DNA of 64,000 nt, from NCBI GenBank assembly GCA_900095095.1, contig FMBT01000345.1:124001-188000 (forward strand), in the 5' to 3' direction. The notes under the pieces were generated by a model that was not told where the DNA came from, ran no database searches, and saw only the letters and a list, made by a program, of their open reading frames with translations. Origin of the DNA: Fragilariopsis cylindrus CCMP1102. Its lineage: Eukaryota > Bacillariophyta > Bacillariophyceae > Bacillariales > Bacillariaceae. A program made the translations under genes and the position numbers. This document shows positions 1 through 64,000 of this stretch, piece by piece (within the stretch, counting starts at the first letter, position 1; each line of letters begins with the position of its first letter).

Positions 1-825
1 ATTGATGAATGGGACACGTCACAAGTAACATCAATGGAGTCTATGTTTAAAGAAGCTTTTTCTTTCAACCAGCCAATTGACAAATTGAACACCTCTCAAG
101 TAACAAATATGAATTCTATGTTTGGAAAAGCATATAGTTTCGACAAGCCTATTGATGAATGGGACACGTCACAAGTAACATCAATGGAAGGAATGTTCTA
201 CAAAGCTTTTGATTTCAACCAGGCAATTGACAAATTGAACACCTCTCAAGTAACAAATATGAATTCTATGTTTGAAAAAGCATATAGTTTCGACAAGCCT
301 ATTGATGAATTGGACACGTCACAAGTAACATCAATGGAGTCTATGTTTAAAGATGCTCTTGATTTCAACCAGGCAATTGACAAATTGAACACCTCTCAAG
401 TAACAAATATGAATTCTATGTTTGAAGATGCAAGATCTTTCAACAGGCCTATTGGTGAATTGGACACGTCACAAGTAACATCAATGGAGTCTATGTTTAA
501 AGAAGCTTTTTCTTTCAACCAGCCAATTGACAAATTGAACACCTCTCAAGTAACAAATATGAATTCTATGTTTAAAAAAGCATTAGATTTCAATAGGCCT
601 ATTGATGAATGGGACACGTCACAAGTAACATCAATGGAAGGAATGTTCTACAAAGCTTTTGATTTCAACCAGGCAATTGACAAATTGAACACCTCTCAAG
701 TAACAAATATGAATTCTATGTTTGAAGATGCAAGATCTTTCAACAGGCCTATTGGTGAATTGGACACGTCACAAGTAACATCAATGGAGTCTATGTTTAA
801 AGAAGCTTTTTCTTTCAACCAATGT
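1..825 (+). repeat. 150-bp tandem repeat encoding DUF285 double units
   Basis: The same phrase (ATTGATGAATGGGACACGTC or a near variant) recurs at 1, 151, 301, 451, 601 and 751, an exact 150-bp period. Each unit encodes 50 residues, or two DUF285 repeats. Units differ by a few substitutions and the frame is kept throughout, so this is an expandable in-frame array. Confidence 0.9.
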
Positions 826-2268
826 CTATCCTCATGGGCTCGAAAGACTTCTGATACTGTGACTACCAATATGTTGTCTGGCACTGATTGTCCTAATGGT
901 ATAGATAGTCCAGATGCAACCATTGGACCATGGTGTCAAAACTTTTCACAGGGGTGCTTTGCTCCTGGTTTCGAGCCTAGTTTCGAGCCTAGTTCTGCTC
1001 CTAGTGTTAGTTCAGGACCTAGTTCTATGCCCAGTTCTATGCCCAGTTCTGCTCCAAGTCAGGATCCAAGTAGCAGACCAAGTACTAGTGCTGGTCCAAG
1101 TTCTGGTCCAAGCTCTAAGCCTAGTCAATCACCAAGTGATGTACCTAGTTCTGCTCCTAGTCAGGATCCAAGTAGCAATCCAAGTACTGTTCCAAGTAAC
1201 AAACCAAGTACTGTCCCAAGTTCTGTACCCAGTGGTGGTCCTAGTGCTGGTCCAAGCTTTAAGCCTAGTCAATCACCAAGTGATGTACCTAGTTCTGCTC
1301 CTAGTCAGGATCCAAGTAGCAATCCAAGTACTGTTCCAAGTAACAAACCAAGTACTGTCCCAAGTTCTGTACCCAGTGGTGGTCCTAGTGCTGGTCCAAG
1401 CTTTAAGCCTAGTCAATCACCAAGTGATGTACCTAGTTCTGCTCCTAGTCAGGATCCAAGTAGCAATCCAAGTACTGTTCCAAGTAACAAACCAAGTACT
1501 GTCCCAAGTTCTGTACCCAGTGGTGGTCCTAGTGCTGGTCCAAGCTTTAAGCCTAGTCAATCACCAAGTGATGTACCTAGTGCTGGTCCAAGTAATGTAC
1601 CTAGTTTTACTCCTAGTGTTGATCCTAGTGCTAGTCCGAGTTCAAGTCCTAGCCAGAAGCCAAGTCTTTCACCTAGTGTTGTACCTAGTGCTGATCCTAG
1701 TGCTGATCCAAGTAATGTACCTAGTTCTACTCCTAGTGCTAGTCCAAGTAACAGACCAAGTACTGTCCCAAGTCTGGTACCAACTTCATCACCTAGTGCT
1801 GTACCTAGTGTTGATCCAAGTGATGTACCTAGTTTTACTCCTAGTGTTGATCCGAGTAGCAAACCAAGTACTTTCCCAAGTTTGGTACCAAGTTTATCAC
1901 CTAGTGTTGTACCCACCATTGGCTGTTCAAATGATCTTGACTTCAAATTTGAAGGAGATTCGTCAAGAACGTGTGATTCATACGTTGCTTTCAAACCTAT
2001 CAAGAGATGTAAAAAGAAGCAACCTGGCACTGGAGAGAAAGTAAAATACTTTTGTCCTGGTACATGCAAGAAGAATTGCAGGACTTCACGTGGTAAGTGT
2101 GAAAATTTGGATACATTCAGATTTCAAGGTGATTCATCAAGAACATGTGATTCATACGTTGCTTTAAAACCCATTAAGAGATGTAGAAAGATACAACCTA
2201 AATCTGGTGGTAAGAAGGTTAGAAAATTTTGTCCTGGTACATGTAAGAAGAAATGCAAGAAGCCATGA
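1..2268 (+). CDS. DUF285 (BspA-like) / Pro-Ser-repeat surface protein, 5' partial
   Basis: Probably a cell-surface or extracellular protein. The frame is open at the left edge of the window, so the start and any signal peptide lie outside; the first Met seen, at 34, is internal. About the first 265 residues are DUF285 repeats (SMFxxAxxFNQPID, LNTSQVTNM), which occur in BspA-like leucine-rich surface proteins. A Cys-containing linker follows (about residues 265-310), then a long Pro-Ser stalk (PSxxPS units, to about residue 630), and two Cys modules (EGDSSRTCDSYVA, FCPGTCKKNC) of a type often seen at the C-terminus of diatom secreted proteins. The frame stops at a TGA (2266-2268) that truncates a third module. 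Function is unknown; adhesion or a wall role is inferred from the architecture only. Lack of stops in other frames of the repeats is a composition effect. Confidence 0.8.
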   Translation: MDEWDTSQVTSMESMFKEAFSFNQPIDKLNTSQVTNMNSMFGKAYSFDKPIDEWDTSQVTSMEGMFYKAFDFNQAIDKLNTSQVTNMNSMFEKAYSFDKPIDELDTSQVTSMESMFKDALDFNQAIDKLNTSQVTNMNSMFEDARSFNRPIGELDTSQVTSMESMFKEAFSFNQPIDKLNTSQVTNMNSMFKKALDFNRPIDEWDTSQVTSMEGMFYKAFDFNQAIDKLNTSQVTNMNSMFEDARSFNRPIGELDTSQVTSMESMFKEAFSFNQCLSSWARKTSDTVTTNMLSGTDCPNGIDSPDATIGPWCQNFSQGCFAPGFEPSFEPSSAPSVSSGPSSMPSSMPSSAPSQDPSSRPSTSAGPSSGPSSKPSQSPSDVPSSAPSQDPSSNPSTVPSNKPSTVPSSVPSGGPSAGPSFKPSQSPSDVPSSAPSQDPSSNPSTVPSNKPSTVPSSVPSGGPSAGPSFKPSQSPSDVPSSAPSQDPSSNPSTVPSNKPSTVPSSVPSGGPSAGPSFKPSQSPSDVPSAGPSNVPSFTPSVDPSASPSSSPSQKPSLSPSVVPSADPSADPSNVPSSTPSASPSNRPSTVPSLVPTSSPSAVPSVDPSDVPSFTPSVDPSSKPSTFPSLVPSLSPSVVPTIGCSNDLDFKFEGDSSRTCDSYVAFKPIKRCKKKQPGTGEKVKYFCPGTCKKNCRTSRGKCENLDTFRFQGDSSRTCDSYVALKPIKRCRKIQPKSGGKKVRKFCPGTCKKKCKKP
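1117..1590 (+). repeat. 144-bp in-frame tandem repeat in the Pro-Ser stalk
   Basis: AAGCCTAGTCAATCACCAAG starts at 1117, 1261, 1405 and 1549, an exact 144-bp (48-residue) period. The three full units are almost identical at DNA level, pointing to recent expansion or homogenisation. Outside this block the Pro-Ser codons continue without the long period. Confidence 0.9.
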
Positions 2269-2445
2269 GGTGAGTGTGAAAATTTAGTTACATTCCGATT
2301 TCAAGGCGATATTTCAAGAACATGTGATTCATACATTGCTGTAAAACCTGCTAAAACATGTAGAAAGAAAGGTACAAAGGATAAAGTCACTGGTAAATTA
2401 AAGAATGTAGAATTCTTTTGTCCTGCTACATGCAAGACTTTGTAA
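2269..2445 (+). pseudogene. Cut-off third Cys module of the preceding gene
   Basis: Reading past the TGA at 2266-2268 in the same frame gives GECENLVTFRFQGD, RTCDSYIAVKP, then FFCPATCKTL and a TAA at 2443-2445. This is a clear third copy of the Cys module. At the equivalent junction between modules one and two the sequence reads Arg-Gly-Lys-Cys; here it reads stop-Gly-Glu-Cys. The simplest reading is a CGA-to-TGA nonsense change that removed one module. Recoding of the TGA is possible but I see nothing that supports it. Confidence 0.75.
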
Positions 2446-3528
2446 GATCTATAACATCAAAATCAGCACACATCCACGCACACACACACAAATTAAACAT
2501 AAATATTCAATCCGTTAATATACTACTGTATCACTCAAATTTAATATATATTGAAATACAGTAAAACTAATCGTAGATTATTGTTGCTGACCAAAATATA
2601 GTTTTCAAGTTTGTCCAACTTCCTACAAGACTACGTGGGTAAGGCATGGTGGGTAATGCGATTCATTCAATTCACATAGGCATAATGTAAAAACTACAAT
2701 CAAAGCTGTATCTATTTACTATCAACAGGTATAAACCTAGAGGCCGATTTGACACTAGATTTGATCAATGAGAAAGCAGAAGAGTTATGACAGCAAGTAT
2801 AGCAAGATGCATATCTACTCGAGCAGGCAAATGTAGTAGAACACGCATGAGAAAATGAAAGCAAATGCATTGCGACATGAGAAAAAGTGAACATCAAGGT
2901 AGAGCGAATAAGAAATGGGCTACTATAGAAATGGTGGAAAGAGAGAAGGAGGAGTCAACTAGCTACAAGTGTGCCATGCTCTAAAGTAGTATTCTAGAGA
3001 ATAGGCGTTTATATACAATACTATAATAATTATGAGATTAGTCTACATTATAGATGCATATTGATTGATATCATAGAGTAGTATCTTTCATTAGTGAATT
3101 AGAGCAATTAGCGATCATTTACTAGTGTTTCAATCCCGTAATATGTACGCACAGCAAAGTACCGAAATTGTTGCCAACAATGGAATAATACAATGATGAG
3201 AATGCGTATGACTTCAAGGATCCGAAAAAGTCCAGGTTATGGAGAGATACAAACTGTCCCAAAAAAAATTTAAATTGTTTTGGACAAGCCAAGATAGACA
3301 AGAATGATAATGAGAACAACAAATCATTTGGAGTAGGCTACATTGGATCATCATTTGCAACAGAGATTCGAGTGAAAATTTAACAGTAGTCGAAGAAGAA
3401 CGATCAATCACAGACCACATCTTTAATCACACAATAGAAGGAATGGACTATACAACAAGATACTGAAGGCGGCTTTATAGCCGTTCAGAATGGATCACCA
3501 AATCAAAGCATTAAGACAACGAAGAAAC
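2446..3528. other. Intergenic stretch with a degenerate coding-like segment
   Basis: This is mostly AT-rich sequence with a CA run near 2480. From about 2742 to 2922 one plus-strand frame looks like a helical protein (ADLTLDLINEKAEEL, YLLEQANVVEHA, EKVNIKVERIRN) broken by several TGA and TAG codons. I take it as an old gene or element remnant of unknown identity. No intact gene is seen. Confidence 0.4.
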
Positions 3529-4140
3529 TGGATCCAAGTTCCATTCCAAGCTTTGTGCCAAGTGATGTTCCTAGCTCTGTTCCTAGTCATGATCCAACTG
3601 CAGCTCCTTAAAGAGTCAAAAGAGTCACAAGAAAAAGAAAAGCAGGAAAAAAATTAAAAATTTGAAGAAGAAAGCTAAAAAGAGTAGGAAATAAATCTTA
3701 GAGACTAGTTGGCACACATCAAAATCAGCACATACATCCACACACACAAACACATCCACACACACACACACACACATCCACATCCACATCCACACCCACA
3801 CTAAGTATATAAACACATCGAAGCTTTCATTGCCTAGTGCTGTTCCAAGTGGTGTGCCTAGCTCTACTCCTAGTCATGTTCCTAGTCTTGATCCTAGTGA
3901 AGCACCAAGTTACGTTGGAAGCACAATCCCAGGTATTTTGCCTAGTTTGAAACCAAGCTGCGGGCCCAGTGCTGACCCACCTTTGACTGTTCAAATGATG
4001 CTGCCTTCCAATTTGAAGGCAACCCCTTAAGGACAGGTGATTCATACGTTGCAATAAAACCATTTAAGAGATGTAATAAGAAGCAGCCAGGTACCAGAAA
4101 TAAAGTTAAATTCTTTTTTCATCAACATGCAGGAAGAAAT
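3529..4140 (+). pseudogene. Decayed copy of the Pro-Ser / Cys-module gene
   Basis: Segment 3529-3612 encodes DPSSIPSFVPSDVPSSVPS and then a stop. A (CA)n-rich stretch at 3720-3805 resembles the 3' flank of the first gene (shared CATCAAAATCAGCACA). At 3830-4030 Pro-Ser codons resume (VPSSTPSHVPSLDPSEAPS), then run into a Cys-module relic broken by frameshifts and stops: TGATTCATACGTTGC at 4037 matches the functional copy at 1975. It is a partial duplicate of the neighbouring gene. Confidence 0.7.
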
Positions 4141-4185
4141 TAAAGTCTTGAAAAGATCCATACCTGTCCATGTCTATGTCCACCC

Positions 4186-4330
4186 ACAGCCGAATCCACA
4201 TCCACATCCACATCCACATCCAGATCCAAATCCACATCCACATCCACATCCACATCCACATCCACATCCTCATATTCATATTCATCGTCATCGTCATCGT
4301 CATCTTCATCTTCACCAACACCAACACCAT
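4186..4330. repeat. (CCACAT)n microsatellite with CATCGT and CAACAC tail
   Basis: A hexanucleotide array at about 4195-4266 is followed by short imperfect repeats to about 4330. It yields long His-Pro or Met-Trp dipeptide frames on both strands, but these follow from the repeat, not from coding constraint. Confidence 0.85.
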
Positions 4331-4389
4331 CATATCCATCCTCATACATACATACATACATATATGCATTCACTAATACATATTCATCA

Positions 4390-5122
4390 GGTACAGTAAT
4401 ACACTACAGTACCCTTTGATTTTATATCATATATTATATATGGAACAAAACAGAAACGTGTGACGCCAACCAAAAGAAAACACTAATAAACATAAAAAAG
4501 CAAAATATCCTACTTTTTCATAAATTTTATAAAGGTGTTGAATTATTTTCACCACTCTCTTGCTATTTTGAGTCACTAGTTGATTATCTTTGCTATGATA
4601 TAATAAAGTCCTGAAGATACAATTTGTATTTCTTTTTTTATTGTTTAGTGAGAGCTCTCAAAAAGATCTTCGCCGACCCTCTTCCTAGCACACATCTTTT
4701 CTCGTGTTATAAAGATGACATATTTGTGCCATAAAAAATAGTAAGACGGTGCCCTGTTTATTTCCTTCATTTTAACCAGAATTGTTACTAAAAGTGATTA
4801 AAAATATTTGTTACTCAAAGTCTTTTGTTAGTTTTTACAAGCACCATTTCTAGCTAGCAGAATAATATCATTACAAAGATAAATATCGTTACAAACTACA
4901 AAGAAAGGGGGTAATCATTATTGTTCATTCATTTTTTGTCACAAAGTAAAAAGTACACGAATACAATAAACAGCAAATAAAGCTGCTCGATTCACAAAAC
5001 CAATTGTATTTTGTAGATTGAAAAAAATCAGTAGAAGGGAATCTCTATCGTCAAGTTCATGTTTCTTTTCAGAGAACTGGCTCAACAAATATTGCTACAG
5101 TCAATTCTATTATTACCAATGG
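4390..5122. other. AT-rich intergenic stretch
   Basis: I see no supported gene, RNA or repeat of note. There are scattered poly-T and TACAGTA-type motifs only. Confidence 0.4.
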
Positions 5123-5125
5123 TAG

Positions 5126-5416
5126 ATTGTATATGGTCGTAAGAAATGCCGTGGTCGGGGAGTGGAACACGTTTGTATTATTAAAACGAAAATGGTAGGT
5201 AATACTATATTGTGGATGCGCTTACCATCCAAGGCAAGAGACATCTACTTACATTTCCGAGGTGCTATTGATACAATTGGTGTAGTTATAAAGAAAGCAG
5301 GTATTGTTGACTTCCGTTCATGGCGATTCTACCATAGACCAGTCAACCAAGGAACAGAAATAGCGCCTGCTTCTGCTTTTTCCTTCTATGACGAAATCAT
5401 CAGCGGGATCACTTAA
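5126..5416 (+). pseudogene. Unidentified short open frame, possible gene remnant
   Basis: The frame is open from just after a TAG at 5123-5125 to a TAA at 5414-5416. It reads KKCRGRGVEHVCIIKTKMVG, then WMRLPSKARDIYLHFRGAI and VDFRSWRFYHRPVNQGTEI. Residue composition is protein-like, unlike the low-complexity frames nearby. There is no convincing ATG start at its beginning, no visible splice context and no family I recognise. It could be an internal exon or the residue of an element; a functional gene is not supported. Confidence 0.3.
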
Positions 5417-5910
5417 AGAAGATCGGAAGATCACTAACAAACAACATTGTATGAATTTCTATCAGTATCAACAGCGACTAGCAGAACAGATGATTAACTA
5501 TGATCCAAAATACCCAATGTATGCTGGGGATGAATGAAAGATTGAGAGCACACACGTACGTGTACTATGCTTGCCTCTCGTACTAAATTAAATTAAACTA
5601 CGTATACAAAATTAGATTAGATTAAATTAAATTGAATGTTATCGAGAAGCAAGTAAGTGATACAGTAGAGTAAAAGAATTATTTCCTACTTTTCTATAAT
5701 AATCATCAACTATATATCTACTCGCTCTGTTTCTCCGCTCTCTTTCACACACGCACACACACACACGTATAGGAATTATATATAGGCTAACAATCATTTC
5801 CTGACAAACGTGGTTAATTTTATTCTATTCAAAGATCATTAAAGAATACTATTATAGGAATTCAACATTTTTGTGTTCATGTTAATCTCCAGTACAGTAA
5901 ATTATTGTTA
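5417..5910. other. Intergenic stretch downstream of the UIM gene
   Basis: AT-rich sequence with an (AC)n run at about 5746-5765 and short TTAAATTAAA repeats near 5590-5630. It should contain the 3' UTR of the minus-strand gene that ends at 5911. Confidence 0.4.
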
Positions 5911-8900
5911 CTATGCTTCCTTCCACAAGAATGCTTGAAATACACGTGGATCAAAATCTGTTAATTTTTCATCCCATTGATACGTATCAATATAATTAGC
6001 ATTTTCAGATGTAAATACACTAAATGCATACCATTGCAATGTTGCTTTTAATGCTTCAGCATCAAAACAACGTATCCGTGCCGCATTTGGTTGTTGTTGT
6101 ATGCCTAATGATTCAAATTCAGCTGATATTGGGGATGATGATGTCGGTGATGACGGCGATGAGTCACAGTAATAGTTGGTGTTGCCGATGCCACTGTTAT
6201 TACTATTACTACTCTTACCACTATTATCTCGAGTACTACCATTACCACCGATGCTATTGTCCACCCATTCATTTACGCCATCCCATTGATTGTGCATCCA
6301 TTCTGCTGCATTATCTAGTTGAGATCTTGCACCATTGCTAGTATTACTATTGCCGTTAATTCGCTGTAGAGTTTCACGATGCGGTAGACTATCAATAATG
6401 TCAAACCATACCGTATCATCGTTACCACCGTTGTTAGATGATGATGACGATGATGATGATGGTCGACGGATCTGTAATATAGCAATAACATGTTGATGAA
6501 AGAAGAAAGTTGCCGCTACTTTCTTCGATCGGATTGTTGACAATTCTTTTATTAGTACACTAAGATGTTGTTCTTCAAGTATACTGCCACCACATACCTA
6601 AAGACCGAGTAAGGGAAAAGAAACAATAAGGCGACGTGAGGCAAAATGGAAACGAAGTGGCAGTTTAGGAAGGGGATAATGATATAAATACACTCTCGGG
6701 GGTACAGTACGTCTCTCAACCTACCGTTAAGAATTGTTCCCTGCACATTAAATTATATGGTGTTTCTATAAGTGATTCATGTGCATCATGTGGAATTAAA
6801 AAAGCATGTTTTGTCAATCCAAGATTTGTACGTATATGTGGCAATATATTTGGTGTTATTTCATCAATAACTTTTAATATTATTTCGTCGGATAATATTG
6901 TATCATCATCCTCGTCGTCGTCCTTATTTTCATTTTTATCTTCATTTCTGTCATTATTATTATGAAAATGATGTATACATATTAATGGTGCAATAACAGT
7001 ACATCCATTTGTGGAATTTGGTATCCGACCTTGATATGTTGGCACGTGTGATACAGTAACACGCCCTGATGATCGTAATGAATCAAAATCTTCATGACAA
7101 AACAACTTCACTGTATCAAAGGAAACGAACATCGATGATGATCGACGTTTTAATGTAGCACCTGGTGGTCCTAGTAGTATTTCTTCTCCCCCTAATGTTG
7201 TTGAAGATGAATTAAAATTAAAAGTAGGTGGTGCTGTCACTTGTGGTAGTCCTAGCGGTACGGGTGTACCCTTCACTACAACACCATATCTATCATTAAT
7301 ATCATAATCCGATGATGGTTGTAATGATAATGGTCCCACTGTGGCAGCAAAATCAACATCATCACGTTTTTCTTCTTCTTCTTCTTCGTTTTCTTCTTCT
7401 TCATTAATACGATCAGGTGAAGGATTATAATCATGACGACGAATGTAATGCTGCTGCTGATGCTGCTGTTGTTGTTGACCTTGTTCCCATGACATAATAC
7501 CATTTTGTGTTTTGACTTCTAGTCCAGATAGATATAATGCACGTTGTAAGTCATAATCAGCAGCAGCAGCATTAGTAGCAGCATGATTATTATTATTGTT
7601 GTTGTTATTACCACTCCCATTATTGCTATCATCACAGTAATCACTCCCACCACCACCACCCACATAGGACTCGTCGTCACCGCTAACAGTATCACCACTA
7701 CCACTCCAATAATCTTCCTCCTCGTGTTGCGTTGACATTGACATGGCTTTTGCTGCTTCTAATTCACTTAAATATAATGCCTGTTCTAATTGTGTATCGT
7801 CGTTGTTTGCTTTTGCTTTTTTCTTTTTAGTTGAAGAAGAAGAGGAACCATTTTTTGATGATGATGATGATATACCAGCAATTGCGGTAGCAACATTTTT
7901 CATATTTTTTGTGAAAGTTTTCTTACTGAATTTATTCAAAACTTTATTACTACCACTTTTTTTCTTTTTAACGGAAGATGAGGATGACGATGAAGCAGAT
8001 GCTTTCTTGTTGTTGTTGATTTTTGTTGTTGTTGTTGCTGCTGCTGTTGTTGCTACTGCTGCCATAACTACCGGTATAGCTGTCGAAATAGATGTTGTTG
8101 ATGTATCTTTCATTTCTTTCGTTGTAGTTGTTTGTATCTTTTCTTGATAATAGTCAGCTTTTGTTGACAATGTTGTTTTTTCTGTTGTTTTCGATGATGA
8201 TGGTGGATCAGGTAATTTTCTTCCTATCGCTTCCGAAGTAGTTTTTGTTTGTGGTGGATTTGGTGGTAGTACAGTAGATCCACTACTACTACTACTCTTC
8301 CGTAACAGTGATGGTGCTTTAATTGTCCTTATTTTTTTCTTACTATTCGTATTCATTGTTGTTGTTTCCTTTTTCAACGTCGAATGATTCCATGATGAGG
8401 ACGAGGATAATGATAATGATGATGATGCAGCTTGCGTTGGCGGTGGTAATGGCGGTTTAAGTATTGACCTACTATTAGAAGGATCGTTCCTTACTGCTGA
8501 TACAACGACACCAATATTATCTTCTTTATCATTATTATCATCACTATCTTCTTCTTCTTCATCATCTTCATCATCAATCAATGATGAACGATTTGGTATA
8601 CCATGCATTGTTGTTGCTGTTGTTGCTGTTGTTGCTGTTGTTGCTATTGTTGATGATGTTGTTGTTGTTGTAAGATACGAGGGTGGAGGACGATATTGAT
8701 ATTGATATGTAGAAGAACTTGTTTTTTTTATCATAGTAATTTGTGAACCATAATCATGATCAGGATCAATATCAGGACGACAACTACTACTGCTACCAGT
8801 ACCACCACCACCTATACTACCACCACTACTACTACGATGATGTTGAGCATTATCTGGTGATACATTATGTCGTTGTTGGCCGATGACAGCATCATCATCA

Positions 8901-10322
8901 TCATCATCATATTTACATGCATTATAGTACGTTGATGTTGATATTGATATTGATGGTGATGGTGATGGTGGTGGTGGTGGTGATGGTGGTGGTGGTAAGT
9001 TTGATGATGGATCTAATTTACTTTGTGAACAACTTGATAATACTGTGGATGGACAAAAAAAATTAGAACAAGACAATAAAGTTGCACTCCCCATTGTTGC
9101 AGCAGCTGCATGACAATCGACCAGTCTTCGCCCGGCTCCACCTCCTCCTACTACTATAGGATCGAACTTCCAGATTCCATCTGTATATTCTTGCTATCCG
9201 ATTTTTCTTTGGTGGTACTGTTCCAATATTAGTATTATTATTATTATTTTTATCATTGTTTTGCTTTGCTTTTGCTGTTACCACGATGATTATATTTTGA
9301 CGAATCATTATTTTTATCGTATGGTTGTGCACTGGAACTGGAACTTGAACTGGAATTTGAATAAGAATAAGAATACCAATTCTTTTCCACTTGTAAACGT
9401 TGTAATTCATATGTTGTTGTCATACTATCATTATTTTGATTTAATTTATCCGGTTGTAGTATTTCTTTTGCAAGTTCTTTCAATATATCTAATTTTTGAC
9501 GCCATACTAATAATAATAATGCATTGGTATTGGTAGTATTCTTATTACTATTCTTATTCTTGTCTATGCTGCCGGTTGCATCATCATCATCATCATCATC
9601 ATCATCAACAACAACACCAGTAACAATTTCATCTTTAAATTGTTGTTGTTTTTGTTTTGTTCATGATCATGATCATGATGTACGATAGTAGCTTCATCTG
9701 ATGCTACATGTGATGGTAGTAAACTATTCCTACTACTACTGTTGTCCCCTTTTACACCACCTTGCATAATCAAAATCTGTTCTAATAATACTAGGACTTC
9801 GACTGCTGATTTGGAATTTTGGAATCGTAATTTCACCAATTTTTTATTTTCATTGGAATAATAGTAATATCCATGTTTGGGTATTTCCAACAATGCCGTT
9901 TCGACAAATTGTAAACCTAAATAAAATGTACCAGATAATAATGAATTATTATTCTTTGAATTATTAGTATTATTCTTTGAAGAATTATTGCTAAGTAATG
10001 TATTATAATGAAATAGAAATGCCTCATATATTTGATTATTAATATCATAATGTTTATTTATTGGTGTGGTTTGATAGTGTGATCCTAATGAGGATGGTAG
10101 TGTTCGATGCAATGATACTTTCGAGGAACTAAATGTATATTGTAACTGTTGATTGGAAGGATGATGCTCTGCTACTAGTAACGATGAAGGTAGTAATCGT
10201 GCGTTACCATCACTATTCCTACTACTCATTCCTTTCGTCGTCGTGTCACCTCTTCGACTTCTTCGAGAAGGTACAACAATAGGAGTACTTTGTGATCGTT
10301 GTTTCATCATTATTGTTGCCAT
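5911..10322 (-). CDS. Ubiquitin-interacting-motif protein, possible papain-like deubiquitinase; frame broken near 9.66 kb
   Basis: Probably a ubiquitin-binding regulator. The N-terminal part (10322 to about 9660) holds a helical segment (YLGLQFVETALLEIPKHGYY) resembling a MIT-like bundle. The frame must shift near 9655-9665, after which QFKDEIVTGVVVD and VWRQKLDILKELAKEILQPD continue it. An intron at about 9281-9181 leads into DGIWKFDPIVVGGGGAGRRL. Two UIM-like motifs follow: QLEQALYLSELEAA and DLQRALYLSGLEV. The C-terminal domain has NGCTVIAPL and, after a 127-bp intron (6724-6598, GTAGGT to TTTAG) that restores FLTVCGGSILEEQH, ATFFFHQHVIAIL, WFDIIDSLP and a conserved end (DTYQWDEKLTDFDPRVFQAF). 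Cys, His and Asp in these blocks could form a papain-like triad; that is inference. The start is the ATG at 10322; the frame extends upstream only to a TTG. Confidence 0.6.
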
Positions 10323-12526
10323 TATATTACTTATTCCTCTTTCTTTTTTCTTTCTTCTCCTTCTTACTATCTCCCTTATTGATGTCAAGATTCAGTTTCA
10401 CGAAGAAAAAGAAATACTCCCAGGTAATAATTGTTGTTTATGTTATGTGCACTGCAATATATAATGTCGTCTCAAGTTTTGTCTACTGTCCTTGGCTTTT
10501 TCGAGAAGAGTATTGATTTGGTGGGAATGGAAAGGAATACAGAGAATCTAAGAAGGAAGCAATTGTGAAGTTACAGTACTTACTGTACCGTAACTGAACC
10601 ATGATCATAATATTGATTGATGATGCAGTCATAATATCTTTTTCCGTTCACTTTTACTACAGAAGTCTAACAGTAGTACAGTACATACCCTCTTTTTGTT
10701 TTTGGTTCATATTCGTTTCGTAACCGTACTGTAACGGCGTCTTATATATATTATGTATGATCCGTTGAGAAAAGAGAAGATCATTTTTCGTAAGTACATA
10801 CTATACTGTAGGCTTAAGTATAATTAATTGTGCTGGAATAAAAACAGAAGAAGTCAACAACAACAAAAAATAGGTTTACTGTGTATCTCATGCCACCCTT
10901 TCATTACTGTAACTGTACTGTAGTTCTATTCTTCACTACTTGTAGTGGATAAACCTTACTACCGGTACTACCATAAAGCACTACCAGTAGGAATAGATCC
11001 TAACTATAGAGAGTGCTACAGAAAGCATCTATCTATGACAAATTAAATACCGTACATCTTATACTGCTCTATGGTACCAAAGTAAGAAAGTTACTTTCTA
11101 AAAACAACAACAAGATGTATAGCAACAGAGGGGGGGGGTAGGGGGGGTACAGCATAAAAGACCTCTACTAGTATAGTATGCATGCATGATAATACTTGCT
11201 TGGGTATCTTGATTAGTGTAGTGTGGTGGTGTATCATGCAAAGTAGAGTCCTAGTGGGAGATAATGTCATGTATGTTGTGTGTAGAATAAAGAAAAGGTA
11301 GACCAAAAGAATGTTGTTTCTCAAACAATGAAATTCAAATTCTAGTATTGGTATGGGGAATATTGACATACAAGGAGTAGTAGTACTTTAGTTTTTGTAA
11401 TTGTAGTAGACAATGACTGTGTTTTACTCATGTGCTAGGAGTGGATCCGATCCACTATTAGTGATATACCTCAATAATATTATATTGTTCATCAACTTGA
11501 AAAAGTTCCAACAATAAGAGGAGTAGGAGGTACACAACAGGTTCTCTCACACAGCAACAGTTTATGTTGTTGCTATTTCATATTAATATTGTTCCTGTTG
11601 GTTGGCGGAAACTGATAATATAGAACAAGCACCCACCCACCCACCCAAATACAATGGCACAGGCATGGTTGACAGGATTTGATGGAACAAAAAGCATACC
11701 CACAGTGGACCCACCAGTGATACAACAATATTGTAATTGTCTTATTTTACCTCAATGCAATCTTTTACATCAGTTTGTTGTTCACTCATCATATTGTTCG
11801 GTTTGACAGGAATAGAAAAAACCAGCATGTCCACATAATATGGATGTATACTATATTATTATTGGTATACCAATATATTGCTCATACATTATGGGAACTT
11901 TTGCAAGTTGCGCATGTAATTCTAACACAGTAGCAGGAGTGGATCAACCAGCAGTGTGAGGTGTACACCAAATTCTCATGCAGCAGCATTTGTTGTTATT
12001 GTTGTTTCATACTGTTTGGTTAACAGGAATGGACAAAACCAGGATGTTGAAAGATGGGAGCAAACACAATAAGGAAAATAGCAATAGTGACCTCAAAGAT
12101 TCTAGAGATCATCTGGCTATGTTTGTTTCTTTCTGTATCTCTCTCTCTCTTGCTGTGGAAGCTGTAGTTGGAGTGGAATAGCTAGCTCCACTACCTTGTA
12201 TGATTTTACACTGTGCATGATGGTGGAACCCAGCTTTAAACGCGCCGGGGGGGGGGGGTCTGTTTACATACCCACACTACTGTATAACTAGCTTCATATA
12301 GCTAAGTGATGCAAACTCGTGTATCGCGAACGAAAGAAATATGGAAAATTCTAAGAATAATTTCGAATGCGTTTTTTTAGCTTGTTAATGATTTTTCTTT
12401 TCTTTTTTAAATCTTTTTATGTGTAGTAGTTTACTATTATTTAGGCTTGGCGTGCGTACGGGTTATTTGTTGCTGCTGTGGTTTATAACGCTGTTGCACT
12501 ATCACTATCACCTTATATTTCTTTTT
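10323..12526. other. Intergenic stretch with faint duplicated segments
   Basis: I find no convincing gene. G runs occur at about 11128-11148 and 12246-12257. Segments near 11775-11855 and 11975-12055 share words such as TTTGACAGGAATAGAAAAAACC and TTAACAGGAATGGACAAAACC, suggesting an old local duplication. A third, weaker relative lies near 11540-11610. TACTGTA/TACAGTA motifs are dense at 10570-11060. Confidence 0.4.
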
Positions 12527-14556
12527 TTAGGCTGTTGCTAATACACCACTACTACTACCTTTTTTTAATGCACCAATTTGGGATGCAGCTGGACTATTCG
12601 AAGAATCAATGATACCACCCTGTTGTCCATTAAAGCCACGTGTCGATGGTGCACCCTCCACACATGGTTCATTCGCCACACGACGATATAAATCCCAATT
12701 CATTTTTAATATTTCAAATTCATCCGATTCACGATAACCACCGGGTATATTATGTTCCTTGGCAAATTTTTGTAAGATACCACGTAACTTCGGATATTTG
12801 GATCGTGGCATGGATGGAAATAAATGATGTTCTAATTGATATTGCATACCACCCCATAACCATTCACTGAATGGATTAGTGGTCACAGCATTCCGTGTGG
12901 ATTGAAATTGTGCTGTGACCCAATCCGATTGATATTCAGAAAACATTTCTTCGGATTGATGTGTGGGTGTTACAATTAAGGCCGAAACAAGTCCCGACAT
13001 GAATATTGCTGGAATATATACTTTATATGGAAATAATGCCAATAATACCGTATAATGTGCAATTAAGGAATACAATCCCGGTTTGGATCCTGGTCGTTTT
13101 TGACGGACACTGGATATCGCCACCTTAATGGAATCAAATCTCCATAAGGCAAACATAAAACTAAATGGTATATAAAAGATATAATGTTGTATTTTACGTA
13201 TCGGATGATCATTTTCTTTGGAGGGTGCCCATTGATATAAAAATGGATCGGTGGCAATATCTTCATCACAACCTTGTTCATTGGCTGATCATGACATGAT
13301 GAGAATAGTTGTTGTTGTTGTAACGTACGTGTGCGTAGAAAGGGAGGAAAGGAATTAGTTAGTAGAGAACTTTTTTTTTTGCGAAACGTAAAAGAAATTA
13401 AAATAGAAAATAAACGCGTATCGTCAACGTCGTCGTTGTCATCATCTCGTTTTCATTTACATAATTAACCTTTAACTTCTGTACTTGTTTTACTACTTAT
13501 ATTAGATTACTTACTTAATGCATGATGTTTATTATGTTTATCGGACCACCATACTGGTAATAATCCAGCAGCATAGGCAGCAAAGTTCCGTATTTTGGGT
13601 GACATACAATATTCATCGACACCATGTATATAATCATGTCCTAACCACCCCGCGGTAGTCATGGACAATCCTAATAAAAAGGTACTCAGTAAATGGAATT
13701 TTGTCCGTGCAGTCAATGCCGCAATTGTTACTAAGGAACCCCAGATTGATAATAATTTATATTCTTGTATCATATTACGTTTCCACCAACCGTCTTGTTC
13801 TAATTGGGTACGTAATGCACGAAAGGCAATTTGTGTTTTCGAATCGACCGGTGCCATAGTTTCTAATAATGTCGAGGTTTCTATTTTACTTTTTGGTAAA
13901 CGTTGATACATTTTACGTCCTTTTTCCGAATGAAACGCATCCATGACTTCGGTCGCATCACGACCATCATACCAATCAATCCAATGTACACCAGCGGGAT
14001 GTGCTTTCCTCCAACCTTATTTAAAGTTAATTCAATTTAAATAATACACAAAAACAAATCAAAACAGAAAAGGTGAAAGGAAGGCAAAACAAAATAATTC
14101 CACATACTCGAAATCAGTGTGTACTCTATTTCTCTACACTGGTATGCAACGACACGACACGACACGAAAACGTAACGTACCTGTTAAGTCATACCAATCA
14201 CCATGAATTCGTACATCTAAGGATGTTTTACAACTTAACCCTTTGTCATCACATTCCGGTACTTCTTTACAATCCGCATTATCATTACATTCCCACGATC
14301 CACCCATTGCATCATGACTTTCTACAATTAGTCCAGGTGCAGTTCCATTTTTATTTAACACAGAAGTTGGTGGCTGGTCGAGTGTGGCAGCAATTAACGC
14401 AGTACGTGAAATTTCTATACCCGTGTATGGAATTATTACGCGTCCATTACTTTTTGGTAGAACGAATGCTGTAGTTCTTGTAACTGTCACTGCCGATGAT
14501 AGTAGTAAAACAGCTGCAACAACAACTACGGTGGATGACATATCCTTCATCATCAT
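12527..14556 (-). CDS. Cytochrome b5-fused front-end fatty-acid or sphingolipid desaturase, three exons
   Basis: A membrane di-iron desaturase. Exons are 14556-14181, 14015-13515 and 13284-12527 (introns 165 and 230 bp, donors GTACGT and GTAAGT), totalling 1635 nt, or 544 residues plus stop. The N-terminus is a hydrophobic signal (VVVVAAVLLLSSAV) followed by TTAFVLPKS, like the Ala-Phe cleavage motif of diatom plastid presequences. A Cys-rich segment (CNDNADCKEVPECDDKGLSC) precedes a cytochrome b5-like domain with HPAG where HPGG is usual. The three His boxes are present: HDYIH, HNKHH and QLEHH. The Gln in the third box marks front-end desaturases. Splicing restores GDWYDLTGWRKAHPAGVHW and HHALTNEQGCDED, supporting the junctions. 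Substrate and exact position of desaturation cannot be told from sequence. A plastid location is inferred from the presequence. Confidence 0.88.
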
Positions 14557-15299
14557 TCTTATCGTTGTTGTCGTCGTTGTCGTTTGTGTCTTTAGAACTG
14601 CTTATTTGTGTGTTCGAGACTCAAACTGGAGTCTTTTAAGACTTTTCTGGGAAGGACCTGCCTGAGATACAAAGTTGCTGATCTAGTTAACTTGAATGGC
14701 TAAAATCGGCTATTTAATTTGTATTGTTGGCTTTTTCTTGTTGGGGGTGTACCAGTGGTACTCTGTTCTTTGAAAATGAGGTGTAATACAAATAATATCA
14801 GATTGACTTTCTTCCTTCGCGGTTTTGATGAAATACAGTACCGTAGTAAGTTAGTAGATAGGAGCAGTAGATAGATGATGATTGAACAGATTTGTTTTTA
14901 ATCAATCGACAAATAAATCATATCAGCCATGTTCACAGCCAATCAAGCACAACAGACAAGTAGAATTGTTGGTTTTACGTAGGATACCATGTAGTGCCTT
15001 GCTTCAACATCAATGATCAAAACAAGCAACAAAAAAAGAAGTGTTGCAACGTGGTATGAAAGCACGATATATTATATTCCGATCCAAGTACTGTACAGTA
15101 GATGCATGCGTCACAAAGGGCAGCAATCTTACGACTAAATTTCAATCCTAAAAATAAACTTAAGGATTTTTCAAAATCAAGGAGTGCGGACGGACCGAAC
15201 GGACGATAAAAGACGACGGAAGAAGGAATAAAAAATATCGTCCGTGACTGAATTTTTAAATAATTCAATCAATCGTTCATATCATATTATTCATTCCTC
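14557..15299. other. Intergenic stretch, start of the region between divergent genes
   Basis: Contains the promoter of the minus-strand desaturase. At 15234-15268 lies a segment, ATATCGTCCGTGACTGAATT plus a TAATTCA tail, that recurs on the same strand at 18213-18245. No gene is seen. Confidence 0.45.
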
Positions 15300-15755
15300 A
15301 CATTGTTTAAGACAATTAATTGTAATGTACGAATAAATAATACACGATTGATTCATTCATTCCTTTTACTCAAGATATGCAGTTTTAGCGCTTATCAACC
15401 TTCACGTTTTAGCACAATTAAAATTGTCCGAATAAATGAAACACGATTGATTGATTTATTAATTTTTGAAACGGAAAGCAAGATCTTTTTACTCTCAAGA
15501 TATGCAGTCTTCGCTCTGAAGTTCTTCTTCTTTCACATATAAGAACTTTACACTATTAACCTTCACGTTTTAGCACAATTAATTGTCCGAATAAATACAA
15601 CACGATTGATTGATTCATTTTTGAAACGAAAGATAGATATTTTTACTCAAGATACAGTATGCAGTTTTCGCTCTGAAGTTCTTCTTAAACATAAGAACGT
15701 TACACGGCTCAACCTTCACGTTTTGCACAATTAATTGTCCGAATTGATAAAACAC
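15300..15755 (+). repeat. About 160-bp imperfect tandem repeats upstream of the secreted-protein gene
   Basis: Two full units and one partial share the order: CAATTAATTGTCCGAATAAA, AACACGATTGATTGATT, TTTTTACTCAAGATA, ATGCAGTTTTCGCTCTGAAG, then AACCTTCACGTTTTAGCA. The phrase AACCTTCACGTTTT occurs at about 15397, 15559 and 15710. The array ends some 160 bp before the ATG at 15920, so it sits in the likely promoter and could hold repeated regulatory sites. Confidence 0.8.
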
Positions 15756-15919
15756 GATCAGATCTCTCACCTCACATCATCACCCATCATCACCACAGCC
15801 ATAATAATAGTCAACGAAAGCAAAAAAGAAACGATCACTCAAACGCAACATCATCTCATCTCATAAAAAAACAAAACAAGATAAATCAAAACATCAAAAT
15901 AAAAGGAAAAACTACTAAA

Positions 15920-17422
15920 ATGAACATCCATATGAACTTGTTTTGTTTGATCGTTGCACTTGCAACAAGCATCACTGATGGACGTATATCATCGTCGTCG
16001 TTGTCGTTGTCGTCGTCACAACCTGTCGATGGTAGCGCCGAGGATGTGAATCCTAATCGACGGGTTTTGAATCCGGCCGTCGTCGATTCTGAGACGCACT
16101 ATTGCACGGCAATAGATTTGAAAACAGGTGATGGGAAACAACGTGGCGTGGTGGATTGGCAAGAATTTGACCACTGTAACAAATGTGAAGCCGGATGGAC
16201 CTGGTGGCCTTGTAATGATGCTACCCTTTGTGAGGGACACTGCACCCCAAAAGACGTGTGTGACGAACGGCTACAAGTAACAACAACAGCAGCAGCAACA
16301 GCATCAGATTCCGCGATGTTAACCTTACGTACCAAACTAGAGGAATCTGAAGAGAACAACGAGTTAACAATCGCATCCCTAGAGATTACAATCGACGAAA
16401 CAAATAAACTTCTTGCCGATCGCGAAGCCCGCCAGACCAGCACCGATAAAGAGAACGATCTCTTACGTGAAACTGTTGCAGCGGAGAAGGTTGATCTCGA
16501 GGAACGGATTGACGAGCTGGAGAAAGCAAAAGAATCGCTTTCTCAGGAGTTAGGGTTCTTAACGGCCAGCAAGGCCAGCACCGATAAAGAGAACGATCTC
16601 TTACGTGAAACTGTTGCAGCGGAGAAGGTTGATCTCGAGGAACGGATTGACGAGCTGGAGAAAGTAAAAGTATCGCTTTCTCAGGAATTAGGGTTCTTTA
16701 CGGCCAGCAAGGCCAGCACCGATAAGGATAACGATCTCTTACGTCTGGAGAAGATTGCTGTCGAGTCAGAGCTAGCGTCATTCGGTGATATCATTGCTTC
16801 CCTACGTGAAACTAATGCAGATCTTGAAGCCCGCCTTGCCAGCACCAAGTCGCCCACCACGTCGCCCACCACGTCGCCCACCAAGTCGCCCACCAAGTCG
16901 CCCACCAAGTCGCCCACCAAGTCACCCACCAGTTTTCCCACCAATTCGCCCACCACCAAGTCGCCCACCAAATCGCCCACCAAGTCGCCCACCTACATTC
17001 CATGCGAAGCGGATAGCTACCGCATCATTGGTATAAAAAGTAGTAGATGCGTACGATGCGATGCCAACACTGGGAATTACGGTACCAGTACCTGCGGTAT
17101 TGTTGGTGCCACTGACAATGATCAGTGCAAATATCCAATCAATACATGCGTTTTCGACTACGTGAAAAATAGGATGGTATATAATGTGGATATCCCTACA
17201 CTTAAAAAAACCCAGGGCAACGAGTGTAAGAAGGAAACGATAGCCAAAGGAGGATGTGATGGGATGTTTTATGATCCTCGTGAAGACTGTCCTGGCGCTG
17301 CCGATAGCCAGACGGGAGTCTATTCAAAAGAAGGCTTCGATGCATGCGAAAAGGCGCGATGCACTTGGACAGTCATGGCGAGATTCCCGAATGGGCCGGA
17401 ACGGCTTTGTATTCCATTTTAG
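15920..17422 (+). CDS. Secreted coiled-coil protein with Thr-Ser-Pro stalk and Cys-rich ends
   Basis: A 500-residue single-exon protein. It begins with a signal peptide (NLFCLIVALATSITDG). A Cys/Trp-rich module follows at about residues 58-120 (CNKCEAGWTWWPCND). Next is a strongly charged coiled coil (about 135-310), then a proline-rich stalk of SPTK/SPTT units (about 312-355). A second Cys-rich domain with about a dozen Cys (CVRCDANTGNYGTSTCG, CIPF at the end) closes the protein. The order suggests an extracellular, perhaps wall-associated, oligomer. I do not recognise a named family. GC content and codon use look higher than in neighbours such as ATG13 and the sulfotransferase, and the region is bracketed by a 33-bp direct repeat. 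Confidence 0.8.
   Translation: MNIHMNLFCLIVALATSITDGRISSSSLSLSSSQPVDGSAEDVNPNRRVLNPAVVDSETHYCTAIDLKTGDGKQRGVVDWQEFDHCNKCEAGWTWWPCNDATLCEGHCTPKDVCDERLQVTTTAAATASDSAMLTLRTKLEESEENNELTIASLEITIDETNKLLADREARQTSTDKENDLLRETVAAEKVDLEERIDELEKAKESLSQELGFLTASKASTDKENDLLRETVAAEKVDLEERIDELEKVKVSLSQELGFFTASKASTDKDNDLLRLEKIAVESELASFGDIIASLRETNADLEARLASTKSPTTSPTTSPTKSPTKSPTKSPTKSPTSFPTNSPTTKSPTKSPTKSPTYIPCEADSYRIIGIKSSRCVRCDANTGNYGTSTCGIVGATDNDQCKYPINTCVFDYVKNRMVYNVDIPTLKKTQGNECKKETIAKGGCDGMFYDPREDCPGAADSQTGVYSKEGFDACEKARCTWTVMARFPNGPERLCIPF
16439..16760 (+). repeat. 138-bp tandem repeat in the coiled-coil region
   Basis: AGCACCGATAAAGAGAACGA or a close variant starts at 16439, 16577 and 16715, an exact 138-bp period (46 residues). 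The first two units are nearly identical. Each encodes STDKENDLLRETVAAEKVD and then the charged helix DLEERIDELEK. The period keeps the frame and lengthens the coiled coil. Confidence 0.9.
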
Positions 17423-18895
17423 TGATTGATCTAGAGCCTGTCACTGCGTCCATATCAGCCACATTTCATCAACAGCGATTAGATCAAAATATAACAACGA
17501 AAACAATATAATATAAAAAAAAAACCTAAATGATTATAGAGTCAGAAATTACAAAGAAAAACAACAGAAGTAATACTTCTTGTTAATATGTATGTTTTTT
17601 GTTTCTAATTCTTATGTTATGTTGATCGTCGTCCTTCTCCTTCTCCTTCTCCTTCTTCTTCCTATAAGTATTATTAGAATAAATATGTGTCTATAATTAA
17701 GGATAGAGTAGTACATCCATCCGTCCCTAATATAATTGAGTAATAAAATAGAACGGTAATATGAATTGTACTAACCCACCCGGAACCCGATATAGATACC
17801 GAATCGAATCGATATATAGTAATGCAGAGAATGCCGTTTTATTAGGTGTTGGATCGATAATAATTATCGTGGTCTGCAATGATTAGGGATCAAAAAGGGA
17901 TAGATCGCATAGTCCGTCGCAAAGTATTACCTTGATCATCAATCAATTTTAATAACCTGTCGACACAGACATTGCATCAAAAGTAAAGCATTGTTAATTT
18001 ACGAAAGGGGGGGGGGGATACATATTCGATGGCACGCAGTACAGTCGGTGTTTTTTCAAAGTTGTCGACCTTATCATCATCATGCATCGTCATCTCGTTG
18101 TACAGTAGACCTGGTTCGTCTGGTGGCGCAATAGAGTAATGAACAGAATATGACAAACAACCGAATAAAACAAAATACTCGATGACATCGTGGCTACTCT
18201 ACTACTCTATTAGGATATCGTCCGTGACTGAATTTAAAAATAATTCAGTCGTGCCTGTCATATATTCAACGTCGCTCGCGTCGCCAGCCCTGTTGTTTTC
18301 ATTGGTGAGTGCGTTAGCAAGGTAGTAAAAGAAGAAGACACAAAAATTAATATTTAATGCGAGCGATTTGCATGCGCAGAACGGCAGAAGAGAATTTCCG
18401 ATTTTTTATTTAGCTATGATGCAGTTTTCTGAAAGGTTCGCGCTATCAAGCATGCATGCATGCTGAAGATAGATGATAGTGAGGTACAGTATGGCAGGCA
18501 GTCGTGCTTCTTTTCTTCGCGTTGAAAAGTAAGGCTGGCGATAGTCATTATTATTATATGCGCTGATTGATTTTATATTCTTCTTCGTCGCTCGTGTCCA
18601 TTGTTAGGACGACTACTGGTACTTATCCGTTACTAACGTACAGTACCGTACGATTAATTAGTACACATCATCATTCAAGCAAACAGAACGGAACATTCAG
18701 AACATTATTAAGAACCACACAGAAGCAACCAAGAATAGATAGGACATACTACGACTGTACTCTAGTTAGGACAGTAACTTAAAATAATAGCGATACTATA
18801 CAAACTATTTCTCGAAAAAAGGAAAATAAAAAGGAGAAGACGCCTATATATTTTAAATATAAAAGAATAAAAAAAGAAGCAAGCAAGCAAGCAAA
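17423..18895. other. Intergenic stretch
   Basis: Holds the 3' flank of the secreted-protein gene, a (CTTCTC)n patch near 17632-17660 and a G10 run at 18006. The second copy of the ATATCGTCCGTGACTGAATT segment lies at 18213-18245. CATGCATGCATGC lies near 18450. The last 100 bp before 18896 are the A-rich leader of the next gene. No other gene is supported. Confidence 0.45.
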
Positions 18896-21800
18896 ATGAT
18901 GGATAACAATCACGGACAGCAACAGCAACAGCAACAGCAATTTGCTGGAGGGACGATAGGTGGGACATATTATCCTCCTCCCAATACTAAGATTCAACAA
19001 CAACAACAACAATATCATCACCAGCAATCATCTATTGATAATAATAATAATAATAATAGTAGCAGCAACAATAATAACGGTAATAATAGTACAACACACA
19101 CTACGACAGGTCCACGTGCCAAATGTGATCAAGTTGTGTTTGAGGCAATAGCCAAAGCTGCAGAAATTGTAGTGGCAAGTCGTTGTTGGATTAATGGAGA
19201 TAATAATAATCAAGGCAATGGCAACAAATATGGAAATGGGAATAATGGAAATGGAAATGGCAACAATGGAAATAGTGGTGGAAGTGGAAGATTTAATCTC
19301 CTTGTACCAGAGGTGAAAAGCGTACGGTAAGTTTTTCTATCTGAATACAATTGACATCAATTGTAAATTAAATGAGAATGAAGAAATGAGAATTGAAGAT
19401 GAAGATGGAAGGGAAATATTAAAAAATCGATCGGGTGTGCCTTCTGTGTGCGAGAATAAAGGGAGACTAGACAGAGTGTGTGTGTGTGTGGTAGTTTGTG
19501 TGATACAGTTTCTTTTTTGATGACAGAGACATTGTCTTGATACGAGAGAAGTAATACATTACTGGATACAGTAGAGATTGATTTGATTATCCCATTCGAT
19601 TCGATATGATATGATTTGATTTGATTCGAATCCATCGCGTCAGTATAATTGTCCCTTAATGGAGGACGAGGATGGTGCTGTGTTGTGAGTGTAGTCAGTC
19701 AATCAGTCAGTCAGTCAGTCAAGAACAAATCAAGATTGGATTGACAAGTCAAGACAAGACAAGACCAAAATGAAAAATTTGAGCGTATAGGAGAGGTACT
19801 ATGAATCTAGGAGGAGAAGGGTCAGTCACCTTCCTTCCTTCCCTCTCGACGAAATTGTGCCGAACCGAAATAGGCTCACATTCATTGTACTTATACATGG
19901 CCTGTCCCGCCCCGTCCCCCTCAAATAATCATTCGATTTGATTCGATTTGATTTGATTTGATTTGATTTGTGTGGGGGAGAAAGAGAGAGAGAGACAAAA
20001 AAGGAACGATTCTTCTTCGTTCTGTTGTATCTTTTCTTTTCAAAGCGGAACACACACACACACACGATTAATTTTTTTGTTCTTACCACGACGTCGCTCA
20101 GGCATAAATCAATCAACCCCCACCTTCTGAGGTCGAGTCCGTGTTGACACACACACATACTGTGCCCATACTATACCCATACCGACGCACACGCACACTA
20201 CTATACTTCGTTCTGGATCCTTCTTGAACGACGATGGCATGTTTGTTTCTAGTAGACGTCTCAAATAGCCCCCCCCCCCCCCCCTAGTCGACTAGACTCT
20301 CCCATCCAATATTTCGTTTTCTATTTTGTTCTGATCTGATCTTTCGAAATATTAAACTCAACTCAACTCAACTTTGTTATCTCTTCCTTCCTCTTTTGCA
20401 TCTTACCTTTCAATGTAAATAAATCAAAACAAAACAAAACATACGAATAGATCGATTTTACAGCGATGGAAACGTACTATGCATGTTCCACTACGTCTTG
20501 ATGTTTATTATCAACATCCTCAAGTCGAAGGGAGCGATAAGGCTGGTGAAAGAGAACTATTAGAGAGATGGTGTTTAGAGTATGCACCGACCGGCACTGG
20601 TAACGACGGTGTGGATCATCTTCTCTATAATAATAATGCCCATCATGTTGATCCAATTGTACAATTACGACGTGTCTGTAAACATATTGTGGTATGGTTA
20701 CGTACATTGTATTGTCATTCCAGATTATTACCAGCACAAGCATTACGAAGAAAATCGAATACAACCGGTGATAATAATAGTATTGGATTTTCAATATATG
20801 TTGTTAGTGAAGGACAAGATGATGTCAGTGGTTTATTACGACAAGGATTTGATAGTCAACCAAAACAACAATTTGATACAACAGGTGGTAGCGGTGGTGA
20901 TGGTGGTGGTGGTGTACAAACACCATATGGTGTATTAGGATGGAAAGTTTATTTAGCGCCAAATGAACTTATTCATAGATTAGTACAATTAGAAAAAGAA
21001 CGTTCACGATTGCAACATCAAAACTATTTAAATGCCAGACAACAACCTCAGACAACAACAGCAACGCCAACACCGTCGTCGATGTCAATTCCAATGCAAC
21101 CGATGAATAATAATGCACAACAACAGCATCAACAACAGCAGCAACAGCAACATCATGGATATTATAGTACAACTCCACCACCCAATCCATCCTATATGGT
21201 AGCACGATCTGCACCATCTAATAGACGTTCGTATCGTCGAACAAATTCAGATGGTGTTGCATCTCATACAGCACATCATGGTGGTCGTGTTGGAAATAAT
21301 AATAATAATAATAATGGTGAGCAACAACAAGAAAGTGGATTCCAACAACAACAACAACAGCAGCAGCAGCAGCAGAGATATTATTCACGAAGTCCATCAA
21401 ATAATAATAACAACAATCAGTACAACAATTCAATGAATAATAATGATAACCCGTTGATGAATATGACAGCAGGAACTTCACCATCGAGAGGAGGAGATAT
21501 AAGAGGTGGTGGACCACGATCGTACCATCATCAACAACCGGAACTTCGTAGACGGAATACAGAAGATTGTGGACAAGTTATTGGACAGCAACAGCATCAG
21601 CATCAAGAAGATTATAATCATGGTATCAATATTCGAGCACCTACTACAAATAATAAGAATGGTGGACCAACAACAACTACACCACCAAATAATGATTCTA
21701 ATTCTACTACAAGTACTAGTATAAGCCCAACAAGTGTCAATAGTAACATAGCTGAAAGGAATTTAAGTGCGCTTTCTCTTGCATTGATGACCATGAAGAC

Positions 21801-23385
21801 TAAGGATAGTAATAATGATTATGATAATGGGAATAATAATGGGAATTGTAATACTAATGAGTCAACAAATAATACCAATGGTAATAACAATAACGCCGTG
21901 CCAAGACAAGCAACGATAGGTGATGCTGTCACTACCACTGTCGATGCTGATGTCAATGCTACTAGCAAAATGACAGCAGAAGAACTTGCCGCTGCTGAAA
22001 AACGAAGAGCTGCACTTCATTATGCTCCCCCAAACACCACCACCAAAATTTCTACTACTACAGCATTCGCAACTGCAACTTGTGTAGGTGAATATGGTTA
22101 TGCCTATAATAATAGTGCTGGTATTAGTATACCTCAACATTCTATTTCTTCCATTAATTATAATAATCAATCATCCGGAGGAGGAGGAGGAGAAGCTGCA
22201 TCTACATTGGTACTACTCCACCAGGATATTTATTAAGCACCACGCCTTCAATGGGAAGTGGTGGTGGTGGTGGTGGTATGATGCATCATCATTTGATGAC
22301 ACCAACAATGTCGGGTTTAATCCCACCAGCACGATCTGCTACTGCTGCTGCTTCGGCAAATAAGCCGGCATCAACATCAACATAACAGCTGTTACGCCAC
22401 CATTCGTTCGACCGTTAGGATTTGCTCTTATTAGTCAACCGACGAGGACGGATTCATCATCGTTATCGACAGCAATGCATGGTGCTCCATCATTACCAAC
22501 AATGCCACAACTACAACATTCTGATGAAAATTCATATAATGCTCATGGACCGCAATCGTCACCTGCTGCTGCTGCTACTGCCGTTGTTCCAACAGCTTCA
22601 TTAGATTTACTACATTCAAGTCCATTTCATAACGCTTCTTCTTCAAGTACATTCCATTCAACATCGAGTGGGATTCATCATCATCACCAACAACAACAAC
22701 AAGGCACGTCAACGTCGTCCGCATTTTTACGACCGATGACGAAATTCAAATACACGAAGTATAGCAGCAGCAACAACATTTATCAATGACTTCTATCATC
22801 ATCATTATCATTTAAGTTCATCATCAACAACAACTGGTGGTGGTGGTGGATTGACAGCACTGGAAGATCATCATCATCCATTTTATCATTCGTCTGCTGA
22901 TATACGAGACGATGATGATAATAATATTCTATTGCAAGCTGATGATATGCCATTTGCTGTTGATGATCCTGGAGGACTATTTCTTCCAGTCCTGGAGGAG
23001 GTGGTGCAGGTGCTGGTGGAACATCATCAATTTTTTCTATTAGGAATGAAGCATCATTAGTTGCATCGATGTGTGCAGCTGCACCAAAACGACTAGCAAT
23101 GTTTGAAAAGAATAGTAATAATGATAGTATCAATAGAAATAATAATAATCGTGGAGAAGTACAACATGATGCACAAGAACCACCGTCCTTGTCACTACAT
23201 CAACAACAACAACAACAGCCACACCAGTTCTTACACGATCCACCACTGATGAAGTTAAAAACGTTGGTAATATTACTAATAATGTAACTGCAGTGCAACA
23301 ACAGGTTGATTCCTTCACAGATCAATTAGCTGATTTTAAATCATTCGGTGCTAGTTTAACTACAACATTAGTTCGGAACCGTTAA
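18896..23385 (+). CDS. ATG13: Autophagy-related protein 13 homolog, 3' part frameshifted
   Basis: ATG13 is a regulatory subunit of the ATG1/ULK kinase complex that starts autophagosome formation. Exon 1 (18896-19326) has low-complexity Gln/Asn, then KCDQVVFEAIAKAAEIVVAS and FNLLVPEVKSVR. A strong GTAAGT donor at 19327 and a TAG acceptor ending at 20450 (intron about 1.12 kb) give VKSVRSILQRWKRTMHVPLR, in frame. Exon 2 carries the HORMA-like signature: PLRLDVYY, LLERWCLEY, QLRRVCKHIVVWLRTLYCHS, RLLPAQALRR, GFSIYVVSEGQDDVSG. After a long Asn/Gln-rich disordered tail the reading frame changes near 22200, 22384, 22780, 22990 and 23215. The pieces still read as one protein (TAVTPPFVRPLGFALI, then ADFKSFGASLTTTLVRNR and a stop at 23385). 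An alternative donor (GAG, GTGAAA) with the CAG acceptor at 20463 is also in frame. Confidence 0.72.
19327..20450 (+). other. ATG13: Long ATG13 intron rich in simple repeats
   Basis: An intron of about 1124 bp, several times longer than the other introns inferred in this window (about 100-235 bp). It contains TCAGTCAGTCAG, GATTTGATTTGATTT pentamer arrays, (AC)n and a C16 run near 20270. It carries no protein-like frame. Confidence 0.6.
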
Positions 23386-23763
23386 CAGCAAGTGCTGGAT
23401 CCGGTTGTAATCGGTAGATGATCATGTGTATTTACTAAAGCAGATACTGTAGTACAGTATCCTAATCCATCTATGCTACATGCAGTAGCTAGCAGTAATA
23501 TTTATTTTGTTTATCCCCTCCATTAATTGTGTATCTAATTAGATATTCTAGATGATTTATTTGTCGTAATAAACCAATCTTATTCTGTACTGTATTCGCT
23601 AGATGTGCACAGTAGCTAGATTTTCCCCCGCAATTTTCTTGTCTTCTTCAATTTTTCAATAACATTAAGTATTTATGTAACAAAACGAAGCTGAATGAAT
23701 CGGATCGTAAATCCATTTTTCCCCGAATAATTTATACAGCATGTTGTTCGCGTGCATAATATC
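23386..23763. other. Spacer between convergent genes
   Basis: 378 bp between the ATG13 stop and the stop of composite-protein copy A on the other strand. It is AT-rich, with TACTGTAGTACAGTA near 23445; it holds both 3' UTRs and no gene. Confidence 0.5.
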
Positions 23764-26700
23764 CTAGGCTTGCATCGTGTCGACCATAATCGTCGCTTCT
23801 TTAGATGATCTAGCAATGATGTGCACTTCCTCTAATTGTGAAAACTTGACTTCCTCGGACAAAGTTTGTAACCCAATTTGAATCATTTCTTCATAAATGG
23901 ATCCGTTCTTGGTCCGGGTCGTTAATGGGCTAATTGCCATTACTTGTAATCTCGCTTTATTCGCTCGACCGACGCATGATCGGTAACACGATCGTAGAGT
24001 TGTTTTACCATAATGTAGATAATCTCCATCACCCTCTAACATCGCATCAATTTGACCTGATGGAGACCCATAAGGACCGACACTTAAAATGATGATATTA
24101 TCTTTGATACGTGTTGAGGGTCTATTACTAAGGATTAATGACTTTCCAGTAACACATCGGACTGGACCGTAAAGAGTATCTTCTAAGATAGGAAGCTTAG
24201 CAACGTCGTCCTGTAGCTGTTCGCCTCCGAGACTTGAAAGTAAACTACCGTCTGCTGTCTTCTCTAAATCACAAGCTTCGTTCGACCAGCAGACAATGCC
24301 TGTAGACACGTTGTTCTTAAGAATAGTACGACTGTTGACATTAAGATAGTGCCATTGTAGATAGAGAATCTACAATTGCGACCGTCACAATCGACATCGA
24401 AAGATTTGATTTCGTCGTACTAATTTCATCGTAATCGTCTCCTAACGACTCGTTGTGGACGTTTTTTCGATAAGAGAGTCAACTTGGGCCTGAAGATCGG
24501 TCAACATATTTTTTGGAGTTTCCGACAATCGATTTGTTGATATCCTTCTTTCTTTCATGATTTTCTTTTTCAACGCAGTAGCTCTCGTTTCAATTCGTTA
24601 GCTACATCGTAACGACGATTTGAAACTGCATCTGAAAGATTTGACTTCATCAATTGTTCTTCTTCCTTGAGATCTTTCAGACTAGGAAATTGGAATCGCA
24701 TTCCTTCTAGTTCTTCAATCGTAGCATGCAAGTCTAATGCACGCTTGTAATTCTGTCCTTCAGCGCTTGTTCCTTGAAGAGCGTCCAACGAAGGATCTCA
24801 CTTTCAAGTCCACTAGTAGAGTCGACTTGTATTTCTGGCTTACTGGCAATCTTGATCAATACTTCAAATTCCTTTAGATTCATAGACTTGGCAGCAGCAA
24901 TTACTTCCGACGGTAGACCATTCCCCATCCGACTAAAGATATCTGCCCGTCGTTGCGAACCAACAACAGAAAGATGATTTATTTGAGAAACAAATGGTGG
25001 CTCCATTAGATCAGCAAATCATTCGCTGATCGGGTCGCGGTACACATGTTGCTTGAAATGTGTTCGGATATCTCTCCGTACAAAAGAGCAGTTGATCTAA
25101 AATCAAGAGTATCAAGTTCGATATGACTCTGTTCGATGCTAGAATCCAATATTCCGTTATTCCGTGTAGTAGTTGTACGTGTAGCTGATATACGGATGAC
25201 CTTAGCAGCAGCACCATTGGTTAGAATGAAATTTAAAAATTTATCCAAAGCAGCCTGAGAACCTTTTGACGAGAAACTTCTATCGTCGACGACGACGATC
25301 ATGGGCATGTCCTCCAATTCGATTTCTAGACGTGCACACGCTTCAAGAAGTGTTTCGTTGTTTGCATCCCAAATATCTTCATTCGACGTTCGTATCAAAT
25401 TACAGCATAGAGTCAGATCTCCGTAGACTGAATCTGGTTCTACCAGAACATCGTGTGGTTGTTGTTTTGTTGTTGTTCCGATAACGCAGGAATCCAATAT
25501 GCGTAATCGATGGCAAACGTATCATGACGTTGTAGTGCATATTCGACAACTGCGGTAACGACATTGTCCTTCCCGTAACCAGGTGTACCAGAAATTGTAA
25601 TCAGATCATCGACTTGCAATGATTCAAGAATTTCGTAGATGTCAACTTCCCGCCCAATAAAGTTATCAGAAAGATGAGGAAGTTTCATAAGTTCTTTATC
25701 AAAATTATTATTATAATTCTCGTCATCATCCTTCGTGATGACTGGAGCCATGTTATTGAAAAAACAGGTATGTCATGATAACCTTCCATACAACCATCAG
25801 GCAAAAGATGAAACCGTTTGTTTACTTTACGTAAATTCTTTGATAGTGGCGAAGAAATAACACCCTGTAGGGCTGTTTCGAATGCTTCATTTAACGTCTT
25901 TTTCTTAGCTGCCTGTCTATAAAAACATTGTATAAATTCAATTGCAATTGGATCCCGGAATTTATTTCCTTCTCTATGACAACAAACCACGTGCGGTACA
26001 CCCGCATCAATAAATGCCTGTCCAATCGTTAATGCATGTGTCGATGAAACAAAAACAAGTTGTAATATCGGACCGATTGTTGATACTAAACGTTTTAAGC
26101 TATCAAATGACAGTGATTGGATCGAACCATATCCATTTTCAAGTGTAATATTATGTTCCGATCCGTAACATGAAAAATGTAATACAGGTGAATCCTTTCT
26201 TGAAAAGAATGAATAGAATGTATCAACAGTCGTTGCTGCGGTTTGTTGTTGATGTTGTTGACGATGATGATAATCGTTGCGATTGTTATTGCTATTGGTA
26301 TTGTTGCCACCACCGCCCCCGCCACCACCACCACCACCACAACAAATTTCAATTTGTGATCCACGTGTTATTGCAACGGCAACAGCTTTTTCAATTGTTT
26401 TCATTTCATATTTTGTATCATATAATGGTATAGCCTTATAATTAATCTCACCACCTACATTTTCTTTATCATCAAAATATACTAATGGTGTAGAATTTAA
26501 TACAGTCATCCGATCAAAATTATATGTAACCTCTTGATTTGTTTCCATCATATCACATCCACCTCCAAAATTTAATAAATAATCATCATTCTCGTTATCG
26601 ATATCATTATAATCAGTCAACAAATCTTTATCAACGACATCCTCCCCAGTTGCTTCTAGTTGAAGTAGTCTAGCAACTGATGTAGCAACTGATGAAATTT

Positions 26701-28954
26701 CATGTTTGTCGTCATATTGATCATTCTTTATCCCCCTATTGAGCAAGTTATCATGAACGTCGACATCATCATCATCATCATCGTCCGACAAATCACTCAA
26801 ATGTTCTTCTACGTCAGGTGAGAATTCATTCGTCGTCGTTGTCGTTGTCGGTGTAGTTGCCTCCCTCATAGCTTGCTTTGTAGCGACAGCGTGTTCTTCC
26901 CCTTGAATACGAAGATCCCCGATCGCATTACCATCACAATCCCCAGCTCCCGTCATCGTACCACCATCCCCATCGTCGTCATAATCATCATCATCATCAT
27001 CATCATTATCATTCTCATGGGTATTCAATAGTAACAATTTACGTATTGATACAATAATATATCTTCTATTGATATTGTTATCCCACAATCCTTTAATTTC
27101 TTTTAGATTGTGATGCACATTATTTGTACTGTCACCATTACCACCATTATCACCATTGCCGCCACCACCACCCATACCATTTAATATTGCCATACCACCA
27201 TCATTACCAATATTATTTTCATTCAATTCAATATATTGTAATGATGATACATTATTTGTTAATAGAAGTGATCCGATCGCAATTGCACCTCTGTCACCAA
27301 TATGATTAAATCCAAGACATAGTCTTTGAAGATTGATGTTGTACCAGCAACTTTTAATCCATTGCATATAAGTTCGATGGATGTATCATTCATTTTATTT
27401 CCTGATAAATTTAATTGTTGTAATGATGTATTCCTTGATAAAAATCCATATATACCAAATAATTTATTATGATTATCATTCTTATTCTCATTGTTAGATG
27501 TTGATGATGTTGTTGTTGTTGATAATCGATTTATTAAATTATATGATAAATCAATGGACTTGATTTTTGTTGTTTGTGTTTGATGTGCACTACGTCGTGT
27601 GAAGGAGTTAAATATTGCAATACCACCCATTGGGTCTATATCATTTCTTGATAGATCTAATGTTTCAAGTGTAATTGATCTTTCAAAAAATGGACACAAC
27701 TCATCAATACCTTGATGATTCCGAATCTCATTGTTACTTAAATACAATCCCTTTATTTGCAGTGTTGAATTTGATGATGTGTCCGTTAATGCATCACCTA
27801 ACATCTTTAACATATCATTATTAATACCACAATTATTAAATATCAAATCTTGTAAATTAGTCCCACCTCCATACGCTCCATTTGTATTACCTGGTCCTCC
27901 CCCAATTGCTTTTAATGTATCTGCTAATGCAGTCATTTCTGACATACGTAACTGATATCCCGACAAATCAATTGTAGTAATTTCTCTTCTACCACTACCA
28001 CAATCTCTTTGCAATGATAAAATTGTTTGATCAATAACTTCACGGATCATCTGCGGTTGCTGTTGCTGTTGCTGTTGCTGACGAATAGTTTGAGTAGTAG
28101 CAGCATTATTATTATGGAACTTATGATGAAATTTCTGTCTCAATTCGGAGGATGGAATGATTGATTTGTCATCTATGTTTATACTTGTCTTCTCATTTTC
28201 TTGAATCAATTTAAGTTGTTGTGGATTGCCTCCTTGATCCCTTATCGATGATGATAACCCAGCACCTGATGATAACCCAGCACCACCACCAGCAGCTGAT
28301 GCTGATGATGCTGAGACATTACTAGTACGACGGAATCGACGACTAGATCGTTGTCTTTCCCCTGTTCCCGATGATCCCTCATTGTCCCCATCACCTGCTA
28401 ATCGTTTCGCTTGATCTAAAGTAAAACATCCAGCCTGTACACAATATCCCTTATATACAGTATATTTAACATTGACATTGCTGCTATCAAAGTTTTTTTT
28501 GTATTTCTTACTATTCCTGCGTAGTAGTCCTCCTCCTCCCCGTCCTTTTTACTTCCCTCCTCATCAACTCTTTAATGACCTTAAGTTTTACAGTCAGAGG
28601 TTCCCATGTATTACTACCAAAAATATGTAAAATCTTTTTCCTGACACGAGTTTTGGCACATAATGGACACCGGCCTTTCTTTTGGCAAAATTCTTCTAAT
28701 TCTCTTCCCTGCAAATAAACACCCGATGCTACTTCCACTTTTTTGTGTTGTTGTTTTTGTGAATTTGAAGAACGTGTTGGAGCTGTTTTAACAACGGAAC
28801 CTGCTACTACTCCCGGATCTACTGCTCCCGGATCTGCTGCTGCCGGATCTGCTGTACCAGCAGCATCTCCTCCTGCCCATGTACCTGCTGCTATAGACGT
28901 TGACGACGTTGAATTGTTATTGTTACTACTACTATTCCGTCTTGAATTGAACAT
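23764..28954 (-). pseudogene. Composite zinc-module/LRR/CHAT/STAND/UVR/macro-like protein, copy A, frame broken
   Basis: A diverged paralog of copies B and C. In order on the minus strand: Cys module (GRCPLCAKTR, then YKGYCVQAGCFTLDQAKRL); RNase-inhibitor-type LRRs (LETLDLSRNDIDPMGG, LQQLNLSGNKMND); acidic and Gly/Asn-rich linkers; CHAT (LHFSCYGSEHN, IGQAFIDAGVPHVVCCHR); STAND start (FIGREVDIYEILESL, ISGTPGYGKDNV) and Walker B-like PMIVVVDDRSF; UVR-like helices (RRYDVANELKREL); macro-like end (VCWSNEACDLE, IIILSVGPYGSPSG). The frame changes at least eight times, near 28555, 28500, 27335, 25760, 25470, 25010, 24755 and 24572. At both positions where copies B and C have introns, copy A reads straight through. 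It may be a decaying gene, or a gene with consensus indels. The catalytic-site changes seen in B and C are present in other forms here. Confidence 0.7.
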
Positions 28955-30227
28955 GATATATTATCGTCTTGTTTTCACGTGCGTAGGTAGGTAGGTAGGT
29001 AGGCCCGATTGGTAAGCTATATACGATACGTCGGACGTGACGGGCGTAAATGTCTTCTTCTTAGAGACAGTATACGGTAGTGTGCTGACTTCACTTGTTT
29101 TGACTTGACTCGACACAACACCGTCTAGAGAAAAAGGGCAGCAATGTGATATAGAAAAAAGGGCAGTGGATTAATCCAGCGAAAGAGACAAGTGCTGGTA
29201 GTATCACAGACCGACTCGATTTCGACAAGCACCTCAGGCGTGTTGGGTATGTGTGCGTGTGTGTGTGTGTGTGTGTGCGTGTGTTGGGCGTGTGGAATGA
29301 ATCTAATAACAAACAACTCGTTCTTTCCGGTAGTCCGTTGCTTGTCCGAATAGAAACTCTCTGATTATACAGCACTGAACTGTATTGCTTGTTGTTGCAA
29401 ATATATATATTGTTGTGATTATTGTTGCATTGATATATTATATGCGTTCGATACTAAGTATTACGGCACATTTTATTTAAAGGCTCGTTGTAACACACAT
29501 CATTGTTTTTTGGCGGGTAAAAAAGATGTGCAAGAAATAAAAATTGCATTTACAGTACAGTGTATTTTAGTGATATACACGACTGGAAAATAATATTAGC
29601 GTAAATGTACGATGCGATAGCGCGCTTGGAAGTTAGGGGTGCACGGAGGAAGTAAGTACAGTAATTTAGACAAATCAAAATTAATTTTCAAATCAAAAAA
29701 TGAGACTACAGTATGCTTCGATCATAATACAATACTACCGCAGTTCAAAAAAGTTGACAAAGAAGTATTTTTCAAACAAAATATATTATGATGTGTATTG
29801 ATCCCATATTAAAGGACGATATTCACGAAAACCTACAATACGGTACTACATTTGAAAACAAAGTGTCTTTTTATTTACTTTATAGAATAGTTGAGATATA
29901 TTACAACTTCCTATTGTAGTAGCTATTAAATTAGTTCCGTTATACTGTACTATACTGCTGCTGATACATTCCAGAAAAACAAACTATATAAATTTAACTT
30001 GTTTCCCCAATCTTTTTTTGTTTAATAAAAAGTATGCTATGTAATGTGTTATGTGAGGAAGCAGGAAAGAGGAAAAGGATATAGGTTGCATTTTCCCAGG
30101 CCGAAACCTTCCCTTTCCTGGATTCGATTCGATTCGTTCGTCTTTTTCACTTCATTTCATTCCAAATTATTTCTTTATATCATCTGAACTGTCTGTCATC
30201 TGTATGTCATCTGTTCTCATCTGTATA
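28955..30227. other. Intergenic stretch
   Basis: GTAGGTAGGTAGGTAGG lies at about 28983 and a (GT)n run at 29252-29284. The rest is AT-rich with many TACAGTA and ACTGTA motifs at 29550-29960. No supported gene. Confidence 0.45.
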
Positions 30228-31514
30228 TTAAATTTCATCAGATGTATATTCTAATATTTTACGTTCATTATTTACAAACATAAGTAAATCATCAAATGCA
30301 AATGTAGGTTGATCAGCATCCATGTCCATGTCCATGTCTATGTCATCCTCAATATCAAGACCAAACAAACCACCATTATCACCCTTATCACCATAATCAT
30401 GTATTTCATAGTAATCATCATTAACATTATCAGACGACGACGGTGGTGACGAATCTGATGAATCAATATATCGAAGTAGATCTGGGATGTTATTATATTC
30501 TCCTACTTGTATTCTTGGTGGTGGTGGTGGTGTTGCGCATGCTGCTGCTGCAGCTGCTGCTGTTGCTTCATCACTTATCTTCCCTCCCTGATGTATGCTT
30601 GTTGTTGTTATTATTTCAATTCCACAACAAGAATCATAATCGTCATCGTTATTATTGTCTCCTTCTTCTTCTAGTACTTCCACTTGACGAACAACAACAG
30701 CAACACGGTTATCATGCATTGGTGGAAGTAGCTGCTGTTGTTCATTCGTTTTCGTTATAGTAGTCGGTTTTTGGTCATAAATATTCTTTTTCTTCTTCCG
30801 TGGTATCAATTTCTTCAAAACTCCACTACTCCCAAAACTTCCGAATGAAAAAGTCAACGACTTCTTACTGTTGATAGTACTAATCGAAGAGGACGAGGAG
30901 ACACTTATATTTTCACTACTATCACCACTTTCGCTTCTACTTCTACTCGTCCGACGACGATTCGCAATGATATTCTCAAGTATTACCTTTGGAGATGATG
31001 GAGGTGATGATGGTGGTTTCAATGATGAATATCGTGATGGTGATGATGGTGGTAGAGGCAACGTCAACAACGACTTTTTGCTGTTGATAGTACTAATGGA
31101 GGAGGACGAGGAGACACTTATATTTTCACTACTGTCACCACTTCCGATTCTACTTCTACTCCTCCTCCTACGATTCGCAATGACATTCTCAAGTATTGCC
31201 TTTGGAGATGATGGAGGTGATGATGGTGGTTTCAATGAATATGGTGATGATGGTGGAGATGGTAATGAATAGGATATAGTACTCCTAATAGAAGAGGTAG
31301 ATGTATGTGTTGTTGTTGTTGGAATCGTTTTATTCATTGTTGTTGAACTACAGGCAGATGACGAAAGTGTCATAGGTAAAGGATCAGACAATAATAGACT
31401 CTTGTTGTTTGAGGTCTTGTTTGTGGTCTTCTCCTTCATCTTGTTGTAGTTGTTGTTGTTGTTGTTGTTGTCAGACGAACGTAACGACATGAGTGATAAA
31501 TCTAAATGAAACAT
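30228..31514 (-). CDS. Ser-rich repeat protein of unknown function
   Basis: A 428-residue single-exon frame from ATG at 31514 to TAA at 30228. It is dominated by Ser, Pro, Asn and Thr. Two tandem units of about 65 residues each read SLKPPSSPPSSPK, ILENVIANRRRRSRSR or ILENIIANRRRTSRSR, SGDSSENISVSSSSSISTI and NSKKSL. The SSP and RSRSR patterns resemble phosphorylation-rich, possibly nuclear, disordered proteins. The C-terminus is less biased (DLLRYIDSSD, AFDDLLMFVNNERKILEYTS) and is the most likely folded or binding part. I recognise no family. The antisense strand is also open over parts of the repeat, so the coding strand is chosen on the continuous frame and its start. Confidence 0.55.
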   Translation of the reverse strand: MFHLDLSLMSLRSSDNNNNNNNYNKMKEKTTNKTSNNKSLLLSDPLPMTLSSSACSSTTMNKTIPTTTTHTSTSSIRSTISYSLPSPPSSPYSLKPPSSPPSSPKAILENVIANRRRRSRSRIGSGDSSENISVSSSSSISTINSKKSLLTLPLPPSSPSRYSSLKPPSSPPSSPKVILENIIANRRRTSRSRSESGDSSENISVSSSSSISTINSKKSLTFSFGSFGSSGVLKKLIPRKKKKNIYDQKPTTITKTNEQQQLLPPMHDNRVAVVVRQVEVLEEEGDNNNDDDYDSCCGIEIITTTSIHQGGKISDEATAAAAAAACATPPPPPRIQVGEYNNIPDLLRYIDSSDSSPPSSSDNVNDDYYEIHDYGDKGDNGGLFGLDIEDDIDMDMDMDADQPTFAFDDLLMFVNNERKILEYTSDEI

Positions 31515-32677
31515 GATATGATGTTGAAGTGACTTTTTGACTTTGACATCAGCCTGTTCTTTCTTTTTCGCTTTGCTTTTTCGTCGGCCTGATTTATTTT
31601 CCCTCCTTTTTTTCTCGCTTATTGAGATGTAAACTGGATCAATCGATCAAGGCGAGTTTTAAATAAGAGATTCGGTTGATTGATTCGATTCCCTCTTGAA
31701 TTTGAATGATTCTTGAATCAGGTGTGTGCGGAAACAAGATTTGATTTGATTTGATTTGACTGGACTGGACTGGACTGGACTGGACTTGATTGTGGGTTTT
31801 ACAATGTAAACACCGAGAAAAAATCAATACGGTACTAGGAAATAATAACACCGGACTGCTTGTGTGTAATGTGTGTATGTTGATCTGTGTATGGATCGAT
31901 TTTATATCAGGGTGTGAGTACAGTAACTTAGTATGTGAAGTTGAGGAAAATTATGAATTACAATTAATTGATACAAGAGTCGCAACTTGCAACGTACTTG
32001 TAAGTTAGATGTTAGTCAAGAAAAATGTGCGGAAGTTTCTGGCGTACTACTACTAGCAGGTATTTTGTTATGAAGTCTTTTTTGAAGTTGAGTGCGAACC
32101 GAACACCTACTGTTTTCTCCAATATCAGGAACATCGGCGGATAATTTGTTTTGAAAACATTAAATGATTTGTTTTTAAATAGTATAAAAGTTCAAATTTG
32201 TAATATGTCTTTGACACCAAAAATTTTAGAACGTTTTTGGTCATTCACTTAAAGTAGATATATGGATTCGCACAAACAACGGAAATGCACACCACTGGCA
32301 CGTGTCTTTTCTCTTTCAAGTCCCGGAAAACAAACTACTTTTAATAACGAAGGGCGCCACTAACGTTACTTACTTGGTTGTTAATCTCATTTTTTCGCCT
32401 ACTCCGTTCGAAACTCACATCTCTCCGCCAAATTTTAAAAATTTGCTTCAACTCGGGAATTAGATTGCTGATTTTAAGATTTTTTTAGATTTCTAATATT
32501 ATGTCAATAAACACAGGATCTTACTTTTAATCAACGAACTAACATTATATCATTCAAGAGTGAGTCGAAGTTGGTTACTATATAATAGTACAGTACCGTC
32601 AGCAGGAAAAGTAACAAACCAAACCAAAAACGACAAATCAAATCATCCGCATCCACATCAAAGAGATCTAAATAACC
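31515..32677. other. Intergenic region between divergent genes
   Basis: Includes pentamer arrays (GATTTGATTTGATTTGACTGG and then GACTG repeats) at about 31741-31785. The sequence is AT-rich from 32100 on and should hold the promoters of both flanking genes. No gene seen. Confidence 0.5.
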
Positions 32678-33355
32678 ATGACGACGAGCAGCGGTGTAAA
32701 AATTATTCCTTTGTTATTAATGCCAATATCAAATATTCGTTCCTGGTTTCTTATCTTGACTGGAAACGATTCTTCAAGTACAAGTAGTGATTTCAATTCA
32801 TTACTATCCATTGTCTGGAAAATATCCTATTTTTATACAGTATGGGCATTATATAATAAATACTTAGGTGGTAAACCACAAGAACAAGGACATATTAGTT
32901 TAGGTGTATTAACATTAATATGTCTTAGTATTTCTACAACTGGAAGTAAGAATAATCAGTATTTGAATTCTTATCTTGAAATGACTAATTCTAATACAAT
33001 GAAAATACCACTTCTCTTCTCATGTGGATTAGTCGTATTAAATTTTGCAATAGTTATACCATTAATTATATCAATGAAGGGACCAACTCAATTTGCATCC
33101 AAAGTATTCAAAGATGATCGTAATAACGTCTCGATGTTAACACGAATTTGGGGATATGTATTTACCTTATATATTATATCCAATATTTGTTTATGGTCTT
33201 ATGTATTTTATCAATTTTATATTTTATTTGATATTGACGGTGGTGGTGGTGGTGGTGGTGGTGGCTCATCAGCGAATACGGTGAGTAGTTATTATGGAGA
33301 TTTTTCCCGAGGACAACAGACGAGTGGTGGAAGTAGTGATCAACAGGATTTATGA
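32678..33355 (+). CDS. Small multi-pass membrane protein of unknown function
   Basis: A 225-residue single-exon protein. Four hydrophobic segments are visible: about 9-28 (IIPLLLMPISNIRSWFLIL), 45-60, 105-130 (IPLLFSCGLVVLNFAIVIPL) and 150-180 (YVFTLYIISNICLWSYVFY). A Gly run and a hydrophilic Ser/Gln tail (about 188-225) follow. The ATG at 32678 lies in an AAATAACCATGACG context. The family is not recognised; the even number of segments puts both ends on the same side if all four span the membrane. Confidence 0.65.
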   Translation: MTTSSGVKIIPLLLMPISNIRSWFLILTGNDSSSTSSDFNSLLSIVWKISYFYTVWALYNKYLGGKPQEQGHISLGVLTLICLSISTTGSKNNQYLNSYLEMTNSNTMKIPLLFSCGLVVLNFAIVIPLIISMKGPTQFASKVFKDDRNNVSMLTRIWGYVFTLYIISNICLWSYVFYQFYILFDIDGGGGGGGGGSSANTVSSYYGDFSRGQQTSGGSSDQQDL

Positions 33356-34254
33356 AAATTTGAACTTAATCTTTAAACAGTAGGAAAAACAAAAACAATA
33401 TTATAATAAGAAGAAAGCGACGTAACGTACTGTAACGTAAGTAGTACATATATATAATATTATAACAATAAAACGACGGAAACAAAAAGGAAGAAATAGA
33501 AGAAGGAATGCGAGAACCATAAATAAAAATTAATACTTCTAGCACTTTATATTACATTACATTACATTACACACACACACACACACACACACAGAATGTA
33601 CAATTAATTGTACTTCGATTTAATTTCCTACTATATAATATGAGCTAGTACATAATAGTAGTATTCCTGTTCTCAATTTAGTTGTCACCGTATCACTACT
33701 AGATACTATGTATGAAGTCCCAAACAGATGGTATAATCTGAGCTTAATATGCATAGGGTGGATACCTGGACCAGACTTTGGGGAGCTAGGTATGTGTTCT
33801 TCACACTTGAAGGTGGTAAAGGGTATGATGCAGCCTTTGACATGGGAAAATGACCCATTGGGGGGGGGGGGGGGGGTATGTGACCTAGTACAAACTCAAA
33901 AAGATGAATTGTCCCAAAGTAAGCACATGGGGTTGACCAAATACACCAAAAGGAATATAAACTTGGCGAGCTATGGGCAGGACCATGCTGATGTGGGTGC
34001 TTGTTACAGTGCTAAAGGGGGAACCTGCTTTGGAGCCTAAATGATCCTTTTTGGGGCTTTGCCAACCCTGACAACTTCCTAACCTCCCTAGAGCCCTAAG
34101 CAATAGTTGGAAATTGTACCCATAGGTATAATGTTGAGAGCCATATAATCTCTCAAGGTTATTAGTTCTATATTGATGGTGTATCACTGGCTTGATTACA
34201 TACGCACTTGGCACTTAGAGAAATTATGTGTTTAATAGAGGTGGGTTTTGACCC
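33356..34254. other. Intergenic stretch with CA and G runs
   Basis: (ACATT)n and (CA)n at 33552-33594 and a G run of 16 at 33859-33876. No supported gene. From about 33700 base composition turns less AT-rich and less microsatellite-laden than the flanking host DNA, which fits the start of an inserted repeat region. Confidence 0.4.
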
Positions 34255-35525
34255 GTGACACCCCAAATATATATATAACTTATTATTTAATTATAGTAGC
34301 TGCCTCTTCGATCCTCAAAGCCTTAGAAAGACAGAAAGTCACCGGACGACCTGCCACTGTACTACACTACTACACTGTATTGATTAAAGTAACTTACTTG
34401 GAAGGCACACAACCTCGTACGATTTCTGCGCTCAACACTATTCGATGGCAACAAGTGCACTGTCGAATTCGATGGCAATAATTGCACTGTCGAACAGGAA
34501 CAATGGCAATACAAACAATACATAGCATGGCCTAAAAATAACTCCACCACTCAGTAGTTAATGATCATCTCAGGGATGTGGCAGAAAAACCCCCACCTAA
34601 AGGGGGAAAATCCCATGAACAATGTTGGACTAGAAACCCAAATTTGTGCTGTTGCAACAGCACTGATTGATTATGAATAGCCATTAACTAGCAACACCTG
34701 AATCGCGCCATGGCATCAAATGCAAGCACTAGTTAAAGAGGGCTAATCATATCAGAAGCATCAATCATCTATTTAATACGAAATGTGTGTGGTCCATTCA
34801 CCTTTGAATGGAGGCTGCGCCAAGACTGACAGGGCCATACTTACTAGGGATCTTGCTACTACTTCTGTTCCTACATTACTGTAAAGGATAATCAAAAGAG
34901 GCTCACCTAGCTTTGTATGTGGGTCTTCTTTTAACTACCATTCGGTCTTGTCACCAGCCACGTACTTAAGTAACAGTATCACTTGCGCACGTGCGCAATC
35001 CAGGAGTGACCTATAAGTACGGACTTAGTCCCAAGCTGGCTATTTCCTCAGTCGTGTGTATTCATTATCGGTTTCCCTAGGTACAGACAGACCGTGAAAA
35101 TGACGTCACTACTTCACCTGCGCGCATGTGCGCGATTCCCAGGAGTTTAAGAAGTACTGACAGACCGGATGTGATACAAGAAAATCCCATGGTTCCGATG
35201 AACCAAACCGCACCTTCGTCGTTGCCTCTGCTAACCTCTGTTTAGCTTGTACTCAGTACCTCACCAGTGCGAAATACAGGGCGCTGTTACAAGCTAACCA
35301 CCAACCCTTTTCTCCAGTTCTTTCGACCATACTGTCCTACTAGTTGATATCAAGACACACAGAGTTCACCAGTCAAAACAAGGGACCGGAAGACGATGTA
35401 AACACCGTCGCGAACTTTACTCATTGGCAAAAAAAAGCGCGTGTAAAATCACGCGCTAAAACAGCCAACAAGGACAATCGCTTTTCGATTTTCCACGCGC
35501 AAAATTGTGACACCCCAAATATATG
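34255..35525 (+). mobile_element. Possible retroelement-derived block bounded by a direct repeat
   Basis: GTGACACCCCAAATATAT occurs at 34255-34272 and again at 35507-35524 in the same orientation, 1252 bp apart. TG-starting, CCCC-containing ends like this are common at long terminal repeats. Inside, 34980-35165 contains two related stretches (CACTTGCGCACGTGCGCAAT and CACCTGCGCGCATGTGCGCG) with nearby TATAAGTACGG. No protease, reverse transcriptase or integrase motif was found. It could be a solo or nested terminal repeat. Confidence 0.35.
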
Positions 35526-36390
35526 TATGGTTACCTAGAACAATAATATAATCTAAAACCTTTATGAATTATGTTGGTGCTTAGCTATTTTGTTTGGGAC
35601 TAAGCATACCTGGTATGGGCGGGGTAGCATCTCAAATATCTTTGCAACGTGTGCATTTTGGGCTATTTTATGTCTATTCTATTGTTCCCCGCCCAACCAT
35701 ACCACCAATATGGCAAATGTTTAAAGTATTGTTGGTGTATTTTGACCATATTCATATATGGAAAGGTATCTGGGTGTTGGAAACATGGAAACATGGTCCA
35801 ATTCCTTTTTTTGATATTGTGGCAGCCTATTACTGAATGGTACTTTTGGGCATGGAAATATGACATGTTGGCCAAAATGCAATGTTTGTGTTCTGTGGAG
35901 TCAAAAATAAGGTATGTATGAGGGATCATGAACCTTGGTTCATCCCCCATGGAAATGAGATGGTGCACCATGCTGGTTGTAGAACCTAAGGAGAAGCAAG
36001 ACTGGCTATGTGATAATGCTGGAACAATGACTAATTCAATTAAAAAATGTGATTTGAGTACAGGCAACACACTTTAACTTTTAAATTTGGGGGTTTTCAT
36101 TAAAACTACTGTTTTTAATTAACTGTTTTTTAAATCCAAAAACGAGATGTAGCATATGAACCAGAAGCCCAAATGGTTCCGGCTTTAGGTGGGTTAGGTA
36201 ACTATATGAGTATTTGTGTGGAAATAGCTTTCAAACTTTGTTTTGGAGCATAAATCAGCCCACAGTGATTATTTTAAGTACAGTCCTTGACTGCATTTTA
36301 TAATGAGATATTTTTGAAAACAGGGGTAAACTGCAATTACATCCAAAATAATGGTGGGTTGGGATGATGATGGTTTCTATTCACAAGTAA
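35526..36390. other. Repeat-region spacer
   Basis: No protein-like frame that I can support. Composition matches the surrounding inserted region. It may belong to the same element as the flanking blocks. Confidence 0.35.
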
Positions 36391-37028
36391 TAGTGTATGA
36401 GGACCTTACCTAGCCCTCCTACCACTTTTTTGTTCCTGCGGTTGCAGAGTAAACTAGATTTTGGTGTGGGAGGTAGGCACAGAAATAGTCATATTTTGAG
36501 CAAAATGCACCAAGAAATCTCTCATTCAACATGTTTCCAAAGGAGAACTCTCTTTTGGTTGGGTTCACTAACATCCATATAGTGTATGAGAACATTTTGT
36601 TACCCTCCTACCACTTTTTTGTTCCTGCGGTTGCAGAGTAAACTAGATTTTGGTGTGGGAGGTAGGCACAGAAATATAGTCATATTTTGAGCAAAATGCA
36701 CCAAGAAATCTCTCATTCAACATGGTTCCAAAGGAGAACTCTCCTATGGTTGGGTTCACTAACATCCATATAGTGTATGAGAACATTGTGTTACCCTCCT
36801 ACCACTTTTTTGTTCCAGCGGTTGCAGAGTAAACTTGATTTTGGTGTGGGAGGTAGGCACAGAAATAGTCATATTTTGAGCAAAATTTACCAAGAAATCT
36901 CTCATTCAACATGGTTCCAAAGGAGAACTCTCCTATGGTTGGATTCACTAACATCCATATAGTGTATGAGAACATTATGTTATCCTCCTACCACATTTTT
37001 GTTTCTGTGGTTGCAGAGTAAACTAGAT
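36391..37028 (+). repeat. About 190-bp tandem repeat, 3.4 copies
   Basis: TAGTGTATGAG starts at 36391, 36580, 36771 and 36960 (spacing 189, 191, 189). Each unit contains CTCCTACCACTTTTTTGTTC, GTTGCAGAGTAAACTAGATT, GGTGTGGGAGGTAGGCACAG and CATTCAACATG. The last copy stops after AGTAAACTAGATTA at about 37028. Units differ by few substitutions, so the array is fairly young. Confidence 0.9.
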
Positions 37029-37450
37029 TACCAACCATCCCAGGAGCATATGGTGGAACAACACACAATGCGCTAGAAATCCACCGGATAGCGCAACTGA
37101 CTTGGAACAGATAAAAGTCATCATAAGCAGCAACAAAGAAAATGATAATGCATGCTTTCAAGGACAACGACCACTTGCTTGAATTGCAGGATGACAATGG
37201 CGACATTGTGGGATACACAGCAATTGAACTATTTGACCACCTCACGGACATGAACTCAACCAATTCAAAGAACATACTGTATTGATTTAAAACTAGATGT
37301 AAGAGCATGGAAACAACTCAATCAGCCGTACAAGATATGGAAGAAATTCAAAACCCATTTCACTAAAGCCATCAATGACAACAAAAGCAACACTGGTACA
37401 CTCAAAGCAATATTGATTGCCAATGCCACGGTGGAAGCTGAGAAGATTGA
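37029..37450 (+). mobile_element. Degenerate Gag-like retrotransposon remnant
   Basis: Adjacent plus-strand frames, broken by stops, read AYGGTTHNALEIHRIAQLTW, MHAFKDNDHLLELQDDNGD, VGYTAIELFDHLTDMNSTN, then WKQLNQPYKIWKKFKTHFTK and IANATVEAEK. The pattern of a helical domain ending in a variable small acidic turn and LFDHL matches Gag proteins of Ty1/copia-type elements in algae, by general resemblance. No polymerase domain follows in the window, so this is a fragment. Confidence 0.45.
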
Positions 37451-37786
37451 TGTGGTAGGCACACAAACAACTAGGTGAACAAGAGATCCAGGTGTAGGTG
37501 ATAACAGTAGGTTGGTAAAAACACAATGGTTCAACAGTACTACAACAACAACAAGCTGAATATGTGCTCATCATACCTGATGTGAAACAACAAGATGAAT
37601 GCACGCACTGTACACATCATCCTGCCTTCCTAGAATCTTGGTTGTGTGTGTATGTGTATGTGTATACATGTGTATTTGGTTCTATTAGTTAAGAAAGGTA
37701 GGGAAGAATGCACTGTTGTCATAAGAAGTTTTATCTATCAACATTAATAATCAGTTCTAGATATATAATTTTACACTACACTATTT

Positions 37787-38314
37787 TCAATTCTCATCTT
37801 CTTCTTCTTCATCATCTTCAGTCTCTGAACTGTTGTTCTCTGCAGTGTCATCTACAACTAAATATTCAACATCATCATCATCATTTGCACCAGCTGCAGG
37901 TGCATTGTTGCTTGAATATACCAACTGCTGCAATAGAGGTTCATATTTTAATGTAGAAAGCTTCTTTGCTCCTTTCCTTTCCTCTCCTTGCCTATAATAT
38001 CTTAAACTGAATTCTTCCTTGGTTTTATTATAACTTGCAACAACCAACTCATTCTTCTTCAAGCTTCTAGCTTGTGCAAGGGTGAATGGTTCTTGTTCAC
38101 CTAAATCATTAAAACATTCCAAGAAATCATATGCAACCCGATACACCTGTCTTCTGTCCATGGTCAAAGCTGGGTCTACAGTCCCTGGAGAAAAATACTT
38201 TCCTTCCGTATCACTATTCACTAGAAGTGAACACTCTCTCTGAAATTCAAGATCAAAGCATTTTTCAAACAATTCTTTCTGCCAGCAATTATCAGATATC
38301 TTTGCCTTAATACC
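37787..38314 (-). CDS. Unidentified acidic-tailed protein, partial or 5' exon missing
   Basis: The minus-strand frame is open from a TAA just upstream of about 38314 down to the stop at 37787. It reads KAKISDNCWQKELFEKCFDL, FSPGTVDPALTMDRRQVYRV, FTLAQARSLKKNELVVASYN and ends in an acidic tail (TEDDEEEEDEN). Composition is that of a folded protein followed by a disordered tail. There is no ATG at the start of the frame, so an upstream exon or truncation is likely. The family is not recognised. It sits beside the Gag-like remnant and could be host or element derived. Confidence 0.4.
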   Translation of the reverse strand, partial: GIKAKISDNCWQKELFEKCFDLEFQRECSLLVNSDTEGKYFSPGTVDPALTMDRRQVYRVAYDFLECFNDLGEQEPFTLAQARSLKKNELVVASYNKTKEEFSLRYYRQGEERKGAKKLSTLKYEPLLQQLVYSSNNAPAAGANDDDDVEYLVVDDTAENNSSETEDDEEEEDEN

Positions 38315-39211
38315 CCTTTATATGCATGATTTAGATAAATTATTCTGCATACTAGTAATCAACATTTTTGGTTACCATTGTTCAAGGTGGCTGATGCCTG
38401 CCATACCATGGAAACCATTGATTGGAATTGATGATGGAGGATGAATCTGTCATGCAGTGTTTTGATCCATGCAGTGTTATTATAGTCCAATTTATGTACT
38501 GATCTTTGGGGGGGAGGGGGGGGGGGTTCTTTTAATTGGGAATGGCATGTTCTCTATATCCTTCCTTGGCTAAAGCACAGCACCATACAGATTTCAATCA
38601 CATACACTTCATAAATTTGAAGCATAATGTACAATGTTTGGGGCATGTTTTGGTTTGTTAACTGTTTTAATGAAGAAGAAGAGTGCATATACTTCAACAA
38701 GGATGGAATGAAGGAACTCAGTGTTGTTTTGTTGAGTATCCTATATAGTATATTTATATCAACCAGATCTTAGCATACATGTGTCTACTGCTGCATGCTT
38801 TGCTTTGCACTGCTGGTGAAGTGCTTTTTTTTTGTGGGTTTCATTCGCTTCCTACGTAAAAGTGTTGCATTCATTTGCTGCTGCTGCTGCATAGTACAGG
38901 AAGGAACAGAAAAGGCATCACTTTTAAGCTCCTTCCGCTTGAATCTGATCTAAATACTTCATTTATTTGTGTTGGATTCGATTTATAACTCTCAAATATA
39001 TCTTTCACCAAGCTTTTGGTTAGTTCACTTTTGTTTGCAACAAGCAAGTAAGGTCAGATCTGTAGCTTGCTGTAGCTAGCTGTAGTAGCAAGATCTCAAG
39101 TAGAGTGAGTACACAGTAGAATAGAAAGGAAATGCGATAGGGTGGAGTGACATGGTATAATAATGTTAGGACTAGTAGTATGATTTTGAGATAAATTATT
39201 TTTAATGCGCT
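38315..39211. other. Intergenic stretch up to the inverted repeat
   Basis: A G-rich run lies at 38508-38526 and (CTG)n near 38878-38890. No supported gene. The left boundary of the large inverted repeat is near 39212. Confidence 0.4.
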
Positions 39212-40105
39212 TGTATATGTCCTTCGTTCGGTTATGATGTGCTTACTTAAAAACAAAGTATCTTGTCTTTTATTTTTTTAAAGGCACATCGTTTTGCATT
39301 TCTCGCGAGATGAATGAAGCGATGCAGCATGATGCTACACAATAGTAGTACACTCCATGCCTCTCTCGCTCTGCTCCGACTTTATGTGATTGATAAAATA
39401 AAGACCAGGACTTCTAGTAGTACTAACCATACCAGTAGCCATACCAGTCTAGTACTCTGTAGGATCCTACTACTTCTAGGCAGTTAGTGGGGAAGGAAAC
39501 GGAGTGCTGAGATTGAACAAAAAACGGACACACGCCGCATAGCTACCTCCGATATAAAGAGCTACTTTACTATAACCTAGCTAGCTAGCTAGCTAGAGCA
39601 GATTATATATTAGGAGACTTTTGAATTGAATTGAATTGAACTGAACTGAACTGAAACGTCAACTAAACTTAACTAAACTAAACTAAACTTCATCTCACAA
39701 AATATCAAGGAAGGGTAGTGTAGAATAAGGCAGAAGCAGAAGACAGCAGCAGAAGACAGGCATCCAATCATCGCATCGCTCTATCCATTTTTATCTCTGG
39801 ACACACACACACACACAAACAAAATTAAAATACACCACCATTCTATTCTATTCTGTACAGTACCGACGTTTTTTTTTGAGTACAGTATAAGGAGACGATA
39901 TTGATCGATCGATCGATCGATTGATCGGATTGATTTTGATCAAAATCGACGGGAGGGTTTGGATTGGATTTGGATTGGATTATTCTCGACCATACCAGCT
40001 TGTGTGCTTGACAGACATAAAATAAAATTGATTTTGTTTTGTTTCGAGAAGGAAAGAAAAGAAAAAAAACTGTCTCATTACAGTACAGTACGGTACAGTA
40101 CAGTT
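39212..40105. promoter_or_regulatory. 5' flank of copy B within the left arm
   Basis: Shared with 54307-55248 on the right arm. Contains CTAGCTAGCTAGCTAG near 39585, pentamer arrays (GAATTGAATTGAACTGAACTG) near 39624-39650, (AC)n, GATCGATCGATCGATCGAT near 39903 and ACAGTACAGTACGGTACAGT just before the ATG at 40106. Conservation between arms simply reflects the duplication. Confidence 0.4.
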
Positions 40106-43100
40106 ATGTCGTCGTCTAATAATAATAATAATAATAATAAATGTGAAAGCAGCGGTGGCGATCATCATCATCAGATAATGCCCCAACAACAACAACAGCA
40201 ACAACCACCACCACAAAATAATAATGGAAATGGAAATGGAAATAATGCAACAGCAACAGCAACAACAGTATCCACATTAACTGGTGAACAATTAGAAGAA
40301 TATTGTTTACAACATGGTTTATGTCCATTATGTACCAGAACAAAAACACATCAAAGAATTGGTCCAGTTCGTGTAAAATTATCATCCTCATCATCATCCT
40401 CATCATCATCATCATCGACTTTGAATAATAATAATCAACAACCAGGATGGGATCCACTGACATTTAGAACAACTAAAACCGAGTATTCAGTATATAAAGG
40501 ATTTTGTATAAAACCTGGATGTTTTACTATTGATCAGGCAAAACGTTTATGTGGCGATATTGGTCCATATCAAACATCAATAGTAGCAGTAGTAGGAGAA
40601 TCACAAAATCAATACGGTTACTATTGCTTTTCAAATGATAATAATAGGAATAATAATAATGGTAGTGGTGGTGCTACTCCTACTCCTTCTGTAAAGAAGA
40701 AGGCGAGGAGGACGACGACGAGGACGACGAGGGAAGCACCAAGAAGAAAGGTAATGGATTTTCTCGCTTATTCGGTGGTAGTGGCAAGAAAAAGAAAAAA
40801 AGAACAAGAACAAAAAGGATTTAGCAACAACTGATACTACTGATACGGTGACTATTAGTCACTCGAACAACAATGGCAATAGCAATAGCAACGGTAATAA
40901 TATCAATGGCAAAAGTAACGACCATCCATCTCCATCGATACCCACACCAACTTCACCAGTAGTATCGACAGAGGAGGAGGAGGATACTTTCGACATCAAA
41001 ATTGCTGACGACCATGGTCCTATTATTGATACTACTACTAACTCTCCTAGTCATCTCACGGGCAAGATCCGACGACGTGATAATGGCGATGGACGAGGAT
41101 GATATGTCAATTGGATCAGCAATGACATCTAATTCAAAGGTTAGAACATCACTCAAGGAACTTTTAAGAGACAGCAACAACAGCATCAGCAACAATCACA
41201 ATCACAACAATTGCCACCAGGTGTTTGTCCATCTATTGCACCAAAAGTGAATCGCACACTTCTCCTTGATTTAAGTCATACTCGGCTGCATCATGTCCAT
41301 GTCCTGGAATTAGTACAATCATTTCAATATGCAACATCATTACAAACTCTCATTCTAGAAAATTGTAAATTAAATGATAATGAATTGGAAGTTATGGGAA
41401 TGGTTTATTTCAACAAAACAAGCATATCAAGCTCATCATCAAACTCATCTAGTCCAATGATGTCATTAGTACGTTTATCATTGCGTTCCAATAAAATTGG
41501 TAATCGTGGTATTGTTGGTGTATGTCAATATTTAAAATCCACATCGACATTAAAAGAATTAGATCTATCTAAAAATTTAATTGGTTCACGTGGTGCATCG
41601 AGTGTCTTACATTCCTTTCGTGATAATGTCAATAATAATGATTCTACTGGTACTGGTACTGGTATAGAAATGATCAATTTTGCACATAATGAAATATGGG
41701 ATGTGGATGATGGTACATTTTTTGCAACAAATACATCTCTGAAGTTATTAAATTTAGAAGGTAATTTTATACATGATGAAGGTATACAAATTATATCTAA
41801 TGGATTACGGAATAATTCGACTGGGACTGTCTTGGAGGAGCTATATTTAGGTTGGAATGGTATAAGTGATGACGGATGTTTATATATATCCAAAATGATT
41901 GAAACTAATCAATCAATTCAAATAATTGGTTTAGGTGGTACGTGTACTAGTATACGGTAGTCAAAATCGTTACTTTACCTTTATATTGTCGTGACTTGAC
42001 GTGATGATCATACTTCCTCCGTGAACCCGTAACTTTGTTGTTCACTCTCTCTCACCCTCTCTCTCTCTCCACACACGCGCACGCGCACACACACACACAC
42101 TTTGTTTTTGTTTTCATTTTCGCTACACCACACCACACTTACGTGCACTGTACGACACAAAAGAAAATGATATTACCAGTATTGGTGGACGTTCGTTATT
42201 AAATTCATTAGCCTACAATACCACAGTAAAGACTATAACTGGATTATATCATAATGAAATTGATCGGAATTTTATAATTGAATCAATATCCAGAATATTG
42301 TATTCAAATTTAGATACCTTAAATTCTGCGAAGAAAGAACAATATCGTAGAATACAATATGAAAATCAAAAAAGTTTCTCAATGAATGCTGGTATGGATA
42401 CATTAGTGGAACCACTTACTGGTACTGGTACTGGTACTGGTAATAGTAGTGGTTTACCAACAATACCTACTGTTGAGGAAGTATCAGAAGGTTCATTAGA
42501 TTGGGCTGATCGTTTATACAATGATGACACAGAACTTGTTGGTAATACTACTAATAGTAGTAGTAGTGCTGTCATAACGAATCTTGGTGAAGTTTCAGTG
42601 ATAGAAAAAGAAGTAGACGATCCAGAGAAAGTACAGCAGCAACAGCAACAACAACAAAATAATAATCTTGACAATGATATAGATGCTAATGCTACTGCTG
42701 GTGGTGGTGTTGTGGTGGAACCAACAACACAATTGGTATCAAATATAAATTATCGGTATGCTGATATGCCACCACCGGTTGAATATTTTGATCGAATTAT
42801 GATATTACAAGCAGCACCACTTATATATCTAGCTTCACAGCAGCAGCAACCAATTCCATTACATGATTTTGATTATGAAATATCTATTATACGTAATTCA
42901 TTAAATAGTTCATCGAATAGATTCGATGCAAAAATTGAGATAGAATTGAATACAGCATCCATTGATACATTTACAACATATATGAAATCATCAGGTAATA
43001 GTAGTGTAGGAGGTAGAATAAGAAGTCGTGTATTACATTATACAGGATTTGGTCATTCCAAACATGTATTCGGATTGGAAGAAAGTAGTAGTAGTTGTAC

Positions 43101-45717
43101 TAGTGGTACTAGTGGTTGTGATGGATATTTAGATGATACATTTGATTTAAATAAATTAAATACATTAGTAAAAGAAGCTTCATCATTACAATTAGTGGTG
43201 GTGAATTCGTATCATTCGGGACGGATTGGTAAAGCATTTGTCGATGCAGGTGTACCACATGTGGTTTGTTGTCATCATCCAGAACTATTTCGTGACAAGG
43301 CCGCGAATTCCTTCTTAACCAATTTTTATCGTGGCTTGGGATCGAATAAATCATTACAACAATCGTTTGATTGTGCACAAGAATCAATCCGTGTCGAAGA
43401 AATATCCAAACATGTCGAACGGTATGTATTATTACCACGACGTGATAATGAAGAGAAAGATGATTATGATCCATCGTATCATGATATACCAATTTTTTAT
43501 ACTAATCCTGTATCTTTAGTAGAAAATAATGGTGCAGATACTAAGATTTTAAATGAAAAGGCAAGAAATATGTTACCAAAATTACCAAGATACTTTATTG
43601 GACGTGAAATTGAAATGTGTAAAGTATTAGTTGCATTGCGTGATACTAATACTAATATTGTAAGAATAGGTGGTATAAAGGGAATTGGAAAAGCATCATT
43701 AGCGATTGCTGTTTGTCGGTACAGTAAGTTTTAGTTTAGTGCATTTATTCAAATAAAATCTTGTTGCTGGAACGTTATATATACGTAATCTGTTTTTGGC
43801 GTGTCTGTGCCGTGTCGTGCCGTTAAGCTTGTCATATGTATCTATCTATTTTTATGCCTCACTTTTATGCTTTTGTCTTCCCCCTTCCCCTTACTTTGAT
43901 TTGAATATCTATCGTACCATATAGTACAACAACGATACAAATCTTTCAAATTTGATGATGTATTTTGGTTACCCGCTGTACGTGGTGTCATTCCAGAAGA
44001 AGATACACTCTTTGCTGACTTGGTTGAATACACTAAACTAATGATGAAGGTAAAAGAAGCAGATCATCATGGTATACATATAACTGAAGATGATGAAGAT
44101 GCATTAGAATGTCGAGAACGGATTGATATTGAATTAGAGGGTCGAAAATGTTTACTGGCAATTGATAGTAGACAATTTCGAAATAAGGTTGCATCTGAAA
44201 ATCTTGAAAATTTCCTGGAAGAACTACTAAATAATTCTGATCTTGATATAAAAATTATTTTAATCAATTCTAACGACGACGACGACGACGACGACGACAA
44301 ACAAGAAGATGCTACTATACGATTAGGGCCGATTAGCTTTAAATCAACTGCATTATTGTTTGGGGCGATATCACGTTTTATCACAGCTAATGGTTGCCCC
44401 GCTGCACAATCGCCGGATGAATATGCTGATCTTATGGTCCCTCCATCGGTTGCTAATATTGTCCCCGATGAACAGCAACAAAATAACGATAATAATAGAA
44501 CAATTTCGATGAGAAGAGAACGATTGATGTCTATCATGGGTAACGGCATACCATTGGATGTGATTAAGGTAGGAAAGACTATGCCCGCCAGTGTCTTTAT
44601 TCGTCTAATAGGTATGGCGAATACACCTGAAGTTAAAATAGATTCAATTGAGAACCTGGAAGGTGCAATTTCGAAGTGGACAAATCGAATGGATTATGCT
44701 ATATCGAATATGAATTATTTTCGTGCGATGGATCTAGAACACGTTCTTAAGGAGCTCAAGGGACAGAAATCAAAATTCCCAAGTATCGATGATCTTGTTG
44801 CGAAAGAAAAAGAATTGCATCGGAAACATACACTGTGTTTCAAAACAAGACAGTATGAAGAAGGGAATCGGATCAGGAGAGAAATATTAGCTTTGAAGAA
44901 ACACATCATGCGTGAAAAGCGATTGGCTTCTTCACGTCAGACACCGACTGCAAATTTAACACAATCTCAAACTGACAAGATTGCAAATATTCAAGCAAAG
45001 ATGGATTCAATAATGAAACTCGCGAATTCATCCTTTAGTTCACTCAATGATGTACATTCTCCAGACAAGACAGAAGCTACGTTCCGACTCGGATCTGCCT
45101 ACCATAGTTGTGATCTTTGTATATACTCCGGCTTCGTCGAGAATTTTGATCCAGGTAATGATTTAGGTGCATCCGTTTGCTGGACAAATGAGAGTTGTGA
45201 TCTTAATCTGGACGAAAAGGGATCATCGTTGTCAGAATTTGGTGGTGTAAATCTTGATCAAGATATTAAATCACTTCCCGGTATTGCCGAAACACCATGG
45301 GGAATCGTGAAGTGTGGAACGGGGAATGCTGTGATTGTTGGACCGGGCAATTATGACGATTTACGTGTTCATTGTGTCATTTTAGCAGTCGGTCCTGTAT
45401 CTCCTACACGTGATGAAGTATTCGATGAGAACGATGAAGATTCCTTGCATTTTATGACTGTTATGATGAGATCTTGTATACGATCAAGTTTTATACTTGC
45501 TAAGCATTCTCAAGTTCAATCGATTGCGTTCCCAACATTAACTACCAAAGTCGGATCTTCTACGTATGAGAGTACTCTATTAACTAATTTGAAATTACTT
45601 GTTGATGAAGCCAAATTTTCAGACTTAAATACATTACATATTGTGGCAAGTTCTATAGAGGAATCAAGCAAGTTGATTGAAATGGCTCTAACAATGGGTC
45701 TAGCTATGTTAGAATAA
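40106..45717 (+). pseudogene. Composite zinc-module/LRR/CHAT/STAND/UVR/macro-like protein, copy B, exon 1 broken
   Basis: Left-arm twin of copy C. Exons by analogy: 40106-41937, 42164-43723, 43925-45717 (introns 226 and 201 bp, GTACGT and GTAAGT donors). Their sum, 5185 nt, is not a multiple of three. Exon 1 differs from copy C by small indels: one base lost near 40694 (GTAAAG for GTAATAG), changes near 41088 and 41166, and a compensated pair at about 41398 that turns IGNGLFQS into MGMVYFN. Exons 2 and 3 are fully open and encode CHAT (VLHYTGFGHSKH, VVNSYHSGRIG, VVCCHHPELF), the STAND P-loop region (RIGGIKGIGKASLA) and the macro-like end. Exons 2-3 could be translated only if another start is used. 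The decay could also be consensus error. Confidence 0.7.
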
Positions 45718-46470
45718 GAATATTATGCATATAAAAGATAAAATGTTTATGTTCGATATTTAGTTTTTCCCCGTCTTCTAGCTCTACAGTAGAACAGTAG
45801 TAGTAGTCTTAATCATAGTTGGACTACTTATGATATCGTATTGTCCTTCGTAGCATCCGAGGGCAACGAGGAATAAATAATGACGAAAGATTGCGATTTC
45901 TTAGTGTATTGAATTAATGTGTACAGTAATTTAAATTTACTGCTTTCTAAAGTAATTCATCCGTGCAACGCTTGATTCATCGCACGCGCTATCGTGAGGA
46001 ATTATTAAACGATAAAAGCACGTTGAACCCTTAAAATCTTTTTTTTTTCTCGTACATTTCGCATTTTGTGGGTAGATTTTAAGGGTTCAAACGCGCTTTC
46101 GTGTTAATTTTCAAACGCTGCTAGCGCGTACGAATAATGTCAGCCACGTTACTGCAAGAAGGCGGGATTCAAAATGAAGTATCTGTACGATTTTATGTCC
46201 GGTGGCCATTGAATTGCTGTAGTTAACTACTGTTTTGATTTCATCTATCAATTTCTACTTCATCTCTAAAATTATTCGGATCAATAGACACCATCGTCGC
46301 CGTATGATTGTTCAATTTTTGTTGATGTTGTTGTTGTCGTCGTCGTGAGCCTGAGATTGAAGAAAATCAATCTATAATACATGCGCTGCTGTACGCGGGA
46401 ACACCCCACGAACGAAGTGAGGAGCAAGTGAAAAAGTACTATATACTACTACTACTACTAGTAGTCATAA
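45718..46470. other. Left-arm spacer between copy B and the oxidoreductase exon
   Basis: Matches 47939-48691 of the right arm almost base for base. Holds the hairpin at 46023-46089 and (TAC)n at about 46445-46460. No gene. Confidence 0.5.
46023..46089. repeat. Hairpin with 17-bp arms, possible fold-back element (left arm)
   Basis: TTGAACCCTTAAAATCT (46023-46039) is the exact reverse complement of AGATTTTAAGGGTTCAA (46073-46089), with about 33 nt between. Weaker complementarity continues outward for some 50 bp (CGCTATCG/TTAAACGATAAAAGC against CGCTTTCGTGTTAATTTT). This is suggestive of a small non-autonomous fold-back element of about 170 bp. Confidence 0.6.
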
Positions 46471-46598
46471 TCATTCATAATATCTATCTAATCTAAATGG
46501 TGTCAAATCAATACAATATGATTTACCATATAATGTTATTTCTGCAATAGCTTTACCTGTTGATAGACCTTGTAATATCCCCGATACAATATGTCCGG
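46471..46598 (-). pseudogene. Terminal exon of a FAD-dependent oxidoreductase (left arm)
   Basis: After an acceptor-like tract ending in AACAATAG, the minus strand encodes GHIVSGILQGLSTGKAIAEI and CIDLTPFRLDRYYE, then a stop. This matches the C-terminus of sarcosine- or glycine-oxidase-like (DAO family) enzymes, where GH, TGK-AE and DL-PF-DR are typical. The rest of the gene is absent: the half alpha-kinase lies 140 bp upstream. It is therefore an isolated exon, carried identically in both arms. Confidence 0.6.
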
Positions 46599-46738
46599 CT
46601 ATTGTTAAAAAACGATAACAATAACAATAGAAAAAAGTGACGGGTCAACAACAACAGTTCCCAAGACTTCCGCTTATAGATGGGATGGAACGCTTGCACA
46701 TAATAATGTGGTGATTATTACCATTCTCTATATTTAAT

Positions 46739-47200
46739 TTATTCACTTTCATTTGGAAGGCCAAGAAGCCGACAGAGGTCATTACATTGGTGAGTATGGA
46801 AAAATGCCTTCATTCCTTTTTCGCCACGATCTGTTCTGCCAAAAGTATATTTCCTGAGTTTTTCTTTTTTCTTCTTTCTACGTTTGTGAATCACTGGATC
46901 TGTTAGTTTGTAGCATTTTGTCCCGTCTACTGGATTTATTGCCAACACACCTTGCAGATCTACCACCATGAAATATCGTTTGCTCTTTTCATATGTAAAA
47001 TGACTGAAGGATTGGGGAATATGTGCGTCTTTAATGGACTTGATATTATAGGACCCCCTATCCGGAGCATTCTGTGTTTCTTCAATTAGCTCGTCATCAG
47101 AATCATCTTCTTCTTCTTCTTCTTCACTATCCACTTCTACAATAGCACCAAGGCCCAAGCCACCCAAGGAAGGACCATTGCCGATTCCAAGATTACCCAT
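46739..47200 (-). pseudogene. C-terminal half of an alpha-kinase, truncated at the palindrome centre (left)
   Basis: 153 residues. After a Gly-rich and acidic start (DSEEEEEEDDSDDE) the frame carries the alpha-kinase (MHCK/eEF2K) C-lobe: PQSFSHFTYEKSKRYFMVVD, LQGVLAINP, KLTDPVIHK, FGRTDRGEKGMKAFFHTHQC and NDLCRLLGLP. The metal-binding Asp of VVDLQG and the zinc-site pattern H-x-H-x-C-x3-C are present. The N-lobe with the ATP-binding Lys and Gly-rich loop is not, because the frame starts only 4 bp from the centre. A full alpha-kinase domain is about 200 residues or more. Probably a broken gene; a short zinc-fold product cannot be excluded. Confidence 0.75.
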
Positions 47201-47208
47201 CGCGAGCG

Positions 47209-47670
47209 ATGGGTAATCTTGGAATCGGTAATGGTCCTTCCTTGGGTGGCTTGGGCCTTGGTGCTATTGTAGAAGTGGATAGTGAAGAAGAAGAAGAAGA
47301 AGATGATTCTGATGACGAGCTAATTGAAGAAACACAGAATGCTCCGGATAGGGGGTCCTATAATATCAAGTCCATTAAAGACGCACATATTCCCCAATCC
47401 TTCAGTCATTTTACATATGAAAAGAGCAAACGATATTTCATGGTGGTAGATCTGCAAGGTGTGTTGGCAATAAATCCAGTAGACGGGACAAAATGCTACA
47501 AACTAACAGATCCAGTGATTCACAAACGTAGAAAGAAGAAAAAAGAAAAACTCAGGAAATATACTTTTGGCAGAACAGATCGTGGCGAAAAAGGAATGAA
47601 GGCATTTTTCCATACTCACCAATGTAATGACCTCTGTCGGCTTCTTGGCCTTCCAAATGAAAGTGAATAA
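47209..47670 (+). pseudogene. C-terminal half of an alpha-kinase, truncated at the palindrome centre (right)
   Basis: Mirror image of the left copy, with the same 153-residue product and one silent difference seen (GGC against GGT in codon 7 or 8). Its ATG lies 8 bp from the opposite ATG, so neither copy has room for its own promoter or 5' UTR apart from the other arm's coding sequence. The same conserved C-lobe motifs are intact. The lack of any degradation suggests that the duplication is young or that the arms are being homogenised. Confidence 0.75.
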
Positions 47671-47810
47671 ATTAAATATAGAGAATGGTAATAATCACCA
47701 CATTATTATGTGCAAGCGTTCCATCCCATCTATAAGCGGAAGTCTTGGGAACTGTTGTTGTTGACCCGTCACTTTTTTCTATTGTTATTGTTATCGTTTT
47801 TTAACAATAG

Positions 47811-47938
47811 CCGGACATATTGTATCGGGGATATTACAAGGTCTATCAACAGGTAAAGCTATTGCAGAAATAACATTATATGGTAAATCATATTGTATTG
47901 ATTTGACACCATTTAGATTAGATAGATATTATGAATGA
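47811..47938 (+). pseudogene. Terminal exon of a FAD-dependent oxidoreductase (right arm)
   Basis: Identical in protein to the left-arm exon (46598-46471). It follows an acceptor TTTTTTAACAATAG and ends in TATGAATGA. No upstream exon can be found between it and the half alpha-kinase, so it is a relic captured in the palindrome. Confidence 0.6.
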
Positions 47939-48691
47939 TTATGACTACTAGTAGTAGTAGTAGTATATAGTACTTTTTCACTTGCTCCTCACTTCGTTCG
48001 TGGGGTGTTCCCGCGTACAGCAGCGCATGTATTATAGATTGATTTTCTTCAATCTCAGGCTCACGACGACGACAACAACAACATCAACAAAAATTGAACA
48101 ATCATACGGCGACGATGGTGTCTATTGATCCGAATAATTTTAGAGATGAAGTAGAAATTGATAGATGAAATCAAAACAGTAGTTAACTACAGCAATTCAA
48201 TGGCCACCGGACATAAAATCGTACAGATACTTCATTTTGAATCCCGCCTTCTTGCAGTAACGTGGCTGACATTATTCGTACGCGCTAGCAGCGTTTGAAA
48301 ATTAACACGAAAGCGCGTTTGAACCCTTAAAATCTACCCACAAAATGCGAAATGTACGAGAAAAAAAAAAGATTTTAAGGGTTCAACGTGCTTTTATCGT
48401 TTAATAATTCCTCACGATAGCGCGTGCGATGAATCAAGCGTTGCACGGATGAATTACTTTAGAAAGCAGTAAATTTAAATTACTGTACACATTAATTCAA
48501 TACACTAAGAAATCGCAATCTTTCGTCATTATTTATTCCTCGTTGCCCTCGGATGCTACGAAGGACAATACGATATCATAAGTAGTCCAACTATGATTAA
48601 GACTACTACTACTGTTCTACTGTAGAGCTAGAAGACGGGGAAAAACTAAATATCGAACATAAACATTTTATCTTTTATATGCATAATATTC
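47939..48691. other. Right-arm spacer with hairpin at 48319-48386
   Basis: Reverse complement of 45718-46470. The hairpin arms are 48319-48335 and 48370-48386. The A run beside it has 10 bases where the left arm has 9 T. No gene. Confidence 0.5.
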
Positions 48692-51600
48692 TTATTCTAA
48701 CATAGCTAGACCCATTGTTAGAGCCATTTCAATCAACTTGCTTGATTCCTCTATAGAACTTGCTACAATATGCAATGTGTTGAGGTCTGAAAATTTGGCT
48801 TCATCAACAAGTAATTTCAAATTAGTTAATAGAGTACTCTCATACGTAGAAGATCCGACTTTGGTAGTTAATGTTGGGAACGCAATCGATTGAACTTGAG
48901 AATGCTTAGCAAGTATAAAACTTGATCGTATACAAGATCTCATCATAACAGTCATAAAATGCAAGGAATCTTCATCGTTCTCATCGAATACTTCATCACG
49001 TGTAGGAGATACAGGACCGACTGCTAAAATGACACAATGAACACGTAAATCGTCATAATTGCCCGGTCCAACAATCACAGCATTCCCCGTTCCACACTTC
49101 ACGATTCCCCATGGTGTTTCGGCAATACCGGGAAGTGATTTAATATCTTGATCAAGATTTACACCACCGAATTCTGACAACGATGATCCCTTTCCGTCCA
49201 GATTAAGATCACAACTCTCATTTGTCCAGCAAACGGATGCACCTAAATCATTACCTGGATCAAAATTCTCGACGAAGCCGGGATATATACAAAGATCACA
49301 ACTATGGTAGGCAGATCCGAGTCGGAACGTAGCTTCTGTCTTGTCTGGAGAATGTACATCATTGAGTGAACTAAAGGATGAATTCGCGAGTTTCATTATT
49401 GAATCCATCTTTGCTTGAATATTTGCAATCTTGTCAGTTTGAGATTGTGTTAAATTTGCAGTCGGTGTCTGACGTGAAGAAGCCAATCGCTTTTCACGCA
49501 TGATTTGTTTCTTCAAAGCTAATATTTCTCTCCTGATCCGATTCCCTTCTTCATATTGTCTTGTTTTAAAACACAGTGTATGTCTCCGATGCAATTCTTT
49601 TTCTTTCGCAACAAGATCATCGATACTTGGGAATTTTGATTTCTGTCCCTGGAGCTCCTTAAGAACGTGTTGAAGATCCATTGCACGAAAATAATTCCTA
49701 TTCGATATAGCATACTCCATTCGATTTGTCCACTTCGAAACTGCACCTTTCAGGTTCTCAATTGAATCTATTTTTACTTCAGGTGTATTCGCCATACCTA
49801 TCAGACGAATAAAGACACTGGCGGGCATAGTCTTTCCTACCTTAATCACATCTAATGGTATACCGTTACCCATGATGGACATCAATCGTTCTCTTCTCAT
49901 CGAAATTGTTCTATTATCATTCTTTTTTTTTTGCTGTTCATTGGGGACAATATTAGCAACCGATGGAGGGACCATAAGATCAGCATATTCATCCGGTGAT
50001 TGTGCAGCGGGGCAACCATTAGCTGTAATGAAACGTGATATCGCTCCAAATAATAATGCAGTTGATTTAAAGCTAATCGGTCCTAATCGTATCGTAGCAT
50101 CTTCTTGTTGTTTGTTGTCGTCGTCGTTAGAATTGATTAAGATAATTTTAATATCAAGATCAGAATTATTTAGTAATTCTCCTAAGAAATTTTCAAGATT
50201 TTCAGATGCAACCTTATTTCGAAATTGTCTACTATCGATTGCCAGTAAACATTTTCGACCTTCTAATTCAATATCAATCCGTTCTCGACATTCTAGTGCA
50301 TCTTCATCGTCAGTTAGTATATCATGATGATCTGCTGCTACACACTTCACCATTAGTTTTGTGTATTCAACTAAATCAGCAAAGAGTGTATCTTCTTCTG
50401 GAATGACACCACGTACAGCAGGTAACCAAAATACGTCATCAAATTTGAAAGATTTGTATCGCTGTTGTACTATACGGTACGATAGATATTCAAATCAAAA
50501 GTTGTACAAGTAGTAGTAGTAGTAGTACCGGTAGTAGCACAAGGGGAAAGGGGAAGACAAAAACATAAATAAGTGAGGCTTTAAATAGATAGATACATAT
50601 GACAAGCTTAACGACACGGCACGGCACGGCAAAAACAAATTGCGTAAATAACGTTCCAGCAACAAGATTTTATTTAAATTTAGATGCACTGCACTAACAC
50701 TTACTGTATCGACAAACAGCAATCGCTAATGATGCTTTTCCAATTCCCTTTACACCACCTATTCTTACAATATTAGTATTCGAATCACGCAATGCAACTA
50801 ATACTTTACACATTTCAATTTCACGTCCAATAAAGTATCTTGGTAATTTTGGTAATACATTGATGGCAGTTTCATTTGCATCCCTATTATTGACATCATT
50901 ATTATTTTCTTCTAATACTAGTACAGGATTAGTATAAAAAATTGGTATATCATGATACGATGGATCATAATCATCTTTCTCTTTATTATCACGTCGTGGT
51001 AATAATACATACCGTTCGACATGTTTGGATATTTCTTCGACACGGATTGATTCTTGTGCACAATCAAACGATTGTTGTAATGATTTATTCGATCCCAAGC
51101 CACGATAAAAATTGGTTAAGAAGGAATTCGCGGCCTTGTCACGAAATAGTTCTGGATGATGACAACAAACCACATGTGGTACACCTGCATCGACAAATGC
51201 TTTACCAATCCGTCCCGAATGATACGAATTCACCACCACTAATTGTAATGATGAAGCTTCTTTTACTAATGTATTTAATTTATTTAAATCAAATGTATCA
51301 TCTAAATATCCATCACAACCACTAGTACCACTAGTACTACTTTCTTCAAATCCGAATACATGTTGTGGATGACCAAATCCTGTAAAATGTAATACACGAC
51401 TTCTTTGTATACCTACACTACTAACTGATGCTTTCATAAATGTTGTAAATGCATCAATGGATGCTGTATTAATTTCTATATCAATTTTGGCATCGAATCT
51501 ATTCAAGGAACTATCTAATGAATTACGTATAATAGATATTTCATAATCAAAATCATGTAATGGTATTGGTTGCTGCTGTTGCCGTTGTTCTTGGTCTGTT

Positions 51601-54306
51601 TGTGATGATGATAGATATATAAGTGGTGCTGCTTGTAATATCATAATTCGATCAAAATATTCAACCGGTGGTGGCATATCAGCATACCGATAATTTATAT
51701 TTGATACCAATTGTGTTGTTGGTTCCACCACAACAGCAGCGGCAGCATCTACATCATTGTCAACATTATTATTTTTTTTTGGTTGCTGTTGCTGTACTTT
51801 CTCTTGATCGTCTTCTTTTTCTATTGCTGAAACTTCACCAAGATTCGTGATGACAACACTACTACTACTAACAAGTTCTGTGTCATCATTATATAAACGA
51901 TCAGCCCAATCTAATGAACCTTCTGATACTTCCTCAACAGTAGGTATTGTTGGTAAACCACTACTATTACCAGTACCAGTACCAGTAAGTGGTTCCACTA
52001 ATGTATCCATACCAGCATTCATTGAGGAACGTTTTTGATTTTCATATTGTATTCTACGATATTGTTCTTTCTTGACAGAATCTAAGGTATCTAAATTTGA
52101 ATACAATATTCTGGATATTGATTCAATTATAAAATTCCGATCAATTTCATTATGATATAATCCAGTTATAGTCTTTACTGTGGTATTGTAAGCTAATGAA
52201 TTTAATAACGAACGTCCACCAATGCTGGTAATATCATTTTCTTTTGTGTCGTAGTGCACGTAAGTGTGGTGTGGTGTAGCGAAAAATGAAAACAAAAACA
52301 AAGTGTGTGTGTGCGCGCGCGCGTGTGAGAGAGATATGAGAGAGAGGGTGAGAGAGAGGGTGAACAACAAAAAAGTTACGGGTTCACGGAGGAAGTATGA
52401 TCATCACGTCAAGTCACGACGATAAAAGGTAAAGTAACGATTTTGACTACCGTATACTAGTACACGTACCACCTAAACCAATTATTTGAATTGATTGATT
52501 AGTTTCAATCATTTTGGATATATATAAACATCCGTCATCACTTATACCATTCCAACCTAAATATAGCTCCTCCAAGACAGTCCCAGTCGAATTATTCCGT
52601 AATCCATTAGATATAATTTGTATACCTTCATCATGTATAAAATTACCTTCTAAATTTAATAACTTCAGAGATGTATTTGTTGCAAAAAATGTACCATCAT
52701 CCACATCCCAGATTTCATTATGTGCAAAATTTATCATTTCTATACCAGTACCAGTACCAGTACCAGTACCAGTAGTAGCATTATTATTGACATTATCACG
52801 AAAGGAATGTAAGACACTCGATGCACCACGTGAACCAATTAAATTTTTGGATAGATCTAATTCTTTTAATGTCGATGTGGATTTTAAATAGTGACATAAA
52901 CCAACAATACCACGATTACCAATTTTATTGGAACGCAATGATAAACGTACTAATGACATCATTGGACTAGATGAGTTTGATGATGAGCTGGATATGCTTG
53001 TATTTGATTGAAATAAACCATTCCCAATAACTTCTAATTCGTTATCATTTAATTTACAATTTTCTAGAATGAGTGTTTGTAATGATGTTGCATATTGAAA
53101 TGATTGTACTAATTCCAGGACATGGACATGATGCAGCCGAGTATGACTTAAATCAAGGAGAAGCGTACTATTCACTTTTGGTGCAATAGATGGACAAACA
53201 CCTGGTGGCAATTGTTGTGATTGTGATTGTTGCTGTTGTTGTTCGAGCAGTAGTTCCTTCAATGAAGTACGTACTTTTGAATTAGATGTCATTGCTGATC
53301 CAATTGACATGTCATCATCGTCCTCGCCATTATCACGTCGTCGGATCTTGCCCGTTCGAGGACTAGGAGAGTTAGTAGTAGTATCAATAATAGGACCGTC
53401 ATGGTCATCAGCAATTTTGATGTCGAAAGTATCCTCCTCCTCCTCTGTAGATACTACTGGTGAAGTTGGTGTTGGTATCGATGGAGATGGATGGTCTTTA
53501 CTATTGCCATTAACATTATTACCGTTGCTATTGCTATTGCCATTGTTGTTCGAGTGACTAATAGTCACCGTATCAGTATCAGTTGCTAACTCCTTCTTTT
53601 TGTTCTTGTTCTTTTTCTTCTTTTTCTTGCCACTACCACCGAATAATCGAGAAAATCCATTCCCTTTCTTCTTGGTGCTTCCCACATCGTCGTCCTCGTC
53701 GTCGTCCTCCTCCTCGCCTTCTTCTATTACAGAAGGAGTAGGAGTAGCACTACCACTACCATTATTATTATTATTATTATCATTTGAAAAGCAATAGTAA
53801 CCGTATTGATTTTGTGATTCTCCTACTATTGATGTTTGATATGGACCAATATCACCACATAAACGTTTTGCTTGATCAATAGTAAAACATCCAGGTTTTA
53901 TACAAAATCCTTTATAGACTGAATAATCGGTGTTATTTGTTCTAAATGTAAATGGATCCCATCCTGCTTGTTGTTTAGTATTCAAAGTCGATGACGATGA
54001 AGAGGATGAGGATGATGATGAGGATGATAATTTTACACGAACTGGACCAATTCTTTGATGTGTTTTTGTTCTGGTACATAATGGACATACACCATGTTGT
54101 AAACAATATTCTTCTAATTGTTCACCAGTTAATGTTGATGCTGTTGTTGCTGTTGCATTATTTCCATTTCCATTTCCATTTCCATTATTATTTTGTGGTG
54201 GTTGCTGTTGTTGTTGTTGTTGGGGCATTATCTGATGATGATTATCGCCACCGCTGCTGCTTTCACATTTATTATTATTATTATTATTATTATTAGACGA
54301 CGACAT
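48692..54306 (-). CDS. Composite zinc-module/LRR/CHAT/STAND/UVR/macro-like protein, copy C, intact
   Basis: An NLR-like signalling protein by architecture. Exons 54306-52470, 52240-50705 and 50469-48692 total 5151 nt, giving 1716 residues; introns are 229 and 235 bp (GTACGT and GTAAGT donors). Domains: Gln/Asn-rich start (1-60); Cys module, Cys68, 74, 77, 135 and 140 (GVCPLCTRT, FCIKPGC); acidic/Lys-rich linker; LRRs about 385-660 (LEELYLGWNGISDDG; splicing restores IIGLGENDITSIGG); CHAT about 809-1030; STAND NTPase from FIGREIEM with GGVKGIGKAS at 1107-1116 and LLAID at 1199-1203; two UVR-like segments (YFRAMDLQHVLKEL and RQYEEGNRIRREIL, about 1380-1450); macro-like domain about 1530-1710 (CWTNESCDLN, FGGVNLDQDI, VILAVGPV). 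Expected catalytic CHAT residues and the Walker A Ser/Thr look substituted. Ligand and partners are unknown. Confidence 0.85.
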
Positions 54307-54596
54307 AACTGTACTGTACTGTAAATGAGACAGTTTTTTTTCTTTTCTTTCCTACTCGAAACAAAACCAAATCAATTTTATTTTATGTCTCTATCAAGCA
54401 CAAAGCTGGTAGGTATGGTCGAGAATAATCCAATCCAATCCAATTCAATCCAAACCCTACCGTCGATTTTGATCAAATCAATCCGATCAATCGATCGATC
54501 GATCAATTATTGTCTCCTTATACTGTACTCAAAAAAACAAAAAAAAACGTCGGGTACTGGTACAGAATAGAATAGAATGATGGTGTATTTTAATTT

Positions 54597-54635
<39 letters not shown>

Positions 54636-55638
54636 AGAGATAAAAATGGATAGAGCGATGATTTGATGCCTGTCTTCTGCTGCTGTCTTCTGCTTCTGCT
54701 TTATTCTACACTACCCTTCCTTGATATTTTGTGTGAGATGAAGTTAAGTTAACTTAATTAAGTTAAGTTAAGTTTAGTTGACGTTTCAGTTCAGTTCAGT
54801 TCAATTCAATTCAATTCAAAAGTCTCCTACTATATAATCTGCTTCTAGCTAGCTAGCTAGCTAGGTTACAGTAAAGTAGCTCTTTATTATCGGAGGTAGG
54901 TATGCGGCGTGTGTCCGTTTTTGTTCAATCTCAGCACTCCGTTTCCTTCCCCACTAACTGCCTTGTAGTAGTAGGATCCTACAGTACTATACTGTACTGG
55001 TATGGCTACGGGTATGGTTAGTACTACTAGAAATCCTGGTCTTATTTTATCAATCACAAAAAGTCGGAGAGCGAAGAGGCATGGAGTATGTGTACTACTG
55101 TGTAGCATCCATCATGCTGCATCGCTCACTTCCTTCTCGCGAGAAATGCAAAACGCAATGCAGGATGTTCCTCACTTCGATTGTGCCTTTAAAAAAATAA
55201 AATAAGATACTTTGTTTTTAGTAAGCACATCATAACCGAACGAAGGACATACAGTACAGTAATGGTAAATTAGCGCTGACTTGGAGGAAGTAATAGAATA
55301 GCGAAAATTATTTCTCGCGCGTCTCCGCTAAACAGAGAGCGGTAAGTACTAAGGCAGCTAGCTAGCCACCTCTTATAATATAGAGCTAGCTAGCCTAATC
55401 AACTGACAAACTACTACTACTGTACAGTAAAGTATCTAACTACTAACTTCTGTATCAAAAAAAAAAGTAATTTTAGAAAATATGAATACTATGAATGTAA
55501 TAATTTTCTACATATTGTGTATTATTAATAGTGATATCTCTACGTACAGTACAGTACAGTACAGTACTATTCTCCTGACTGAATACCTCCCTCCAACTGT
55601 TGACTCGACTGTTGTTCTTCTGTACTGTATTATTTGTA
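54307..55638. promoter_or_regulatory. 5' flank of copy C (right arm) and spacer to the next gene
   Basis: 54307-55248 mirrors 39212-40105, with differences such as a longer (GT)n at 54600-54632. From 55249 to 55638 the sequence is unique: GCTAGCTAGC near 55360, ACAGTACAGTACAGTACAGT at about 55546. No gene. Confidence 0.45.
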
Positions 55639-57897
55639 TTATGATGTGTTTGGACATATACTGTGAAAATGCCAGGAGGACATATTTGTTTTTTCTTGAT
55701 TGGAACATAAATTTCTTGAATTGATTTGATTCCTATAAAATTCTTCATATCCAGGTTGCACAAAATTTGGTACTATTATTACTACATTGGTGGTGTTGTT
55801 GTTGTTATTATGATAATTATTATTTGTATGATTCTTAATACTACTACTAGTAGTATTATTAGAACTATTTTGAAATCTTGGCAACGACCTCGGTAACCAT
55901 AATATACAGGAATTTAATCTATTTAATGTTGCATATGGACCAGGATGCTTGGATGGACCACAACTATCTAATCCTTTATAATATCTACTACTACTACTAC
56001 TACTACTAGAATTATTGTTATCGGAATAGTATAATTTATTTAGTAATTTATCCAATTGTTTTTTCTTGGTGGGTGAACCTTTATTCCATTTTCTTTCACT
56101 ACCAATATGATAGGTACCGGTATTGGTACCACCATCTACTAAGGAATTACTATAGGATTGTTTGGATTTATAATTCGTATAATTGGCTGCCATAATCATT
56201 AATATGGAATGATACATATTCCCCCACGGTGTTTGTCCAGCAAACATATTATGAATAGTAATACGTTTTAATACTGTAGAATGTATAATAAAACAATCTT
56301 TCCCAGGATGTATTTTACCTTTATTTTGTTGTATAGTGGTATCAATTTCATTTAATAATATAGTAGTCAACTGTGTATCAGTATCAGTATTAGTAGTTCC
56401 AATATTATTATTGTCATTGTCATTGTCACTACTTATAACATTATTATTATAGTTCTCATCATTATTATTATTTTGTTTACTTTCATTTTCATTTTCATTT
56501 TCATTTTGATTTTGATTATTTTGATTATTTTGATTTTGATTATATTGATTTAAATAATATTGTTTCGAAATAGTATCAATACTTTTTGTTTTTTTAATTG
56601 TAATTCTATTGATTGATAAAGCTTCTCGATGATCTAATTTTGGTAGTAAATATTGATAAAAATCCTTTGTAAGTCCAATATCTGAATTTGTTAACATAAT
56701 ATAAAAATCATTGATATCATGATCTGTGATGAGATCATCTTGATCTGTAGTACCATCTGCATCTGCTCTACTAGTATTAACGTTTCTACTGTTTCTACTA
56801 TTATTATCTTTGGTAGCTTGAGCTTTCTTTTCTTCTTCTTCTCTTCTTGTGTAGTAATCAGTGATAGCAGAATCAATTATATCTTGAACAAATGGTAATT
56901 CTTTCGGACTACTATCACCTAAAAAATTATGATAATTATATACGTCATCGTCATCTTCATTTTCATTTTCATTTGCACTACTAGTACTATTATTATTTGT
57001 ATTATTTGTATTATTCCTATAATTATAATATTCCGTTTTTGTGGATCGTTTTAATAGTGTGAGATGACATGGTAAATTATTATTTTCATATTCTTCTAGA
57101 AAATAAGGTAAATCCGTTTCAAATATTGCACATACAAAATCCACCTCAATTATCGGACTATTACTAGGACTAGGACTATTATTATTATTATTTGGAGTAG
57201 TAGTAGTATTATTATTATTTCGACGACGACTGTTGTTATTATTATTTAATTCTTCTACGTGTTTGATGGCACGTTCAATACTTTTGATTGTAGACCATTG
57301 ATCAAATGGTTGTATTCTTGCTCTTGCTGCTCTGTTATAATTGGTATTATTATTGTTATTGTTATTATTATTGTGATTGTGATTGTGATTGTGATTGGTA
57401 TTGGTATTAGAGATTGTATACGTATTCATTACATGAATTATTCTTGTTCTTTTTCGTCTAATAGTAGTAGTAGTAGTAGTAGTAGTACTGGTTGTAGTAC
57501 TACTACTAGACTCTCCTATTCGTTCTCGTCGTTGTTCTTGTCCTCCATCACCACCTGTTCCGTCTGATGCGTCGTCGGATGTGCCATCTACTGTGTCTGC
57601 TTCGTTTCTGTCATCGTCGTTGTAGATATCATATATTTTATTTTTATCATTCAACAATGATGATGATGGGTCTGATACAGATGTGTGGTCTGATGATAAT
57701 GACAATGACGACCAATACAACGACGACCATGACGATGGATCATCATAGCTACTGATATCACTACTACTACTACTACCAGTACTACTACCAGTACTCTGTG
57801 TTGTCAAGAGTACAAAATTTTTATACATACAAAATAATACTGATATAAGAAATAATAGTTTTATCCTGTTATTGTTGTTGTTGTTCAAGTTGTTCAT
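55639..57897 (-). CDS. Type II membrane protein, glycosyltransferase-like
   Basis: A 752-residue single-exon protein. Residues about 10-31 (RIKLLFLISVLFCMYKNFVL) form a signal anchor close to the N-terminus, followed by a Ser/Asp/Asn-rich stem, as in Golgi enzymes. Conserved islands lie between Asn/Thr runs: VDFVCAIFETDLPYFLEEYE, DINDFYIMLTNSDIGLTKDF, HPGKDCFIIHSTVLKRITIH, MFAGQTPWGNMYHSIL and KHPGPYATLNRL. TNSDIGL and HPG-DCF resemble blocks of glycosyltransferase-like proteins found in diatoms and other algae; I base this on resemblance and cannot place the family. The last exon may extend or splice near 55710. It is divergently paired with the sulfotransferase-like gene at 58639. Confidence 0.6.
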   Translation of the reverse strand: MNNLNNNNNNRIKLLFLISVLFCMYKNFVLLTTQSTGSSTGSSSSSDISSYDDPSSWSSLYWSSLSLSSDHTSVSDPSSSLLNDKNKIYDIYNDDDRNEADTVDGTSDDASDGTGGDGGQEQRRERIGESSSSTTTSTTTTTTTTIRRKRTRIIHVMNTYTISNTNTNHNHNHNHNNNNNNNNNTNYNRAARARIQPFDQWSTIKSIERAIKHVEELNNNNNSRRRNNNNTTTTPNNNNNSPSPSNSPIIEVDFVCAIFETDLPYFLEEYENNNLPCHLTLLKRSTKTEYYNYRNNTNNTNNNSTSSANENENEDDDDVYNYHNFLGDSSPKELPFVQDIIDSAITDYYTRREEEEKKAQATKDNNSRNSRNVNTSRADADGTTDQDDLITDHDINDFYIMLTNSDIGLTKDFYQYLLPKLDHREALSINRITIKKTKSIDTISKQYYLNQYNQNQNNQNNQNQNENENENESKQNNNNDENYNNNVISSDNDNDNNNIGTTNTDTDTQLTTILLNEIDTTIQQNKGKIHPGKDCFIIHSTVLKRITIHNMFAGQTPWGNMYHSILMIMAANYTNYKSKQSYSNSLVDGGTNTGTYHIGSERKWNKGSPTKKKQLDKLLNKLYYSDNNNSSSSSSSSRYYKGLDSCGPSKHPGPYATLNRLNSCILWLPRSLPRFQNSSNNTTSSSIKNHTNNNYHNNNNNTTNVVIIVPNFVQPGYEEFYRNQINSRNLCSNQEKTNMSSWHFHSICPNTS

Positions 57898-58638
57898 TTT
57901 CTCATTAATAACTTGACAAGAACTTGAAATAGACTAACTCGAAATAAATAAATGTTACTGGAAGTACTGTATATGGAATGGAATGGAGGATTATAAGAGA
58001 GGCAGAGTAGAGATCGAGAGCGACGTTTTATTTCTCTATTACACACTGTACTAGTCTAATAGTCGGATAATGTGATATTCGTGTATGGTTTTTTTGTATA
58101 TTACTACTGTAGATAGTAACGACGGTACTCTAGGTTACGACGACGTTACGATAAACTACAGTACGTCTCATGCGTACAGTACTGTAAGCCAAAATCTCTG
58201 AGCTTCCCCCCCCCCCCCTTGGAACCGTTGAGTTTTTTTTAGGGCGCGTGCGCAAACGACTGCATCGCAAAACTCAATATAATCGAATAAATAAATAAAT
58301 AAATAAATAAATAAATACATCTTTTCTTCGTTGTAAGTAAAAAGTAAACGTTTAACCGCTAGCAGTACGTTAGCTAAGCTAAGCTATATTTTACAATTAC
58401 ATACTGCTACTGCTACTTCAATATATATACTGTCGTCATCACAGCACCCATCCCCATCACACTACTCACTGTCTTTGTTATAATACACTGTAGTCACCCC
58501 ACCCACCCAGTTAGTGCAGTGCAGTGCAGTGCAGTAACTACTTATACAAGTCAAGTCAAGTCAAGTCATTCGAGTCTAGTCATTCAAAAGCGGAGAAAAA
58601 AACCAAAATAGCAAAATAGCAAACCAAAAATAGTTAAG
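57898..58638. promoter_or_regulatory. Shared intergenic region of two divergent Golgi-type genes
   Basis: 741 bp between the ATG at 57897 (-) and the ATG at 58639 (+). Contains a C13 run at 58207-58219, (AAAT)n at about 58287-58317, GTGCAGTGCAGTGCAGTGCA at about 58517 and CAAGTCAAGTCAAGTCAAGT at about 58548. It probably contains both promoters; co-regulation is inference. Confidence 0.5.
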
Positions 58639-60798
58639 ATGTCGTCATCGTCATCATCGTCGTTATTCTTGTCGTCGTCGTCAACTAGGACTATGACAAC
58701 GCAAAATAATAATAATAATAAGAATAATAATAAAAGATTGAAAACAACAAAACATACTATTTTGATCATATTATTATCTTGTGTCGTACTACTTACAATA
58801 TCGAATATAAAAATTAGTACAAACATTACTATACCAGTAGGAGGAGCAGATAGTACTCATACGGAAGGATTCTTGAATCACAATAATCACATTAATAAGC
58901 GTGACGGTGTCAACGATGACGATGACGATGACGACGACGACGACGACCGCGACTTATCTACTAAAGAAGAATCAAAACAACAAGAACCAAAACAACAACA
59001 ATTAGTAGTTACTGATCGTATTTGGTCCTACCCATCCCAATCAGGAGCCTATTTTTCAAATTCCAATAATAAAGATCATAAAAATTGTAATATAAAAAGA
59101 AGAATTAAATTAAATAGAAATGGAAATGAAAATGAAAATGAAAATGGGACTACTAATACAGGTAATATAGGTAATACAAATACAGGTAATACTATTGGTG
59201 ATAAACGAAAATCAAAGACTGGTATGTTATTTGTACGACCCTATAAAGTTGGTTCCTCCAGTGTTGTTGGTATACAATTACAAATTAATAAAAATATAGC
59301 AGAACGAATCACCAAAAGTTTAAGTCCACAACAAAGTCCACAACAACAACAACAAGAAGAAGACGATACTACTACTAGTTTTGAGAATGATGAGGATTGC
59401 AATTGTATCTGTGATAGTTCCTTTCATCATAGTACAGGATTACAATTACGACCAATGAAATTATTGGATAATGATAATAATCAGAGTAATATTAAATCCA
59501 ATTCAAATAAAAATTCAAATTCCAATTCCAATCAACAAAAAACATTTTTATGGACCATGTTACGTCATCCCACAAAACGTGCCATCTCTCATTATTTTTT
59601 TCGAAAAATATCCAGAGATATGTCGGAGTATTCCGATCAAAATTTTATTCATTTTTTAGAAGGATCCCAAAATTATACTACTACTCGACTACGACAACAA
59701 CGTTCAAGTAGTAGAACAAAAAAAAAGAAGAAGAAGAAAGATTTTTTACTACCAACAATTCCTCGAACACAAAATACGATCTCCACTTATTTATTACGAC
59801 ATACTACAAATAAAACATCGTATCAAAAATTAAAAAAATCAATTCAAACAATATATAAAATATCCTTTCCATCGAATTATTTGTCTATGTCTATGTCGAT
59901 GTTCGATACTACAAATAATAATGGTACTAATTCTACTAACGTGACACTACAAGATCAAGATCAAGATCAAGATCAAGATCAACAATACTATCAAAAACCA
60001 ACACCACAAGATCAACAAAATTTATTAAGTGATAGTGAATATCAATCTATTGCAAATTCAATTATATTACAAGAATATAATTTTATTGCTGTTATGGAAC
60101 GATTTGATGAATCAATGGTAGTATTACAAATGTTATTAAATGGACCACCTAGACCTGATAATGATACTAATAACACTGATACTAACACTGATGATAACAC
60201 TAACGTTCAAAATAGTGTAGTAGGACAAATTAAATTAGGTGATCTGTTATATTTATCCTCGAAACAAGCTGGATCCTATGATGATGGACAAAGTAAAAAT
60301 AAAAATGGTGATAAAATATGTCATAAATTATTTAAATCATTTACAACTCAAACAATGACAAATTATTTTAATTATGAACCACCATCACCTAGTAGTAATA
60401 TTGGAAATAATAATAGACATATACATATAAATCCAAATTATATCTCCTATCAGGAACGTATTAAATGGGATTATGCATTATGGAAAGCAGCAAATATATC
60501 ATTAGATAATACCATTAATAATTTATTAGGGAAAGAAAAATTTAATAAACAACTGACAAAATATAAATATGCCTTACAAGAAGTACAAAAACATTGTTCG
60601 AGGAAAGCGATATATCCCTGTTCGGATGCAAATAAGAAACAACAAATCAAGAGTAATGGTAATGGTAATGGTAATAGTAATAGTACTGCGGATGGACAAT
60701 CACCATTATCAAGAAATGAAACAAATTGTTTATATGATGATGCTGGATGTGGTTATAAATGTATACATGATATTGCTAAAAAATTACAATTACTATAA
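58639..60798 (+). CDS. Golgi-type sulfotransferase-like protein
   Basis: Probably transfers sulfate from PAPS to a glycan in the Golgi. 719 residues, single exon. A signal anchor lies at about residues 39-57 (HTILIILLSCVVLLTISNI), followed by an Asp-rich and Asn-rich stem. The PAPS-binding signatures are visible: the 5'-phosphosulfate loop RPYKVGSSSVVG (199-210) and the 3'-phosphate motif TMLRHPTKRAISHYFF (306-321), fitting R-x-P-x2-R-x2-S-x-Y. Later blocks (YNFIAVMERFDESMVVLQML, CHKLFKSFTTQTMTNYF, ISYQERIKWDYALWKAANIS) match the layout of membrane-bound carbohydrate sulfotransferases. Poly-Asn insertions separate the blocks. Substrate is unknown; its neighbour 5' is a glycosyltransferase-like gene. 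Confidence 0.8.
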   Translation: MSSSSSSSLFLSSSSTRTMTTQNNNNNKNNNKRLKTTKHTILIILLSCVVLLTISNIKISTNITIPVGGADSTHTEGFLNHNNHINKRDGVNDDDDDDDDDDDRDLSTKEESKQQEPKQQQLVVTDRIWSYPSQSGAYFSNSNNKDHKNCNIKRRIKLNRNGNENENENGTTNTGNIGNTNTGNTIGDKRKSKTGMLFVRPYKVGSSSVVGIQLQINKNIAERITKSLSPQQSPQQQQQEEDDTTTSFENDEDCNCICDSSFHHSTGLQLRPMKLLDNDNNQSNIKSNSNKNSNSNSNQQKTFLWTMLRHPTKRAISHYFFRKISRDMSEYSDQNFIHFLEGSQNYTTTRLRQQRSSSRTKKKKKKKDFLLPTIPRTQNTISTYLLRHTTNKTSYQKLKKSIQTIYKISFPSNYLSMSMSMFDTTNNNGTNSTNVTLQDQDQDQDQDQQYYQKPTPQDQQNLLSDSEYQSIANSIILQEYNFIAVMERFDESMVVLQMLLNGPPRPDNDTNNTDTNTDDNTNVQNSVVGQIKLGDLLYLSSKQAGSYDDGQSKNKNGDKICHKLFKSFTTQTMTNYFNYEPPSPSSNIGNNNRHIHINPNYISYQERIKWDYALWKAANISLDNTINNLLGKEKFNKQLTKYKYALQEVQKHCSRKAIYPCSDANKKQQIKSNGNGNGNSNSTADGQSPLSRNETNCLYDDAGCGYKCIHDIAKKLQLL

Positions 60799-61130
60799 CA
60801 TGACATGACATGACATGACATGACATGAAATGACATAAAATGAAATGAAATGACATGACATGACATGACATGACATGACATGAGATAATGACATAATGAC
60901 ATAATGAATGAATGAATTTTTATGATGCGATTTGATTTGATTTGATTTGATTTGATTTATAGAATATAATATAGTATAATATAATATAATATAATCCATC
61001 CTAAAATAAACAAAACAAAATAAAGCATAGCAAAGCATAGCAAAGCAAAGCAAAGCACAGCGAAGCACAGCACAGCAAAGCACAGCGAAGCACAGCAAAG
61101 CACAGCAAAGCAAGAATCCAAATTAAAATT
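60799..61130. repeat. Series of pentanucleotide arrays
   Basis: Immediately after the stop: (TGACA)n and variants at 60799-60890, (TTTGA)n at about 60930-60957, (TAATA)n at about 60964-60995, and (AGCAA/AGCAC)n at about 61023-61112. All have a five-base period. Confidence 0.85.
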
Positions 61131-62028
61131 GACTTGACAGTGCTACTTATATGTACTACTACTACTACTACTAGTAGTAGTATAATAGAAATGTTAATGT
61201 TAATGGCACTACACACAATAATAATAATAACAACAATAATAATACAAATATATAAACTCTATACGTTGTACTTGTCTGCCTGCCTGCCTGCCTGCCTCCC
61301 TCCCTCCTCAAACTCAATAACTCATTTTATGAAAATTAATTGTTTGCAAATACACTAATTCAATTCGATTTCAATTTCGATTTGAAACTATAATAGTTCT
61401 AATTCGATTCGATTCGAATGCAGAAGTAAGTACTGTAGTGCCTATACGATGATGCGAAGAAGTATATCGAAGTCGTACTGTATTAAGGCAGCGCAGCACA
61501 TTTGTCTACTTTTTTCGCTTCACTCGTGCACTCGTATTGATGATGATGATGATGATGAGGATGAGGATGAGGATGAGGATGAGGATGAGGATGAGGATGA
61601 GGATGAGGATGAGGATGAGGATGATGAAGATTCGGATTCGTCTTTGTTGTTTTCTTCATTCAATGATAGTTGACTTCTACTGTCAATGAATGGTTTTCAA
61701 TCCGATAATTAACTCTTGATGCGAATCTTCATAAAACCTCCGGAGATTATCTCTTGGTTCCAGTTTCTTTCTTTCCTTTCTTTAATGATGATCCAATGGA
61801 AGATAAAGAATTGAAATGATTGATTTATTATTCGATACAATGATTCTTGTTGATTTTGATTTTGAAGTTTTCTGAATCCATGGTAGTAATAATTGATGAT
61901 GAAGGGGATGATCCAATTCCTAATTTTTCCAATACTTTATGATTACTCCTATTAGTCCTATCTCGTATTATACTACAGTAACAATAAATACAAATCATAC
62001 TTGTAGTACAGTTTTTGAAGAAGTACTG

Positions 62029-62059
<31 letters not shown>

Positions 62060-63398
62060 AATGAATCGAATATTCTCGTCCTTCATCCTCAGTAATGCTT
62101 GTCTCCTGATTGACTGGACGACTGTACTGTATAATTTCATTTATATAGATAGGCAAGTTTTGCTCATAGTAAGCACAGTACAGTAATAGGCAAGCTACCT
62201 ACACTACATAGCTCAAATGAAAGTCCTACCTGTCGTGACGCGTAACTGACGTTTATTGTACTGGTACATACACCTGAGGGTAATCATTCTATTTGATGTT
62301 TGATGCCACCAAATAATGATACAGTAAAAATGAGATGGTAACCAATCAAGAAAAAATAATATAAAATTTTTGGCAGTAGCTAGTATAATAAATGTATTAG
62401 CCTATGACTAGAATGAATCAATCGAATCCTGTCTTTATATTGTCGTTGACAATATTGCTACAATAGTACTGTGATAATCTTAATTTTCACTCCTTTTTGT
62501 CGCGACTAGAAGTTCTTTTTTTTTGCTACAATATATTCTACTGTCGTTGACAATAAATATTGCTACAATAATAATATTGTGATAAAGTTTAATTTCGGTC
62601 CTTTTTTTATTATTATTTATTTAGATGTAAACTTACTTAAGTTAAGCATAATACTTTCGTCAATAAATTCAAACCCAGTGTGACGTTGGATTGGGTTGAG
62701 AGGTTGCGAGGTGCGGATGTGGTTGCTGCGAGTGTGGGTGTGTTTGTGTTTGTACATGCGAGTGTGGGTGTGGATGTCATATTTACAGTACGTGGATATC
62801 AAATACAGTACGAGAAGCATTAGAGAAGTTTTTCGCATTGTTTTTGCTTTTTTTTCAAAAAAATAAAGATTTTTCTCTTTTCTCACGATTAGTGACTGAA
62901 ATACAATCCATGACTGGGGTGCGCGCTGGACCGGACCTACTCTGAAAAAGTGAGAGGCAGGTGTGCCGTGCATACAGTAAAGTGAAAAGCAAAGTGAAGA
63001 ATATTTTGTGCTATCACCTCAAAGGGCACTAATAGGAAAAAAATAATTGAGTTTGGAAAAATTAGTTCCACATGTCTATTTTGTGAGCGCAAACATGCCT
63101 CCCCATATATACCTTTTAAAATGACTCACTCATGAATGACTAGTGATTCAAAATTACGTAGTGTACGTGCTAAAATCAGAAATTAGTCATTGCTAAAATC
63201 AGAAATTAGTCATTTTGAAAAAAGATAGGCTTTTCCGATAATGTTCTCTTCATTAAAACAACGAACGATCAAACAAACAATCAAACGAATGATCGAACGA
63301 ACGAACGAACGAACGATCATTACAATACAATACACAACAAGTGAAGGGACAACTAAATTGTAGAGAGAGAGAGAGAAAGAGAGAAGTATAGAACGATC
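61131..63398. other. Intergenic, microsatellite-rich
   Basis: (ACT)n at 61154 and (GCCT)n at 61278-61300. A hexamer array (GATGAG)n at about 61540-61625 gives an Asp/Glu frame that I do not regard as a gene. (TAG)n lies at 62033-62056. Two similar segments (TATTGTCGTTGACAATATTG at 62438 and CTGTCGTTGACAATAAATAT at 62540) suggest a short duplication of about 100 bp. GTGTGGGTGTG-type repeats lie near 62725-62775. (GAAC)n lies before 63315 and (GA)n at 63363-63383. No supported gene. Confidence 0.45.
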
Positions 63399-64000
63399 AT
63401 GTCAACGCAATCGGATGAAATCGCACCAAATAGTCACCAATCATCATTTTTATCAAGTAAATTACCACAACCATCAGAGTCATATGAAAAAAATGTTGTT
63501 TGCTTGCGTGGAAAACTAGTTAAGGAAGGTGACCAGGAACAAGCATTTAATGATCCACATCAATTATTAGGAAATGAAAATGTTGTACATAGCATTACTG
63601 GTATGTGGTCAGCTGGACTTGATTTTTTACTAAGTGATCCTGACAATACACGTGGATTATGTAACCAGTTTGAATATGAACATAAAAGTTCTAGTCCAAA
63701 TGCATCCTTTCCTGTATCGGGTCGTTATAGTGGTTGGTTCGATTTGAACAATGAAGAAGGTGGTAAAACGAAATTTTCTGAAGATATTACATTACGATTT
63801 CGTAAAAATAATGCTGGATATCATAATGTTGAAGGGAAGGGTAGTAACGCATTTGGAAAATATACCATTACAGGTACATTAACAAAAGACAATGTCGTTA
63901 CTATCTTTCGTCATTTTTTAGTAAAAAAGGTAAAATCATCAGCTAATAGTCCCAGTGGTAGTAATAGTAAATTGGTAACATCTGCTCCGCCACCCATATC
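63399..64000 (+). CDS. Unidentified protein, 3' partial (runs off the window)
   Basis: ATG at 63399, just after a (GA)n leader, starts a frame open to the window end (200 codons): MSTQSDEIAPNSHQSSFLSS, then NVVCLRGKLVKEGDQEQAFN, SITGMWSAGLDFLLSDPDNT, FPVSGRYSGWFDLNNEEGGK, FSEDITLRFRKNNAGYHNVE, GSNAFGKYTITGTLTKDNVV and TIFRHFLVKK. The Gly/Asn-rich beta-like pattern, a hydrophobic strand followed by GKYTITGTL and FRHF, is of a kind seen in uncharacterised diatom proteins next to other domains that would lie downstream. No function can be given. Confidence 0.6.
   Translation, partial: MSTQSDEIAPNSHQSSFLSSKLPQPSESYEKNVVCLRGKLVKEGDQEQAFNDPHQLLGNENVVHSITGMWSAGLDFLLSDPDNTRGLCNQFEYEHKSSSPNASFPVSGRYSGWFDLNNEEGGKTKFSEDITLRFRKNNAGYHNVEGKGSNAFGKYTITGTLTKDNVVTIFRHFLVKKVKSSANSPSGSNSKLVTSAPPPI

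What the first reader, a model, noticed from the sequence alone, without database searches (positions are those of the whole stretch)
48692..54306. A composite NLR-like protein: zinc-like module, LRR, CHAT, STAND, UVR-like, macro-like domain in one chain
Copy C is an intact 1716-residue frame over three exons whose lengths sum exactly to a multiple of three. Its order, LRR, then a caspase-like CHAT domain, then a STAND P-loop region, then a macro-like domain, joins an effector, a sensor and a possible ADP-ribose-binding module. CHAT and STAND domains are known partners in bacterial and fungal defence or cell-death proteins, but I do not know of this full arrangement with a terminal macro-like domain. 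Three family members lie within 31 kb. An NLR-like stress or immune role in the alga is inference.
Basis: partly seen in the sequence, partly recalled or inferred. Interest (0 to 1): 0.92.

Follow-up and report, generated by a model that had tools for sequence, protein, structure and literature searches.

The report
Diatom immune-receptor-like protein, dead protease
An alga, most likely a diatom, has a gene for a large immune-receptor-like protein whose built-in protease has lost its catalytic residues and whose nucleotide and ADP-ribose sites look altered, yet the protein is well conserved in about a hundred relatives, which suggests it works as a regulator or scaffold instead of an enzyme.

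The parts
48692..54306 (-). Copy C: intact three-exon gene, 1716 aa, LRR-CHAT-STAND-coiled coil-macro
   Evidence: frame, introns; Pfam; many homologues over 97-100% of residues 370-1716
52470..54306 (-). Exon 1 of copy C (Cys module, low-complexity region, most of LRR)
50705..52240 (-). Exon 2 of copy C (end of LRR, CHAT, P-loop); intron 1 is 52241-52469
48692..50469 (-). Exon 3 of copy C (rest of STAND, coiled coil, macro); intron 2 is 50470-50704
53845..54129 (-). N-terminal Cys-rich (zinc-like) module, residues 60-154
   Evidence: five Cys in 32 of 32 rows; model; no PDB match
52131..53166 (-). Leucine-rich repeats, residues 381-649 (interrupted by intron 1)
   Evidence: LRR_6; coordinates
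50925..51656 (-). CHAT domain, residues 808-1051
51375..51377 (-). CHAT catalytic-His position: Phe901
51222..51224 (-). CHAT catalytic-Cys position: Tyr952
49763..50855 (-). STAND NTPase core, about residues 1075-1360 (interrupted by intron 2); GxP-like motif at 49847-49873; no further ARC2/winged-helix part recognised
   Evidence: end points from my residue numbering
50733..50759 (-). Walker A GGVKGIGKA: the Ser/Thr position is Ala1115
50228..50248 (-). Walker B-like LLAIDSR
49361..49750 (-). Helical coiled-coil (UVR-like) region
48695..49309 (-). Macro-fold domain, residues 1512-1716; CWTNES at 49214-49231 keeps one pocket Asn (49220-49222), glycine-rich loop absent
39905..45717 (+). Copy B: inverted near-copy of C, exon 1 frame broken, exons 2-3 in frame (start taken from the stop-to-stop frame)
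23764..28960 (-). Copy A: diverged paralogue (group III), broken frame; CHAT dyad positions Tyr/Thr and Walker A GKD, read by eye
39216..55251 (.). Palindrome carrying B and C: arms 39216-47203 and 47206-55251

Best explanation
Copy C belongs to a family of NLR-like multidomain proteins, most probably of raphid diatoms, that arose when a macro domain was joined to an LRR-CHAT-STAND chain. SHOWN by sequence or model: the domain folds; loss of the CHAT His/Cys dyad, of the Walker A Ser/Thr and of the macro catalytic loop in C; constraint on the protein. INFERRED: C does not cleave protein, probably does not cycle ATP as a canonical STAND switch, and probably does not hydrolyse ADP-ribose. It acts as a pseudo-enzyme scaffold. 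The LRR and/or the altered macro pocket bind a ligand or partner, the coiled coil and STAND core oligomerise, and the emptied but conserved CHAT cleft binds a client. That client is perhaps a catalytically intact CHAT-STAND protein, one of which this genome encodes on contig C527, regulated as c-FLIP regulates caspase-8 (analogy recalled).
For: Fold. Catalytic positions were fixed by aligning the family to SAVED-CHAT 8tl0: H of 'GHG' and C of 'NAC' (their catalytic role is recalled) fall on Phe901 and Tyr952. In the 42-row crown clade that holds C (support 100), 0 of 42 rows have the Cys, yet 17-residue windows over that loop average 92-95% majority residue against 72% for CHAT as a whole. The dyad is intact in 11 of 105 scored macro-bearing rows and 30 of 32 macro-less rows. 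Walker A Ser/Thr: 40 of 106 macro-bearing, 24 of 30 macro-less rows scored. Macro: the Asn of W-x-N-E is kept in 101 of 102 rows, but GGGGVD, present in this genome's stand-alone macro protein on C46/C566, is absent from the 9 family rows aligned to it, and the loop 2 Gly is Lys in 65 and Gly in 1 of 106 rows. PMC5413906 (passages read) gives N30, G37 and D40 as distal-ribose contacts. GDAP2, a macro domain also matched here, seems not to bind ADP-ribose derivatives (PMC6501648, passage read). Constraint: B/C dN/dS 0.36 and 12 of 12 in-frame indels in exons 2-3. Intact paralogue: C527.
Against: No biochemical, expression or localisation data exist here. Eleven macro-bearing relatives keep the dyad, so the family as a whole is not purely non-catalytic. 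The macro-dyad association is not independent: the pairs test found 2 independent pairs and no difference in the dyad, and the basal macro-bearing rows P0097 and P0130 are still intact, so macro gain seems to precede dyad loss. Six of 30 macro-less rows also lack the Walker A Ser/Thr, so that loss is not special to the macro family. STAND in C itself was not hit by Pfam, and a 4-row STAND profile found no significant PDB chain. Partnership with C527 is only a guess.
Confidence: 0.5

Rival explanations
1. C is an active NLR-like cell-death protease: LRR senses, STAND oligomerises, CHAT cleaves a substrate, as in fungal and bacterial CHAT-gasdermin systems.
For: CHAT fold and relatives with intact dyads; a CHAT protease activates a gasdermin in the fungus P. 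anserina (PMC12881547, passages).
Against: His is Phe and Cys is Tyr in C; no Cys in 42 of 42 crown rows. No gasdermin family hit in the genome, though no control genome rang either, so that search is uninformative.
Confidence: 0.06
2. The protein is a conserved diatom scaffold with no defence role (cell cycle, silica, trafficking or RNA-related); LRR plus macro only mediate binding.
For: RanGAP-like annotation given by a source to several homologues; strong conservation and three ancient paralogue groups, and only one cluster of the macro family found in this genome, unlike a large receptor repertoire; GDAP2-type macro has some affinity for poly(A) (PMC6501648).
Against: Relatives join CHAT-STAND to kinase, PDZ, SH2, ARM or LRR parts, a receptor-like mix; frequent change at catalytic sites.
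Confidence: 0.34
3. The family senses a nucleotide ligand through a re-shaped macro pocket; CHAT and STAND are passive spacers.
For: Macro is the best conserved of the five stretches scored in the crown (mean 0.776; LRR and Cys module not scored), with near-invariant WTNE and KCGTGNAVIVGPGNY; one pocket Asn kept in 101 of 102.
Against: The emptied CHAT Cys loop is about as conserved as the macro motifs, so CHAT is not a mere spacer.
Confidence: 0.08
4. The locus is a decaying pseudogene or an assembly artefact.
For: A is broken and B's exon 1 frame is broken; the palindrome is identical over 1.2 kb near the centre of each arm, as a fold-back could give.
Against: C is intact; dN/dS 0.36; in-frame indels; conserved splice sites; palindrome homology stops at both outer ends (39216 and 55251) with unrelated flanks.
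Confidence: 0.02

Closest known systems
SAVED-CHAT protease (PDB 8tl0; type III CRISPR effector)
   Different: No SAVED domain; C lacks His and Cys; eukaryotic LRR/STAND/macro context
CHAT proteases of fungal gasdermin clusters (PMC12881547, passages)
   Same: CHAT as part of NLR-like or repeat proteins
   Different: In the NLR-type ones the protease is the N-terminal module and is taken as active; here CHAT sits between LRR and STAND and is inactive by sequence in C
NLRs of animals and plants; brown-algal NB-ARC-TPR and LRR-ROCO candidate receptors (PMC11378527 passages; PMC10197012 passages)
   Same: P-loop NTPase plus repeats
   Different: LRR lies N-terminal, Walker A Ser/Thr lost in C, no recognised ARC2/winged helix, extra CHAT and macro
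NB-ARC and NACHT proteins of the diatom Thalassiosira pseudonana, reported in a cell-death context (PMC5599023, passage)
   Same: STAND NTPases in a diatom, linked by those authors to programmed cell death
   Different: No CHAT, LRR or macro part is mentioned in the passage; their sequences were not compared here
MacroD-type macrodomains (OiMacroD 5lau/5l9k, MACROD1/2) and GDAP2
   Different: Glycine-rich loop and D40 equivalent absent, NAAN is CWTN, loop 2 Gly is mostly Lys
LRR-CHAT-STAND relatives without macro (P0066, P0109, P0111; own-genome C527 copy)
   Same: LRR-CHAT-STAND order, homologous STAND
   Different: His/Cys intact, no coiled coil plus macro recognised

Membership tests
CHAT (Pfam PF12770) | Profile score over curated cut-off and CHAT fold | tested here: met
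CHAT (Pfam PF12770) | Catalytic His and Cys | tested here: not met
   Phe901 and Tyr952. C has the CHAT fold but is not a CHAT protease by sequence
Macro domain (PF01661) | Macro fold / profile | tested here: met
Macro domain (PF01661) | ADP-ribose pocket: Asn, glycine-rich loop, Asp, loop 2 Gly | tested here: not met
   Only the Asn kept. Binding itself was not tested
STAND/NB-ARC NTPase | Homology to the STAND core | tested here: met
   By relatives: P0042 and P0066 over cut-offs; hhalign 99.1% over 244 columns to P0066. Not significant against PDB sequences
STAND/NB-ARC NTPase | Walker A GxxxxGK[ST] | tested here: not met
   GVKGIGKA in C; Ser/Thr in 40 of 106 macro-bearing rows
STAND/NB-ARC NTPase | ARC2 / winged-helix after ARC1 | tested here: inconclusive
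   None recognised between the GxP motif and the coiled coil; the STAND part was not folded and searched alone
NLR (NB-LRR receptor) | Effector-NBD-LRR order | tested here: not met
   LRR is N-terminal to CHAT and STAND
NLR (NB-LRR receptor) | Immune or cell-death function | not testable with these tools
   No functional data
UVR motif (PF02151) | Profile score over cut-off | tested here: not met
   No hit in C; 19.1 vs 21.5 in relative P0135

The most novel reading that the evidence does not exclude
Diatoms built an intracellular receptor family of clustered, anciently diverged paralogues from three enzyme folds (caspase-like CHAT, STAND NTPase, macro). They then repeatedly erased the active sites (fewest changes 6 at Cys and 10-12 at His on the trees of 67 and 115 rows) while freezing the folds. 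The paralogues of different groups work as genomic pairs, like sensor/executor NLR pairs, and the pseudo-proteases gate the intact CHAT-STAND proteins of the same cell.
Probability: 0.25. Interest if true: 0.85.

Novelty: new variant of a known kind. Interest (0 to 1): 0.68.

Why it matters
In the library searched (PMC open-licence papers), no listed title or abstract described CHAT proteins or this architecture in diatoms. STAND proteins as such are in print: a Thalassiosira pseudonana study reports an NB-ARC and a NACHT protein in a cell-death context (PMC5599023, passage). If the reading holds, diatoms carry an old receptor-like family with several pseudo-enzyme modules, conserved well enough for reverse genetics. 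It would make diatom immunity or self/non-self signalling testable. It would also show CHAT, described as an active protease in the passages read here, reused as a pseudo-protease.

Tried and rejected
Separate-gene model: rejected, since single homologous chains and transcripts carry all domains. STAND profile against PDB sequences: no significant chain. Cys module against PDB structures: nothing. PADLOC gave only weak partial matches (mad8, SAVED_CHAT, others) in P0042 and P0054 and none in P0010, P0066 or P0036. NCBIfam gave weak macro matches, far under cut-off, in P0010, P0042 and P0036. Gasdermin search: no hit, no control rang, so no conclusion. SPX/Vtc4 entries at the top were set aside: rmsd 28-30 A, and they seem to ride on macro and helical parts. 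A causal link between macro gain and dyad loss: not supported by independent pairs. A group II copy in this genome: none found. Literature: 10 searches used; PMC10197012, PMC12881547, PMC5413906, PMC6501648, PMC11378527, PMC5599023 and PMC5756287 were read as passages only; all others were seen as search listings, and listings were cut (for instance 12 of 72 papers).

Limits: each protein search scored only the 7983, 7990 or 7996 candidates sharing most words. Same-contig pairs were found by eye, from equal longest-contig length plus a shared source; no contig was read. P0080 and P0131 (macro-less) also share a contig length, of 6.57 Mb, too long to count. Trees: 'quick' and FastTree, no bootstrap, several long branches; the tree used 67 of 138 rows and CHAT-STAND columns only. 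The 66-row tree gives fewer changes (His 5, Cys 4, Walker A 12). Rows dropped before counts: P0067 (LRR only) throughout; P0049. P0049 and P0108 are truncated family members, counted among the 32 macro-less rows. The large structure model is of P0013, not of C.
Full report
What is there. Copy C occupies 54306-48692 on the minus strand. Exons of 1837, 1536 and 1778 nt (introns 229 and 235 nt, GT-AG) give 1716 aa with no internal stop. Pfam finds LRR_6, CHAT and Macro above their curated cut-offs in the separate exons, Macro only just (22.7 against 22 bits). STAND is cut in two by intron 2 and is not seen by Pfam in C's exon pieces. The P-loop (FIGREIEM ... GGVKGIGKA), a Walker B-like LLAIDSR and a GxP motif (GNGIPL) are present. 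The motif names are recalled.

Is it a real gene and one chain? Three protein searches returned 138 distinct proteins. Of these plus C (139 rows), 138 match a profile of the CHAT-to-macro part, and 106, C included, carry the macro part; 97 of the 106 also show similarity to C's LRR stretch. Many cover 97-100% of the queried stretch. MMETSP-named transcripts P0010, P0037, P0051 and P0083 are among them. Macro-bearing hits whose organism is shown are from Nitzschia inconspicua, Cylindrotheca fusiformis, C. closterium, Nitzschia sp. Nitz4, an MMETSP0014 strain (name cut off at 'Nitzs', taxid 2857) and Bacillariaceae MAGs. Named macro-less relatives include Seminavis robusta, Nitzschia inconspicua and the ciliate Moneuplotes crassus. 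B and C differ with dN/dS 0.36 (92.25 synonymous and 124.75 non-synonymous differences, 1677 codons). All 12 indels in exons 2-3 are multiples of three, against 12 of 18 in exon 1.

Catalytic sites. The 8tl0 alignment places the catalytic pair on C's Phe901 and Tyr952. Among 105 macro-bearing rows with both positions scored, 49 lack both residues, 25 keep His only, 20 keep Cys only and 11 keep both; one further row has a gap. Among 32 macro-less rows 30 keep both; the two that do not, P0049 and P0108, are truncated family members. In the 42-row crown clade of C none has Cys, mostly Phe or Tyr instead. Yet 17-residue windows over LVVVNS[FY]HSGRIGKAF average 92-95% majority residue against 72% for the whole CHAT. 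Walker A Ser/Thr is present in 40 of 106 macro-bearing and 24 of 30 macro-less rows. The fewest changes are, for His, Cys and Walker A, 12, 6 and 14 on 115 rows; 10 and 6 for His and Cys on 67 rows; 5, 4 and 12 on 66 rows.

Against over-reading this: the independent-pairs test found only two independent contrasts between macro-bearing and macro-less rows, and the dyad did not differ in them. The macro domain seems to have been gained first and the dyad lost later, inside the family.

Macro pocket. This genome also encodes a stand-alone macro protein on C46 and C566 (330 of 359 aligned residues identical) with NAAN and GGGGVDG. Aligned to it, nine family rows show CWTN or the like for NAAN and no glycine-rich loop, and TTK-V for SAGIF in loop 2 of C. 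The loop 2 Gly position is Lys in 65 and Gly in 1 of 106 rows. The Asn equivalent to OiMacroD N30 is kept in 101 of 102 rows. In OiMacroD, N30, G37 and D40 hold the distal ribose (PMC5413906, passages). GDAP2's macro seems not to bind ADP-ribose derivatives but has some affinity for poly(A) (PMC6501648, passage). ADP-ribose hydrolysis is therefore unlikely; binding is open.

Locus and family history. B and C are arms of a palindrome, 39216-47203 and 47206-55251. Identity, gaps left out, is 100% over 1.2 kb near the centre (45934-47133 on B's side), 69 of 71 at the very centre, and 92-99% further out. The homology ends at both outer borders with unrelated flanks, which speaks for a real inverted duplication. 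Copy A belongs to another ancient group (best matches P0104, P0101, P0090 and P0091) and is broken. Trees split the macro family into groups I (C), II and III. Six pairs of proteins share both contig length and a source: P0020/P0070, P0026/P0076, P0103/P0068, P0089/P0073, P0095/P0092 and P0117/P0052. All six join different groups, as A and B/C do here. No group II copy was found in this genome. A catalytically intact LRR-CHAT-STAND protein without recognised macro lies on C527.

Mechanism. Shown: architecture, folds, lost residues, constraint. Inferred: a pseudo-protease scaffold or regulator, with ligand or partner binding by LRR and/or macro, and oligomerisation by STAND and coiled coil. A regulatory link to an intact CHAT-STAND paralogue is the most interesting version and is untested. 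An immune role is plausible by architecture only.

Novelty. In the library I saw no listed paper on CHAT proteins or on this architecture in diatoms; listings were cut, and subscription journals and most preprints are not held. NB-ARC and NACHT proteins of Thalassiosira pseudonana are in print in a cell-death context (PMC5599023, passage), so diatom STAND proteins as such are not new. The parts are known kinds; the combination, its wide conservation and the repeated loss of its active sites make it a new variant of a known kind.

Noticed in passing
39216-55251: Near-perfect 8-kb-arm palindrome with a 2-nt spacer; arms identical near the centre and 92-99% alike outward (gaps left out), with sharp outer borders, as gene conversion or a recent inverted duplication would give.
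   Followed up: partly
46739-47263 (-) and 47146-47670 (+): C-terminal part of an alpha-kinase (PF02816, 86 bits) mirrored at the palindrome centre; only profile positions 117-185 match there. Several other alpha-kinase loci exist in the genome.
   Followed up: partly
G000 C527 about 43272-44801 (L006, L007): LRR-CHAT-STAND protein without recognised macro and with CHAT His/Cys intact.
   Followed up: partly
G000 C46 (L022) and C566 (L023): Stand-alone macro protein with canonical NAAN and GGGGVDG in two near-identical copies on two contigs, perhaps haplotypes.
   Followed up: partly
P0107, P0127, P0136, P0114 (homologue proteins): CHAT-STAND module joined to a protein kinase (P0107), PDZ (P0127, STAND seen only by the family profile), SH2 (P0136) or ARM plus LRR (P0114, STAND weak): a modular receptor-like set.
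   Followed up: no
P0020/P0070, P0026/P0076, P0103/P0068, P0089/P0073, P0095/P0092, P0117/P0052: Proteins with equal longest-contig length and a shared source; each pair joins two different ancient paralogue groups, suggesting conserved clustering.
   Followed up: partly
53845-54129: Cys-rich N-terminal module conserved in the family with no PDB fold match.
   Followed up: partly
12527-13288 (-): Fatty-acid desaturase domain (PF00487, 71.6 bits); the neighbouring frame 13507-14016 looks like its N-terminal part by eye.
   Followed up: no
Precomputed Pfam PF27087 and PF27089 on homologues: Two recent Pfam families listed for many members were not reported by the local library; PF27087 also tags an LRR-only protein (P0067), so it may be an LRR-type model.
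   Followed up: no
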